Made by a program: the position numbers and the translations under genes. Positions 1 to 64,000 of a stretch of DNA of 64,000 bases are shown here, in pieces; position 1 is the first letter of the stretch, and the number at the start of each line of letters is the position of its first letter. This stretch comes from Nematopogon swammerdamellus (taxonomy: Eukaryota > Arthropoda > Insecta > Lepidoptera > Adelidae): the NCBI GenBank assembly GCA_946902875.1, contig OX336338.1, positions 7,307,971 through 7,371,970 on the forward strand, given 5' to 3'. The notes under the pieces were generated by a model. The model was not told the DNA's origin, made no database searches, and saw only the letters and a program-made list of their open reading frames with translations.

Positions 1-104
1 CATAATATGCTCACATGATTAACAGATGTTTACGATCAATATGTTAAGATGATGCAAGCACCGCTAAACGGTGACTTGTAATTAGTGCAGTTATAGTAAT
101 AGAA

Positions 105-480
105 TGTTGAGCTTGTCTCGATTTTTACCCGACTACGGCGAAGCAAAAAGGAGGGTTATGTGTTTGACCGGTATGTATGTATGTATGTATGTATGTATGT
201 ATGTATGTATGTATGTATGTTCATCTGTTCCCTCATAACTTCTAAACTACTTATCACAATTTGACAAATGAGGTATCGTTGAAAGCGTCTTGATCGTCCG
301 CTGGTTATAGGCTATGTGACGTCACACAAAATTGACTATGGCGCCCTCTAGATGACAAAAAGTCATGATCTAAAAAAAATTTTTTTTTTAATGATGCCGT
401 GTTGGGTATCAAATGAAAGGGCTTAATTAGCACATTTCAAAAATATATATATTGTTAGCTATTGCTTTCGGATTTGCTTG
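105..480 (+). repeat. dispersed repeat with (GTAT)n microsatellite
   Basis: A tetranucleotide tract of GTAT units fills 171-220. The flanks ('GGAGGGTTATGTGTTTGACC' before it, 'TTCCCTCATAACTTCTAAAC' after it) resemble another block near 6810-6850 that also starts with a TATG run. It looks like a dispersed transposon remnant rather than unique sequence. The family was recognised by repetition only. Confidence 0.5.
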
Positions 481-784
481 CATGCACCCGATAATTGGTA
501 ATAATTTCTAAATAAAATAAAATCAGGCCTCATTCCATACATATATACATACATATCACAGACGCTGAATCCCGACAATCGGGGTAAGCAGAGTAATCGG
601 TGTTGTGCTGCAAGAACTCTTGTCAATTACAGCACAACACCGACCACCACGTTTTGCAAAGGATTCGAACAAGATTAAATCGATCAAGCAGCAAGTATGG
701 CACGAAGACCCACCTGCTGCATGACTCGGTGGAAGTACCGTGCCAAGGTGAGAGGTGGCGAGCCCGTCGCCCTTTAGCACGGCA

Positions 785-880
785 TCTTGTCCTTATCCCT
801 TAGTCGCCTTTTACGACATGCATGGGGAGAGATGCAGTGGGGATATTCTTTTTAAGTATCGACCCCACACGGTACTCGGC
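785..880 (+). repeat. 3' end of the 'CGCCTTTTACGACA' dispersed repeat
   Basis: This segment ('AGTCGCCTTTTACGACATGC', then 'GGGGAGAGATGCAGTGGG', then 'GACCCCACACGGTAC') matches the ends of the tandem copies at 62255-63000 and the reverse copy at 46318-46600. It is one terminus of a repeat family seen at least six times here. The sequence upstream (590-784) is not shared with the other copies. Confidence 0.6.
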
Positions 881-957
881 CTCATTCCAAACCTACCCAA
901 ATACATCCTACTTAAAACCATCTTAATATTATAAACGCGAAAGTTTGTAAATGAGTT

Positions 958-1612
958 GCGTTCAGGAAGACGATAAACCTACTCAAAGAAAATAAGTAAC
1001 TAAGGGCGAGGCAGAAGGCCGAGCTGCGTTCAGGAAGTAGATAAACCTTCTTAAAGACAGTTAGTAACTGAGGGCGAGGCCGAAGGCCGAGCTGCGTTCG
1101 GGAAGACTATAAACCTTCTCGAAGAAAGTAAGTAATAAAGGGCGAGGCCGAGGGCCGAGCTGCGTTCAGGAAGACGATAAACTTTCTCGAAGACAGTAAG
1201 TAACTATGGGCGAGGCCGAAGGCCGATCTGCGTTCAGGAAGAGGATAAACCATCTTTAAGAAAGTAAGTAACCAAGGGCGAGGCCGAAGGCCGAGCTGCG
1301 TTCGGGAAGCCTAAACATTCTCGAAGAAAGTAAGTAATAAAGGGCGAGGCCGAGGGCCGAGCTGCGTTCAGGAAGACGATAAACTTTCTCGAAGACAGTA
1401 AGTAACTATGGGCGAGGCCGAAGGCCGATCTGCGTTCAGGAAGAGGATAAACCATCTTTAAGAAAGTAAGCAACAAAGGGCGAGGCCGAAGACCGAGCTG
1501 CGTTCAGGAAGAGGATAACCTTTTCGAAGAAAGTAAGTAACAGAGGGCGAGTCAGAAGATCGAGCTGCGTTCAGGAAGACTATAATCATCTCGAAGAAAG
1601 TAACTTCTTAGC
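958..1612 (+). repeat. 68-bp tandem array, first orientation
   Basis: About nine or ten units of roughly 68 bp. Each contains 'GGGCGAGGCCGAAGGCCGAG', 'CTGCGTTCAGGAAGA' and a segment like 'AAGAAAGTAAGTAAC'. Units differ by point changes (AAACCTTC/AAACTTTC, GAAGG/GAGGG). The array turns around near 1612-1625 and continues in the opposite orientation. Confidence 0.9.
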
Positions 1613-1624
1613 TACTTATTTCGA

Positions 1625-2735
1625 AAAAGAATTATCCTCTTCCTGAACGCATCTCGACCTTCGGCCTCGCCCATAGTTAAGTACTGTCTACGAGAAGGTT
1701 TATAGTCTTCTCGAACGCAGCTCGGCCTTCGGCCTCTCCCTTAGTTACTTACTGTTTACGAGAAGGTTTATAGTCTTCCCGAACGCAGCTCGGTCTTCGG
1801 CCTCGCCCTTTTTTAATTACTTTCTTAAAGATGGTTTATCCTCTTCATGAACGCAGCTCGGCCTTCGGCCTCTCTTATATACTTACTGTCTTCGAGAAAG
1901 TTTATCATCTTCCTGAACGCAGCTCGGCCTTCGGCCTCGCCCTTTGTTACTTACTTTCTTCGAGAAGGTTTATAGTCTTCCCGAACGCAGCTCGGCCTTC
2001 GGCCTCGCCCTCAGTTACCTACTTTCTTAAAGATGGTTTATCCTCTTCATGAACGCAGCTCGGCCTTCCGCCTCTCCCATATACTTACTGTCTTCGAGAA
2101 AGTTTATCATCTTCCTGAACGCAGCTCGGCCTTCGGCCTCGCCCTTTGTTACTTACTTTCTTCGAGAAGGTTTATAGTCTTCCCGAACGCAGCTCGGCCT
2201 TCGGCCTCGCCCTCAGTTACTTACGTTCTTAAAGATGGTTTATCCTCTTCCTGAACGCAGCTCGGCCCTCGGCCTCGCCCATAGTTACTTACTGTCTTCG
2301 GGAAAGTTTATCGTCTTCCTGAACACAGCTCGGCCTTCGGCCTCGCCCTTTGTTACTTACTTTCTTCGAGAAGGTTTATAGTCTTCCCGAACGCAGCTCG
2401 GCCTTCGGCCTGGCCCTCAGTTACTTACTTTCTTAAAGATGGTTTATCCTCTTCCTGAACGCAGCTCGGCCTTCGGCCTCGCCCTTGGTTACTTACTGTC
2501 TTCGGGAAGGTTTATAGTCTTCCCGAACGCAGCTCGGCCTTCGGCCTCGCCCTCAGTTACTTACTTTCTTAAAGATGGTTCATCGTCTTCCTGAGCGCCG
2601 CTCGGCCTTCGGCCTCGCCCATAGTTGCTTACTTTCTTCGAGAAAGTTTGTCGTCTTCCTGAACGCAGCTCGGCCTTCGGCCTCGCCCTTTGTTACTTAC
2701 TTTCTTCGAGTCGGTTTATCGTTTACCTGAACCCA
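1625..2735 (-). repeat. 68-bp tandem array, inverted half
   Basis: The same 68-bp unit as in 958-1612, here reverse-complemented, about 16 copies. 'GAACGCAGCTCGGCC' recurs at 1713, 1781, 1849, 1915, 1983 and 2051. Three-unit blocks of about 202 bp recur almost unchanged (1831-2032 against 2033-2234), so there is higher-order structure. The unit is open in one frame, which creates spurious ORFs. A lone unit lies at 54305-54385. Confidence 0.9.
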
Positions 2736-2879
2736 GCTTGCCCTTATGGACTATGGTACACATGTTAAAATTATAAAACAGTAAAACCTAAACAAACAAA
2801 ACATGTAAAACGGCTCTGCAAATAATTTATCACGAAGTTATATCCCCAAAATAATTAAAATAAAAAATAAGTTCAAAAA

Positions 2880-3280
2880 CTAAAACCCGACTACTGAAAA
2901 ATCACGCTCTAAAAAGTACGAAACAAGAAAATGTTCTCATCTGAAATTGTTATGTACAAACTATTCAATATTTTATCGTCTATTAAATAAACAACTTACA
3001 CGTAATATATTTTAATGTATTTAATAAATATTCATAGTGTTGTTCAGAGGATAGCCGTGGTCGTATGCCACCTAACCTATAGGGCAAAGTGGCATACGAC
3101 CATGGCTATCCTCTGAACAACACTATGAATATTTATTAAATACATTAAAATATATTACGTGTAAGTTGTTTATTTAATAGACGATAAAATATTGAATAGT
3201 TTGTACATAACAATTTCAGATGAGAACATTTTCTTGTTTCGTACTTTTTAGAGCGTGATTTTTCAGTAGTCGGGTTTTAG
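2880..3280. repeat. long near-perfect hairpin, 192-bp arms, 17-nt loop
   Basis: Bases 2880-3071 are the reverse complement of 3089-3280 with almost no mismatches. They are separated by a 17-nt loop (3072-3088, 'CTAACCTATAGGGCAAA'). Symmetry ends at 'AAAACTAAAACCCG' on the left. No coding sequence is evident. It may be a fold-back MITE or a hairpin-RNA locus; the sequence alone does not decide. Confidence 0.85.
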
Positions 3281-3436
3281 TTTTGTATATTGTAGTCAAT
3301 AGAACAGAAATTATTTATAGCGCACTATTAAGACACAGCAAAACCAATAATCGATTTTTCCCGATTAATGTTTCTCGTAAGCCACATTCATTCTGCACTT
3401 ATGATGTAAGTGCAGAATCAATAAATATTTAATTGT

Positions 3437-3600
3437 AGCCGTCGGGTGGCCGAGTGGTCTGGGCGTCGATTTCTCTTCCGAGAGGTTCGAGGTTCGCATC
3501 CAAAAGGCGTGTACCAATGAGTTTTTTCTGATTTGAAAAAATTTAAGTGCATACCTTCACCCACTGCTCCATGGTTCGAATTCCATGTAAAAATGTATCA
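3437..3600 (+). repeat. tRNA-derived SINE, 3'-truncated copy
   Basis: A tRNA-like head with an A-box-like 'GTGGCCGAGTGG' near 3446 and a B-box-like 'GGTTCGCATCC' near 3491, followed by the family tail 'GTGTACCAATGAGTTTTTTC'. The same head and tail occur in the full copy at 56896-57306. The 3' half of the element is missing. Confidence 0.75.
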
Positions 3601-4763
3601 CCTTTTTTGTTTTATTTTATTTTATTATTATAGCATTATGAATAGATAAAAAAAACAGATGTAAGCAGTATATTCTACTCTAACTATACCCGCAAAAAAC
3701 TGTACTACCCGCTGCCCTCTGCAGCACAGTCTACGGACTAGTGCAGGGGACAGTACATACATTGTGTTATATATATTATTGAATAAAGAAATATTTTACT
3801 TTTTACTTTTTTACTTTACTTTTAGGTCCACCGGGTTGACTGGAGGAAATTGCCTAAGCCAATAATGCCGCCCTTGCCATACATTAATTTGCATAAAAAT
3901 AATACACTTTATGCCACTTATAACAAAAATAAAATTAATATAAATACAAGTCTCTTGGACCATGGGCATGGCAACTAACACACATCGGTCACATTAAAAG
4001 CCTAAGAAGACTTCCTGGAATTCCGCTATTTATGGACGTTCAAGAGAAAGGTATGTACCTAATGTACGATGGGAACCAAAAAAATATACCTATTTCACAA
4101 TAATTGTAAAAATATTTAAGACGTAAATGTCGATCGTTTTTACTTGGTTTTTACCTTCAGCACCACACCCCAATATCGAGTCTCTGCTACTCTACATCAA
4201 GAACCCGACTCCGTTTTTAAAAATCGTACATAAAATGTTTCATAATTAGGTAAAAAGTTATCCCGAAATCGCCGCTCATTTGACGCGAGAACGATTATAA
4301 CTTCTCGTTATTAAGGTCACTCGTGCGCAACAGGCAACCTCAGACGCGCGCGTCAATCATAAAGGACGTAAGACGCGGTCGCGGCAGGCGCAATACATTC
4401 ATTAAATAAACCTGGCACGCATTTTGAGTGGATATTTTCGAGCATAGCTTAAAAAAAACTAAATTAATTTTTCCCAGGCCAAAAAAACGGGCATACTTTT
4501 TACGTCTCCTAAACAGGGGTGAAAAGATGAGACTGGAAGGCATCCCCAAATTAATTTTAAATATAATAAATTTTAATTCAGTTAGGAAAAAGTGATGCTA
4601 CCTATTAGCATCGCTCGAAAATGTCTGAAAAATGTAAGAGAGTGCGGGGTGGGAGCGTGCTATAACAGCGCGCTGATGGAGAGTAGTGGTGGTGGGTGGT
4701 GCGTGGTTGACGATGAAGGTGGCGCGGTGGTGGGTGGTGGGTGCCTGGTGCCGGGAGACTAAC
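3601..4763. other. no gene recognised
   Basis: AT-rich sequence. One AATAAAG followed by 'TTTTACTTTTTACTTTTTTA' near 3781-3815 looks like the 3' tail of a degraded retroelement. No supported coding sequence. Confidence 0.5.
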
Positions 4764-4882
4764 CTCTTGATCTTGGCTTTGAACCAGCCGAGGCAACCGT
4801 CGCAAGGGTCGGCCGCGTGTGCGGCGACGCGCGGCGGCGCGATGTTGATGATGGTGTAAACGATGATACATTGATAATCCAT
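4764..4882 (-). CDS. candidate first coding exon of an unidentified gene
   Basis: On the minus strand an ATG at 4882-4880 is preceded in frame by a TGA six codons upstream. It opens 39 codons that end at a consensus-like splice donor (AAGAG|GTTAGT, boundary at 4764/4763). The peptide starts MDYQCIIVYTIINIAPP and ends DPCDGCLGWFKAKIK. I do not recognise the family. It lies directly downstream, in its own transcription direction, of the GC-rich blocks at 4900-5130 and 5450-6110, as expected for a first coding exon near a promoter. No second exon is visible, so it would be leftward beyond 1 or in a short unrecognised exon. It also falls inside the inferred OGT intron on the same strand. A chance ORF with a chance donor remains possible. 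Confidence 0.35.
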
Positions 4883-4899
4883 AACACGAACATGTCCTC

Positions 4900-5130
4900 A
4901 GTACATATGTGGGAGGACTGAAACACTTCCAGGCGGACGCTCTCGGCGCGTCACCGCCGCCGCAGCCGCCGCCGCCGCCACCGCCGCCGGCGCCGACGAC
5001 GGTGACGTCGCCGCAGTCGCCGCGGCGCCGGCGCCGCAGCGGCGCGAGCTGCCAAGTGACGCGGTCCGCCGCCGCCGGTGCGGAGCGGAACACGCACGCC
5101 TCGGCCTTCCGCTCTGTCACACCACGTCTA
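4900..5130. promoter_or_regulatory. GC-rich, CGG-rich block
   Basis: Very GC- and CpG-rich with runs of CCG/GCC triplets (for example 'CGCCGCCGCAGCCGCCGCCG' near 4948). It gives long but low-complexity ORFs in several frames, which I do not call genes. It probably forms a promoter-proximal or 5'UTR region together with 5450-6110. Confidence 0.45.
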
Positions 5131-5449
5131 TATCCAGGCAAGTGGACACCACATTTCACACACCATGCGGAGAGGACGGCAATCATTCGCCCGGTCACTA
5201 TATTTACACTTAACTTCACTCCGACAAATGAACTGCGGCCAATTATTTAAAACTACCTACTCTTTGTAACGGTGACCCCGAATCGAAGTGTTTGGACACG
5301 GGGCACGAGCGAGAGAAATTCATTAACAATATGCGAACGCAACATCCGATCTTCAGTTCGACTCGTAACAATCAATGTCAACGGTAACCTTAATGTAAAT
5401 AAACATATTATTTTATCAAAAATGTATCAAAACAGAACGTCCATATGTT

Positions 5450-6110
5450 AAGCTCTGAGCGTGTAAGATGAATGTCTTATCGCCGGCGCCGCCGGATGCG
5501 ACGTCTAGCGTAGTTGTAGAGACGCATGTAATGTGCGCGGTGGGAATACGGTGCTACGTTATCAGCGAGGGCCGGGCTCCGCGTAGTGGACCGCAGCACG
5601 AGCGAGCGACGCGACACATGTCACTGTGACAAGTGGGATGCGGGCGACACCCGGCCGAGGGCGGCGCTCGCGTATTTACACTGACGGACGAAGGAGACGA
5701 GGCGCGCCGTGGTGAGCGTGGGCGGCGAGCTGGAGGAGGAGGTGCGGTGAGGACAGTGGCGGCGGCGGCGGCAGTCAGCGGCCAGCCCGCAGCCGGCCGG
5801 CTGCTTCAGTATCGATCTGCGTGCTAAGAGGAGAGAGGCGAGGCGGAGCCGGGCGAGGCATAGCGCGCGGCGGGCGGCGCGGGCGGGACGGGCGCGCGGC
5901 GGCGGAGCTGCGGGACAACTGCTACGCGGCGCGGCCTCGCGGTGTCCGCGCAGGGAGGCTGCTCGTCTCTGCCTGCCGCGCTCCCCCGCGCCCCGCACCG
6001 CGCCCACGCGACACAACACGACCGCAGCACCACCGTGCCCTCCGCCCGCCCTGAGCGCGCCGTGCCGCCCCGCGCCACGCACCGCGGACCCTCTCTTAAT
6101 GGCGCCCGTT
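5450..6110. promoter_or_regulatory. CpG-island-like block
   Basis: About 660 bp of strongly GC- and CpG-rich sequence in an otherwise AT-rich window, with stretches such as 'GGCGGCGGCGGCAGTCAGCG' near 5759. ORFs in both strands are Arg/Ala/Gly-rich and overlap each other, as expected for CpG-rich noncoding DNA. It is most simply read as a promoter or 5'UTR region for a leftward gene (see 4764-4882). A transcription start was not identified. Confidence 0.45.
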
Positions 6111-6129
6111 TATCAATCTTCCGACTTTA

Positions 6130-6805
6130 AACACTCCTCGAAATGAGGATGTAAATCATTCAGAATTACCGCCCATTTCCCGGTCGAACTATAACGCGCT
6201 CGTGCCACTCATAAGCACCGCCGAAGTCGCTTTATTGCTTGCTCTTTGCATATTAAACCTAGCACCTTGTCATCGCGTTGTGCGCTTATTCAACTAGCAA
6301 ACTGAAGATTTTCTCAGATTACAGATCATTGTACGCGACTATTGATGTGACGCGTGTATCGACCTAAACGAATGAATTATTGAGGTACCTACCTAACATT
6401 TACGTAAATTCTGTGCCCTGAAATATGCCTGAAAGAGATCCTTAAAATGATTTATCGACTCGGATACACTAGCTAGGTAATAACATCGAGCTATGATGAC
6501 GCACACGCTCCGCCGCTAGCGGATGGGGTGCTTTTTTCTCCATACTAGGTATATGTGAATTTGGGATCTGTTCTGTGTCCTCTTATTTCGATTAACACTT
6601 TTGGAACGTCTACAGACTATAAATAATAGGCTATAAGTTCTAACTAAATACTTCTATAAATATATATCCATACTTTTAGTTATACCGTATATTATATACA
6701 TTAAATCTATAAGGGATGCTCATGGAGTAAGTTACTTTGTTTTAAGAGATATTGCATTTGTAGACTTTATGTACGATACTAAAACTAAATTGACGATTTT
6801 TAGAA
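6130..6805. other. no feature recognised
   Basis: Unique-looking AT-rich sequence after the CpG-rich block. No coding potential or repeat family was recognised. Confidence 0.5.
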
Positions 6806-6809
6806 ATCT

Positions 6810-7075
6810 TTTCTGTATGTATGTATGTTCCTCCATAACTCTTAAACCGATCACCCGAATTCTATGAAACTTAGTACACACACATTTAACTATACCGGAC
6901 ACAGGATAGGCTAAATAAAATTCAGTTCCGGTCACGCTAAGATGTGGCTCTCATACAAACAGAATTGTTCCGCCCGCCGAAATAAAGGTAGGTACGGTTG
7001 CGGGCTTACTTAATTCCTTCTTTTTAAATATGAATTTCACGCGAGCGAAGCCGCGGGCAAAAGCTAGTAGAAAAT
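6810..7075 (+). repeat. dispersed repeat ending in 'GCGAAGCCGCGGGCAAAAGC'
   Basis: Begins with a short TATG run and 'TTCCTCCATAACTCTTAAAC', and ends in 'CGAGCGAAGCCGCGGGCAAA'. That tail recurs at 41485-41515 ('GGGCGAAGCCGCGGGCTAAA') and is very common at the 3' ends of lepidopteran retroelements and SINEs (general knowledge). Confidence 0.55.
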
Positions 7076-7645
7076 ATAAATGCAAGACAGGAGAGAGAAA
7101 TAACAGCTGAGTTTAAAGGCAGACATAAAATAAAAGTATGTACTTATTTTTAGCTATAGCAAGAATTTATTAACGAAGCGTCAAAATTACATTTTACTAT
7201 GAAAATAAGAAAAATGTCAACGAAGATAATTCAATATGTAGGTGTCGTAGGAAAGCTCTTTGGTGTGCCCTGCCTGTCGCAAGCGATGCGGGGGCGTTGT
7301 CGCTAGCCAGCCTCTCGCTCGGCGCGTTATCGCAGCGGGCGACTACGCAACTATCAGCTTATACTCGCCAGAAGTTATTTTTCAGACGTCACGCGCCATA
7401 AAATGAGTGAATAATAAAAAGTAGATTAGCTGTCGCTCTGCCACCGCTGCGTGCGTTAGAGGTGGCCCACGGAAGATAATTTAGATATACATATCATGAT
7501 AGCATCTAGTGCCCCCGCCAAGTTCGAGCGACGCGACGGCGGCACTGACTGCCGCACTACCCTTTACTGGAACCATTTCGGCGTACTTTTGAAATAAGTG
7601 AAATAATTCCATAATAGCATGCTTACAAAGATATTTGAATTAAAA

Positions 7646-7915
7646 CAACCGGCCAAGTGCGAGTCGAATTCGCACACGTTTCCGCGACACAAAAGAAACG
7701 TTGAAAATAGACGCTTTTGTGTTTTAATCTTACCCCCCTTGAAGTTTTTACGTTTTCAATATTTTATTATTTTTTATGTTATATCTGCCATAATAACACT
7801 AATATTTTGTGAATTTATAAACGGGTTTCAAAGATACAGCAGTAGGACAGACAGACACACAGACAAACAAACAGACAGGACAGACAGACGGTCTAGACTT
7901 CGTACGCGGAAGTAA
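7646..7915 (+). repeat. 'AAGTGCGAGTCG' dispersed lepidopteran repeat
   Basis: Starts at 'CCGGCCAAGTGCGAGTCGAA' and includes 'TTATATCTGCCATAATAACA' and a (GACA)-rich tail. The same order of motifs occurs at 24845-25190 and 35918-36125. Short tails of the family also appear within the palindrome arms and at 40795-40850. Noncoding here. Confidence 0.7.
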
Positions 7916-8290
7916 ACGTAAATTTAAAAAAAACAATATTATGTCACTGATTCAATGGCCCGGATGATCAAAATTTTGGGGCACTTCAGGTGATCGTAGA
8001 ATTGTTAAATCGAAAGCCATGTTGAATTTTTTGATTAAATAGCCGTTTTAGTATCCTGGAATTCACAAATGGTCAAGTCGCGGGAAGTCAAATTACATGC
8101 AAAACATAATGACTGCTTTAGTTTAATTACAACTTTTCGTATCTACAGACCACTTAGTTAGAGATGTCGAAGTTTGCCTTTTATGGTGTCGCAGCCAGCG
8201 ACTCTGGGCCCCTTATAAAATTGGTCAGGTGTATGTCCGTCCGTCCGTCCGTCCGTATGTCTCTCCGCTCCCGTCACGCTCTATCCGAGA

Positions 8291-8486
8291 TATTTTATTT
8301 TATTTTATTTTATTTTATTTTATTTTATTTTATTTTATTATATTTTATTTTATTTTATTTTATTTTATTTTATTTTATTTTATTTTATTTTATTTTATTT
8401 TATTTTATTTTATTTTATTTTATTTTATTTTATTTTATTTTATTTTATTTTATTTTATTTTATTTTATTTTATTTTATTTTATTTT
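8291..8486 (+). repeat. (TATTT)n microsatellite, left flank of the giant palindrome
   Basis: About 39 TATTT units with one interruption near 8340. The same repeat, in the same strand orientation, resumes at 21245, immediately after the palindrome. This suggests that the palindrome was inserted into, or grew within, one microsatellite. The FYFILFYFIL ORFs here are microsatellite translations. Confidence 0.95.
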
Positions 8487-8489
8487 AGT

Positions 8490-8840
8490 AGTATACGTAG
8501 GGGGCTCCTAGCGCACCCTCGTGATTTTTCTAAGTCCGAGAATCAGGGGGCGTGGCCTAATTTGGGGTGTACGTAGGGCTTCGAAGTCAGGGTTCAGCTC
8601 CAGGGTGTCAGGTCAGGGTGCTGCGCCCCATCAATTTGGATGGTGTACGTAGGCCTTCGGAGTCAGGGTTCAGACCTTCGGATTCAGGATTCAGGCCTTA
8701 GGATTCAGGATTCAGGGTTCCAGATTCAGGGTTCAGGTCCAGGGTGCTAGGTCAGGGTGCTGCGCCCCATCCAATTGAGGCGTACGTAGGCCTTCGGAGT
8801 CATGGTTCAGCTCCAGGGTGCTGCACCCCACCAGCATGGT
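8490..8840 (+). repeat. subterminal iterated motifs of the palindrome
   Basis: The outer 350 bp of the arm contain several copies each of 'TACGTAGG(C/G)CTTCG(A/G)AG', 'GTCAGGGTTCAG' and 'CAGGGTGCTGCGCCCCATC'. The mirror set lies at 20891-21241, and related copies occur in the spacer at 14228-14456. Arrays of short subterminal repeats are typical transposase-binding regions in several DNA transposon groups (general knowledge). Any such role here is inference. Confidence 0.6.
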
Positions 8841-9228
8841 TCCACATGCACCGAGGCTTCGCCCCTGCCCCCTACCCCGCCCCGCCCCTGCCACACCCTT
8901 CGCCCCAGCCTTCACCCCTCCACAGTACCCCTGCCGACCGAGCGCAGGTAAATAGAGGTAGATAAACTAAGAGTGGTGCGTATTGTCTACCTGATAAGGG
9001 GTAGTTGATTCACCTCTATTGTCGGGAGGCAGGTTTAAACCTGTAGCAACCTGTAGGAACGACTGACTCCGCTTACGCATTGAATAGAAATATAACATTA
9101 ACAATTGTTCTGTGAAATGTATTCATACTCAGCATGACTAAGGCATCGTCAGTCAGGTAGGTTGGAGCCTAATGGTGTAGGAATGCAGACATGGCGCCGT
9201 CGCCGTCGGGCTTTGGCGGCGGGGAAGT

Positions 9229-9723
9229 TTGGCTGGTGCATTTAAAAATTCCGACACGCTCACTGTGACCGCAGTCGACAACGATGAACAGTCAGCCGCC
9301 AACATTACGCCGAGCTGCACGCCTGCGCCCACCGCTACAATGTCGCTAACGACTATCCACGTGCACACCTCGGGGCCGAGGCACGAGCGCTATTCGTCCG
9401 AGTCGGCACGTCTTCAAACATTCAACGATTAGCCACGCGCCCTCCGGCAGAAGCCTGAAGAAATGGTTAAGGCTGGGTTTTTCTACACTGGTTTTGGTGA
9501 CAAAGTGGCGTGCTTTTACTGCGGAGGAACACTCAACCAGTGGCGACCGGAAGACACACCGTGGGAGGAGCACACGAGGCTAGACCGCTGCGCTTTCGTC
9601 TACATAATGAAGGGAGCTGACTTCGCCACAGTCAAAGCAAAAGGATTGGACGAGATCGACATTCCGAGCTATTCGCCATACTTGTATGCGCCATCAGACG
9701 ATGGAGCCTTTAACTTGAAATGA
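9229..9723 (+). pseudogene. BIR-domain (IAP-like) pseudogene, left arm
   Basis: One reading frame spans this interval with a single internal stop, TAG at 9430-9432. Downstream of it the sequence reads as the core of a baculoviral-IAP-repeat domain: AGFFYTGFGDKVACFYCGG, then DTPWEEH, then a final Cys. The zinc ligands C-x2-C-x16-H are present, but the last spacing is H-x5-C where the family usually has six. The segment just upstream (RHERYSSESARLQTF) fits the start of a BIR. The TAG stands where BIR domains carry a conserved Trp after the 'TF' motif. No RING domain follows; the frame ends at 9721-9723, with AATAAA at 9733-9738. The upstream ATG (9191) is in another frame, so the true start is unknown. 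BIR proteins inhibit caspases in insects and insect viruses; host or viral ancestry cannot be decided here. Confidence 0.7.
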
Positions 9724-10144
9724 TTAATTTTCAATAAATATTTTTACATTTAAACAGTGAATACATTTATTTCAACCCACCCACACCCATAAATGAAACA
9801 AAAGTTAGCAGAAATGTTTATTTATTTTCACAAATCTTAATGCTAAAGTGTACATGATATATGTTTTAGAAAAGTCACTTAAACCCATTATTTACATAAA
9901 TGGGGCAACCTAAGTTTCGTCAGCAAATATTTATTTCTTGGTCAGGTCTATGTTGTTTTAAAGATGATGATGATGGCGTGGTAGATAGGTTAGAAATCAG
10001 CTTGCTGTCGCGCTGGTTAATGGTGATATGTATGATGGCCCATTACCTCTGAGAAAAAATTGTATTGGATGTTGTCAGAATATTTAAATTTTTCATGACA
10101 TATTTTATTATTTAATTTACGTACAAAGTGGAAATCTTATACTC

Positions 10145-10561
10145 TTAATCTATTTGTATAACATTTTGCTGCGCATCTAAAATTTGCGTAACGATATTGG
10201 CTATAGCGGAGATTATCCTTCGCTCATATTGGTTTAGCTCTGGGGTCTGCTGCACAATGCCTAACGTTGGCGATTGATGCTGCTGAGTGATCCAATCTGA
10301 AGATTGCAATGTGCACACGTTTGATGTTGGATCTTGCTTGTGCGATGTCAGCGGTGATGGCGGCTGCTGTTGATGTGTAGGCGAATAGTATGCAGATGAG
10401 TGTCGCGGTGGAGATGTCGCTGGTAGAGGTGGCGATGGTGAATAATTCATCAGGGTATACGTAGGTGAGCCGTAGGTGGGTGAGTATCGCGTTGGATATA
10501 TCGTTGGTGGAGATGTAGGTGGTGAATTAAGCAGCGGTGAGTCTTGCGCAAGCGAACCCAC
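10145..10561 (-). CDS. Ser/Pro/Tyr-rich hypothetical protein, left arm
   Basis: About 138 codons on the minus strand. The N-terminal two thirds is low complexity, rich in S, P, Y and T with degenerate SPPT/YSPT units. The last 45 residues are of normal composition and probably helical (ELNQYERRIISAIANIVTQI). The first codon of the open stretch is GTG and no ATG lies between it and the upstream in-frame TAA. Either translation starts at an internal Met or this is a 3' exon entered by splicing; a 'CTAATAC...CATAAG' stretch upstream could be a branch point and acceptor. An antisense AATAAA lies at 10104-10109. I do not recognise the protein. An identical copy is in the right arm, and a truncated, slightly diverged third copy lies at the edge of the spacer. 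Confidence 0.45.
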   Translation of the reverse strand: MGSLAQDSPLLNSPPTSPPTIYPTRYSPTYGSPTYTLMNYSPSPPLPATSPPRHSSAYYSPTHQQQPPSPLTSHKQDPTSNVCTLQSSDWITQQHQSPTLGIVQQTPELNQYERRIISAIANIVTQILDAQQNVIQID

Positions 10562-10980
10562 CCAACTTATGAGTGGTGGTGCGGAAATGTATTAGGACAG
10601 TGTTTTTCAAACTGTGGATAGCGAAGCCAGTGCTAGGTCAGGGTGCAGCGCCCCACCAGCGTGGTTCCACTGGCACCGAGGCTTCGCCCCTTCCCCCTAC
10701 CCCGCCCCGCCCCTGCCACCCCCCTCCGCCAGTCAGGTAGGTTGGAGCCTAATGGTGTAGGAATGCAGACATGGCTGACTCAATATCTTTGGAATTTTAC
10801 CTGTAGAGACGTGACGTAATGAAGTACCACTCCAACCTATCGTCCTGTGAGTTACACCGAGTCGAGATCGAGGAGGTGAAAGCTCATGCCACTCGGAGTG
10901 CGAGTTGGACTCGCACTTGGTCGGGAAACTGGCTCGGTTGACTATATCAACTACAACCTACAGTTATACGTTTATCCTAC

Positions 10981-11297
10981 AGTTGGTGAAAGCTGCAAGT
11001 TGAAATCAAACTTATTACAATGGCTCAAGGTACATTATTTATGTTTGATTCCTGCCTACGTGCCGGAGTACCTAGCGTGTTAATACTTGCTTACAGTGTG
11101 ACTCATTTAGGGATGAACAATTAGAAATTGTGGTGTGAAGGGTGGTTGGTGAAAGCTGCAAGTTGAAATCAAACTTATTACATTGGCTCAAGGTACATTA
11201 TTTATGTTTGATTCCTGCCTACGTGCCGGAGTACCTAGCGTGTTAATACTTGCTTACAGTGTGACTCATTTAGGGATGAACAATTAGAAATTGTGAA
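10981..11297 (+). repeat. direct duplication of about 150 bp, left arm
   Basis: The block running from 'GGTGAAAGCTGCAAGTTGAA' to 'GGGATGAACAATTAGAAATT' occurs at about 10985-11136 and again at 11150-11297 with one or two changes. Mirror copies lie at 18434-18750. Confidence 0.85.
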
Positions 11298-11781
11298 CTG
11301 GGGTTGACAAAAGAGCTCATTAGTGGTAGATACCAAGGGATCGCTCACAGGCAACGCAGATTGAGACTTGTTGAAATATACCAATTGTTGTGGAGATATT
11401 TTTAAATGTAAAATTTTCTTAGTGCAACTATTGTGAAAGATAACTGATGTCTGGGGTTGAACAAAAGAGCTCATTACTGAAAGGTATCAGCGGGTCGCTC
11501 ACAGGTGACGCAGCGCAGGTTGAGACTTGCAGAAACATGAAAATGTTTGGTGAAATTATTTAAAAGTAATATCGCGCTGTGATAAAGTGTAGGTAAGTCG
11601 ACCCTTCCCACAACAGCCATTATTAAAGATAATAGACGTCTTTGGGGGTTGAACAAAAGAGCTCTGTACTGTAAAAACCAACGGGTCCATCTCGTTCGAC
11701 GCAGATTGAGACTTGTAGAAACATGAAAATGTTTGACAAATTTTTAAAGTAAAATATTTTTTAGTATATACTTTTTCCACA
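11298..11781 (+). repeat. three diverged tandem repeats upstream of the 101-codon gene
   Basis: Three units beginning 'GGGGTTGA(A)CAAAAGAGCTC' at 11300, 11454 and 11644, spaced 154 and 190 bp. Each carries 'GATTGAGACTTG' or 'GTTGAGACTTG' and (in two) 'AAACATGAAAATGTTTG', a short palindrome. They lie just upstream of the promoter at 11828. Short ORFs on the opposite strand are by-products of the repeats. Mirror copies are at 17950-18433. Confidence 0.75.
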
Positions 11782-11827
11782 TCATCATGTGAGGGGGTGG
11801 GGGTTATTTATCTATATAGCTCATGTT

Positions 11828-11862
11828 TATAAGACTGAGCGCACAATTTTAGTAAAACAGTT
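11828..11862 (+). promoter_or_regulatory. TATA box and CAGT initiator
   Basis: TATAAG at 11828-11833 is followed 31 bp later by ACAGTT (CAGT at 11858-11861). This matches the insect RNA polymerase II TATA plus CAGT initiator arrangement, also used by early genes of insect DNA viruses (general knowledge). It would give a 5'UTR of about 100 nt before the ATG at 11958. Confidence 0.5.
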
Positions 11863-11957
11863 CGATCGCAGCAGCACGCCGACTTGTATTTCTACACACC
11901 ACGGTGAGCTGATTTCTAAATATCGACCACACCAGCATCATCTTCACACCAACCATC

Positions 11958-12263
11958 ATGGACCTAACCAAGATCAACGAAGCGGGCAAGCGAGCCTTCC
12001 TGGAGACGCGGAAACTCGCCATCTTGGAGATTGGAAAACTCTACCGAGTGACCGACTTGCGCAAAGTTGCAACCAAATACGGAGATCGCATTGTAGCTGA
12101 CATCGATGCGACTTTCTGCGTCTTCCTACCCAAGCGGATGATCGACGCCTTCAACAAGGATGGGAAGATGTTCGAAGATATGGTTGAAGCTAGCAGAGAA
12201 AACATGCTTGGGCTGAAATACCTTGGTGGGACGTATAATGCTATCGAGTTCGATAGTATGTAA
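11958..12263 (+). CDS. 101-codon hypothetical protein, possible OB-fold, left arm
   Basis: A complete small gene: TATA and initiator at 11828-11862, ATG 11958 in good context (ACCATCATGG), a non-repetitive reading frame to TAA 12261-12263, and AATAAA at 12322-12327. The protein is charged and globular in composition. Its middle (YRVTDLRKVATKYGDRIVAD, then FCVFLPKRM) has the pattern of alternating strands with a short loop seen in small OB-fold nucleic-acid-binding proteins. That is an impression from pattern, not a database match. The family is not recognised. Conservation of an intact frame in both arms, beside a broken BIR gene, suggests that it was the last gene under selection or that the arms are very young. 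Confidence 0.6.
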   Translation: MDLTKINEAGKRAFLETRKLAILEIGKLYRVTDLRKVATKYGDRIVADIDATFCVFLPKRMIDAFNKDGKMFEDMVEASRENMLGLKYLGGTYNAIEFDSM

Positions 12264-12720
12264 GAAGAGGGCGTGGAAATGTATGTGGAATACCAACGTT
12301 TTAGCTGTACGATTTTACAGAAATAAAATTTTTTGTCTAATATATGTACTGTGTATTAAGGAAAATAACCTTATGTAATAAAGCTTATAATTGAACAATA
12401 TTTTTTAATTTTCATACCCAACCGCACTAGATAATACCAAGGTATATAGTTATTAGTTTCTTAGTAAGAAACTCTAACAATTTTGTGAATCATCAAAATG
12501 TATTTCACTAAGGTTGGAAACAAAAGATTAAAAATTGTGCAAATTCTTTTCATAGCTTCAGCCCACAACTTTACCTGCGCACATGTAGGTACTTCTGGCA
12601 TGAGGGGGCTGCTTCTAGATTAGGAAAGGTGGGTTGACGCTTGAGTTTAAATAATATTATTTCGAGGCATCATTTAAAATTGAAACGTCGTGCAAGCAAG
12701 TTCTCAAAGAAATCAACATC

Positions 12721-12870
12721 ATGGGAGTGACCGCTAAATGGCGAATTAACAGCACCGCGCAAGTGCAGGGGGCCATCGTGCGGCACAACAGTGGAAAATT
12801 CAATGATGGCGAGCTGTATCGCTGTATTCAGCTAACCTATTCTTCAGGTGAGATATATTTGTCATTATAA
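12721..12870 (+). CDS. 49-codon ORF ending over a splice donor, left arm
   Basis: The open frame runs from just after a TAA at 12652. The first ATG is at 12721 and the stop at 12868-12870. The peptide (MGVTAKWRINSTAQVQGAIV and following, with a Cys and charged residues) has normal composition. The sequence TCTTCAG|GTGAGA at 12841-12852 is a good splice donor, so this may be an exon rather than a complete gene. No acceptor partner or homologue was recognised. The mirror is 16861-17010. Confidence 0.35.
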   Translation: MGVTAKWRINSTAQVQGAIVRHNSGKFNDGELYRCIQLTYSSGEIYLSL

Positions 12871-12960
12871 TATATATTTTATACATACCACTTTTTTTAC
12901 AGAATCACAATGTTTACTCGATGTGAGCCTATTATACCTTATCACTATTTGATCATTGTC

Positions 12961-13200
12961 AGCCTCGGTAGCTCAGTGGTGTGTCAACAGCTGTAAAGCA
13001 ACCCTGGGTGCGGATAGTGCTGAGATGGGTGATTGATCACTCATCCGTTGGAGGCTGACCGTGGTTCGGATCCTACGTTAAACTGTAGGATAAACGTATA
13101 ACTGTAGGTTGTAGTTGATATAGTCAACCGAGCCAGTTTCCCGACCAAGTGCGAATCCAACTCGCACACCGAGGGTTCCGTATCACCATATCATGGTCAG
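12961..13200 (+). repeat. tRNA-headed SINE-like element, left arm
   Basis: 'GCCTCGGTAGCTCAGTGGTG' has the form of a tRNA 5' half with an A box, and 'GTGGTTCGGATCC' near 13060 that of a B box. The distance between them is longer than in a real tRNA. It is followed by the 'CAAGTGCGAATCCAACTCGC' motif and 'GGTTCCGTATCACC'. It is a dispersed host repeat lying inside the palindrome arm. The mirror is 16531-16770. Confidence 0.6.
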
Positions 13201-14219
13201 CACCACTCACGCCATTAGTTATAATGCTTCATACACTACTATTTTGGCACCTATATTTATTATTAAGACCTATACTCAGGGCATTGAGGTGTACCAATGG
13301 GTTAAAAAAAAAAGCTGAAATCGGCACTCTTGTTAGCACAAAAGGGCCATTGACGATTTAAAAAAAAAATTATGTTTTGTCGTTTTATGTATCTCTTTTC
13401 TAATTTTATTTATTGCTGCGTTGTATTTAGTTATATTATTTTATTGTGTTGTTACTTTTTGTATTATTCTGTTTTTGCTATCCTTTGTGTTATTATAAGG
13501 TATTATTTTAAAGTTGTTATTTATAGTGTTAGTCATTTGTTTGTTTATTGATAGAAAAAGGTTCTGTGCTTATGTTAGGTTAGCACCATTGTTACATTAT
13601 CATATCTACCTAAGGGTAGACCGGGCAGGATCTACCTGAGATGGGGCCTGGCGGCGAAGCTTTACAAGCGCAATTGTTCAGCCGGAAGCCGGAGCCGGTG
13701 GGGTAGCACGTTAAATTTATTAACATTTTATTAGGTAATAATTACTCCAATTAACTACTCTATTAAACTGATATGAAACTTAGGCGGTAATATTTCTAAA
13801 AATTATTTTGATTGCTCCAATTAAAACAAGAATTACATTTATTGAAGTTTTATTAGGTACCTATTAATTATCCCCATTAACCTGATAAGACCCTTAGCCT
13901 ACAGAAAACGTTCAACGAGCCAACATTTCCGAGAGTTGGTGGATGACTCAAGATTCGGGAAGCATGATACCGGATTCGGGAATCATGAATTGGAGCCCAG
14001 GAGGTGGCAAGGGTGGCGGAGCGGGGGTAGCGGGGGTGGGGTGGCACGCTAAATTAATATTTTTTTTTTATTAGGTATTAATTACCCCAATTAACTACTC
14101 TATTAAACTGATATGAAGCTTAGGCGGTAACATTTCTAAAAAATATTTTAATTACTCCAATTAAAACGATAATTACATTTATTGACGTTTTATTAGGTAT
14201 TAATTACCCCAATTAACTG
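13201..14219. other. inner part of left arm, AT-rich, no gene
   Basis: Two related blocks ('ATTTATTGA(A/C)GTTTTATTAG' with 'CAATTAACTACTCTATTAAA') repeat at about 13725-13875 and 14050-14219. They are joined by a G-rich stretch at 14000-14045. No supported reading frame: the Leu-rich ORF at 13149-13361 lacks any protein-like features. Confidence 0.6.
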
Positions 14220-15510
14220 ACAAATTGATGGGGCGCAGCACCTTGACCTGGCACCCTGGAGCTGAACCCTGACTCCGATCGGGCGGCAGGGATACTGCGG
14301 AGGGGTGAAGGCTGGGGCGGAGGGGGGGGGGGGGGGGGGGGGGGGGGTGGCAGGGGCGGGGCGGGGTAGGGGGAAGGGGCGAAGCCTCGGTGCCAGTGGA
14401 ACCACGCTGGTGGTGGGGCGCAGCACCCTGACCTAGCACCCTGGACCTGAACCCTGCGGAAATGTTGGCTCGTTGAACGTTTTCTGTAGGCTAAGGGTCT
14501 TATCAGGTTAATGGGGATAATTAATAGGTACCTAATAAAACTTCAATAAATGTAATTCTTGTTTTAATTGGAGCAATCAAAATAATTTTTAGAAATATTA
14601 CCGCCTAAGTTTCATATCAGTTTAATAGAGTAGTTAATTGGAGTAATTATTACCTAATAAAATGTTATCAGGTGGAAGCGAAGAGGAACTTTAGAGGCCG
14701 CCGTGCAAGTCGGGAGCACAAATCCTCGATGGGGTTTTATGATAATGTACCTTGAGCCATTGTAATAAGTTTGATTTCAACTTGCAGCTTTCACCAACTG
14801 TAGGATAAACGTATAACTGTAGGTTGTAGTTGATATAGTCAACCGAGCCAGTTTCCCGACTAAGTGCGAGTCCAACTCGCACACCGAGTGGCATGAGCTT
14901 TCACCTCCTCGATCTCGACTCGGTGTAACTCACAGGACGATAGGTTGGAGTGGTACTTCATTACGTCACGTCTCTAAAGGTAAAATTCCAAAGATATTGA
15001 GTCAGCCATGTCTGCATTCCTACACCATTAGGCTCCAACCTACCTGACTGGCGGAGGGGGGTGGCAGGGGCGGGGCGGGGTAGGGGGAAGGGGCGAAGCC
15101 TCGGTGCCAGTGGAACCACGCTGGTGGAGCGCAGCACCCTGACCTAGCACTGGCTTCGCTATCCACAGTTTGAAAAACACTGTCCTAATACATTTCCGCA
15201 CCACCACTCATAAGTTGGGTGGGTTCGCTTGCGCAAGACTCACCGCTGCTTAATTCACCACCTACATCTCCACCAACGATATATCCAACGCGATACTCAC
15301 CCACCTACGGCTCACCTACGTATACCCTGATGAATTATTCACCATCGCCACCTCTACCAGCGACATCTCCACCGCGACACTCATCTGCATACTATTCGCC
15401 TACACATCAACAGCAGCCGCCATCACCGCTGACATCGCACAAGCAAGATCCAACATTAAACGTGTGCACATTGCAATCTTCAGATTGGATCACTCAGCAG
15501 CATCAATCGC
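14220..15510. other. asymmetric spacer of the giant palindrome
   Basis: The spacer is a mosaic. Bases 14228-14456 resemble the subterminal motifs, with a G run at 14323-14348. Bases 14457-14667 copy 15800-16010 of the right arm (offset 1343). Bases 14668-14741 are of no seen origin. Bases 14742-15513 copy 18693-19464 (offset 3951), joining the arm at the shared 'CCA' (15511-15513). The copies carry scattered differences from the arm (for example at 14862 and 15455), more than the arms show between themselves. Confidence 0.85.
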
Positions 15511-15530
15511 CAGTTAATTGGGGTAATTAA
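15219..15530 (+). pseudogene. truncated third copy of the Ser/Pro/Tyr-rich ORF
   Basis: The first 97 codons match the ORF at 19170-19586 with one visible residue change (L for S near residue 82). The copy then breaks at the spacer/arm junction and runs a few codons into arm sequence (VNWGN) before a stop. The helical C-terminal part is lost. Confidence 0.75.
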
Positions 15531-16530
15531 TACCTAATAAAACGTCAATAAATGTAATTATCGTTTTAATTGGAGTAATTAAAATATTTTTTAGAAATGT
15601 TACCGCCTAAGCTTCATATCAGTTTAATAGAGTAGTTAATTGGGGTAATTAATACCTAATAAAAAAAAAATTATTAATTTAGCGTGCCACCCCACCCCCG
15701 CTACCCCCGCTCCGCCACCCTCGCCACCTCCTGGGCTCCAATTCATGATTCCCGAATCCGGTATCATGCTTCCCGAATCTTGAGTCATCCACCAACTCTC
15801 GGAAATGTTGGCTCGTTGAACGTTTTCTGTAGGCTAAGGGTCTTATCAGGTTAATGGGGATAATTAATAGGTACCTAATAAAACTTCAATAAATGTAATT
15901 CTTGTTTTAATTGGAGCAATCAAAATAATTTTTAGAAATATTACCGCCTAAGTTTCATATCAGTTTAATAGAGTAGTTAATTGGAGTAATTATTACCTAA
16001 TAAAATGTTAATAAATTTAACGTGCTACCCCACCGGCTCCGGCTTCCGGCTGAACAATTGCGCTTGTAAAGCTTCGCCGCCAGGCCCCATCTCAGGTAGA
16101 TCCTGCCCGGTCTACCCTTAGGTAGATATGATAATGTAACAATGGTGCTAACCTAACATAAGCACAGAACCTTTTTCTATCAATAAACAAACAAATGACT
16201 AACACTATAAATAACAACTTTAAAATAATACCTTATAATAACACAAAGGATAGCAAAAACAGAATAATACAAAAAGTAACAACACAATAAAATAATATAA
16301 CTAAATACAACGCAGCAATAAATAAAATTAGAAAAGAGATACATAAAACGACAAAACATAATTTTTTTTTTAAATCGTCAATGGCCCTTTTGTGCTAACA
16401 AGAGTGCCGATTTCAGCTTTTTTTTTTAACCCATTGGTACACCTCAATGCCCTGAGTATAGGTCTTAATAATAAATATAGGTGCCAAAATAGTAGTGTAT
16501 GAAGCATTATAACTAATGGCGTGAGTGGTG

Positions 16531-16770
16531 CTGACCATGATATGGTGATACGGAACCCTCGGTGTGCGAGTTGGATTCGCACTTGGTCGGGAAACTGGCT
16601 CGGTTGACTATATCAACTACAACCTACAGTTATACGTTTATCCTACAGTTTAACGTAGGATCCGAACCACGGTCAGCCTCCAACGGATGAGTGATCAATC
16701 ACCCATCTCAGCACTATCCGCACCCAGGGTTGCTTTACAGCTGTTGACACACCACTGAGCTACCGAGGCT
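16531..16770 (-). repeat. tRNA-headed SINE-like element, right arm
   Basis: Mirror of 12961-13200. The B-box-like sequence appears as 'GGATCCGAACCAC' near 16659 and the A-box-like head ends near 16770. Confidence 0.6.
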
Positions 16771-16860
16771 GACAATGATCAAATAGTGATAAGGTATAAT
16801 AGGCTCACATCGAGTAAACATTGTGATTCTGTAAAAAAAGTGGTATGTATAAAATATATA

Positions 16861-17010
16861 TTATAATGACAAATATATCTCACCTGAAGAATAGGTTAGC
16901 TGAATACAGCGATACAGCTCGCCATCATTGAATTTTCCACTGTTGTGCCGCACGATGGCCCCCTGCACTTGCGCGGTGCTGTTAATTCGCCATTTAGCGG
17001 TCACTCCCAT
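16861..17010 (-). CDS. 49-codon ORF ending over a splice donor, right arm
   Basis: Mirror of 12721-12870: ATG at 17010, stop at 16861-16863, with the same GTGAGA donor inside its 3' end. Function not recognised. Confidence 0.35.
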   Translation of the reverse strand: MGVTAKWRINSTAQVQGAIVRHNSGKFNDGELYRCIQLTYSSGEIYLSL

Positions 17011-17467
17011 GATGTTGATTTCTTTGAGAACTTGCTTGCACGACGTTTCAATTTTAAATGATGCCTCGAAATAATATTATTTAAACTCAAGCGTCAACCC
17101 ACCTTTCCTAATCTAGAAGCAGCCCCCTCATGCCAGAAGTACCTACATGTGCGCAGGTAAAGTTGTGGGCTGAAGCTATGAAAAGAATTCGCACAATTTT
17201 TAATCTTTTGTTTCCAACCTTAGTGAAATACATTTTGATGATTCACAAAATTGTTAGAGTTTCTTACTAAGAAACTAATAACTATATACCTTGGTATTAT
17301 CTAGTGCGGTTGGGTATGAAAATTAAAAAATATTGTTCAATTATAAGCTTTATTACATAAGGTTATTTTCCTTAATACACAGTACATATATTAGACAAAA
17401 AATTTTATTTCTGTAAAATCGTACAGCTAAAACGTTGGTATTCCACATACATTTCCACGCCCTCTTC

Positions 17468-17773
17468 TTACATACTATCGAACTCGATAGCATTATACGT
17501 CCCACCAAGGTATTTCAGCCCAAGCATGTTTTCTCTGCTAGCTTCAACCATATCTTCGAACATCTTCCCATCCTTGTTGAAGGCGTCGATCATCCGCTTG
17601 GGTAGGAAGACGCAGAAAGTCGCATCGATGTCAGCTACAATGCGATCTCCGTATTTGGTTGCAACTTTGCGCAAGTCGGTCACTCGGTAGAGTTTTCCAA
17701 TCTCCAAGATGGCGAGTTTCCGCGTCTCCAGGAAGGCTCGCTTGCCCGCTTCGTTGATCTTGGTTAGGTCCAT
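17468..17773 (-). CDS. 101-codon hypothetical protein, possible OB-fold, right arm
   Basis: Exact mirror of 11958-12263, encoding the same protein. Its TATA box (17898-17903), CAGT initiator (about 17870) and poly(A) signal (17404-17409) mirror those of the left copy. The two copies are transcribed towards each other, that is, towards the palindrome centre. Confidence 0.6.
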   Translation of the reverse strand: MDLTKINEAGKRAFLETRKLAILEIGKLYRVTDLRKVATKYGDRIVADIDATFCVFLPKRMIDAFNKDGKMFEDMVEASRENMLGLKYLGGTYNAIEFDSM

Positions 17774-17949
17774 GATGGTTGGTGTGAAGATGATGCTGGT
17801 GTGGTCGATATTTAGAAATCAGCTCACCGTGGTGTGTAGAAATACAAGTCGGCGTGCTGCTGCGATCGAACTGTTTTACTAAAATTGTGCGCTCAGTCTT
17901 ATAAACATGAGCTATATAGATAAATAACCCCCACCCCCTCACATGATGA

Positions 17950-18750
17950 TGTGGAAAAAGTATATACTAAAAAATATTTTACTTTAAAAATTTGTCAAAC
18001 ATTTTCATGTTTCTACAAGTCTCAATCTGCGTCGAACGAGATGGACCCGTTGGTTTTTACAGTACAGAGCTCTTTTGTTCAACCCCCAAAGACGTCTATT
18101 ATCTTTAATAATGGCTGTTGTGGGAAGGGTCGACTTACCTACACTTTATCACAGCGCGATATTACTTTTAAATAATTTCACCAAACATTTTCATGTTTCT
18201 GCAAGTCTCAACCTGCGCTGCGTCACCTGTGAGCGACCCGCTGATACCTTCCAGTAATGAGCTCTTTTGTTCAACCCCAGACATCAGTTATCTTTCACAA
18301 TAGTTGCACTAAGAAAATTTTACATTTAAAAATATCTCCACAACAATTGGTATATTTCAACAAGTCTCAATCTGCGTTGCCTGTGAGCGATCCCTTGGTA
18401 TCTACCACTAATGAGCTCTTTTGTCAACCCCAGTTCACAATTTCTAATTGTTCATCCCTAAATGAGTCACACTGTAAGCAAGTATTAACACGCTAGGTAC
18501 TCCGGCACGTAGGCAGGAATCAAACATAAATAATGTACCTTGAGCCAATGTAATAAGTTTGATTTCAACTTGCAGCTTTCACCAACCACCCTTCACACCA
18601 CAATTTCTAATTGTTCATCCCTAAATGAGTCACACTGTAAGCAAGTATTAACACGCTAGGTACTCCGGCACGTAGGCAGGAATCAAACATAAATAATGTA
18701 CCTTGAGCCATTGTAATAAGTTTGATTTCAACTTGCAGCTTTCACCAACT
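17950..18750 (-). repeat. upstream tandem and direct repeats, right arm
   Basis: Mirror of 10981-11781: the three 'AAAAGAGCTC' units and the 150-bp direct duplication. The only difference seen in this part is at 18251. Confidence 0.75.
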
Positions 18751-19169
18751 GTAGGATAAACGTATAACTGTAGGTTGTAGTTGATATAGTCAACCGAGCC
18801 AGTTTCCCGACCAAGTGCGAGTCCAACTCGCACTCCGAGTGGCATGAGCTTTCACCTCCTCGATCTCGACTCGGTGTAACTCACAGGACGATAGGTTGGA
18901 GTGGTACTTCATTACGTCACGTCTCTACAGGTAAAATTCCAAAGATATTGAGTCAGCCATGTCTGCATTCCTACACCATTAGGCTCCAACCTACCTGACT
19001 GGCGGAGGGGGGTGGCAGGGGCGGGGCGGGGTAGGGGGAAGGGGCGAAGCCTCGGTGCCAGTGGAACCACGCTGGTGGGGCGCTGCACCCTGACCTAGCA
19101 CTGGCTTCGCTATCCACAGTTTGAAAAACACTGTCCTAATACATTTCCGCACCACCACTCATAAGTTGG

Positions 19170-19586
19170 GTGGGTTCGCTTGCGCAAGACTCACCGCTGC
19201 TTAATTCACCACCTACATCTCCACCAACGATATATCCAACGCGATACTCACCCACCTACGGCTCACCTACGTATACCCTGATGAATTATTCACCATCGCC
19301 ACCTCTACCAGCGACATCTCCACCGCGACACTCATCTGCATACTATTCGCCTACACATCAACAGCAGCCGCCATCACCGCTGACATCGCACAAGCAAGAT
19401 CCAACATCAAACGTGTGCACATTGCAATCTTCAGATTGGATCACTCAGCAGCATCAATCGCCAACGTTAGGCATTGTGCAGCAGACCCCAGAGCTAAACC
19501 AATATGAGCGAAGGATAATCTCCGCTATAGCCAATATCGTTACGCAAATTTTAGATGCGCAGCAAAATGTTATACAAATAGATTAA
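19170..19586 (+). CDS. Ser/Pro/Tyr-rich hypothetical protein, right arm
   Basis: Mirror of 10145-10561 with an identical 138-residue reading. The same problem with the start applies: a GTG opens the frame with no ATG upstream. Here it is transcribed rightward, away from the palindrome centre. Confidence 0.45.
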   Translation: MGSLAQDSPLLNSPPTSPPTIYPTRYSPTYGSPTYTLMNYSPSPPLPATSPPRHSSAYYSPTHQQQPPSPLTSHKQDPTSNVCTLQSSDWITQQHQSPTLGIVQQTPELNQYERRIISAIANIVTQILDAQQNVIQID

Positions 19587-20007
19587 GAGTATAAGATTTC
19601 CACTTTGTACGTAAATTAAATAATAAAATATGTCATGAAAAATTTAAATATTCTGACAACATCCAATACAATTTTTTCTCAGAGGTAATGGGCCATCATA
19701 CATATCACCATTAACCAGCGCGACAGCAAGCTGATTTCTAACCTATCTACCACGCCATCATCATCATCTTTAAAACAACATAGACCTGACCAAGAAATAA
19801 ATATTTGCTGACGAAACTTAGGTTGCCCCATTTATGTAAATAATGGGTTTAAGTGACTTTTCTAAAACATATATCATGTACACTTTAGCATTAAGATTTG
19901 TGAAAATAAATAAACATTTCTGCTAACTTTTGTTTCATTTATGGGTGTGGGTGGGTTGAAATAAATGTATTCACTGTTTAAATGTAAAAATATTTATTGA
20001 AAATTAA

Positions 20008-20502
20008 TCATTTCAAGTTAAAGGCTCCATCGTCTGATGGCGCATACAAGTATGGCGAATAGCTCGGAATGTCGATCTCGTCCAATCCTTTTGCTTTGAC
20101 TGTGGCGAAGTCAGCTCCCTTCATTATGTAGACGAAAGCGCAGCGGTCTAGCCTCGTGTGCTCCTCCCACGGTGTGTCTTCCGGTCGCCACTGGTTGAGT
20201 GTTCCTCCGCAGTAAAAGCACGCCACTTTGTCACCAAAACCAGTGTAGAAAAACCCAGCCTTAACCATTTCTTCAGGCTTCTGCCGGAGGGCGCGTGGCT
20301 AATCGTTGAATGTTTGAAGACGTGCCGACTCGGACGAATAGCGCTCGTGCCTCGGCCCCGAGGTGTGCACGTGGATAGTCGTTAGCGACATTGTAGCGGT
20401 GGGCGCAGGCGTGCAGCTCGGCGTAATGTTGGCGGCTGACTGTTCATCGTTGTCGACTGCGGTCACAGTGAGCGTGTCGGAATTTTTAAATGCACCAGCC
20501 AA
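20008..20502 (-). pseudogene. BIR-domain (IAP-like) pseudogene, right arm
   Basis: Mirror of 9229-9723, including the in-frame TAG (complement at 20299-20301) at the conserved Trp position and the H-x5-C spacing. The lesion is therefore older than the arm duplication, or was spread by conversion between the arms. Confidence 0.7.
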
Positions 20503-21244
20503 ACTTCCCCGCCGCCAAAGCCCGACGGCGACGGCGCCATGTCTGCATTCCTACACCATTAGGCTCCAACCTACCTGACTGACGATGCCTTAGTCATGCT
20601 GAGTATGAATACATTTCACAGAACAATTGTTAATGTTATATTTCTATTCAATGCGTAAGCGGAGTCAGTCGTTCCTACAGGTTGCTACAGGTTTAAACCT
20701 GCCTCCCGACAATAGAGGTGAATCAACTACCCCTTATCAGGTAGACAATACGCACCACTCTTAGTTTATCTACCTCTATTTACCTGCGCTCGGTCGGCAG
20801 GGGTACTGTGGAGGGGTGAAGGCTGGGGCGAAGGGTGTGGCAGGGGCGGGGCGGGGTAGGGGGCAGGGGCGAAGCCTCGGTGCATGTGGAACCATGCTGG
20901 TGGGGTGCAGCACCCTGGAGCTGAACCATGACTCCGAAGGCCTACGTACGCCTCAATTGGATGGGGCGCAGCACCCTGACCTAGCACCCTGGACCTGAAC
21001 CCTGAATCTGGAACCCTGAATCCTGAATCCTAAGGCCTGAATCCTGAATCCGAAGGTCTGAACCCTGACTCCGAAGGCCTACGTACACCATCCAAATTGA
21101 TGGGGCGCAGCACCCTGACCTGACACCCTGGAGCTGAACCCTGACTTCGAAGCCCTACGTACACCCCAAATTAGGCCACGCCCCCTGATTCTCGGACTTA
21201 GAAAAATCACGAGGGTGCGCTAGGAGCCCCCTACGTATACTACT

Positions 21245-21335
21245 TATTTTATTTTATTTTATTTTATTTTATTTTATTTTATTTTATTTTATTTTATTTT
21301 ATTTTATTTTATTTTATTTTATTTTATTTTATTTT
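21245..21335 (+). repeat. (TATTT)n microsatellite, right flank of the palindrome
   Basis: About 18 units in the same orientation as the tract at 8291-8486, starting directly at the outer end of the right arm. Confidence 0.95.
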
Positions 21336-22155
21336 TGTTATATAATTTTTGGCAAGATGGTAGTCGAATAGAAAATGTAATTAGTTACTATATTTGAAAT
21401 TTTTTATTTAAGAAATCTATTATTAGCTCATTTCACACTGTTCGATAGTTAATATAACTTGATATAGGTATGTTGCTGTTGATTTCTTTAACAAATAAAT
21501 AAATAAATAATTACCTACTATGAAAGGTAAAGCTCAAAAAATCTAAAATAAATTATCAAATTATCTTTTGCTACTACCTTCCTACTTATGTACATTCCAC
21601 TGTATTATCGAACAAAATGTGCCCAGTCCACTGGCACTTCAGCTTGCAAATTTTCTTAGCAATGTCGACTACCTTAGTTCTTTGTCGTATTACGGATTAT
21701 TTTATCGATCAAAGAAATGCCGAGTGTTGTTCTTTCCATAGCTCGCTGAGCGACTTTAAATCACACACAACATCACTAGCACTGAAATTATAAAAATGCT
21801 AATTTAAAATAGCGTCGCGGGTAAATCTAAATGTGTTAAACCGGGAGGGATTGTGAAATTTTAAATTCCATACGCGCCCGCGGACGTCTTTGATGCTATT
21901 TTGAAACGATAAGTTAAAACTATTAATAAAATTACGCGCGACGTTATTGGGCGATCGTTGGGTTTATAAAGTCTGCGGTGACGGCGGAGCTGCGGCGGCG
22001 TGAGACTTCGCAGACTCGCTGGCGTCAGACCAGATTAAACAAAATGTCCGCAATCTTTTTATGCAGTTTGTCCCGAAACCAGACACGAGGTCTGGTGCGA
22101 GAATACCATTAGAGCTATGTAATAAAAATCACAATTACAGGGATCGCACAGTTGC
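21336..22155. other. no gene recognised
   Basis: AT-rich DNA, followed at 21960-22030 by a short GC-richer segment ('GCGGAGCTGCGGCGGCGTGA'). No coding or repeat assignment. Confidence 0.5.
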
Positions 22156-22159
22156 CGAT

Positions 22160-23090
22160 GCAAGCTTACACCAACATCTACCAGACTCGGTAACCTTACA
22201 TCAACACCCACCAGACTCGGCAAGCTTACACTAACACCCACCAGACTCGGCAAGCTTACACCAACACCCACCGGACACGGCATAAGCTTACACCAACACC
22301 CAACAGACTCGGCAAGCTTACAGCAACACCCACCGGAATCGGCAAGCTTACACCAACACCCAACAGACTCGGCAAGCTTACACCAACACCCACCAGACTC
22401 GGCAAGCTTACATCAACACCCACCAGACTCAGCAAGCTTGCACTAACACCCACCAGACTCGGCAAGCTTACACCAACACCCACCGGACACGGCATAAGCT
22501 TACACCAACACCCAACAGACTCGGCAAGCTTACAGCAACACCCACCGGAATCGGCAAGCTTACACCAACACCCAACAGACTCGGCAAGCTTACAACAACA
22601 CCCAACAGACTCGGCAAGCTTACACTAACACCCACCAGACTCGACAAGCTTGCACTAACACCCACCAGACTCGGCAAGCTTACAGCAACACCCACCGGAC
22701 TCGGTAAGCTTACACCAACACCCACCAGACTCGGCAAGCTTACAGCAACACCCACCGGTCTCGGCAAGCTTACACTAACACCCACCAGACTCGGCAAGCT
22801 TGCACTAACACCCACCAGACTCGGCAAGCTTACAGCAACACCCACCGGAATCGGCAAGCTTACACCAACACCCAACAGACTCGGCAAGCTTACACCAACA
22901 CCCACCAGACTCGGCAAGCTTGCACTAACACCCACCAGACTCGGCAAGCTTACAGCAACACCCACCGGACTCGGCAAGCTTACACCAACACCCAACAGAC
23001 TCGGCAAGCTTACACCAACACCCACCAGACTCGGCAAGCTTACATCAACACCCACCAGACCCGGCAAGCTTACACTAACGCAACGTCAGA
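22160..23090 (+). repeat. 30-bp minisatellite, about 31 units
   Basis: Each unit is built of 'AGCTTACACCAACACCCACC' plus 'AGACTCGGCA'. Variants include TTACACT/TTACAGC/TTACATC and CCAACAG/CCACCGG. Blocks of several units recur, and 'GGACACGGCATAAGCTT' appears twice about 212 bp apart. Because 30 is a multiple of three and the reverse strand lacks stops, it reads as a VGVSLPSL-type decapeptide repeat. It is the repeat, not evidence of a gene. Confidence 0.95.
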
Positions 23091-23235
23091 CCCGCAGACG
23101 AATTATGTGCCTATTCGCAGGTCATAAGCCTTATTTATATATTTACACTTCATAGTTTTCATAATTCTGCGCTGTTTCGCGTGATATAAGGCGTAAACAA
23201 CGCGCTCGATATTATTACCATGCTATTACTAACTA

Positions 23236-23602
23236 GATTTTTTTTTATTGATAGCTCGACATTTGGCGCCGAGCCACCCATAAGGTGTCTAAAGACGCCC
23301 ATGGACATTCGGTCGTATGCAGGGGTTGAGAACGCCATGCCGGCCTGACAGGTGCCTATTCACACCCCTCGTGAAGGGACCCGAGATTGTACTCTGGAAG
23401 AAATATATGGGAAGGGAGAGCGTTCTGTAGAGGAAAGATCTGCAGAACCGGTTGGTATGCATCAGCGGTAAATCCGCAGCGTGTAGGGATGCAAGACCTG
23501 CGCGATGTGTGTAGAGGGGACGGCGGGATCGCGTTAAACAGCTCCTCCGAGCACTCCCCATGGAATAAGCGATAGAACACACTTAGGTAGCCGACATCCG
23601 AC
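23236..23602 (-). mobile_element. 5'-truncated non-LTR retrotransposon, 3' end
   Basis: A T run at 23236-23247 is the poly(A) tail of a minus-strand insertion. It is followed by 'GCTCGACATTTGGCGCCGAG' and reverse-strand coding for the C terminus of the family seen intact at 52193-53533 (FYRLFHGECSEELFNAI near the 5' break). Only the last 370 bp are present, and the frame is broken relative to that copy. Confidence 0.8.
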
Positions 23603-24177
23603 ATTTGTTCGCGCCCGTAATCTAAGAACATTGGTTTCAGTTACTTCGGTACCGAATTATCTCGTCAAATTCGTTCGTATGCCACATCTTCTGTTTGCAA
23701 ATGCCATTGTAACTGTCAATAATAAATTGAAATTAAATTAAAAATAAGTTATTATGTTTATATTATCTATATATAATGGTTTATATTATAGCCTTAACGA
23801 ACAAACGCACGGTCCTTCCACCTTGTCATGCAGCAGGTGGGTATTCGTGCCTTGCTTGCTGCTTGATAGTTATCTTGTCTTAAGGCTGCGATATGCAAAT
23901 TTCGAGATTTTTGAAATTTTCAAAAATGTATTTCAGAGAAACCAGGCCACACAGAAAAAATATAAAAATTGATCACGAAAGCCAAGAATAGAGCGAACTT
24001 TATAAAAAAAAATTGTACTCAAAATGTGGCTTATTTACTTAACAAACCCCCTTCAAACCCCAACTTGTCGTAAACAATTGCTAACATGGTGTTTTAGCAG
24101 CTTTTTCCAGGGTCAACCTACACAAAAACTAAAAAAACAAGCAGGATAAACTGAACAGAAACTAAAACTAAATCCTG

Positions 24178-24270
24178 GACGGAAAACACGAACTATTTAC
24201 ATAGCCGTTTCAACCGACCTTTCATTCGGTGCGGCGGTACCAACCCGGGCGGGTTAAACCCTACGCACCT
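24178..24270 (+). repeat. fragment of the 'GGTACCAACCCGGGCGGG' repeat
   Basis: Matches the segment at 62820-62905 of the tandem repeat region ('ACTATTTACATAGCCGTTTC', 'CGACCTTTCATTC', 'CAACCCGGGCGGGTTAAACC'). Confidence 0.6.
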
Positions 24271-24844
24271 AGTTTTGTCTTACATTCTCCTCATCAATAC
24301 TCAGGGTGGAGAAAGTGTTTTAATATTTTTCGTAAACTGGAAAATTTATATAAAGCGAGTTCGAGTAAGAAGTCTTATGTAAGAATTTTATAAAAAAATA
24401 TGACACAACATTCAGGCAAACGAACGCTAAAAATAATCAGAACTAAAAATACAAGCGGTATCTAGTACTAGCGTTGATGACAAAATAAGCCTCTCGGCCT
24501 AATGTGCTATCGACGACGGTAAGGACGATTTGAGCATATCAAATTTTTTTTAGTAGTATAATGAAGGAAGGTATATTTTTTTTATCTTTATTTGAATAGG
24601 ACTTTAGCAGCCTTGCGACTACCCAAGCCCCATAGTACCTATTAAAAAAATTCTCTAAACAATCTCTTGCCTGTGAGGGCTGGAGATGCTTGGAAAAATA
24701 CATAAATCGCTTGTTTCCCAGTGGTGTAGGCAGAGACAACGGATCTCCACGTGCCGCGATCCTGACACACGCATAGAAAAATGTAGTCAGTATTTTGCAT
24801 TCTTCCATCAGGGGTTCACCTAATGACCTGTGCAATGCAAAAAA

Positions 24845-25195
24845 TCTGTTAAGTGCGAGTTTTACTTGCGCACGGGGAGGTTTCCGTATCTATCCACTAT
24901 TATCCGCCTATCTTTTGTCTTTCAACAATGCAATGTATAAAAGCCTGTGGCGCCATCTATTATTCAGTAGTGTGACTAATCGATTTTTCGGACGTTTGTT
25001 GTATGGGAGCCCCCCTTAATTTTTTACATTTTCTTTTTTTTATTATTTGTTGTTATATCTGCCATAATAACACATATTCTGTGAAAATGTCAACGGGCTA
25101 CCTATTACGGTTCAAGAGATACAGCCCTCGGACAGACGGCGGAGGCTTAGTAATAGGCTTCCATACGGGATACGGAAACCTAAAAGATTTAATAT
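24845..25195 (+). repeat. 'AAGTGCGAGT' dispersed lepidopteran repeat
   Basis: Contains 'GTTAAGTGCGAGTTTTACTT', 'ATGGGAGCCCCCC', 'GTTATATCTGCCATAATAAC', 'GGACAGACGGCGG' and 'CTTAGTAATAGGCTTCC' in the same order as the copies at 7646 and 35918. Noncoding. Confidence 0.7.
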
Positions 25196-25200
25196 GTCTC

Positions 25201-26577
<1,377 letters not shown>

Positions 26578-26848
26578 CTAAACATATTAAAATTATCAAT
26601 TACTCTCAAGAACATGATTATATTCTAATAGCCGATCGCAGAAAGTGACGCATCCAACTTCTGTCGATGTTACGCCAAACGCTCAACATGATAATCGTAT
26701 TATTGGTCACTGATGGATGGCAGCCGTTAATCGTAAATGTCAAAACGGCCATCAATCAAGGACTCGTGATAAAAAAAAAAAAAACATAGAAACGCCAAAT
26801 GCTTAGACTACATGAGAAAACTACGCTGACTGATTCAGTGGTTTATGC

Positions 26849-27248
26849 GGGATTTACACTGGTGACGAAAATCGTGACTAGTCACCAAGCAACTCGCCGC
26901 GCCAGACCGCATGGCAAATCCGTTTAGACGGTAGATAAAAATTGCTCGCTGCGGTCGACAGTGCCGGCCGAGTGTCACGACGACACGGCCACGGCCGAAG
27001 ACGTATGAGCTCGCAGCTCTCAAACAGCTGACAAGGAATTAATGTTTACACGGTCGATTTTAGTGCGCGCGGTCGCACGCCGCAAACCGCGCTTGCGGCC
27101 AAGCCGCACCGCAAAAGTAGAGTTCTAGTCAACTTCGACGCGGCGGTTGACTTCGCTCACCACGCAGACAGTCGATTTGTCGTTTACATGGTCGATTTTT
27201 CTCCATGCGGCCTTTGTTCTTTGACGAAAATTGCCCAGTGTAAATCCC
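26849..27248. mobile_element. MITE-like element, 14-bp TIRs
   Basis: GGGATTTACACTGG at 26849-26862 is exactly inverted at 27235-27248, giving a 400-bp element with no coding sequence. Internally it repeats 'ACGGTCGATTT' / 'ATGGTCGATTT' and is CG-rich. A target duplication is not clear. It is probably a non-autonomous DNA transposon in OGT intron 4. Confidence 0.6.
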
Positions 27249-28066
27249 CCATTACAAACCAACAGGGTGACTAGTGTAGGGTAGGCGCAGTAGGAATATG
27301 TATGTAGTCAGTTGTATGTGTTGGTTGTGAGGCGATCAACTTTACCTTCTGGAGCTAGAGAGCCGCCGTCACTGCACGCGAACCACACCCAGCAAATAAC
27401 CAGCTAGGTACACCACCGAAGTCAAAACACCTACTCGCTGGTATTGTGAAAATATAATATGATTAGTAAAATCAAACTGCCATAATGAGCCCCTCATACA
27501 CCTACCTACCTATGACACATTATTTTTAACCTATTACCACTCAACCATTATTTAAAGACAACCCAAACTTTCTACCCTTCAGTGTCATACTTTTATGGAA
27601 CATTGTTTTCCACTAAGTTTAAATCACCAATTACCTAGTTTTACTGAGTTTATTTTCCACAAATATCCTAAGTCAATAGGCATTTGCGGATCTTAACGAT
27701 AACGGCATCGCAACGGCACGTCAATTCCACGTCATGGCAGCACAGGAGACAAAAATGTTTGAAAATGACAGCTTTCTTACTGGACGGCGACGGTAACGAT
27801 ATGCCGCGACAGCTGCTTGACATGGTAAACTAGTTCTCAGTCCCGCACGGTCACTCATAATTAAAATTATTTCAGCCGATTACCGGTGCGATTGGTGACG
27901 AGTCACATCGCTGTGCGGCTCGACGTTTCGAGTGCTTCTGTGGCACTCGTCATCGGGACACGCTCACTCCGGCAGCAAGCGTGTCACTGGGATACATTAC
28001 AATGGGGTAGGCAGTGACTATGGATTTCAAATCGAATTCTATTTATTTCAAAATATATTTCCAGTT

Positions 28067-28327
28067 ATACACGGTGTTGCAACCCCAACTGTAAAACCGG
28101 AATGAGGGTGATTCTGTACGTGAAATAGAACAACTTTTGTTCTACGACTTTTTTTCTCCAAAAAAAGTAAAAAAAAAACCTAGGTATTAAAATTTTTTAT
28201 GGTAAAATAATTTTTTTTTTTCTTTCAAAAAAATTTTTTTCTTTACAGAAGTTGTTTAGTTTCACATATAGAATAACCCCTTTATGTCAGTTAAAAATAT
28301 TACAGGGGCAACTGCAACACCGCGTAT
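28067..28327. mobile_element. hairpin MITE, imperfect arms
   Basis: ATACACGGTGTTGCA at 28067 is inverted at 28313-28327 (TGCAACACCGCGTAT). The symmetry continues inward with mismatches (GGGTGATTCTGTACGTGAAA against TTTCACATATAGAATAACCC). It has no ORF and a 261-bp total length. Confidence 0.6.
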
Positions 28328-31613
<3,286 letters not shown>

Positions 31614-31975
31614 TTATTAGACTATATAGGAACAAGTTTTATTTTTTTATTTTAACTTTTCATTCACCAGAACAAAGAAGTGCAGTACGACAGTTACAAC
31701 AAGTTATAGTTGGACAAGTTATGGTTCAAATATGTTAGATAGCAAGAACGTTAGAGGTAGGGACGTCGGACCTTCCCCGCGCCAGCGTAACACAATATTT
31801 GTAAAAACATACAAATAACATTCGTTACCACCCAATCAAAGCGCGATACCACCCGATACCACCCAATCAGAGCGCGCGCCGTCCCCTCCGCTACCCGCGG
31901 AGCTCGGCGACGCTGGTTCTCATATAAGCATTGGACAGTTCGACGTCCAACCTATCTAACATTCTTGTTAGATAG

Positions 31976-34102
<2,127 letters not shown>

Positions 34103-34106
34103 TTAA

Positions 34107-34932
34107 CCCTTTACTGGGAACATCGGTCTCACAGACCGCTATGGTTTCTTAGAAATGCTGCCAGTCCGTCGCCCTACCCCCCAGCGACCCACCCCTCCCA
34201 GTAGTCTCCTATTAGTTCCTGCTGTGTCGGCGCAAGCGGCGGTCGTGGCTGTAGGAGCGTCCGTTTCGTTGTATTGGCGCCATTTTCAAAACTCGTAATT
34301 ATTAGTACCGGTCTCACAGACCGGTGTTCCCCGGAACGTGGTTTTTTTGGCGGTCTCAGAGACCGGTGTTCCCGACATCGTCCTTTTTTTGGCGGTCCCA
34401 GGGACCGGTGTTCCCGATAACGTAAGCATTTTTATGGTTTGATATACTGTTTTGTACGCTTTTTCCTGAATAATGGGCAATATTTTTGTTACTAAATGTA
34501 TTTGCTTATATTATATTGATAAAATATAATGTGAATGTTTTTTTGTTAAAGAAAATGGAGGACGAGAGGGCGGAGCGCCGAATTATGGACATGTTTCATC
34601 CATCGCAAACACCACCTTCGGATACCAAGTCCATACACCAAGAAACGTAATACCGGCTATAAATGCATTAAATGCTCGGATCCCATATGCCCTATCCAAT
34701 TTTGCATTTTTTACAGATCGTCATAGAACACTCTTAAGTGTTCTATGACGATCTGTAAAAAATGTGCTCCGAATGCGACATAAGTGTAAGTCACATTATA
34801 CAATAACGATGTAAGGCTAAAAATAAAATAGTGTGAGTGAGTACAGTGTTTTATTATCAATAATTTCTAATAGCGGTCTCACAGACCGATGTTCCCTATT
34901 ACGTAGTTTCAAATTATGTTCTCAGTAAAGGG
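34107..34932 (+). mobile_element. piggyBac-like non-autonomous element
   Basis: The left end CCCTTTACTGGGAAC (34107) is inverted at the right end (GTTCTCAGTAAAGGG, ending 34932). It is flanked by TTAA on the left (34103-34106) and TTCA on the right, a decayed TTAA target duplication, as expected for piggyBac. Near both ends are palindromic 'CGGTCTCACAGACCG' units followed by GTGTTCCC (34124, 34310, 34352, 34394, 34874). An ATG at 34555 opens a 31-codon frame (MEDERAERRIMDMFHPSQ...), and 'KCSDPICPIQFC' follows near 34670. These could be the start and cysteine-rich end of an internally deleted transposase; that reading is inference. Confidence 0.65.
34706..34762. repeat. 26-bp-arm perfect hairpin inside the piggyBac-like element
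   Basis: 'CAGATCGTCATAGAACACT' and its reverse complement are separated by CTTA, and the arms extend into T/A runs on each side. No terminator role is implied in a eukaryote. It may be a fold-back or deletion junction. Confidence 0.8.
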
Positions 34933-35021
34933 TTCAAATGAAATGAAATATGTTTATTTTCTTATCTTACATGATTGGACAATTGAATGAATTACTTACT
35001 TAACTTATTATAATGAATATT

Positions 35022-35566
35022 ACAGTAGAGCCTCTGTAATCCGGACAGGTAAAAAACCAGGCTATGCCGGATTATCGAGGCGTCCGGATTATAGTATGGA
35101 AATATTTTCATTAATAAAATTCCTAATTTTCCATACAATAAATTGGATTTATTTATTCCGAACAATAATTACATATTGTTTTCAATGTAAGTCTCGTTAT
35201 TTATTACACATGAAGTTAGGTACAACGTACATTAATTCGTTTTAAAAAAGTCTGTAATATTTTTCTGCTTGCACTTATCCAGTTTCATTTGGAAAGCTTG
35301 CTCTCTAAGTCGACGAAGAAACATGATAGGTATCATGACTATCTAAGTCATAATCTTCAGCCCATTTTAGGGCAGTGTTCAATGCTGCCACAGCTTCTGA
35401 AGGGGGAACTTTCTTGTGAGACTCGTTAGCAAGAACGACGTCGTCTTCGTCGTTTTCCAGACAAGAAGGCGCGCGCGTCCCACCCTTTGTCGACCCCGAC
35501 CGCCAGCTGTCCGGATTACAGGGATCACCGGACTACTCGGGGTCCGGATTATAGGGGCTCTACCAG
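35022..35566 (-). mobile_element. pogo/Tigger-like transposon remnant
   Basis: The left terminus 'CAGTAGAGCCTCTGTAATCC' follows a TA. It is inverted imperfectly at 'GTCCGGATTATAGGGGCTCT' (35541-35560). On the minus strand, 35450-35340 encodes SEAVAALNTALKWAEDYD and then a frame change into REQAFQMKLDKCKQKNITDF. This is the form of the C-terminal tail of pogo-family DDE transposases (family knowledge). It is internally deleted and out of frame. Confidence 0.6.
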
Positions 35567-35761
35567 GGCTCACGCACTCTATGTACTTGCGCGCGATAAC
35601 TACCTACCGCCGACCGGACCGCCGGCGATCCATAATTCATTGGGCTGCCGACAGCCGCGTGGAGCTAACCTACGTGAGCGCGCGCTCACGCTACTGCTTC
35701 GTACGGTCGTACCTACCTATATCCAAAGAGTTTCTTTGCCTATGTCTTAATTCAAGTTGAC

Positions 35762-35874
35762 ATGGCTTCTGTTAATAGTGGCAGTGGCAATTTATGTGCA
35801 GTAGATGGATGTAAATCCAGCAAGAGGAGAGATAAAAATGTCTCTTTTTTCCATTTACCTGCTGATGAAGAAAT
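35762..35874 (+). CDS. THAP-type zinc-finger first exon
   Basis: An ATG at 35762 opens 37 codons ending at donor AAAT|GTGAGT (35874/35875). The peptide contains NLCAVDGCKSSKRRDKNV followed by SFFHLPADEE. C-x4-C, basic residues and an aromatic 'FF/FHLP' block are how many THAP DNA-binding domains begin; the C-x2-H half should be in the next exon. THAP domains occur in host regulators and in P-element-type transposases. No continuation was found in the window. The exon lies on the strand opposite OGT, within its intron 2. It may be an orphaned exon of a mobile element. Confidence 0.5.
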
Positions 35875-35917
35875 GTGAGTATATTGTTTTTGTTGAGCAA
35901 TAATTACCTATTCTAAA

Positions 35918-36125
35918 AAACCGGACAAGTGCGAGTCGGACTCGCACACGAAGGGTTCCGTACCACCGTACAAGATTTAACACTATGTAGGTACTTTATT
36001 TTTTATATTTTTACTATTTCTTGTTATAGCGGTAATAGAAATACAGCCCGCTGACAGACGGACGGACGGCGGGGCTTAGTAATATGGTCCCGTGGCACCC
36101 TTTGGTACGGAACGTATTTTGGTTT
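35918..36125 (+). repeat. 'AAGTGCGAGTCGGACTCGC' dispersed repeat
   Basis: A short copy beginning 'CCGGACAAGTGCGAGTCGGA', then 'GAAGGGTTCCGTACCACC', and ending 'GGCGGGGCTTAGTAATATGG' and 'GGTACGGAACG'. The middle of the family is deleted. Confidence 0.75.
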
Positions 36126-36633
36126 ATGTTGTGTTTCGCTTGAGTTTCGGTATATTCGATATATCTGTCTGTTTGTCTATCACAGTCACTTTACGATTTG
36201 TGTGCATACAGCTGACATTTTCTGGTTGTTAAGGCAATTGTAAGACTACGTACACACACTTACGTACACCCTTGTTTACGAATTACCGAAAGTGCCGACC
36301 TGTACAAATTTGCGGATTGTGCGGTCTCGGTCTTCCCGAAGAGTTAGAGGAGTGTAACAGGTAATTATTTCTAGTGCTGTCTTTTACACACTCACCACTC
36401 TATACGGATTTTCAGTACAATCGCGTGCGACAGAGCTATGCTAATTAAAAAAACGTGACAAAAATGCGGCTCGTGCGGACCTCCGAGAAAGTGCGGTCGG
36501 ACCGCATATTATAGTAATATTATACTTAAACAGCCTCTCAGCAAGCAGCAACGCAGGAAGACGACGGCGGACAAGAGCGGCAACTAGTCGCAGTACTGGA
36601 AGAGGTCGTCCCAGGCCAGCGCGCAGCCACCCC

Positions 36634-36768
36634 ATCTTACATCCAGTAGGGTGGTATCAACCCAGTCGGCTACAATTTGAGCCTACAACCTAGTAAGGGG
36701 CAAGGGAAGGTACCTACAGTTTTACACCGGTTCCGAACGGTGAAGCAGCAGGTGTAGGTTATACACAT
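36634..36768 (-). repeat. partial SINE of the 56896-57306 family
   Basis: Minus-strand fragment with 'CATCTTACATCCAGTAGGGT', 'GTCGGCTACAATTTGAGCCT' and 'TTACACCGGTTCCGAACGGT'. Both ends are missing. Confidence 0.75.
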
Positions 36769-37192
36769 CGACCGCACTTTGAAGTAAACGTGCTTTTACA
36801 CACATGTCCGCAGAATATCGTGAATTCGTAAATTCTAACACACGCCCGCACTTTACAGTGAAATCCCTCATTAACACACGCCGCCCGCTGTTTACGGTTA
36901 TGTATATCTTCACACACGACCGTCTTATACAAAACACCACGTCTCATTTCGTATCGCTGTAGAGTCCGCACTTTATCATAAGAACTTTATACTTATTAAT
37001 TATTATTATACACAAACACAACATCTCGGTGCAAGGACAAATCCGCACCCAACAACAACGGCCCGCACATTATAAGTCTCGCACAAACGTCTTTTTAAAC
37101 ACAGATTTCTTTTAAATTACTTTAGGGGACATTCAAACATCTATCTATCTTTTTCTAAACTATGATTTTTTATCATTCCATGTCGTCACCCT

Positions 37193-37722
37193 CGTCACCA
37201 AGTGTATTGGTAGAAGTATGGGACACTCATCCAAACCAACCAAATGAGCCCAAACTCGAGGGGGTTACTAGTAACAGTTGAAGAGTTCCACTGTCCACCT
37301 CCTGACTCCATCATTAGACCGTCGTCACCAAGTGTATTGGTAGAAGTATGGGACACTCGTCCAAACAAACCAAATGAGCCCAAACTCGAGGGGGTTACTA
37401 GTAACGGTTGAAGAATTCCACTGTACACCTCCTGACTCCATCATCAGACACTCGTCACCAAGTGTATTGGTAGAAGTATGGGACACATGTCCAAACCAAC
37501 CAAATGAGCCTAAACTCGAGGGGGTTACTAGTAATGGTTGAAGAGTTCCACTGTACACCTCCTGACTCCATCATCAGACCCTCGTCACCAAGTGTATTGG
37601 TAGAAGTATGGGACACTCGTCCAAACTAACCAAATGAGCCCAAACTCGAGGGGGCTACTAGTAACGGTTGAAGAGTTCCACTGTCCACCTCCTGACTCCA
37701 TCATCAGACCCTCGTTACCAAG
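37193..37722 (+). repeat. 130-bp tandem repeat, about four units
   Basis: Units starting 'GTCACCAAGTGTATTGGTAG' at about 37194, 37324, 37454 and 37584, each with 'CCAAACTCGAGGGGGTTACT' and 'CCACCTCCTGACTCCATCAT'. There are a few substitutions between units. Confidence 0.95.
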
Positions 37723-37808
37723 TTGAAATTATCATAGTATTGTATTGTCACGAGAACTCAATGTGTGTGCAAAGTTTCATAAATATCGGTTCAGTAGAAG
37801 TGGTTGAA

Positions 37809-38612
37809 AAAGTTGTCGCAAGATTTGAAACAAAGATAGAAGCAAACAAATATACAGAGTCAAGCTAAATAAAACCGTTTAAAAATCAGAACTAGCCGTT
37901 AGTTTGCGATTTTAGCGATTTTTAGTGTCAGACATGTATGACTGGTCTATACGGTCTTGGTCGAAAACTAGACCCTTCATTGCCGTTTGTGGGCCACGTG
38001 GCCGAAGGATGGGTAAATAATATGCTTGTTGTCGGTCTATGTACCTACTACGGTCTTGGCCGAAATATAGAACGATTTTCTACTTTTATAATTTAGAAAA
38101 GTCGCCGAAAATACGTAGGTTATTAATTAATTCTCGGCCATTTCTCGGTCATGGAATTTTTTTCTGACCAAAACGCTGTGCCGAGAAATGGATACAAGGC
38201 GAGGGGTTTACCACTCTGTAATACTGTGTACGATTTCCTTGTAATCTGAATAAATCCGTCGTAATACAGGCAAAATTGCAAAATACAATGTAATATAATG
38301 AAATCCTTCGAAAACCTATGCTTTGAAATCTTAAAAAAAACCTTAAAATTATAGTATTTTCAATGAAATAATCTCTCTGATAATCTGTACTTTTACAAAA
38401 TACTACATATTCCACATAATACTACGAAATCCTCTGTAGTCTGTCTGTAGTACAGAAATCCTTTTAATCCTTTGTAATTCTTTGTAATACGCTATAATAC
38501 TAATAAGTTGTTTAAATTCCTCTGTACTCTTTTAAACGGTTTTATTTAGCTTGACTCCGTATATTTGTGGCTTTGTTTCTATCTTTGTTTCAAATCTTGC
38601 GACAACTTTTTT
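37809..38612. mobile_element. element with about 75-bp terminal inverted repeats
   Basis: 'AAAAGTTGTCGCAAGATTTG' and about 55 further bases (37809-37884) reappear inverted at 38530-38612 ('CAAATCTTGCGACAACTTTT'), with a few mismatches. The 800-bp structure contains no recognised ORF. It is probably a MITE or a deleted DNA transposon. It abuts the 130-bp satellite on the left and the 108-bp satellite on the right. Confidence 0.65.
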
Positions 38613-38826
38613 TTTCTAATTTGCTTGCAGTGTTCATTCGTAGATTGTCCAGTACCTCGGCAGTACTGTGAATTATTAGAGTCAAAGTCAAAGTCAACGA
38701 ATATTCCTGGGAATATTAACAGTAAATAAAAGATAGGAGACTTCCTTACGACGAAATTAAAATATTATTTTTGTTCCTGGGTACGAAAATAATATTCATG
38801 GTGTTTTAATTTCGCGATTAAAAAAA

Positions 38827-40100
38827 AGTGGCTGCCATTTTGAACTTTTTAGTTACTGGACCGATTGCTTTCAAAATCGATATCTGGGTGTCTGTGTGGA
38901 CTCTGAATACGAATCTGTAGTCAAAATAAAAAAAAGTGGCCGCCATTTTGAACTTTTTAGTTACTCGACCGATTGCTTTCAAAATCGATATCTGGGCGTC
39001 TGTGTGGACTCTGAATACGAATCTGTAGTCAAAATTAAAAAAAAGTGGCCGCCATTTTGAACTTTTTAGTTACTGGACCGATTGCTTTCAAAATCGATAT
39101 CTGGGCGTCTGTGTGGACTCTGAATACGAATCTGTAGTAAAAATTTAAAAAAAGTGGCCGCCATTTTGAACTTTTTAGTTACTGGACCGATTGCTTTCAA
39201 AATCGATATCTGGGTGTCTGTGTGGGCTCTGAATACGAATCCGTTGTCAAAATGTAAAAAAAGTGGCCGCCATTTTGAACTTTTTAGTTACTGGGCCGAT
39301 TGCTATCAAAATCGATATCTGGGTGTCTATGTAGGCTCTTAATACGAATCCGTTGTCAAAATTTAAAAAGTGACCGCCATTTTGAACTTTTTGGTTACTG
39401 GACCGATTGCTTTCAAAATCGATATCTGGGCGTCTGTGTGGACTCTGAATACGAATCCGTAGTCAAAATTAAAAAAAAGTGTCCGCCATTTTTAACTTTT
39501 TAGTTACTGGACCGATTGTTTTCGAAATCGATATCTGGGCGTCTGTGTGGACTCTGAATACGAATCCGTAGTCAAAATAAAAAAAAGTGGCCGCCATTTT
39601 TAACTTTTTAGTTACTGGACCGATTGCTTTCGAAATCGATATCTGGGCGTCTGTGTGGACTCTGAATACGAATCCGTAGTCAAAATAAAAAAAAAGTAGC
39701 CGCCATTTTGAACTTTTTAGTTACTGGGCCGATTGCTTTCAAAATCGATATCTGGGTGTCTATGTAGGCTCTTAATACGAATCCGTTGTCAAAATTTAAA
39801 AAAGTGACCGCCATTTTGAACTTTTTGGTTACTGGACCGATTGCTTTCAAAATCTATATCTGGGTCGTGGGTGTCTGTGTGGGTTCTGAATACGAATCTG
39901 TTGTCAAAATTTTAAAAAAGGGGCCGCCATTTTGAACTTTTAGTTACTGGACCGATTGTTTTCGAAATAGATATCTGGGTGTCTATGTGGGCACTGAATA
40001 CGAATCTGTAGTCAAATTTTAAAAAAGGGGCCGCCATTTTGATCTTTTTAGTTACCGGACCGATTGCTTTCAAAATAGATATCTGGGTGTCTGCAGTAAA
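38827..40100 (+). repeat. 108-bp tandem repeat, about twelve units
   Basis: Units of about 108 bp: 'GTGGCCGCCATTTTGAACTT', 'TTAGTTACTGGACCGATTGC', 'AAAATCGATATCTGGG', 'CTGAATACGAATC'. Starts at 38828 and 38936 give the period. Small indels lie in an A-rich linker. A two-unit block (39270-39390) recurs near 39690-39810, so there is higher-order copying. Confidence 0.95.
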
Positions 40101-41015
40101 CCGCAATATGCCGCTAATGATGATTACGAATATAAATTTATAAATTCATATAGCTGTTGGAATATATTGGTTACTCAGACCGTGCAATTTTGTAAAATGC
40201 GGACGTACTTACACTCTTTAGGAATAGTACCTATACAAATCGCAATTCTTTTATAATCTTGTTCGAAGACACTCGGACGTCCTCATAATATTAGACTATG
40301 TATACTAAAATTCTAACACATTTACTAATAACACACTTGTTACAACGTTTGATTGAAAGGCGGAAGTCCTCGTATTAGACTATGTACACCCACATCCGAA
40401 GTTCTGAACACACTTACAGTAACACACTTATACAATATTTACTTGTAAAAAGCGGACGTCCGCGTAATACAATAAATGTATACTAAATAATACACACTTT
40501 GGACTGGTGGCGCCACTTGTGGTAACACACATGAACTAAAATTTTGCGGGTGTCAAATTTTTGCGACAAAAATACGGACAGTGCGGTCGTCCTTTCAAAT
40601 TTTAGGTGACGTCATCAGTCGACCAATCAGATGGCGACGATTCTAACTGTATATTTGAAAGTAGGCATATAATATTGTGCGGACGTCCGCACAATGAGGT
40701 CGGTCCTCACTTTCAGTATTCTGGTCAAGTTTAGGTCCGCTTTTTACTCTAGCCGTAAAGACACACACACAAAAACACTTGTAACTTTCTTTTTTATTTA
40801 CTTCGGTGCGCGAGTCTGACTAGCACTTGGCCGATTTTAATTAAAAAATTAAAAAACATTTCAGATACTAATTTTACGTCACCCTGGTTGTTTTTTTTTT
40901 CGAATATATTAAATGTACAGATTTTTATCCTTTACAATTGTATTATATATATAGATTTTTAAGACAATAAAACATGCAAAAATACTAAAAAGTGTTTTTT
41001 TATTTACACACAAGC
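40101..41015. other. no gene recognised
   Basis: Contains three diverged copies of a 'GCGGACGT(A/C)C' segment (about 40198, 40269-40280, 40462) and a reverse tail of the 'AAGTGCGAG' family near 40800-40850. No coding sequence. Confidence 0.45.
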
Positions 41016-41077
41016 TTTTGCCGGCGGCTTCGCCCGCGTTAAAAGTACATTTGCAAGCAATACTATTTTTGTTATGG

Positions 41078-41150
41078 GCTGACATCACGGATGTTGTAGG
41101 TGATGTAGCCAACCGTGTCAGGTTCCATAAAAAAAAAAAAAAAAGCACTT
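41078..41150 (-). repeat. terminal fragment of the dispersed 'AACCGTGTCAG' repeat
   Basis: 'GGGCTGACATCACGGATGTT', 'GTAGGTGATGTAGCCAACCG' then an A run. It matches the reverse of 62170-62290 and the copy at 46530-46600. Confidence 0.65.
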
Positions 41151-41981
41151 GACATGGACATATCCACGTGCTAGCAATACATATAGTGGCTGCTCAGACA
41201 GCTGACATATAGAGGGGGGGGGGGGGGTTCACTGAAATCGACTGCCTACGGCAATAAGTCCGCCTTCTGCCAAGCAGAAAGGTGTATGTAAAGGTCGACT
41301 GGAAGTAATTGCCGCCGGCAATAAGTCCGGCTTCGCTTGGCAGATGTATTTTTAATCTATACCGAATAAAATCGGTTAGATAAGCATGCGTACAGGTAAC
41401 AATAATAACATTACAGGGGGAGTAGGTAGGTAGGATTACCTGAAGTATTTTCGGGCTGAACTAATTTCTTCCTTTAATATATTTTAACGAGGGCGAAGCC
41501 GCGGGCTAAAACTAGTAGTAGCCTATATGTTAAACAAAAAAAAAATTGGTACCTATCTAACAGTAAAAAAACATTTTTTATCTGTGCTGCAGCTCGCGAA
41601 CAAACATTCACACATATTTCCTCTTTACAATACAATAATATTAAAGATTGTGTAATGCATTGATATTTTTATCGAAAGTAGCAGCCCTAACATCACCGAA
41701 TTTGCTTCAAGGCCCCGCGTCCGCGCGCAGCTGCAAAGCAATAATCACTTTACGCTCTTTCGTTTAGGTACATTTTCGCACGCAGCGACTGGCGTCGTAA
41801 AAGTTTAGGCTATTAAAGCCGAAGGTACGTAACTTTTTCTATGGAGAGATTCATCTGTTACGAAGTAACTATTTAGTAATCTGTGGCTCTACTGTACTTC
41901 GATTTATAATACAACACCTGTTTATTAATTAGAAGGATTCTGTATGGGGAGGTCCACACTGAAATCTCACTGACAACAAAT

Positions 41982-42173
41982 AATGAGGTTCACACTTACT
42001 TTACAAGAAGCGCACGTAATCTACGCATACCAGCAGCACGAACCAATTATGGCAAAAGAAATGTATTGTTCGAGGGTGTTCAAATATACAATGATCTCCC
42101 AAATAATATAAAAAATTTAGAATCAAACACTATGTTCAAAACGGCTGCCAAAATATACTTCTTGAATAATTAG
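41982..42173 (+). pseudogene. C-terminal fragment of a non-LTR reverse-transcriptase protein
   Basis: 64 codons to a TAG: an open frame with SARNLRIPAARTNYGKRNVL followed by FEGVQIYNDLPNNIK. This is the R/N-L-R..R..YG...F.G...N.LP..I pattern found at the C terminus of many insect non-LTR polyproteins (family knowledge). No upstream RT remains. Confidence 0.6.
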
Positions 42174-42524
42174 AACTTGTCAATATTTTAGAATTATTTA
42201 CCTACTTGTCTTCAGTTCTATGTGTCTGTCTGTCGTCTGTCTTCGGAATATTTATAAGATTATCTAACCTTGTATATTGTACCTACAATAATTTTATTTT
42301 ACTAATAGTTTAATCTTCCTATTTTATACTTATACTCATATGTATGTAACGAATGTTATATATAACGTTCTTTGAAATCAATAATGATTCTTTAAACCAA
42401 ACTTAACTTAAGAAAACAATAAGATAAATTGTCTCAGCTTATTGCTGCGACAGCGGGCGATCCTTTTACCGCAGCACGGATTTTCAGACAGACCCATCAT
42501 CATTACGTCCGCGTACGTTGTTTA

Positions 42525-42660
42525 TTCCTTGGGGATTGCTCGGAGGGCTGTTTGGCGTGATCCCGCCGTCCCCTTTCCACCTCCGCACAACGCGCGCTCG
42601 GCAGGAATTGCATTCATAAATACTGGACTTACTAAGGTTGCATACTGATCAATTCTACTG
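42525..42660 (+). pseudogene. short non-LTR retrotransposon fragment
   Basis: Matches 53243-53355 of the larger copy at DNA level ('CCCGCCGTCCCCTTTCCACC', 'TACTGGACTTAC'). The frame is broken and both ends are missing. Confidence 0.7.
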
Positions 42661-42730
42661 ATCTTTCCCACAATGTCAGCTCAATGCAAGTCAAGGCTAG
42701 CGTCGGTCACTGTTTAACTAATGCAAAGAT

Positions 42731-43060
42731 ATGTATAATGCAGTATCATCTAAGGAGTCCGTAGGCATGGCCAAGCATTTGTTATGCGGATGCAAAATAC
42801 TACTTGAGCGAGGCCAGTATTCCTACCGTCATGATAAAGTCCACCAAATCATCATCCTGTCAACCTGTCCAACCAGTAACGGCTTCCAGAAGGTCAACTT
42901 TGCCAAACCTGGAGCCAAAAAGCTGCCCAAAGATAGGACTAAACCTTCTTCAATTTTGGGAGCAGCAAAGGATTGGGAATTGTTGATGAACACACACAAG
43001 AAGCATTACCAAATGCCTTCGGAAATCTGTACCACAGCATTAAAACCGGATATACTCATT
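42731..43060 (+). pseudogene. C-terminal fragment of a second non-LTR type (endonuclease-like)
   Basis: An open frame of about 110 codons with HLLCGCKILLERGQYSYRHD and, near the end, TALKPDILIF. A Cys/His cluster followed by a K/R-P-D motif resembles the restriction-like endonuclease region at the C terminus of R2-type and related elements (family knowledge; assignment tentative). It is cut by the poly(T) start of the next insertion at 43061. Confidence 0.45.
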
Positions 43061-43982
43061 TTTTTTTTTTTTTTTTTTTTATTGATACGCGAGACACTTG
43101 GCGCCGTCAGCATGGATTGTTGAGCCGACGACGCCCAAAAGCATTCGTTTTAGAACGGGGGCTGCGAATGCCGTGCCGGCGTGACAGATGCCTTTTTACG
43201 CGTCTCTTGAATGATCCCAAGTCATACACTGAAGGAAACACATCAGGAGGAAGTGCATTCCAGAGTTTCGCAGTGCGGAAGATAAAAGAAATACTGGAGC
43301 GCTTAGTCCGCACTTTAGGCAGCTCTACAGTATAGGGATGCATTCCTTGTCTGTTACGCGTGGACCTATGGTGAAATGGTGAAGTCGGAATTGTTTCGAA
43401 CAGTTCCTCAGAGCATTCACCGTTGAACAGTCGATAGAACACACTTAGTGAACCTATGTCTCTACGGAGCTGCAAAGGTTCAAGTTTGCAGGACACTTCA
43501 AAGTCGTTAACTTGGCGAACTGCACGTCTTTGGATCGAGTCTAACAAGCCAAGTCGATACTGAGCAGCCCCACCCCAAAGATGCGAGCAATACTCCACGC
43601 ATGACCTCACCTGCGACTTATACAGCAGCAGGATTTGGTCAGGCGTAAAGTATCTCCGCGCCCTGTTCAGGACGCCCAGCTTTTTAGAGGCAAGCTTAGC
43701 TTTGTCCTCGATGTGACGGCCGAAGTTAAGTTCGCGGGTTAAGTCCACTCCAAGGATACTAAAGTGGTCATCGACGTTCAACCTTGTGCCCTGGAATTCG
43801 GGAGCTGAGCGAAATGGCGATTTTTTCGCACTAAACGCACACGCCTGTGTTTTAGTTGCGTTGAACTGTACCAGATTTTCCTGGCCCCATAATGAAATTA
43901 GGTGCAGGGTTTTCTCAATTTCAACAACAACACTATTCGACTTTACAATCAGGTGATCCCGGGTTCCATTCCTTCTTTTCAA
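43061..43982 (-). mobile_element. 5'-truncated non-LTR retrotransposon
   Basis: A T run at 43061-43080 is the poly(A) tail of a minus-strand copy. The open frame (about 290 codons) begins after the YADD region and reads LVQFNATKTQACAFSAKK, KLASKKLGVLNRARRYFTPD, SQVRSCVEYCSHLWGGAAQY and LWNALPPDVFPSVYDLGSF. It is uninterrupted over this length but lacks the RT palm motifs. It lies inside the remnant at 42731-43060, so the insertion order is clear. Confidence 0.8.
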
Positions 43983-44234
43983 ATGCTTTTATTTTTATAT
44001 ATATTTTTTTAAGTACTTTTGGGACATTACTATCGTTTTCTTTTTGAAAGCTGCAGTAGTGTTGTGGTCTATGGGTGTGTTCATAAAGGTACTAAAAATG
44101 AGTGTCTTGAGAATATTCATACTAGGTACATACATAATAAAATGCAGGCGTATAAAAAATTCAGAAGTCGCGATCTTAAAGTAACATTGGGAATGTGTTG
44201 GGAAATTTGGTACTTAAGTAGGTAGATACTTAGC

Positions 44235-44430
44235 GCACTACCAGTCACTGAAGTCACCAGCCGCCACTGGGAGGGAGACAACTAGAAAGAGATTTGAAAA
44301 ACTCCAAGTACAACCTGGGGTTTTCAAAAGGGGCATGAAAAGGCTCCTGTCAGGCCGGCATGGCATTAGGAATCCCCATGCATCACAGAATGGCCATGGG
44401 CATCGTTATACACCTACTTGTAGATGAAAC
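44235..44430 (+). pseudogene. non-LTR retrotransposon 3' fragment
   Basis: 'CTGTCAGGCCGGCATGGCAT' and 'GAATGGCCATGGGCATCGTT' match the last 100 bp of the 52193-53593 coding region. Upstream homology is weak. It ends near the stop codon, without a poly(A) tail. Confidence 0.7.
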
Positions 44431-44554
44431 GATGGCACATGCTATCCATAAAGAAGTGAATTCGCAAAATGAACAGACTTATGGTAAGGCAAGGGAACAG
44501 TTGTATATGGAATTCGAACCATGGAACAACTCGTGTTGAAGTGAAATCTCTTAC

Positions 44555-44765
44555 CTGTACGCCTCTGCTAGAAGTGGATTTTGCTTAATGGCCATCGTCG
44601 AGAAGCTAGCAGACTTTTCCAATCGGCGGCATTGAAAGTGTATGGAGGAGAGAAGGAGCAGGACTCCCGTGTTGGTGCTCTCTTGTCTCCAAAGGTGCAT
44701 GCAGTGCAGCTCTGCATTCTCGTAGTCCCCCGCCTGGTACTCGCGATGAGCCAACTCCAATAATC
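44555..44765 (-). CDS. Ogt: O-GlcNAc transferase, exon 2 (first TPRs)
   Basis: 211 bp with acceptor GAACAG|GA at 44765 and donor TACAG|GTAAGAG at 44555. Two bases complete a Gly codon from exon 1 and two begin the Ser codon finished by exon 3. It encodes [38 protein letters not shown] and [12 protein letters not shown]. This is the N-terminal TPR region that is nearly invariant in animal OGT. Confidence 0.95.
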
Positions 44766-45327
44766 CTGTTCAAAACCATTTCACCGATAAACTCAACCGC
44801 GCAAACCACTCTCGACGGCACACAGGGATGCTTTTAATGAATCCCACCTCTAGTGTATATCATCGGTTCCCAATTATATTTTAATCGGTACCCCTCAGTA
44901 AATTTTGGGAGACTCAAGTACACCTGAGTAAAATGTTTAAATAAAAAAATTGTCATATGGTTGTTATTTTTACATATAGGTAATAATGTGTATCGATCGT
45001 ATAAGTGTTTTATTAGGTTGTAATAGCTACTTAGTAATCACAATATAATATGAAATAGGTCCCACCAATTGGAGATCCCAACCATTGCATTGGAGACAAT
45101 TTTCACTAATGAGATAAGTGGGACTCTGTCTCTTTACTGAAGATTATAGCTAGAGGTAAACGTAGCCAACAAATGCCCCCACACGTTCGTAACCCTTCTC
45201 TTGAGCCTGCATACCCCTGGGGGTACGCGTAACACTATTTGGGAACCGATGTGTATATTATTGCTTTAATTAATCCCACCTCTACGTATAGTGGGTGATA
45301 ACCTCAAACTGAACCACTTCTCGTCTC

Positions 45328-45660
45328 TTTCTAAAGCTCGACGCGCATCATTTGCTGCCGAGAACTGTAGCTATTTGTAACATTTAGAAATGTGAGCTCG
45401 ATCGCTATTAGACCTTGAATAATCTAGTACAAGTATCAATGCGGATGTGGGATGTTGTGACGGTAGGATAAAGTTGCACTTGCACGTAGGTACGAGCTGC
45501 AGAAATCTGCGTGACGTCAGATATCTTGAGAAGCACCTGTTCAGATTGCGAGGAAATAAAAAGGGGACGGAAACAATACAGTTCCCGGCAGCGAATAATG
45601 TGTGTCGAACTTTAGAAAGAGACCATCCGTAGCGTCATCCCTGTAGTACGAACTCGCACT
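45328..45660 (-). repeat. partial duplicate of OGT exon 1 with flanking MITE halves
   Basis: 45495-45548 copies the last 54 bp of OGT exon 1 (46985-47038) with about two changes. On the intron side, 45328-45494 copies 46821-46984. The donor position now reads GAGCTC|GTACCT. On the other side, 45549-45660 matches 46665-46780 instead of exon 1. Halves of the hairpin MITE (see 46695-46876) form both borders. Confidence 0.8.
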
Positions 45661-45667
45661 TGCACAT

Positions 45668-45775
45668 ACAGTAGGCGCTCGGTAATCCGGCACCCAAATT
45701 TTTTCACCTATGCCGGATTGCTGGAACTGCCGGATTATTGGATTTGTATGGGATATAAAGCATTTATGTATGTAC
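45668..45775 (-). mobile_element. pogo-like MITE end
   Basis: 'ACAGTAGGCGCTCGGTAATC' followed by two 'GCCGGATT' segments resembles the terminus of the remnant at 35022-35566. The other end was not found. Confidence 0.4.
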
Positions 45776-46317
45776 ACACTGGCGGCTGGTCCTAAAGTGC
45801 GCTCGTGTGCCGCACTACCATACCACGAGAAGTCTTCACTTCACTCAAAATAAATAATATCTTACAACATACCTACATTAAAACCATAATGATTGTACTC
45901 CAAATAAATACGAATGTGAATTTGACCTTATTTTATAGTTCACAAGGCACTTTCAGCTAAAATATGTTGTTTTACATTTTTATAATCTTGTTTTGTATTT
46001 TATAGTTATAGTTTTGGCTGAATAAACGTTTTTTCTTTCTTTCTTTCTTTCTTTCAAACAAGGATGCTATATCGTGAATCACACGACACGTCGCGAGCGA
46101 TTCGTTTTGCACGAGTCCGTCTGCCTAGCTACTAGAGTCAGCGCGCTGTCATGTGATGTCACATAGCCGTTAGCGCGCAAATATTTAAAATGGGATATGG
46201 TTAGGTTTTGTGCTTTCTGTCACATGATACTGGAATTAAGTGGTGCCGATATTTGCCTAAGCGTTTGTTAAAGGTAAGGCTTTATATTGCTTGATATCAG
46301 AAAAAATTCGAAAACGT

Positions 46318-46600
46318 TATTCCCACGGTGTATGTCGTAAAAGGCGACTAAGGAATATGACTCCCTTCTTATATTACTAGGTGGTAGTGCTTAACTCGCC
46401 CGGGTTGATACCACCGCACTGATTGAAAAGTCGATCGAAACGGCTATGTAAATAGTTTGTGTTTTCCGTCCAGTTCAGTTTAGCCGGCACGACTGAAGGG
46501 AAGCACTGACGTGGCACCAAGTTCACCCGGTGTTATGAGCTCTCATCACGGATGTTGTAGGTGATGAAGCCAACCGTGTCAGTTTCCATAAAAAAAAATG
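46318..46600 (-). repeat. reverse copy of the 244-bp dispersed repeat
   Basis: Carries 'GTATGTCGTAAAAGGCGACT', 'AATATGACTCCCTTCTTATA', 'TAGCCGGCACGACTGAAGGG', 'GCAAGTTCACCCGGTG'-like and 'AGCCAACCGTGTCAG' segments in the reverse order of 62255-62743. Confidence 0.75.
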
Positions 46601-46610
46601 TATATATACC

Positions 46611-46664
46611 AGCTGCAGAAATCTGCGTGACGTCAGATATCTTGAGAAGCACCTGTTCAGATTG
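46611..46664 (-). repeat. second partial copy of OGT exon 1 3' end
   Basis: 54 bp matching 46985-47038 with two differences (46640 and 46657 region). The donor junction reads GCAGCTG|GTATAT. It lies in intron 1, about 370 bp downstream of the genuine exon end. Confidence 0.8.
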
Positions 46665-46694
46665 CGAGGCAATAAAAAGGGGACTGAAACAATA

Positions 46695-46876
46695 CAGTTC
46701 CCGGCAGCGAATAATGTGTGTCGAACTTTAGAAAGAGACCGTCCGGTTGTAGCGTCATCCCTGTAGTACGAACTCGCACGTCTCTGTGCGGCAGAGACAA
46801 CGCTCTACAACCGGATTGTCTGTTTCTAAAGCTCGACGGGCATCATTTGCTGCCGAGAACTGTAGCATTTGTAACA
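46695..46876. mobile_element. hairpin MITE beside OGT exon 1
   Basis: 'ACAGTTCCCGGCAGCGAATA' at 46697 pairs, with mismatches, with the reverse complement of 46829-46872. The pairing continues inward through 'GTCCGGTTGTAGCG' against 'CGCTCTACAACCGGAT'. It is about 180 bp and noncoding. Separate halves occur at 45331-45372 and 45575-45623. Confidence 0.65.
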
Positions 46877-46983
46877 TTTAGAAATGTGACCTTGATCGCA
46901 ATTAGACCTTGAATAACCTAGCACAAATATCAATGCGGATGTGGGATGTAGTAACGGTAAGATAAAGTTGCACTTGCACGTAC

Positions 46984-47104
46984 CAGCTGCAGAAATCTGC
47001 GTGACGTCAGACATCTTGAGAAGCACCTGTCCAGATTGAGGCGCCGCGGCCGGTTGATGCTGTACGCCCCCTCCCGGCGACTGCACTTGCATTTTGGTCA
47101 TCAT
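46984..47104 (-). CDS. Ogt: O-GlcNAc transferase, exon 1 (start codon)
   Basis: The first ATG is at 47104. The exon has 40 codons plus one base and ends at donor GCAGCTG|GTACGT (46984). The peptide begins MMTKMQVQSPGGGVQHQP and ends SDVTQISAA. The split codon G|GA gives Gly and joins exon 2 ([12 protein letters not shown]), which fixes the boundary. The N-terminal part is poorly conserved in the family. ATGs at 47101, 47092 and 47014 are alternatives. A TATAAAAG lies just upstream of the first ATG (minus strand, about 47115-47107). If it is a real TATA box, transcription would start inside this exon and the Met at 47014 (MSDVTQ) would be used. The last 54 bp have been duplicated twice in intron 1. 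Confidence 0.85.
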
Positions 47105-47422
47105 ACTTTTATAGTTCGGTAATATATTGCTTGGTAATCTATTGCTTACGGTATTGCCAATACTTTACACAGGGCAGTAAAGTTCACACTACCTTCTTCA
47201 CTTCAACATAATGCACGAGTCCCGTATGGTATTGTACGAGCGTCGTACGTTCACGAGAACGTCAAGACCACGGCTTAAATCACATTACGAACGAACTTGC
47301 AGCTTACAGCGTGAAAAAAATACGATCACCTAGAAAATATGAAACTTCTTCACTCAACTCATCAATCGTCCATTTTGATTGTTGACTGGCTGCCAGTGTT
47401 GCCAACTCTTTTCTGGAAGTGT

Positions 47423-47720
47423 CTATTCGTAGGTGTACCTGCATGCAGGTACACCTACGAATAGCCCTGTCCGATCGGGCATGTCTATTCGTAGGTATAC
47501 CTACGAATAGCCTTGTCCGATCGGGCATGTCTATTCGTAGGTAAACCTCACAGATCATGGAACGATATTCCATGCTCTGTGGTAAACCTGCATGCAGGTA
47601 TGCAGACTGCACTATGGGAGTTTTCAACGAAACGTAACAAAAACGACATGCGCCGCGCCGCCGCCTCAACATTAGGTTAGGGTTAAATTATAGAAGATGC
47701 GTCTTCTGTAATTTAACCCT
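47423..47720. repeat. cluster of perfect and near-perfect palindromes upstream of OGT
   Basis: 47423-47464 is a perfect 42-bp palindrome (half-site CTATTCGTAGGTGTACCTGC). 47485-47510 is a perfect 26-bp palindrome with the same CTATTCGTAGG arm. 47547-47582 is a stem ('ACAGATCATGGAA'/'TTCCATGCTCTGT'). 47679-47720 is a 19-bp-arm stem with one mismatch and a 4-nt loop. 'CTATTCGTAGG' recurs at 47808. These lie 320-620 bp upstream of the OGT start. Confidence 0.85.
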
Positions 47721-48454
47721 GGTTATTTTTTTTAAACCAACTCGCATAGTGCAGTTCGTACCTACGAATACCTCATACCTGCGAATAGCACTGTCCCGCC
47801 TGGTAGGTCTATTCGTAGGAAATCAAATAGGACACTCCCAGTTCTTAGTTAATAATCTCTGTTTGGCATACTACGAGTTCTTAGTTAATAATCTCTGTTT
47901 GGCGTACCTGCGAATAGCCCTGCCCCTCTTTTCTAGCTCGCCCACCAGATGCGCCAGTCGAAACCACCAGAATTTCCCCAGATTTTCAGAAATACTCAAA
48001 AATAAAAAATTATAATAAAAATCGAACCCTAGAGTTGAAGGCGGTCGGTTATTTTTGCTTGCTTTAGCACCGCCTTTTTTTTTAAGTGAAAACTTCTCTA
48101 ACGGCGCTGGGCACTTTTTGTATGGGGGAAAAATGTATAACTCGCGACACCGTCGCGGTGTCGCGTTAGCGTCATTTTTAAAATTAAACCTTAAGTCATT
48201 GCATTAAGGGTTAAGTTAGAGTGGCACGGGATCTGCCGGCATTCCCGCAGTGCAACTGTTAAGTAAGGTTCGGTAACACGTTTATGTCTGTCCATGCTAC
48301 TAAGTTTTGCAAAATGAATGTAGGGTTCCGTAACAAATGCATGTCTGTCCGTTCTACTAAATTTAACATTTTTTTTTTTTATTAATTTTGTTTTTTCATT
48401 TTTTTTAATATTTTTTTTTTTTTTTTCATAAATTTTTTTTTATATATATATATA
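47721..48454. other. repeat-rich upstream region, no gene
   Basis: Contains a direct duplication ('GTTCTTAGTTAATAATCTCT' at 47840 and 47878) and a T-rich tract at 48368-48440. No supported ORF. Confidence 0.55.
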
Positions 48455-50198
48455 CAGTGGTGGCCATATAATTAAGAACGATATTTAGTTAGAGGAAATT
48501 TTTAATAAAGCATGTCGTAATTTTTTGTGTTTCTTCTAGAAGTAATTTGTTGTTCTATGAAATGGGTATGTGGATAAAGCAAACTGAATTATGAATGCAG
48601 ATATAAAATCAAACGTGGGATTTTTTAATAAAGCACATTTATTTTGAACACTAACAAATTTACGTATAAATGAGGTGGACAAATAATTAAGAACGATAAG
48701 TAAACTGTTCAAAAATTTTATCAGGTTGAACTTGAAGTCAATAAATTTATATTAAAGTAAGATCATTTACATTGTAGAAGAGAAGATACTACTTCCTTGA
48801 TCTAACTTAATACTTAGTGGCATGTCCACGGCTCTTAATTACAGCCTTACACCGGCGAGGCATTGAGTCTATCAATTTTTGACTTTTTTCAAGAGAAAGA
48901 GCGTTCCATTCTTCCAAAAAATCGTCGTACAGTTCTCTTAAATTGCCACATTGTCTATTTGATACCTTTTTCTTGACTTCGTACCAAAGATGTTCTATAG
49001 GATTTAAATCCGGGCTGTTAGCTGGCCAATCTAAGACAGAAACAGCCTGTGAGTCGAGGAATTCCTTCACCGACCGTGCAGTATGCTTTGGGTCGTTGTC
49101 GTGCTGGAATGTCCAAATGACCGGAAGTACATCTTCAGCATAGGGTAACATTGTTTCCTCCAGTATATCTTTGTATTGATACTGATCCATGTTGCCTTCT
49201 ATGAGCCTAGCAGGCCCGACTCCATGACCAGAAAAGTACCCCCAAATTTTCACGTTTCCACCGCCATGCTTTAATGTAACTCTTGTGAACTTGGGGTCGA
49301 ATGCTTTATTCGCAGGGCGTCGTACGTATTGTCTTCCATCAGAGCACACCCTGTTTATTTTAGTTTCATCAGAAAAAAGAACATTTTTCCACTGTCTAAC
49401 TGTCCAATTTTCATATCTTCTTGCAAATGCGATACGGACTTGCCTATGGCGCAATGTCAACATGGGTAGTTTCCGTGCTTCCTTCGGAATAACTTCTCTT
49501 CTACTAAACGCCTTCGGATAGTGCGTGCCGAGATTGCTGAGGGGTTGTTTTCGCCAAAAACATCTTTTTTTATTTCATTGGACCCTTTCAACGGAATTTT
49601 TTTAGCCAAGCGGACGATTTTTCTATCTTCTCAACGAGATGTCTTCCTCTGTTTAGGCGCGCGCGGTATATTTGAAGTAGTTTGATACATATTGAAATAC
49701 TTCACAGCGTGGAAAACCATGGTTTTTGAACATTGCAGATGGTCTGCTATCTTTTTATACGACCAGTTGTTCTCGCGAAGTCTTATTATAACTTCTCTTA
49801 AAGGTTGATCACAACTTTTATTTTTTCCCATCGTTTTAAATGAAATAAACACGTTTTAGTATTCTTACAGCAACAAATGGCGCCAACATTATACAAAAAG
49901 TGACATAGCACAAAGTGTTCTAAATTAAAATTATGATTAAAAATAAATTAATCTGCGTTCTTAATTATGTGACCAGCCTGTATGTATAGTACTATGGGTT
50001 CAGATGTTAGGTTCATGTATTGTATATACAATTTCATAGTTTTTTTTAATTGCTTATGTATAATGAATGCACAAATAGTATGTAAGTATTTTGCCATACC
50101 ACAAAAAATTAAAGAAAATTTATCCAATATGTTAGGCAACTTTGTTTGAAAAAAATCTATTCTTAAAATAATCGTTCTTAATTATATGGCCACCACTG
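48455..50198 (-). mobile_element. Tc1-type transposon, full length
   Basis: 26-bp termini CAGTGGTGGCCATATAATTA... (48455-48480) are exactly inverted at 50173-50198, flanked by TA on each side. Second, related motifs lie about 216 bp inside each end ('GGTGGACAAATAATTAAGAA' at 48675 and its inverse near 49960-49981). This is the IR/DR arrangement known from Tc1 relatives in which the transposase binds two sites per end. The element is 1744 bp and carries one transposase pseudogene. Confidence 0.95.
48807..49852 (-). pseudogene. Tc1-family DD34E transposase, two lesions
   Basis: The N-terminal part (49852-49634) has the paired-like helix-turn-helix: VIIRLRENNWSYKKIADHLQ. An in-frame TGA at 49633-49631 follows RKTSR. 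The same frame then continues to about 49465, where a one-base shift leads into the 218-codon C-terminal frame (48807-49463). That frame holds the catalytic triad regions: FSDETK, QHDNDPKHTA and SPDLNPIEHLW, with the last acidic residue 34 residues after the second Asp as in Tc1. Length and order are otherwise complete, so this is a recently inactivated copy. Confidence 0.9.
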
Positions 50199-50318
50199 TA
50201 TATATTTTATTTTTTTTAAACCTTCTTTATAAATAAACTTAAAACTAAATTTTTTTTTTAAGCAATGTTCCGGTGTTGTTTTCACTTCTGCCGGCACTCC
50301 CGGAGTGCACCTGAGACT

Positions 50319-50640
50319 TTTTTTTATGTTATCCGGTATGGGTGGCTGAGTCGGAGGGGCCAAAGCGCATGCTCCGACCAGCCAATATCACCTCCGAGAA
50401 GGTAGGTGCCATACCGCAGACTTCCCTGGATTGCTGGCTATACTGGACTAGAGGATAACACAGCCGAGGCTGCTATGTGGCCATCTTACATCCAGTACAG
50501 TGGTACCAACCCAGTCGGCTACAATTTGAGCCTACCACCTAGTAAGGGGCAATGGAAGGGACCTACAGTTTTACACCGGTTCCGAACGGTGAAGCAGCAG
50601 GTGTAGGTATGCACGTAAATTTTTTCCTCAGAAAAAACTC
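50319..50640 (-). repeat. SINE, nearly full-length, reverse orientation
   Basis: Same family as 56896-57306. Poly(A) appears as T at 50319-50326, followed by 'ATCCGGTATGGGTGGCTGAG'. It runs to 'CACGTAAATTTTTTCCTCAG' at the other end; the tRNA head is missing. Confidence 0.85.
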
Positions 50641-52160
50641 ATCAACTCTAGGGTTAATTTTTTTTTTATTTCATACATTTTTTAAGGCGGTTTTTATATT
50701 TTTTGAAATAATTTTTTATTTTACTGTTTTTTTTTAGTATTTTATTGGTATTAATGTACTCGGCGGAAACGCTCGGCCATCCGCCTCGCGATTCCGCCTC
50801 GCTTTCCAATTCGATCTTGACCAAATTGAAATGGGACCACAAGGGAGGCACCGGCTTTAAAAAAAAAATCCAAATCGCTTCACCCAGTCGAAAGTTCTGA
50901 GGTAACAAACATTCCGGTTTTTGAGGCTGTGAATGGTCTTCAGAATAATGAAAAACTAGACAAACGTCCTTTTCAGGATCTTCAAATAAAAGATCTGAAA
51001 TAAAAGATTCCAAACCGATCAATTTAGTATACATAATAATTATTATCACTGCAATCACAGGACAGATGGTTGCATACAAAATAATATTACTAAAATAACA
51101 ATAATTGAGATTAGTCTTCCTCTGAAGAAGAAAGCGTCTCAGCTTCTTCGCATGGAATGGGTGCAGCATAATTAAACACATTTGGTTCCAATTTTGTTTA
51201 ACAGATCCTTGGGGAAAGTGTAGGTACGTGTTGCACACTTCATCGATTTAAACACAAAATTTTTTGCACAACCACTAAACAAATCTGATCAAACCACCAT
51301 ACTCAGCACTAGACCCTAGATCGCAAATTTGGCCACCAGACGGGATTCCAAACCACCAGATCTAGTGGCGCTAGCACTAAGTTGGCAACACTGGCTGCAA
51401 GCAAGCAAAAAGAATATAACCCGGTCCGCCACCTGAAAGAGCTACTGGCTCCTACTACGGATCCTTTAGTTAGATCACGATAAGTCTGAAAGGATGGTGG
51501 GATAACTGATGGATGATATGAATGAAAAAATGTGAAGCAAGAGAACTGACGGCACCTTTTAGTTACAGCAGCTAGCACGGGCGCGCTGCAATCGCCTGTT
51601 TCCGACCAGGCTTGGAATTTGTACGATTATTGTAGTACTTGTACGATAATTATAACGATCGTATGATGTACGTTCGTAATGCTTCCAAATTCTGTACTGT
51701 AAATCCAGGGGATGTAAGTAAATAAATCACAGAATAGTTATTTTTAACCCCCGACGAAAAAAACGGAGCGGTGTTATAAGTTTGACGTGTGTGTCCCGAC
51801 CCTAAAAAAGTCAAAAATAATTTGCGTTAATAAAGGAGTCGGGGGACCGCTAAGTAAATAAAATATAAAAACTCACGAGCTGCGCGGGAATTTACTTAGC
51901 GGTCTCCCGACTCCTTTAAGTAAGTCAACGGAAATTATTTTAGACTTTTTTAGAGTCGGGGGGTTTTTATTTAAATTTGTAATTTAATTCTTTATAATGT
52001 TTCAGTCTGTTTATAATTTACTTGCTTTTTAATTATTAAATTGGTTTAATATTAAATAATCACAGAACACATGTTTTACATAATGTATCAATTAGTCATC
52101 AATTAAGGCGGAAATAACAGTGAACGCGGCCTTCAATTTCGAACACGTCGGTGGGGAAGG
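50641..52160. other. no gene firmly recognised
   Basis: Contains one long minus-strand open frame (50666-51238, about 190 codons). Its middle portion (LFEDPEKDVCLVFHYSEDHS and following) comes directly after a good acceptor (TTTTATTTCAG near 51000), but it has no recognised family and ends in Lys/Asn-rich AT DNA. An inverted pair 'TAGCGGTC(T/C)CCCGACTCCTT' lies at 51831-51856 and 51897-51921. Confidence 0.35.
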
Positions 52161-52192
52161 GGCGAAGATCCCCGCGAAACTATTAGGTAGCT

Positions 52193-53593
52193 GTGAGTCG
52201 AGCTCAGCAACAGATACGAAAATTTACGCGGATTAGAGCCGTATTGCCGGGCTTTCGGCCAAACCGATCAGCTGGTGATCTCCTAGCGTACGTCACTCAC
52301 CTTTGGGGGGAAGCGCTCGAAAGGTACGGTGAATCCTTGGCAATTGGACTCGATATTGCCAAGGCATTTGACCGGATCTGGCACAAAGTGCTTCTGGGCA
52401 AGCTGCCGGCGGCGTACGAAATCCCCTCTGGCCTTTGTGACTGGGTCACCGACTTCCTACATGGGCGTAGCATTCAGGTCCTCATGGGCGGCTGCTCGTC
52501 GGACGCCATGTCAGTGAATGCCGGTGTACCACAGTGTTCTGTGTTGTCTCCCACACTGTTCCTTCTGCATATCAATGATATTCTGCCACTCGGCAACATG
52601 TATTGTTATGCAGACGACAGTACGGCACACGGATCCTACACCAGTCACCCTTCGGCCGGACGGAAAGTTGTGGACGAGAAGAGGCTAGCACTTGTGTCTG
52701 AACTCGAGCAAACCCTCCAGTCTATTGCCGAATGGGGCCGGAGCAACTTGGTCGTGTTCAACGCATCGAAGACACAAGTGTGTGCGTTCAGTGCGAAGAG
52801 AACGGCGTTCACGCCAGCTCCTTCCTTCCAAAACTCGTCGCTGAAATTAAGCGACCACCTCGGGGTCCTCGGTGTCGAACTGTCGCACGACTTGAACTTC
52901 CGGCGCCACATTGAGGGCAAGGCCAAGCTGGCCTCAAAAAAGCTGGGTGTACTGAACAAGGAGCGACGGTACTTCACGCCGGACCAAAGGCTGCTTTTGT
53001 ATAAAGCTCATTCAGCCAACCAAAGGCTGCTTTTGTATAAATCGCAGATCAGGTCCTGCTTGGAGTACTTCTCGCACCTGTGGGATGGCTCTGCCAAATA
53101 CCAGCTTGCGCCTCTGGACTCGATCCAGCGTCGAGCCGTGCGACTAGTGGGTGACCCCGAAGTGTCCCGCGATCTAGAACCACTGCAACACCGTAGGGAT
53201 GTCGGCTCCCTAAGTGTGTTCTATCGCTTGTTCCATGGGGAGTGCTCGGAGGAGCTGTTTAACGCAATCCCGTCGTCCCCTTTCCACCTCCGCACTACAC
53301 GCACTGGGCAGGGATTGCATCCCTATACGCTGGACTTACCGCGGATGCGTACTAATCGATTCTGCAGATCTTTCCTCTACAGAACCGGTAAACTCTGGAA
53401 CGCTCTCCCTGCTCATATATTTCCCCCCAAGTACAGTCTCGGGTCCTTCAAGAGGGGCGTGAATGGGCACCTGTCAGGCCGGCATGGCATTCGCAACCCC
53501 CGCATACGACCGAATGTCCATGGGCGTCGTTAGACACCTTATGGGTGGCTCGGCGCCATATGTCGCGCTTTCAATAAAAAAAAAAAAAAAACC
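52193..53593 (+). mobile_element. 5'-truncated non-LTR retrotransposon with RT domain
   Basis: An open frame of 446 codons without an ATG start, so the 5' part is missing. RT motifs in order: LDIAKAFDRIWHK (about residue 59), GVPQCSVLSPTLFLLHINDI (about 112), YADD (139-142), and then the long C-terminal region ending SGRHGIRNPRIRPNVHGRR. AATAAA and a poly(A) run (53569-53593) close the element. Two lesions: PQC replaces the near-invariant PQG (TGT at 52535), and a 36-bp tandem duplication (52984-53055) adds 12 residues after RRYFTPDQ. It is a CR1/Jockey-group RT by motif style; the clade is not certain. Confidence 0.9.
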
Positions 53594-54300
53594 ATGTCAA
53601 ATAATTTTATCGTCATTATAAATCCGCAAGAAGATGCATCTTCTTTTCACAATTTTGTATGAATATTGTTTGCAAAAATGTAAACAATAAATTAAATGCG
53701 TAATAATGCTTAATAAATTCTGAATATACTAACTAATTCGACCTAGCTGAATAACGGAGTTGTAAAAGCTTAATAAAAACAATGTGAGCTGTTATTCAAA
53801 AGTTATTAAGCTAATTGAAACGATACTAAGCTCCTACTCAGAAGTTGCTATTGGGGCCCTTTTTGCTTGAATAACAGCTGAATAGACGGTACTCAGACGT
53901 TATTCAGCTTAGTATTCAGCTTATGGTCTTGACGATTGCTCTTACTCAATCTTTATTCAGCAAGTCTGTGTTACTTGGGATATAATGTAGGTATAATATT
54001 AAATGACCGTATCTTGTCAAGATACGGTCATTTTATATCACATATTTTTGCTACTGGCAAATAAAATCAAAATCTTTATGGAATCATGTAATTTTGTATT
54101 TTTAAATGGCTTGTTACTTCCAGCGTCGAGTTGATCCACGGGATATTATTTCTTTCTACTTTACACATAATGTCAACAAATAATTGTATGTATGTATGTA
54201 TGTATGCTTTCAGTAACTTTAGATATGTTTGAGAAATAGCCATTGAAATCTTATTAAAATAGTAGTATCTATCTATAGTTTCTAAAAGACCAAAGAAAGG
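53594..54300. other. no gene; one perfect hairpin
   Basis: 54001-54033 is a perfect inverted repeat with 16-bp arms (AAATGACCGTATCTTG) around one T. A short (GTAT)n run lies at 54187-54206. Several 'TTATTCAGCT' copies lie in 53790-53960. Nothing codes. Confidence 0.6.
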
Positions 54301-54304
54301 CAGA

Positions 54305-54385
54305 GCTTCGTTCAAGTCATCGATATTCTTCTCGATGAAAGTAAGTAACTAAGGGCAAGGCCGAAGGCCGATCTGCGTTCACATA
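54305..54385 (+). repeat. solitary 68-bp satellite unit
   Basis: 'GAAAGTAAGTAACTAAGGGC', 'AAGGCCGAAGGCCGATCTGC' and 'GTTCA' match the unit of the array at 958-2735, about 52 kb away. Confidence 0.8.
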
Positions 54386-55926
54386 AATCGTACCTACATT
54401 ATGTAGGTTACATACATAATATGTAATGACTAGGTACCTTTCTTCGATAGAATAGAATAACGTTCTTGAAATTAAAAAAAATAAAAAAAAAAGCTAAATA
54501 TTCGTAGTTTTGCAGTTTCATCGTCAGAAAATTTACGTGTGTTGATGAGTGAAAAAAATGTATGGTTGATATTTCCGAAAGTGGTTAACACAGCAACATT
54601 GTGTAGTGTTGTGAGTAGCAGGCAGCTTTTCTCGGGTTCACAAAAGCTGTATAATAAATCAATAATAAGTGAGTTTTCAACCATGAACTTTGTAAATGGA
54701 TTTATATCTATAGTTGATTTTGTAGCGGTTCGTTCGAGTGATAGAAACGAATCACAAAATATGTTTTTTTTTTCTGAGTCATGTTTAAAACCAATAAGTA
54801 CCTACATATGTTTTTGCGCATTCTTTTTTGTGAATTACTGACTACTACTTATTTGCGGGACATTTTGTATGAAAGGATGCTTACATGTTTTATAATTTAT
54901 TCGTAGCATGGAAGATATAGCATTTTTTAGGTGTCATACCTTTAATCCCAAAAGCGGCACTTCGGTGCCACGCGAAAAGAAGACCGGGTCCTCCGACGGC
55001 ACTTAAGTGCCAAGCCTAATATTGACGACCGGAGTTGGTTTTTTATTTTTAATTCTTTATGCTTTGACCTTAGAGCTATTTCTGTTCCTCTAATAATTAG
55101 TTGAATAGTGACAGAAGGTGACAAAAAATGCTCGCATAGAATGCGAGCTGTGGACTGACCGTAAAAAAATTGTTTACATTGTTTGTAAACAAACGCGCTT
55201 CAAAAATCACGGCGGCGCGACTCTTCGACAATAAATTCGTGTTTCTGTAAGCATAATTCTAATTTTTCATCGAGTGTGTGGTATTGGTGTAATCGCGGTG
55301 AAATTTACTATTTACTAGACGTGTTTGTGTGCAATGGTAAGTTGTTTTGAATTAAATATACCTGTCCAAAGTTGAGCAAGTGATTTTGTGTTCCAATTGT
55401 ATCGTGTCGGTGTGGCTAAAAGCGTGATTATTATCAACGTTTCGATAATATATCAGATTTCATTGTATGTATGGACTAGACAAAACTATATCACATATGA
55501 ATTGATATGTCACATGATGATCACACGAGTGTTCATGCCCAAATATAAAAAAAACTCTCAAAAGCTGAACGGCCGGCAACATTTGATGGGGTGTAAAACC
55601 GTTATGACGTAGTGTCTGTGTAATCGTGTCGTTTTTTGCTCGTGACGTAGCTGTCTGCCGGCCGCGCCAATCTTATACAGGCGGATACCCACAAACTGAC
55701 AAGTAATTACTATTTTGATGAAATTTGAAATTTATTTTTGTGATATTTTCAAAAAACTGTTTTTGTATATGGCAAGTGATACATCGCTGGAACCGGATCG
55801 ACTTGTAGATTCTAAAAATATTTGAAAAAAAAAATAGCACGCGCGTGCCATCTGGGAGTTTACGGAATGTCCAATGTTGAACATCAGATTTCGCCGATTT
55901 CTGTAAAGAAAACGTATTTTTATTTT
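54386..55926. other. no gene confirmed; palindromes and an isolated donor
   Basis: 'GGCACTTCGGTGCC' (54956) and 'GGCACTTAAGTGCC' (54999) are short palindromes spaced like the subterminal units of the piggyBac-like element at 34107, just after a TTAA near 54942. A GTGCAATG|GTAAGT sequence at 55330-55343 on the plus strand has the form of a first exon ending after the start codon. No partner end or coding exon was found. Confidence 0.35.
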
Positions 55927-56327
55927 AATTTTTTTATGTAATCCGGTATGGGTGGCTGAGTCGGAGGGGCCAAAGCACATGCTCTAACCAGTCAATATCA
56001 CCTCCGAGAAGGTAGGTGCCATACCGGAGACTTCCCTGGATTGCTGGCTATACTGGACTAGAGGAGAACACAACCGAGGTTGCTTGCGGCCATCTTACAT
56101 CCAGTACGGTGGTACCAACCCAGTCGGCTACAATTTGAGCCTACCACCTAGTAAGGGACAAGGGAAGGGACCTACAGTTTTACACCGGTTCCGAACGGTG
56201 AAGCAGCGGGTGTAGGTATGCACGTAAATTTTTTCGTCAGAAAAAACACATTGGTACCGACGACCGGATTCGAACCTCGGACCTCCCGCATGAGAAGCCG
56301 ATGCCCAAACCACTCGGCCACCCGCCG
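55927..56327 (-). repeat. SINE, full length, reverse orientation
   Basis: Runs from the poly(A) (T run at 55927) and 'AATCCGGTATGGGTGGCTGA' to the tRNA-like head at the right end, where the complement of 'GGTTCGAATCC' lies near 56262-56272 and that of 'GTGGCCGAGTGG' near 56305-56316. Closely similar to 56896-57306. Confidence 0.9.
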
Positions 56328-56739
56328 CTCCAACTATATTATACTTTACTATTTCTAAATGTATGTTTCTTTACGAGTATAATTCTGATATAGATATTGT
56401 AAAGGTATGTTTTGAATTTATATTATGATGAATTTTTAAATATTTTTTTTGGATTTTTTTTTCTAACTAAATTATCTGGTACTTCTAAACAAGGTCAGCC
56501 TCACTGTTTCACATGGATTTTAGGAAATTTTCTAGGCTTTCTAGGCCACGAGAGTTTATAGATCTGACTTTATTAGTTTCCGAAATATCTGCGTTTATGT
56601 CGAGGTCGGCGCGCAAGGTCGCGCGCGCCGTACCACGGGCCACGCCCATGCGGGAGCTAGACCCGCTGTGGGCATATTATAACGCGGGAGCTGACAGGTT
56701 AAAAAGTAAAAAAAAAATGATCTCATATTTTTTTTTATT

Positions 56740-58056
56740 GTAAGCTCGACATATGGCGCCGAGTTGTTTCTAGATCGCGGACACTTCGGGGTCACCCATT
56801 AGTCGCACGGCTCGACGCTGGATCGAGTCCAGAGGCGCAAGCTGGTATTTGGCGGAGCCATCCCACAGGTGCGAGCAGTACTCCAAGCAAGACCTTTACG
56901 CGGCGGGTGGCCGAGTGGTTTGAGCATCGGCTTCTCATGCGGGAGGTCCGAGGTTCGAATCCGGTCGGCGTGTACCAATGAGTTTTTTCTGACGAAAAAA
57001 TTTACGTGCATACCTAGACCTGCTGCTTCACCGTTCGGAACCGGTATAAAACTGTAGGTCCCTTCCCTTGCCCCTTACTAGGTGGTAGGCTCAAATTGTA
57101 GCCGACTTGGTTGGTACCACCGTACTGGATGTAAGATGGCCGCATAGCAACCTCGGTTGTGTTCTCCTCTAGTCCAGTATAGCCAACAATCCAGGGAAGT
57201 CTCCGGTATGGCACCTACCTTCTCGGAGGTGATATTGGCTAGTCAGAGCATGTGCTTTCGCCCCTCTGACTCAGCCACCCATATCGGAGTAGATAAAAAA
57301 AAAAAACCTGATCTGCGATTTATACAGGAGCAGCTTTTGGTCCGCCGTGAAGTACCGTCGCACCTTATTGAGTACGCCCAGCTTTTTAGAAGCAAGCTTG
57401 GCCTTCCCCTCGATGTGGGGACGAAAGTTCAAGTCGTGCGACAGTTCGACTCCGAGGACCCCGAGGTGATCGCTTAATTTGAGTGACGTGCCTTGGAATG
57501 AAGGAGCCGGTGTGAACGTCGCTCTCTTCGCACTGAACGCGCAAACTTGTGTCTTGCAAGCGTTGAACCCGACCAAATTACTACGGCCCCATTCGGAAAT
57601 AGAGCCGAGTGTATGTTCGAGCTCAGACACAAGTCTTCGTATCTTCTCATCCACAACATCCCGACTGGATGAAGGGTGACTGGTGTAGGATCCGTGTGCC
57701 GTACTGTCATCTGCATAAAAATGTATGTTGCCCAGAGACAGCATATCATTGATGTGCAGAAGAAACTGCGTGCGTGACAACACAGATCCTTGTGGTACGC
57801 CGGCGTTCACTGACATGGCGTCCGACGAGCAACCGTCCACTAGGACCTGAATGTTACGCCCATGTAGGAAGTCGGCGACCCAGTCACAGAGGCCAGAAGG
57901 TAGTCCGTAAGCCGGCAATTTGCCCAAGAGCGACTTGTGCCAAACCCGGTCAAATATCTTGGCAATATCAAGGCCAATTGGCAAGGATTCACCATGACCT
58001 TCAAGCGATTCCCCCCAAAGGTGAGTGACGTACGCTAGGAGATCACCAGCAGATCG
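56740..58056 (-). mobile_element. non-LTR retrotransposon interrupted by a SINE
   Basis: Minus-strand relative of 52193-53593. The 3' end is at the T run 56729-56740. Coding fragments lie at 56895-56745 and 57984-57307. The larger piece keeps LDIAKIFDRVWHKSLLGKLP, GVPQGSVLSRT and a degenerate F-A-D/YADD region (HFYADDSTAHG). The SINE at 56896-57306 splits the region matching SQIRSCLEY of the other copy. The 5' end breaks off at about 58056, where a different retrotransposon fragment begins in the opposite orientation. Confidence 0.9.
56896..57306 (+). repeat. tRNA-derived SINE, full-length reference copy
   Basis: About 410 bp. A tRNA-like head with A box 'GTGGCCGAGTGG' (56907) and B box 'GGTTCGAATCC' (56952), of the kind found in tRNAs with a long variable arm. 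A conserved body ('GTGTACCAATGAGTTTTTTC', 'CACCGTTCGGAACCGGTATA', 'TAGTCCAGTATAGCCAACAA') ends in (A)12 at 57295-57306. It is inserted in the retrotransposon with only a 2-3 bp repeated target (ACC). Partial copies lie at 3437, 36634, 50319 and 55927. Confidence 0.9.
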
Positions 58057-58700
58057 TCAACTTCAACGTAGCTAAGACGCAAGCTTGTGCCTTCTCTACT
58101 AAGGCTGATCCGTTTCCCCTCCAAGCCACTTTCCAGGGCAGCCAAGTCCCCAATGATGGTAGTCTGGGCGTCCTGGGTATGGAGGTGTCCAGGGACGTTG
58201 GATTTCGATCGTTCATAGAGTCCAAAGCGAAACTAGCATCTTGGATTCTATTCAACGACGAGCCATTCGCCTCATTGGCGATTCTGTACTCACAAAGGAC
58301 CTTCAACCTCTAAAGCACAGACGGATCGTTGGGTCATTTAGCCTGTTTTATCGGTACTACTATGGCCGCTGCTTTGACGAAATTGCTTCCCTTATCCCTC
58401 CTCCTCCTGTTCGCCTTCGCCAAACCCGCCATACTCTCGCGGAACACCCCTTTGTAGTGGACAGAAGAGTACTTCAAACTGCACGATTCTCTAAATCGTT
58501 CTTGAGCCGCAAGATGTGGAACGGGCTTCCGGGGAATATCTTTCCCCACTCCTACAATCCACGGATCTTCAAATCGCGGGTAAATAGCCTTTCCCCAGCG
58601 ACATTACTCCACCTCCAAGCCGGACGTACACCTCCTTGGGGGTGATATTGGCTGCGCCTGAGGATTCGACCTCGGGCACAGCCTAGCCTAGTTCGGAAAC
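58056..58700 (+). pseudogene. second non-LTR family, 3' part with internal deletion
   Basis: Frame fragments resemble the RT C-terminal region: FNVAKTQACAFSTKADPF and LGVLGMEVSRDVGFRS, then after a deletion near 58228 LDSIQRRAIRLIGDSVLTKD, FYRYYYGRCFDEIASL and MWNGLPGNIFPHSYNPRIF, up to a stop at 58645. Sequence and ends differ from the 52193 family. AATAAA occurs at 58701. The DNA junction with the previous element is at about 58056. Confidence 0.75.
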
Positions 58701-58705
58701 AATAA

Positions 58706-61700
58706 AAAATTCAAAAACCGCTCAAATGATTTCGATGAAACTCAAATATGTTGTTACACTCGACGAGACGCTTCCGACTAGGTATCAGACATCTCGATAG
58801 GACTGCGCAGTCCAAAGTTGTCAAACTAACCAATCCTAACCCAACTTTTTGAGTAGGGGAGGGGGCTGGAGGGGTCAAACTCTGGAAAACGTTCGGAACC
58901 ATTATTATAGACTCCTACACCAAGTTTTACTCGATCCGACCTAAAATGCGATCGCTATAGAGCGACAAACATTTTGGAGCCCACATTTCAAACGCCGATA
59001 ATTCAAAAACCGCTCAAATGATTTCGATGAAACTCAAATATGTTGTTACACTCGATGAGACGCTTCCGACGAGGCATCACACATCACGCTAGGACTGCGC
59101 AATCCAAAGTTGTCAAACTAACCAATCCTAACCTAACCTAACCCAACCTTTTTCGTAGGGGAGGGGGCTGGAGGGGTCAAACTCTAGAAAACATTCGGGA
59201 CCATTATTATAGACTCCTACACCAAGTTTTGACTCGATCGGACCTAAATTGCGATCGCTATAGAGCTACAAACATTTTGACGCCCACATTTCAAACGCCA
59301 ATAATTCTAAAACCGCTCAAATGATTTCGATGAAACTCAAATATGTTGTTACACTCGATGAGATGCTTCCGACGAGGCATCACACATCACGCTAGAACTG
59401 CGCAATCCAAAGTTGTCAAACTAACCAATCCTAACCTAACCTAACCCAACCTTTTTCGTAGGGGAGGGGGCTGGAGGGGTCAAACTCTAGAAAACATTCG
59501 GGACCATTATTATAGACTCCTACACCAAGTTTTGACTCGATCCGACCTAAAATGCAATCGCTATAGAGATACAAACATTTTGACGCCCACATTTCAAACG
59601 CCAATAATTCAAAAACCGCTCAAATGATTTCGATGAAACTCAAATATGTTGTTACACTCGATGAGACGCTTCCGACGAGGCATCAGACATCTCCCTAGGA
59701 CTGCTCAATCCAAAGTTACATTTCGGATCGAAGATCTGAAAATAGTGTAGTGAATTAAACATCAAGTTGCTCACACAATTTAGTCGATTTTCAAATTACG
59801 AAAACTTACTTTTGAAATAGACTAGGTAGAGAGGTATAACTATATATTCGGATAGATATCGGGGAGAACAAAAATTCCCCTCCCCCCCCACTCCCAAATT
59901 CCCCCTCCACCAAAATTTCATCAATTTTACTTCCATTTAAACTGTCAAATGTCAAAATCTGACAATGTCAACTTGTGACAGAGATCGAACTGTCAAACTT
60001 TGTAGTACATGACAACTGTCAAATCTGTCAATCTGTCAAAGTTGTCAACCAAAAATCTGTCGAGGACTGTCAAATGTCAAAATCTGACAGTGTCAACTTG
60101 TGCCCTATACCCAAATCTCAAACTTTGTTTTTCATGACAACTGTCAAATCGTTCAAACTGTCAAGCTGGAACCCAAAATGTACATTTGACAACCCCGTTT
60201 ACGCTTATAACTCGGACCCCTTACTAGTTAGACCCAATAAACTATCTCCCCAAATCCCCAAGATGTCATCAATTCACTCCGATTTACACTGTCAAATGTC
60301 AAAATCTGACAATATCAACTTTTGACAGAGATCAAACTGTCCAACTTTGTCATACATGACAACTGTCAAATCTGTCAAACTGTCAGACTATCAAACAAAA
60401 CAACCACCCCTCCCCCCCGCTGCGTTACGTTACAGTTACAATCCAAAGTTGTCAAACTAACCAATCCTAACCTAACCTAACCCAACCTTTTTCGTAGGGG
60501 AGGGGGCTGGAGGGGTCAAACTCTGGAAAACGTTCGGGACCATTATTGTAGACTCCTACACAAAGTTTAGACTTGATCGGACCTAAAATGCGATCGCTAT
60601 AGAGATACAAACATTTTCACGCCCACATTTCAAACGCCAATAATTCAAAAACCGCTCAAATGATTTCGATGAAACTCAAGTATGTTATTACACTCGATGA
60701 GACGCTTCCGGCGATGTATTACACATCTCGCTAGGACTGCGAAATCCAAAGTTGTCAAACTAACCAATCCTAACCTAACCTAACCCAACCTCTTTCGTAG
60801 GGGAGGGGCTGGAGGGGTCAAACTCTGGAAAACGTTCGGGACCATTATTATAGACTCCTACACCAAGTTTTGACTCGATCCGACCTAAAATGCAATCGCT
60901 ATAGAGATACAAACATTTTCACGCCCACATTTCAAACGCCAATAATTCAAAAACCGCTCAAATGATTTCGATGAAACTCAAATATGTTGTTACACTCGAT
61001 GAGACGCTTCCGGCGATGTATCACACATCTCGCTAGGACTGCGCAATTCAAAATTGTCAAACTAACCAATCCTAACCTAACCTAACCCAACCTTTTTCGT
61101 AGGGGAGGGGGCTGGAGGGTTCAAACTCTAGAAAACATTTGGGACCATTATTATAGACTCCTACACCAAGTTTTGACTCGATCGGACCTAAAATGCGATC
61201 GCTATAGAGCTACAAACATTTTGACGCCCACATTTCAAACGCCAATAATTCACAAACCGCTCAAATGATTTCGATGAAACTCAAATATGTTGTTACACTC
61301 GATGAGACGCTTCCGACGATGCATCACACATCTCCCTAGGACTGCGCAATCCAAAGTTACATTTCGGATCGAAGATCTGAAAATAGTGTAGTGAATTAAA
61401 CATCAAGTTGCTCACACAATTTAGTCGATTTTCAAATTACGAAAACTTACTTTTGAAATAGACTAGGTAGAGAGGTATAACTACATATTCGGATAGATAT
61501 CGGGGAGAACAAAAATCCCCCCCCCCCCCCCCACTCCCAAATTCCCCCTCCACCAAAATTTCATCAATTTTACTTCCATTTAAACTGTCAAATGTCAAAA
61601 TCTCACAATGTCAACTTGTGACAGAGATCGAACTGTCAAACTTTGTAGTACATGACAACTGTCAAATCTGTCAATCTGTCAAAGTTGTCAACCAAAAATC

Positions 61701-62110
61701 TGTCGAGGACTGTCAAATGTCAAAATCTGACAGTGTCAACTTGTGCCCTATACCCAAATCTCAAACTTTGTTTTTCATGACAACTGTCAAATCGGTCAAA
61801 CTATCAAGCTGGAACCCAAAATGTACATTTCACAACCCCGTTTACGCTTATAACTCGGACCCCTTACTAGTTAGACCCAATAAACTATCTCCCCAAATCC
61901 CCCCCCCCCCCCCCCCCAGATGTCATCAATTCACTCCGATTTACACTGTCAAATGTCAAAATCTGACAATGTCAACTTTTGACAGAGATCAAACTGTCCA
62001 ACTTTGTCATACATGACAACTGTCAAATCTGTCAAACTGTCAGACTATCAAACAAAACAACCACCCCCCCCCCCCCCCCCCCCCCACCCCCGCTACGTTA
62101 CGTTACAGTT
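58706..62110 (+). repeat. higher-order satellite: 303-bp units in 1.64-kb blocks
   Basis: A unit of about 303 bp ('ACCGCTCAAATGATTTCGAT', 'CAAAGTTGTCAAACTAACCA', 'GGGGAGGGGGCTGGAGGGGT', 'ATTATTATAGACTCCTACAC') starts near 58706, 58998, 59302, 59605, 60640, 60945 and 61250. Each full unit has (CCTAA)2-3. After about three units comes a 730-bp segment rich in 'ACTGTCAAATGTCAAAATCTGACA' motifs (59710-60436, again 61352-62110), offset 1643 bp. The predicted ORFs at 59975 and 61618 are translations of this repeat. Poly(C) tracts lie at about 61517, 61900 and 62066. Confidence 0.95.
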
Positions 62111-62254
62111 ACAGTGAAAGGTTAGGTTGGGCGACGAAGCCTTATACTAACCTAGTATTTTTGTATGGAAACTGACACGGTTGGCTACACCACCTACAAA
62201 ATTTATTTATAATTTTTTTTTTATGGGAACTGAAACGGTTGGCTACATCACTTA

Positions 62255-63000
62255 CAACATCCGTGATGTCAGCCCATAACACCGGGTGATCTTGGTGCTA
62301 CGTCAGTGCTGCCCTTCGGTCGTGCCGGCTACACTGAACTGCACGGATAACACAAATGTGGTGGTAGCAACCCGGGCGGGTTAAACCCTACCACCTAGTA
62401 ATATAAGAAGGGAGTCATATCCCTTTGTCGCCTTTTACGACATACACGGGGAGAGATGCAGTGGGGCTATTTTTTTAAAGTACCGGCCCCACACGGTTCA
62501 TTCGTGATGTCAGCCCATAACACCGGGTGATCTTGGTGCTACGTCAGTGCTGCCCTTCGGTCGTGCCGGCTACACTGAACTGCACGGAAAACACAAATGT
62601 GGTGGTAGCAACCCGGGCGGGTTAAACCCTACTACCTAGTAATATAAGAAGGGAGTCATATCCCTTAGTCGCCTTTTACGACATACACGGGGAGAGATGC
62701 AGTGGGGCTATTCTTTTAAAGTACCGGCCCCACACGGTACATTCGTGATGTCAGCCCATAGCACCGGGTGAACTTGGTGCCACGTCAGTGCTTCACTTCG
62801 GTCGTGCCGGCTACACTGAACTGGACGGAAAACACAAACTATTTACATAGCCGTTTCGACCGACCTTTCATTCAGTGCGGTGGTACCAACCCGGGCGGAA
62901 TAACCTACCATCTAGTAATATAAGAAGGGAGTCTTATCCCTTAGTCGCCTTTTACGACACACACGGGGAGAGATGCAGTGGGACTATTCTTTTAAAGTAC
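62255..63000 (+). repeat. 244-bp dispersed element in three tandem copies
   Basis: Starts near 62255, 62499 and 62743, each 'GTGATGTCAGCCCATA(A/G)CAC', 'GGTCGTGCCGGCTACACTGA', 'ACCCGGGCGG', 'AGTCGCCTTTTACGACA', 'GGGGAGAGATGCAGTGGG'. The third copy has the longer variant 'AACTATTTACATAGCCGTTT' found at 24178. The preceding 62110-62254 contains two shorter related pieces ('GGTTGGCTACA(C/T)CAC'). Confidence 0.9.
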
Positions 63001-64000
63001 ACACTTGACCAATAGCATTTGTGTTTTACAGCTATTCCTAATTTGTTCACACTTGCTTGACCAACCGTAGCTAAATATAAATATTTTTCGTTATCTGTAT
63101 ATTGCAAACACCCTCTATGTATCTTTCGAGAACAGGTCGTCGACTTACTAATACTAGCGCACGGCTGCCGGCTGACGTCATTGTGTGCATGTGTGCGTGA
63201 GCCACTTCAGTTTTTTGTTTGATTTCAATAGGCCAGTGTTATTATAATATGTTCAGTGAGTGCTCATATGACATTGACATATTGATAAACATGTCATAGA
63301 CTAATTTATTAGTGGGATATAACCTTTACGAAGTTTTGTATTATAGCCAAAACATCGCTCCAACGGGAAGTAGTTTTCTCACGCACTAGAAAGGGATTGC
63401 GTTGGTTTTTTATTTTTCAAAAAAAATCTAATACGTAAAATGTTATGATTTCTTCTATTCAATATGGAGGACACTTGGGGGCAGACGACAATGGCCATAC
63501 TTTTTGTATTTATTGCTCATTTTCGATAATAACAGCACTTTTTTGTACCATTCAAAATTCTGCCGCCGGTACAAATTACGCGCCGGTTGGCTCATGGTTG
63601 GAGGGCTCTGGTGAAATATTTATCAAGAAGATATTTACTAAATTTGATGTAGGTTTATTGCAAATGTATTTTAGTTCTATTTTAAAACAAAAAAAACATA
63701 TGTTATCGATTTACTTTTTGAGGAATCTTCATTCTTTCCTTCCGACTCCCGTAAATCATTCATTTCTAACTTTGCCTATTTTTCTATGCATTACAATTGC
63801 GAACCAATTAGCTCAAACCTATGTCATATGAAAGATAATTTCATCTAGATTACAATGACGTGCAAATTTATATAGGGTTCTGAAGGAAATTTCATAGTTA
63901 TGATTTTTTAATGGAGAAAGCGCGGAAAATGTTTCGCGCGCGGAATTGTGTGTTTACCCGGAACGTTACGTGGAAATTCGCGCTGGCGAGGAGCTAAGGG
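63001..64000. other. no gene recognised
   Basis: AT-rich sequence. The 128-codon open frame at 63445-63831 has no motif, no promoter signals and no recognised family. Confidence 0.5.

Follow-up and report, generated by a model that had tools for sequence, protein, structure and literature searches.

A palindromic Polinton/Maverick derivative in the genome of Nematopogon swammerdamellus and its probable nature as a helper-dependent satellite

Structure and gene content of the palindrome

The window analyzed here is a 64,000-nucleotide stretch of the Nematopogon swammerdamellus genome (assembly GCA_946902875.1, contig OX336338.1, positions 7,307,971 to 7,371,970). Comparison of the two arms confirmed that it contains a real, near-perfect palindrome of about 12.8 kb. 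The arm lengths given in the initial annotation, 5733 bp (8487-14219) and 5734 bp (15511-21244), were recovered; the arms are 99.9% alike and are separated by a spacer of 1291 bp (14220-15510). The three substitutions reported previously were exactly those found, at 11480/18251, 12541/17190 and 14009/15722 (left arm A, right arm G, in the same reading), and the single 1-bp indel could be placed at 14060/15671, within a T run. The (TATTT)n microsatellite does flank both sides in the same orientation, at 8291-8487 and 21244-21335. The spacer had been described as complex, and it looks so because it consists mainly of element sequence that has been rearranged, including inverted copies of 10270-11038 and 13721-13937. 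The features of the locus are as follows.

8481..8486, + strand: putative 6-bp target-site duplication, left copy, TATTTT, within the (TATTT)n tract (flank comparison)
8487..14219, + strand: left arm of the palindrome (arm comparison)
8487..8518, + strand: 32-bp terminus, first tip version (exact tip matches)
8487..9942, + strand: parental Polinton left end (97-99% identity, five PolB-bearing copies)
9463..9723, + strand: BIR-domain reading frame, 86 aa (Pfam and helper BIR protein)
10087..13088, + strand: accessory region (largely colinear with the C3:11.07 Mb locus)
11958..12263, + strand: 101-aa gene (8 homologues)
13579..14217, + strand: parental Polinton right sub-terminal region (93-96% in five PolB-bearing copies)
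13721..13937, + strand: 218-bp inverted repeat, first half; fold point in C30, C4 and C21
14220..15510, no strand: asymmetric spacer
14221..14456, + strand: fragments of the right terminal repeat of the parental Polinton (82-100%)
14450..14667, - strand: 218-bp inverted repeat, other half (99.1% to 13721-13937)
14742..15510, - strand: inverted copy of left-arm 10270-11038 (763/769 identical; begins at junction J2, 14741/14742)
15493..15520, - strand: junction J1, where the spacer meets the right arm (15510/15511; 28-bp sequence search)
15511..21244, - strand: right arm of the palindrome (arm comparison)
17468..17773, - strand: 101-aa gene, second copy
20008..20268, - strand: BIR reading frame, second copy
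21245..21250, + strand: putative target-site duplication, right copy, TATTTT

The homologues of the 101-aa gene are 37-52% identical to it. An OB-like fold is tentatively predicted for its product from weak matches, in lists where many unrelated OB-fold proteins appear as well; sequence searches of the protein against PHROGs and PDB gave nothing significant. A PolB-bearing copy encodes a BIR protein of 164 residues, and the BIR frame is identical to its C-terminal 86; the N-terminal part of that protein is missing from the frame at 9463..9723. When the 18 distinct listed frames of at least 60 aa in the left arm and spacer were scanned with Pfam, BIR alone scored above the cut-off.

Relation to PolB-bearing elements of the same genome

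The palindrome starts with AGTAGT at 8487 and ends with ACTACT at 21244, the (AGT)2//(ACT)2 end motif that the excerpted text of PMC8097293 describes, together with 6-bp duplications, for vertebrate Mavericks. Three PolB-bearing elements, two on C4 and one on C31, have exactly this 32-bp terminus at either end, and a second version was detected, among the matches listed, on nine further PolB-bearing elements and also on other palindromic copies. A genome search with the terminus had been suggested in the initial annotation, which did not identify the element; the palindrome is a Polinton/Maverick derivative whose tips recur on PolB-bearing elements of this genome.

The similarity extends beyond the tips. 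The outer 1456 bp are 97-99% identical to the corresponding left ends in five PolB-bearing copies (as two pieces in one copy), and about 638 bp of the right sub-terminal region match five PolB-bearing copies at 93-96%. The five copies compared are without the arm middle except for short terminal-repeat pieces. The locus at C3:11.07 Mb was 98% identical to the accessory region over 10087-10582 and 10982-11568 (about 930 bp), and matched pieces of 11700-13088 at 76-81%, one 67-bp piece being out of order; a PolB match lies 5.2 kb away from its copy of the 101-aa gene. Because this locus carries the arm middle, we rejected the idea that the middle is foreign sequence. These comparisons argue that the arm derives from a Polinton by internal deletion: it joins the left end of PolB-bearing loci to their accessory region and right sub-terminal region.

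On C20, one PolB-bearing copy has genes for BIR, double-jelly-roll capsid, phospholipase-like, integrase, A32-like ATPase and PolB proteins, and many PolB frames are open across 1275 codons in the PF03175 search. That search, which returned 72 matches with 91 of 178 candidates scored genome-wide, gave none at the palindrome in the window. Nine non-BIR helper frames (capsid, integrase, ATPase, two PolB pieces, phospholipase-like and three unnamed) gave zero tblastn matches in the window element and 21 sister-locus pieces; as a positive control, all ten helper frames, BIR included, were recovered in one helper. Neither integrase nor double-jelly-roll capsid genes were detected in the palindrome by the Pfam frame scan and tblastn, and viral-contig scans that used the capsid and 101-aa proteins as queries yielded zero relatives. 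Because no PolB match was obtained, either in the PF03175 search or by tblastn with the helper PolB pieces, we take the palindrome to be a non-autonomous derivative and not an autonomous member of the Polinton/Maverick group.

The palindromic family, its centers and its insertion sites

Sister copies occupy many genomic sites, the copy counts being lower bounds (one search scored 40 of 348 candidates and another 40 of 4231); the search that placed the second copy of the 101-aa gene, the accessory region and the sister sites scored all 123 candidates. Inward-facing pairs make up 47 of the 61 clusters of the 101-aa gene and none faces outward; the window palindrome is one of these 47 loci. Every cluster with the gene on two strands (47/47) thus faces inward, as in an inverted duplication of one terminus, and this orientation of the genes implies that it is the left end that was duplicated. 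At none of the 47 loci do the paired genes enclose a PolB match, among the 91 of 178 PolB candidates scored; at the mirrored pair at C22 20.97 Mb a PolB match was located 5 kb outside the first gene.

The 80 exact 32-bp tips listed, 40 forward and 40 reverse ends in two versions, form 39 element-size pairs, and the pair counts are lower bounds. Among the tips listed, 12 of the 39 pairs enclose PolB only, and 27 are without PolB and contain the 101-aa gene, either as an inward mirrored pair (25) or as same-strand copies (2), whereas no pair holds both PolB and the arm gene and none holds neither. Complete or almost complete sequence of both arms was read at seven loci (at C10 7.07 Mb the left side is a patchwork), the inner parts at C6 and C29 and the centers alone at C4 and C21; the remaining mirrored pairs are represented by gene positions. 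Same-strand tandem blocks were seen inside C12 and C1.

The centers vary among loci, and those read fall into at least four types. At C30 the sequence runs from relative position 1 to 6181, passes through the inverted repeat to 5234 and then returns to 1, which is the geometry that would result if the 218-bp inverted repeat let a strand fold back and serve as template up to its own end. The centers at C4 and C21 differ, yet they use the same 218-bp inverted repeat as the fold point. The 28-bp sequence across J1 was found with zero mismatches at 17 places in 16 loci (0 for the reversed control), and its identity at the 16 loci indicates that one palindrome form was multiplied. Microhomology at J1 amounts to 2 bp, with ATTGATG shared close by, and J2 shows no clear microhomology, arguing that neither step was itself hairpin-primed. 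An 11-bp overlap at J1 was considered and rejected, as the sequence gives 2 bp of microhomology.

Perfect 6-bp duplications flank 12 of the 17 palindrome-family loci read, and no matching duplication is present at the other five (C11, C10 20.97 Mb, C13 and two neighbors on C2). At the PolB-bearing loci read, 12 of 13 have perfect 6-bp duplications and the thirteenth is one base off. TATTTT on either side of the window palindrome is consistent with such a duplication, although uninformative alone because a period-5 repeat gives an accidental match about 1 time in 5. The right flank at C10 20.97 Mb is the left flank at C13 (TTCCAT), and the two C2 neighbors have a common outer flank, TTAATA; the shared flanks suggest that copies recombine or were mis-joined.

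Within six copies the arms differ at 3, 2, 0, 5, 2 and 0 of about 2512 sites (mean 2.0), compared with a mean of 5.3 sites between arms from different copies. Random pairings were equally tight in 259 of 20,000 trials (about 1.3%), a modest result given six copies. Two private changes at C6 are present on both arms; the left arms at C10 20.97 Mb and C13 are identical, and C13's own arms differ by 5. On average, the arms of one copy evolve in concert. Of the earlier proposal of an inverted duplication kept uniform by gene conversion, the uniformity holds in this averaged sense, but the simple chromosomal inverted duplication does not.

Origin of the palindromes and comparison with known systems

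Polintons are thought to replicate via protein priming and strand displacement. We favor, with a probability of roughly 75%, the reading that the palindrome is a polymerase-less Polinton derivative that likely arose when a displaced replication strand folded back and synthesis along it continued as far as its 5' end; proteins of Polintons with the same tips are predicted to carry out its replication and integration. The palindromes are best read as "snap-back" satellites that depend on a helper and that probably owe both their formation and their lasting symmetry to protein-primed replication; the ends are those of a candidate helper in the same genome, the 32-bp tips being common to 12 PolB-bearing elements among the 39 listed pairs. 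The genes for capsid, integrase and polymerase would first have been lost in an internal deletion. In the course of protein-primed strand-displacement synthesis, the strand being displaced would then have paired at the 218-bp inverted repeat near the right end and been extended to the left terminus, so that a second left end replaced the right end. Later template jumps at J1 and J2 would have given the present spacer, and the helper integrase would insert the molecule with a 6-bp duplication. Each cycle, or chromosomal conversion, may re-homogenize the arms, as we propose because a single palindrome strand pairs with itself. The "giant fold-back element" of the initial annotation was correct in spirit, but left the element unidentified.

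The same element identity would hold if the palindromes came from recombination between two inverted copies, through a dimer or an ectopic crossover at the inverted repeat. We regard this as unlikely, although recombination between copies could yield the same geometry, and the tandem blocks in C12 and C1 and the common flanks of C10 20.97 Mb/C13 (TTCCAT) and the C2 neighbors (TTAATA) are in its favor. At C30, C4 and C21, however, the fold point is an inverted repeat within one element, and all 47 pairs face inward with the left end outward, whereas random-copy recombination might also make right-end palindromes. Fold-back reads or collapsed repeats, an artefact also raised in the initial annotation, are a very unlikely general explanation: arms so similar are hard to assemble, and some joins may be wrong at C11, C10 20.97 Mb and C13, where flanks are mismatched and two share a flank, but 47 mirrored loci, at least four center types, 12 of 17 perfect 6-bp duplications and arm-specific differences stand against it. 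An ordinary chromosomal inverted duplication made uniform by gene conversion would account for window arms 99.9% alike and for concerted arm evolution on average, but we reject it, since each arm ends precisely where the element terminates, most loci read have 6-bp duplications (12 of 17 perfect), and sister copies lie at many sites.

A broader extension of the satellite reading is offered tentatively, as it may well prove wrong. Insects might carry inherited defective-interfering genomes, in the form of self-complementary Polinton satellites that have two stronger (left) origins, out-replicate their helper and re-copy an arm in each cycle; transcripts crossing the center might yield hairpin RNA against the helper left end and sub-terminal region, holding an endogenous virus in check. 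A palindromic satellite family in which fold points are mapped and the arms can be told apart by markers would record Polinton replication in sequence. It would open to direct study the behavior of displaced strands, the relative strength of the two ends as origins and the question of whether an endogenous virus is restrained by defective genomes. The family further suggests that an animal genome can inherit and multiply palindromes of about 13 kb whose arms are nearly identical.

A literature search did not find palindromic Polinton satellites described among the matches listed. With Polintons/Mavericks the palindrome shares the end motif, 6-bp duplications, left end and accessory and right sub-terminal regions; the terminal repeats of the PolB-bearing copies, in contrast, are about 0.7 kb and 82-94% alike, whereas the palindrome arms are 5.7 kb. 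Foldback (FB) elements and long-arm MITEs consist mostly of inverted repeats, as here, but the palindrome arms are gene-carrying Polinton sequence, and the element has Polinton termini and is flanked by 6-bp duplications. Symmetric-ended defective adenovirus genomes, which are passage products of a protein-primed linear DNA with one end duplicated, have the duplicated end in common with the palindromes but, unlike them, are not a host-genome mobile family. Another parallel is with AAV snapback defective genomes, which are self-complementary, with one genome end duplicated in inverted orientation and proteins supplied by others, as described in excerpts of PMC8235507. The palindromes have the same duplicated end and self-complementarity and would likewise depend on the proteins of others for replication; the AAV genomes of those excerpts, however, belong to a parvovirus and occur in particles, whereas the palindromes are chromosomal copies with target-site duplications.

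Layout of the palindrome and its insertion sites

The near-perfect palindrome proposed in the initial annotation was borne out at its coordinates, with three substitutions and one 1-bp indel between the arms. Features of the window are as follows.

8487-14219, left arm of the palindrome
11958-12263, plus strand, gene of 101 aa in the left arm
14220-15510, spacer between the arms (1291 bp)
14741/14742, junction J2, inside the spacer
15510/15511, junction J1, spacer to right arm
15511-21244, right arm of the palindrome
17468-17773, minus strand, the 101-aa gene in the right arm
48807-49574, DDE_3 transposase frame
52187-53533 and 57271-58056, reverse transcriptase fragments

The palindrome termini read AGTAGT...ACTACT. 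An A at the three substitution sites was found only in the window left arm, and all other arms compared among the sister copies read have G, so the three substitutions are private changes of that arm. These changes (11480, 12541 and 14009) are all G-to-A, and two of the three lie in a CpG context. No difference separates the window right arm from either arm of the copy on contig C11. With an insect mutation rate of 2.9e-9 per site per generation, the separate history of the window arms would amount to some 90,000 generations, a rough estimate based on three events. Each arm also contains a 163-bp tandem duplication (10982-11295) that is apparently single copy at a locus at 11.07 Mb on C3.

A second palindromic layout lies 6 kb from the main palindrome, in which tandem arrays of a 68-bp unit are arranged head to head (953-2745; 953-1603 and 1632-2745 are reverse complements). 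A spacerless 409-bp near-perfect palindrome (2876-3284, 97.6%) is possibly a fold-back or MITE-like element. The named proteins closest to a reverse transcriptase in the window come from moths and butterflies, which makes a lepidopteran the likely host. Tandem arrays of 303 bp at 58708-62113 lie within a direct duplication of larger size (about 1.7 kb).

When the genome (699 Mb, 39 contigs) was searched with the 414-bp terminus, at least 40 matches were obtained (40 of 40 candidates scored, of 348). Identical 6-bp flanks were present at 12 of the 17 palindrome-family loci read, namely the window (C34), C34 12.69 Mb, C12 12.54 Mb, C30, C1 2.96 Mb, C25, C3 26.89 Mb, C6 7.79 Mb, C10 7.07 Mb, C29 and two on C19; the other five are listed below. 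Flanks matched in 12 of 13 polymerase (PolB)-bearing copies read, and were one base off in the thirteenth.

Palindrome-family loci with unmatched flanks (left/right)
C11 15.16 Mb: AAAAGG/AGTCAG
C10 20.97 Mb: GCACGC/TTCCAT
C13: left TTCCAT; right C, then masked bases
Two neighbours on C2: outer flanks agree with each other (TTAATA)

TTCCAT is thus common to the right flank of C10:20969181-20981937 and the left flank of C13:322241-334993, reflecting either inter-chromosomal exchange or an assembly mis-join. The C2 pair (C2:16966460-16994642), whose outer flanks share TTAATA, encloses 2.04 kb of other DNA that starts with AAGATT and ends with AAAGATTAG, resembling a 2-kb circle that was opened at AAGATT and integrated via recombination between copies.

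Parentage of the arm and relation to PolB-bearing Polintons

The arm is best read as a putative internally deleted Polinton (Maverick), and the palindrome as this deleted element, which would carry a second, inverted left end in place of its right end, because arm pieces match the PolB-bearing copies and the C3 11.07 Mb locus. With positions counted from 8487 (rel), rel 1-1456 is 97-99% identical to the left end of five PolB-bearing copies (in two pieces in one of them), rel 5093-5731 is 93-96% identical to the right sub-terminal region of the same five, and rel 5735-5970, in the spacer, consists of pieces of their right terminal repeat. The C3 locus, compared without its ends, is 98% identical to rel 1601-2096 and to rel 2496-3082, and 76-81% identical to pieces of rel 3214-4602. 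A single 67-bp piece breaks the shared order, and a stretch of 88 bp near rel 1450 matches in the opposite orientation there.

A genome search with the 101-aa gene, in which all 123 candidates were scored, gave 119 matches in 61 clusters. Forty-seven clusters occupy two strands, all 47 facing inward, with 4.2-9.3 kb from first to last gene, and a PolB match between the paired genes was found at none of these 47 loci. The other 14 comprise same-strand clusters on C1 and C12, near-identical singles at C9 2.20 Mb and C15 11.73 Mb, and ten distant or partial clusters, two of which (C3 11.07 Mb and C16 15.67 Mb) have a PolB match within 12 kb. At C22:20967994-20978881 a PolB match lies 5 kb outside the first gene of a mirrored pair, and the pair begins 3.7 kb past the end of a PolB match, consistent with insertion of the palindrome into or next to a PolB-bearing element. 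At seven loci (C34, C11, C13, two on C10, C25 and C30) the reading covered all or nearly all of both arms; the C10 7.07 Mb copy is a patchwork on its left side, and C25 carries an insert of roughly 1.2 kb. The reading covered inner parts at C6 and C29, and the centre at C4 19.85 Mb and C21 8.28 Mb.

PolB matches number at least 72 (91 of 178 candidates scored), many with open frames of 1275 codons. On C20, one PolB-bearing copy has frames for BIR, double-jelly-roll capsid, phospholipase-like and A32-like ATPase proteins, for PolB, and for an integrase whose chromodomain match falls below threshold. The capsid of this copy (L027:1731-2957) is closest to wasp and sawfly proteins (55-63%, among named proteins in the best 120 of 1881 matches); such likeness in a Polinton of a likely lepidopteran may reflect transfer between a parasitoid and its host.

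The exact 32-bp tip, in two versions, was found at at least 80 ends (40 per strand listed), and the 80 listed form 39 inward pairs of element size plus two unpaired ends. Twelve of the 39 pairs enclose PolB without the 101-aa gene, 25 an inward-facing 101-aa gene pair without PolB and two (C1 and C12) same-strand copies without PolB; none of the 39 has both or neither. Among the 25, two pairs on C10 combine both tip versions, one at each end. The same tips thus delimit, in a clean division, potential helpers and polymerase-less relatives. In agreement with this split, tblastn with the helper frames other than BIR, nine in all, found no match in the window element or in 21 sister-locus pieces; in the helper used as a control, 10 of 10 frames were found. 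From the shared tips, we infer that helpers would act on the palindromes.

Centres of the palindromes and homogeneity of the arms

Read inward, the window centre passes from the left arm through pieces of the right terminal repeat into inverted rel 5451-5235, forming a 218-bp inverted repeat, then through 74 bp without assigned origin to J2, inverted rel 2552-1783, J1 and the right arm. Exact matches to J1 number 17, spread over 16 loci (reversed control, 0), and the window centre is common to C29 and C6, so one palindrome form has multiplied. At least four centre types exist. C4 and C21 have other centres, which use the 218-bp inverted repeat as well. The simpler C30 copy runs from rel 1 to 6181, crosses the inverted repeat and returns from rel 5234 to rel 1; a strand whose 3' part annealed to the repeat upstream in the same strand and was then extended to the end would give this product.

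Six copies were compared over an arm segment of about 2512 bp. Differences within a copy were 3 (C10 20.97 Mb), 2 (C10 7.07 Mb), 0 (C11), 5 (C13), 2 (C34) and 0 (C6), with a mean of 2.0, and between copies the mean was 5.3 sites; random pairings were as tight in 259 of 20,000 trials. C6 differs from the other five copies at 7-11 sites, its arms are identical to each other, and two changes private to it are present on both. Since the copies share J1, the palindrome is older than the C6 difference and the arms were homogenised later, either on the chromosome or in a replicating hairpin. At sites 3623, 4054, 4761 and 4983 the two C10 7.07 Mb arms agree in one type, and the arms of C11 and C34 all agree in another; three of the four sites differ between the C13 arms. 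However, the C10 20.97 Mb left arm is the same as the C13 left arm, although these are different copies, and assembly smoothing could partly mimic the homogeneity.

Proposed fold-back copying and known systems

The single duplicated end, the fold point at an inverted repeat and the identity of the arms would all be accounted for by fold-back copying in the course of protein-primed strand displacement. Non-autonomous Polintons without a palindrome are known. No description of palindromic Polintons was found in the titles and abstract openings of the best-ranked papers, subscription papers and Repbase being outside the search. Background was taken from parts of PMC6431247 and PMC4028283. The nearest analogue found in print, in part of PMC8235507, is the snapback genome of adeno-associated virus.
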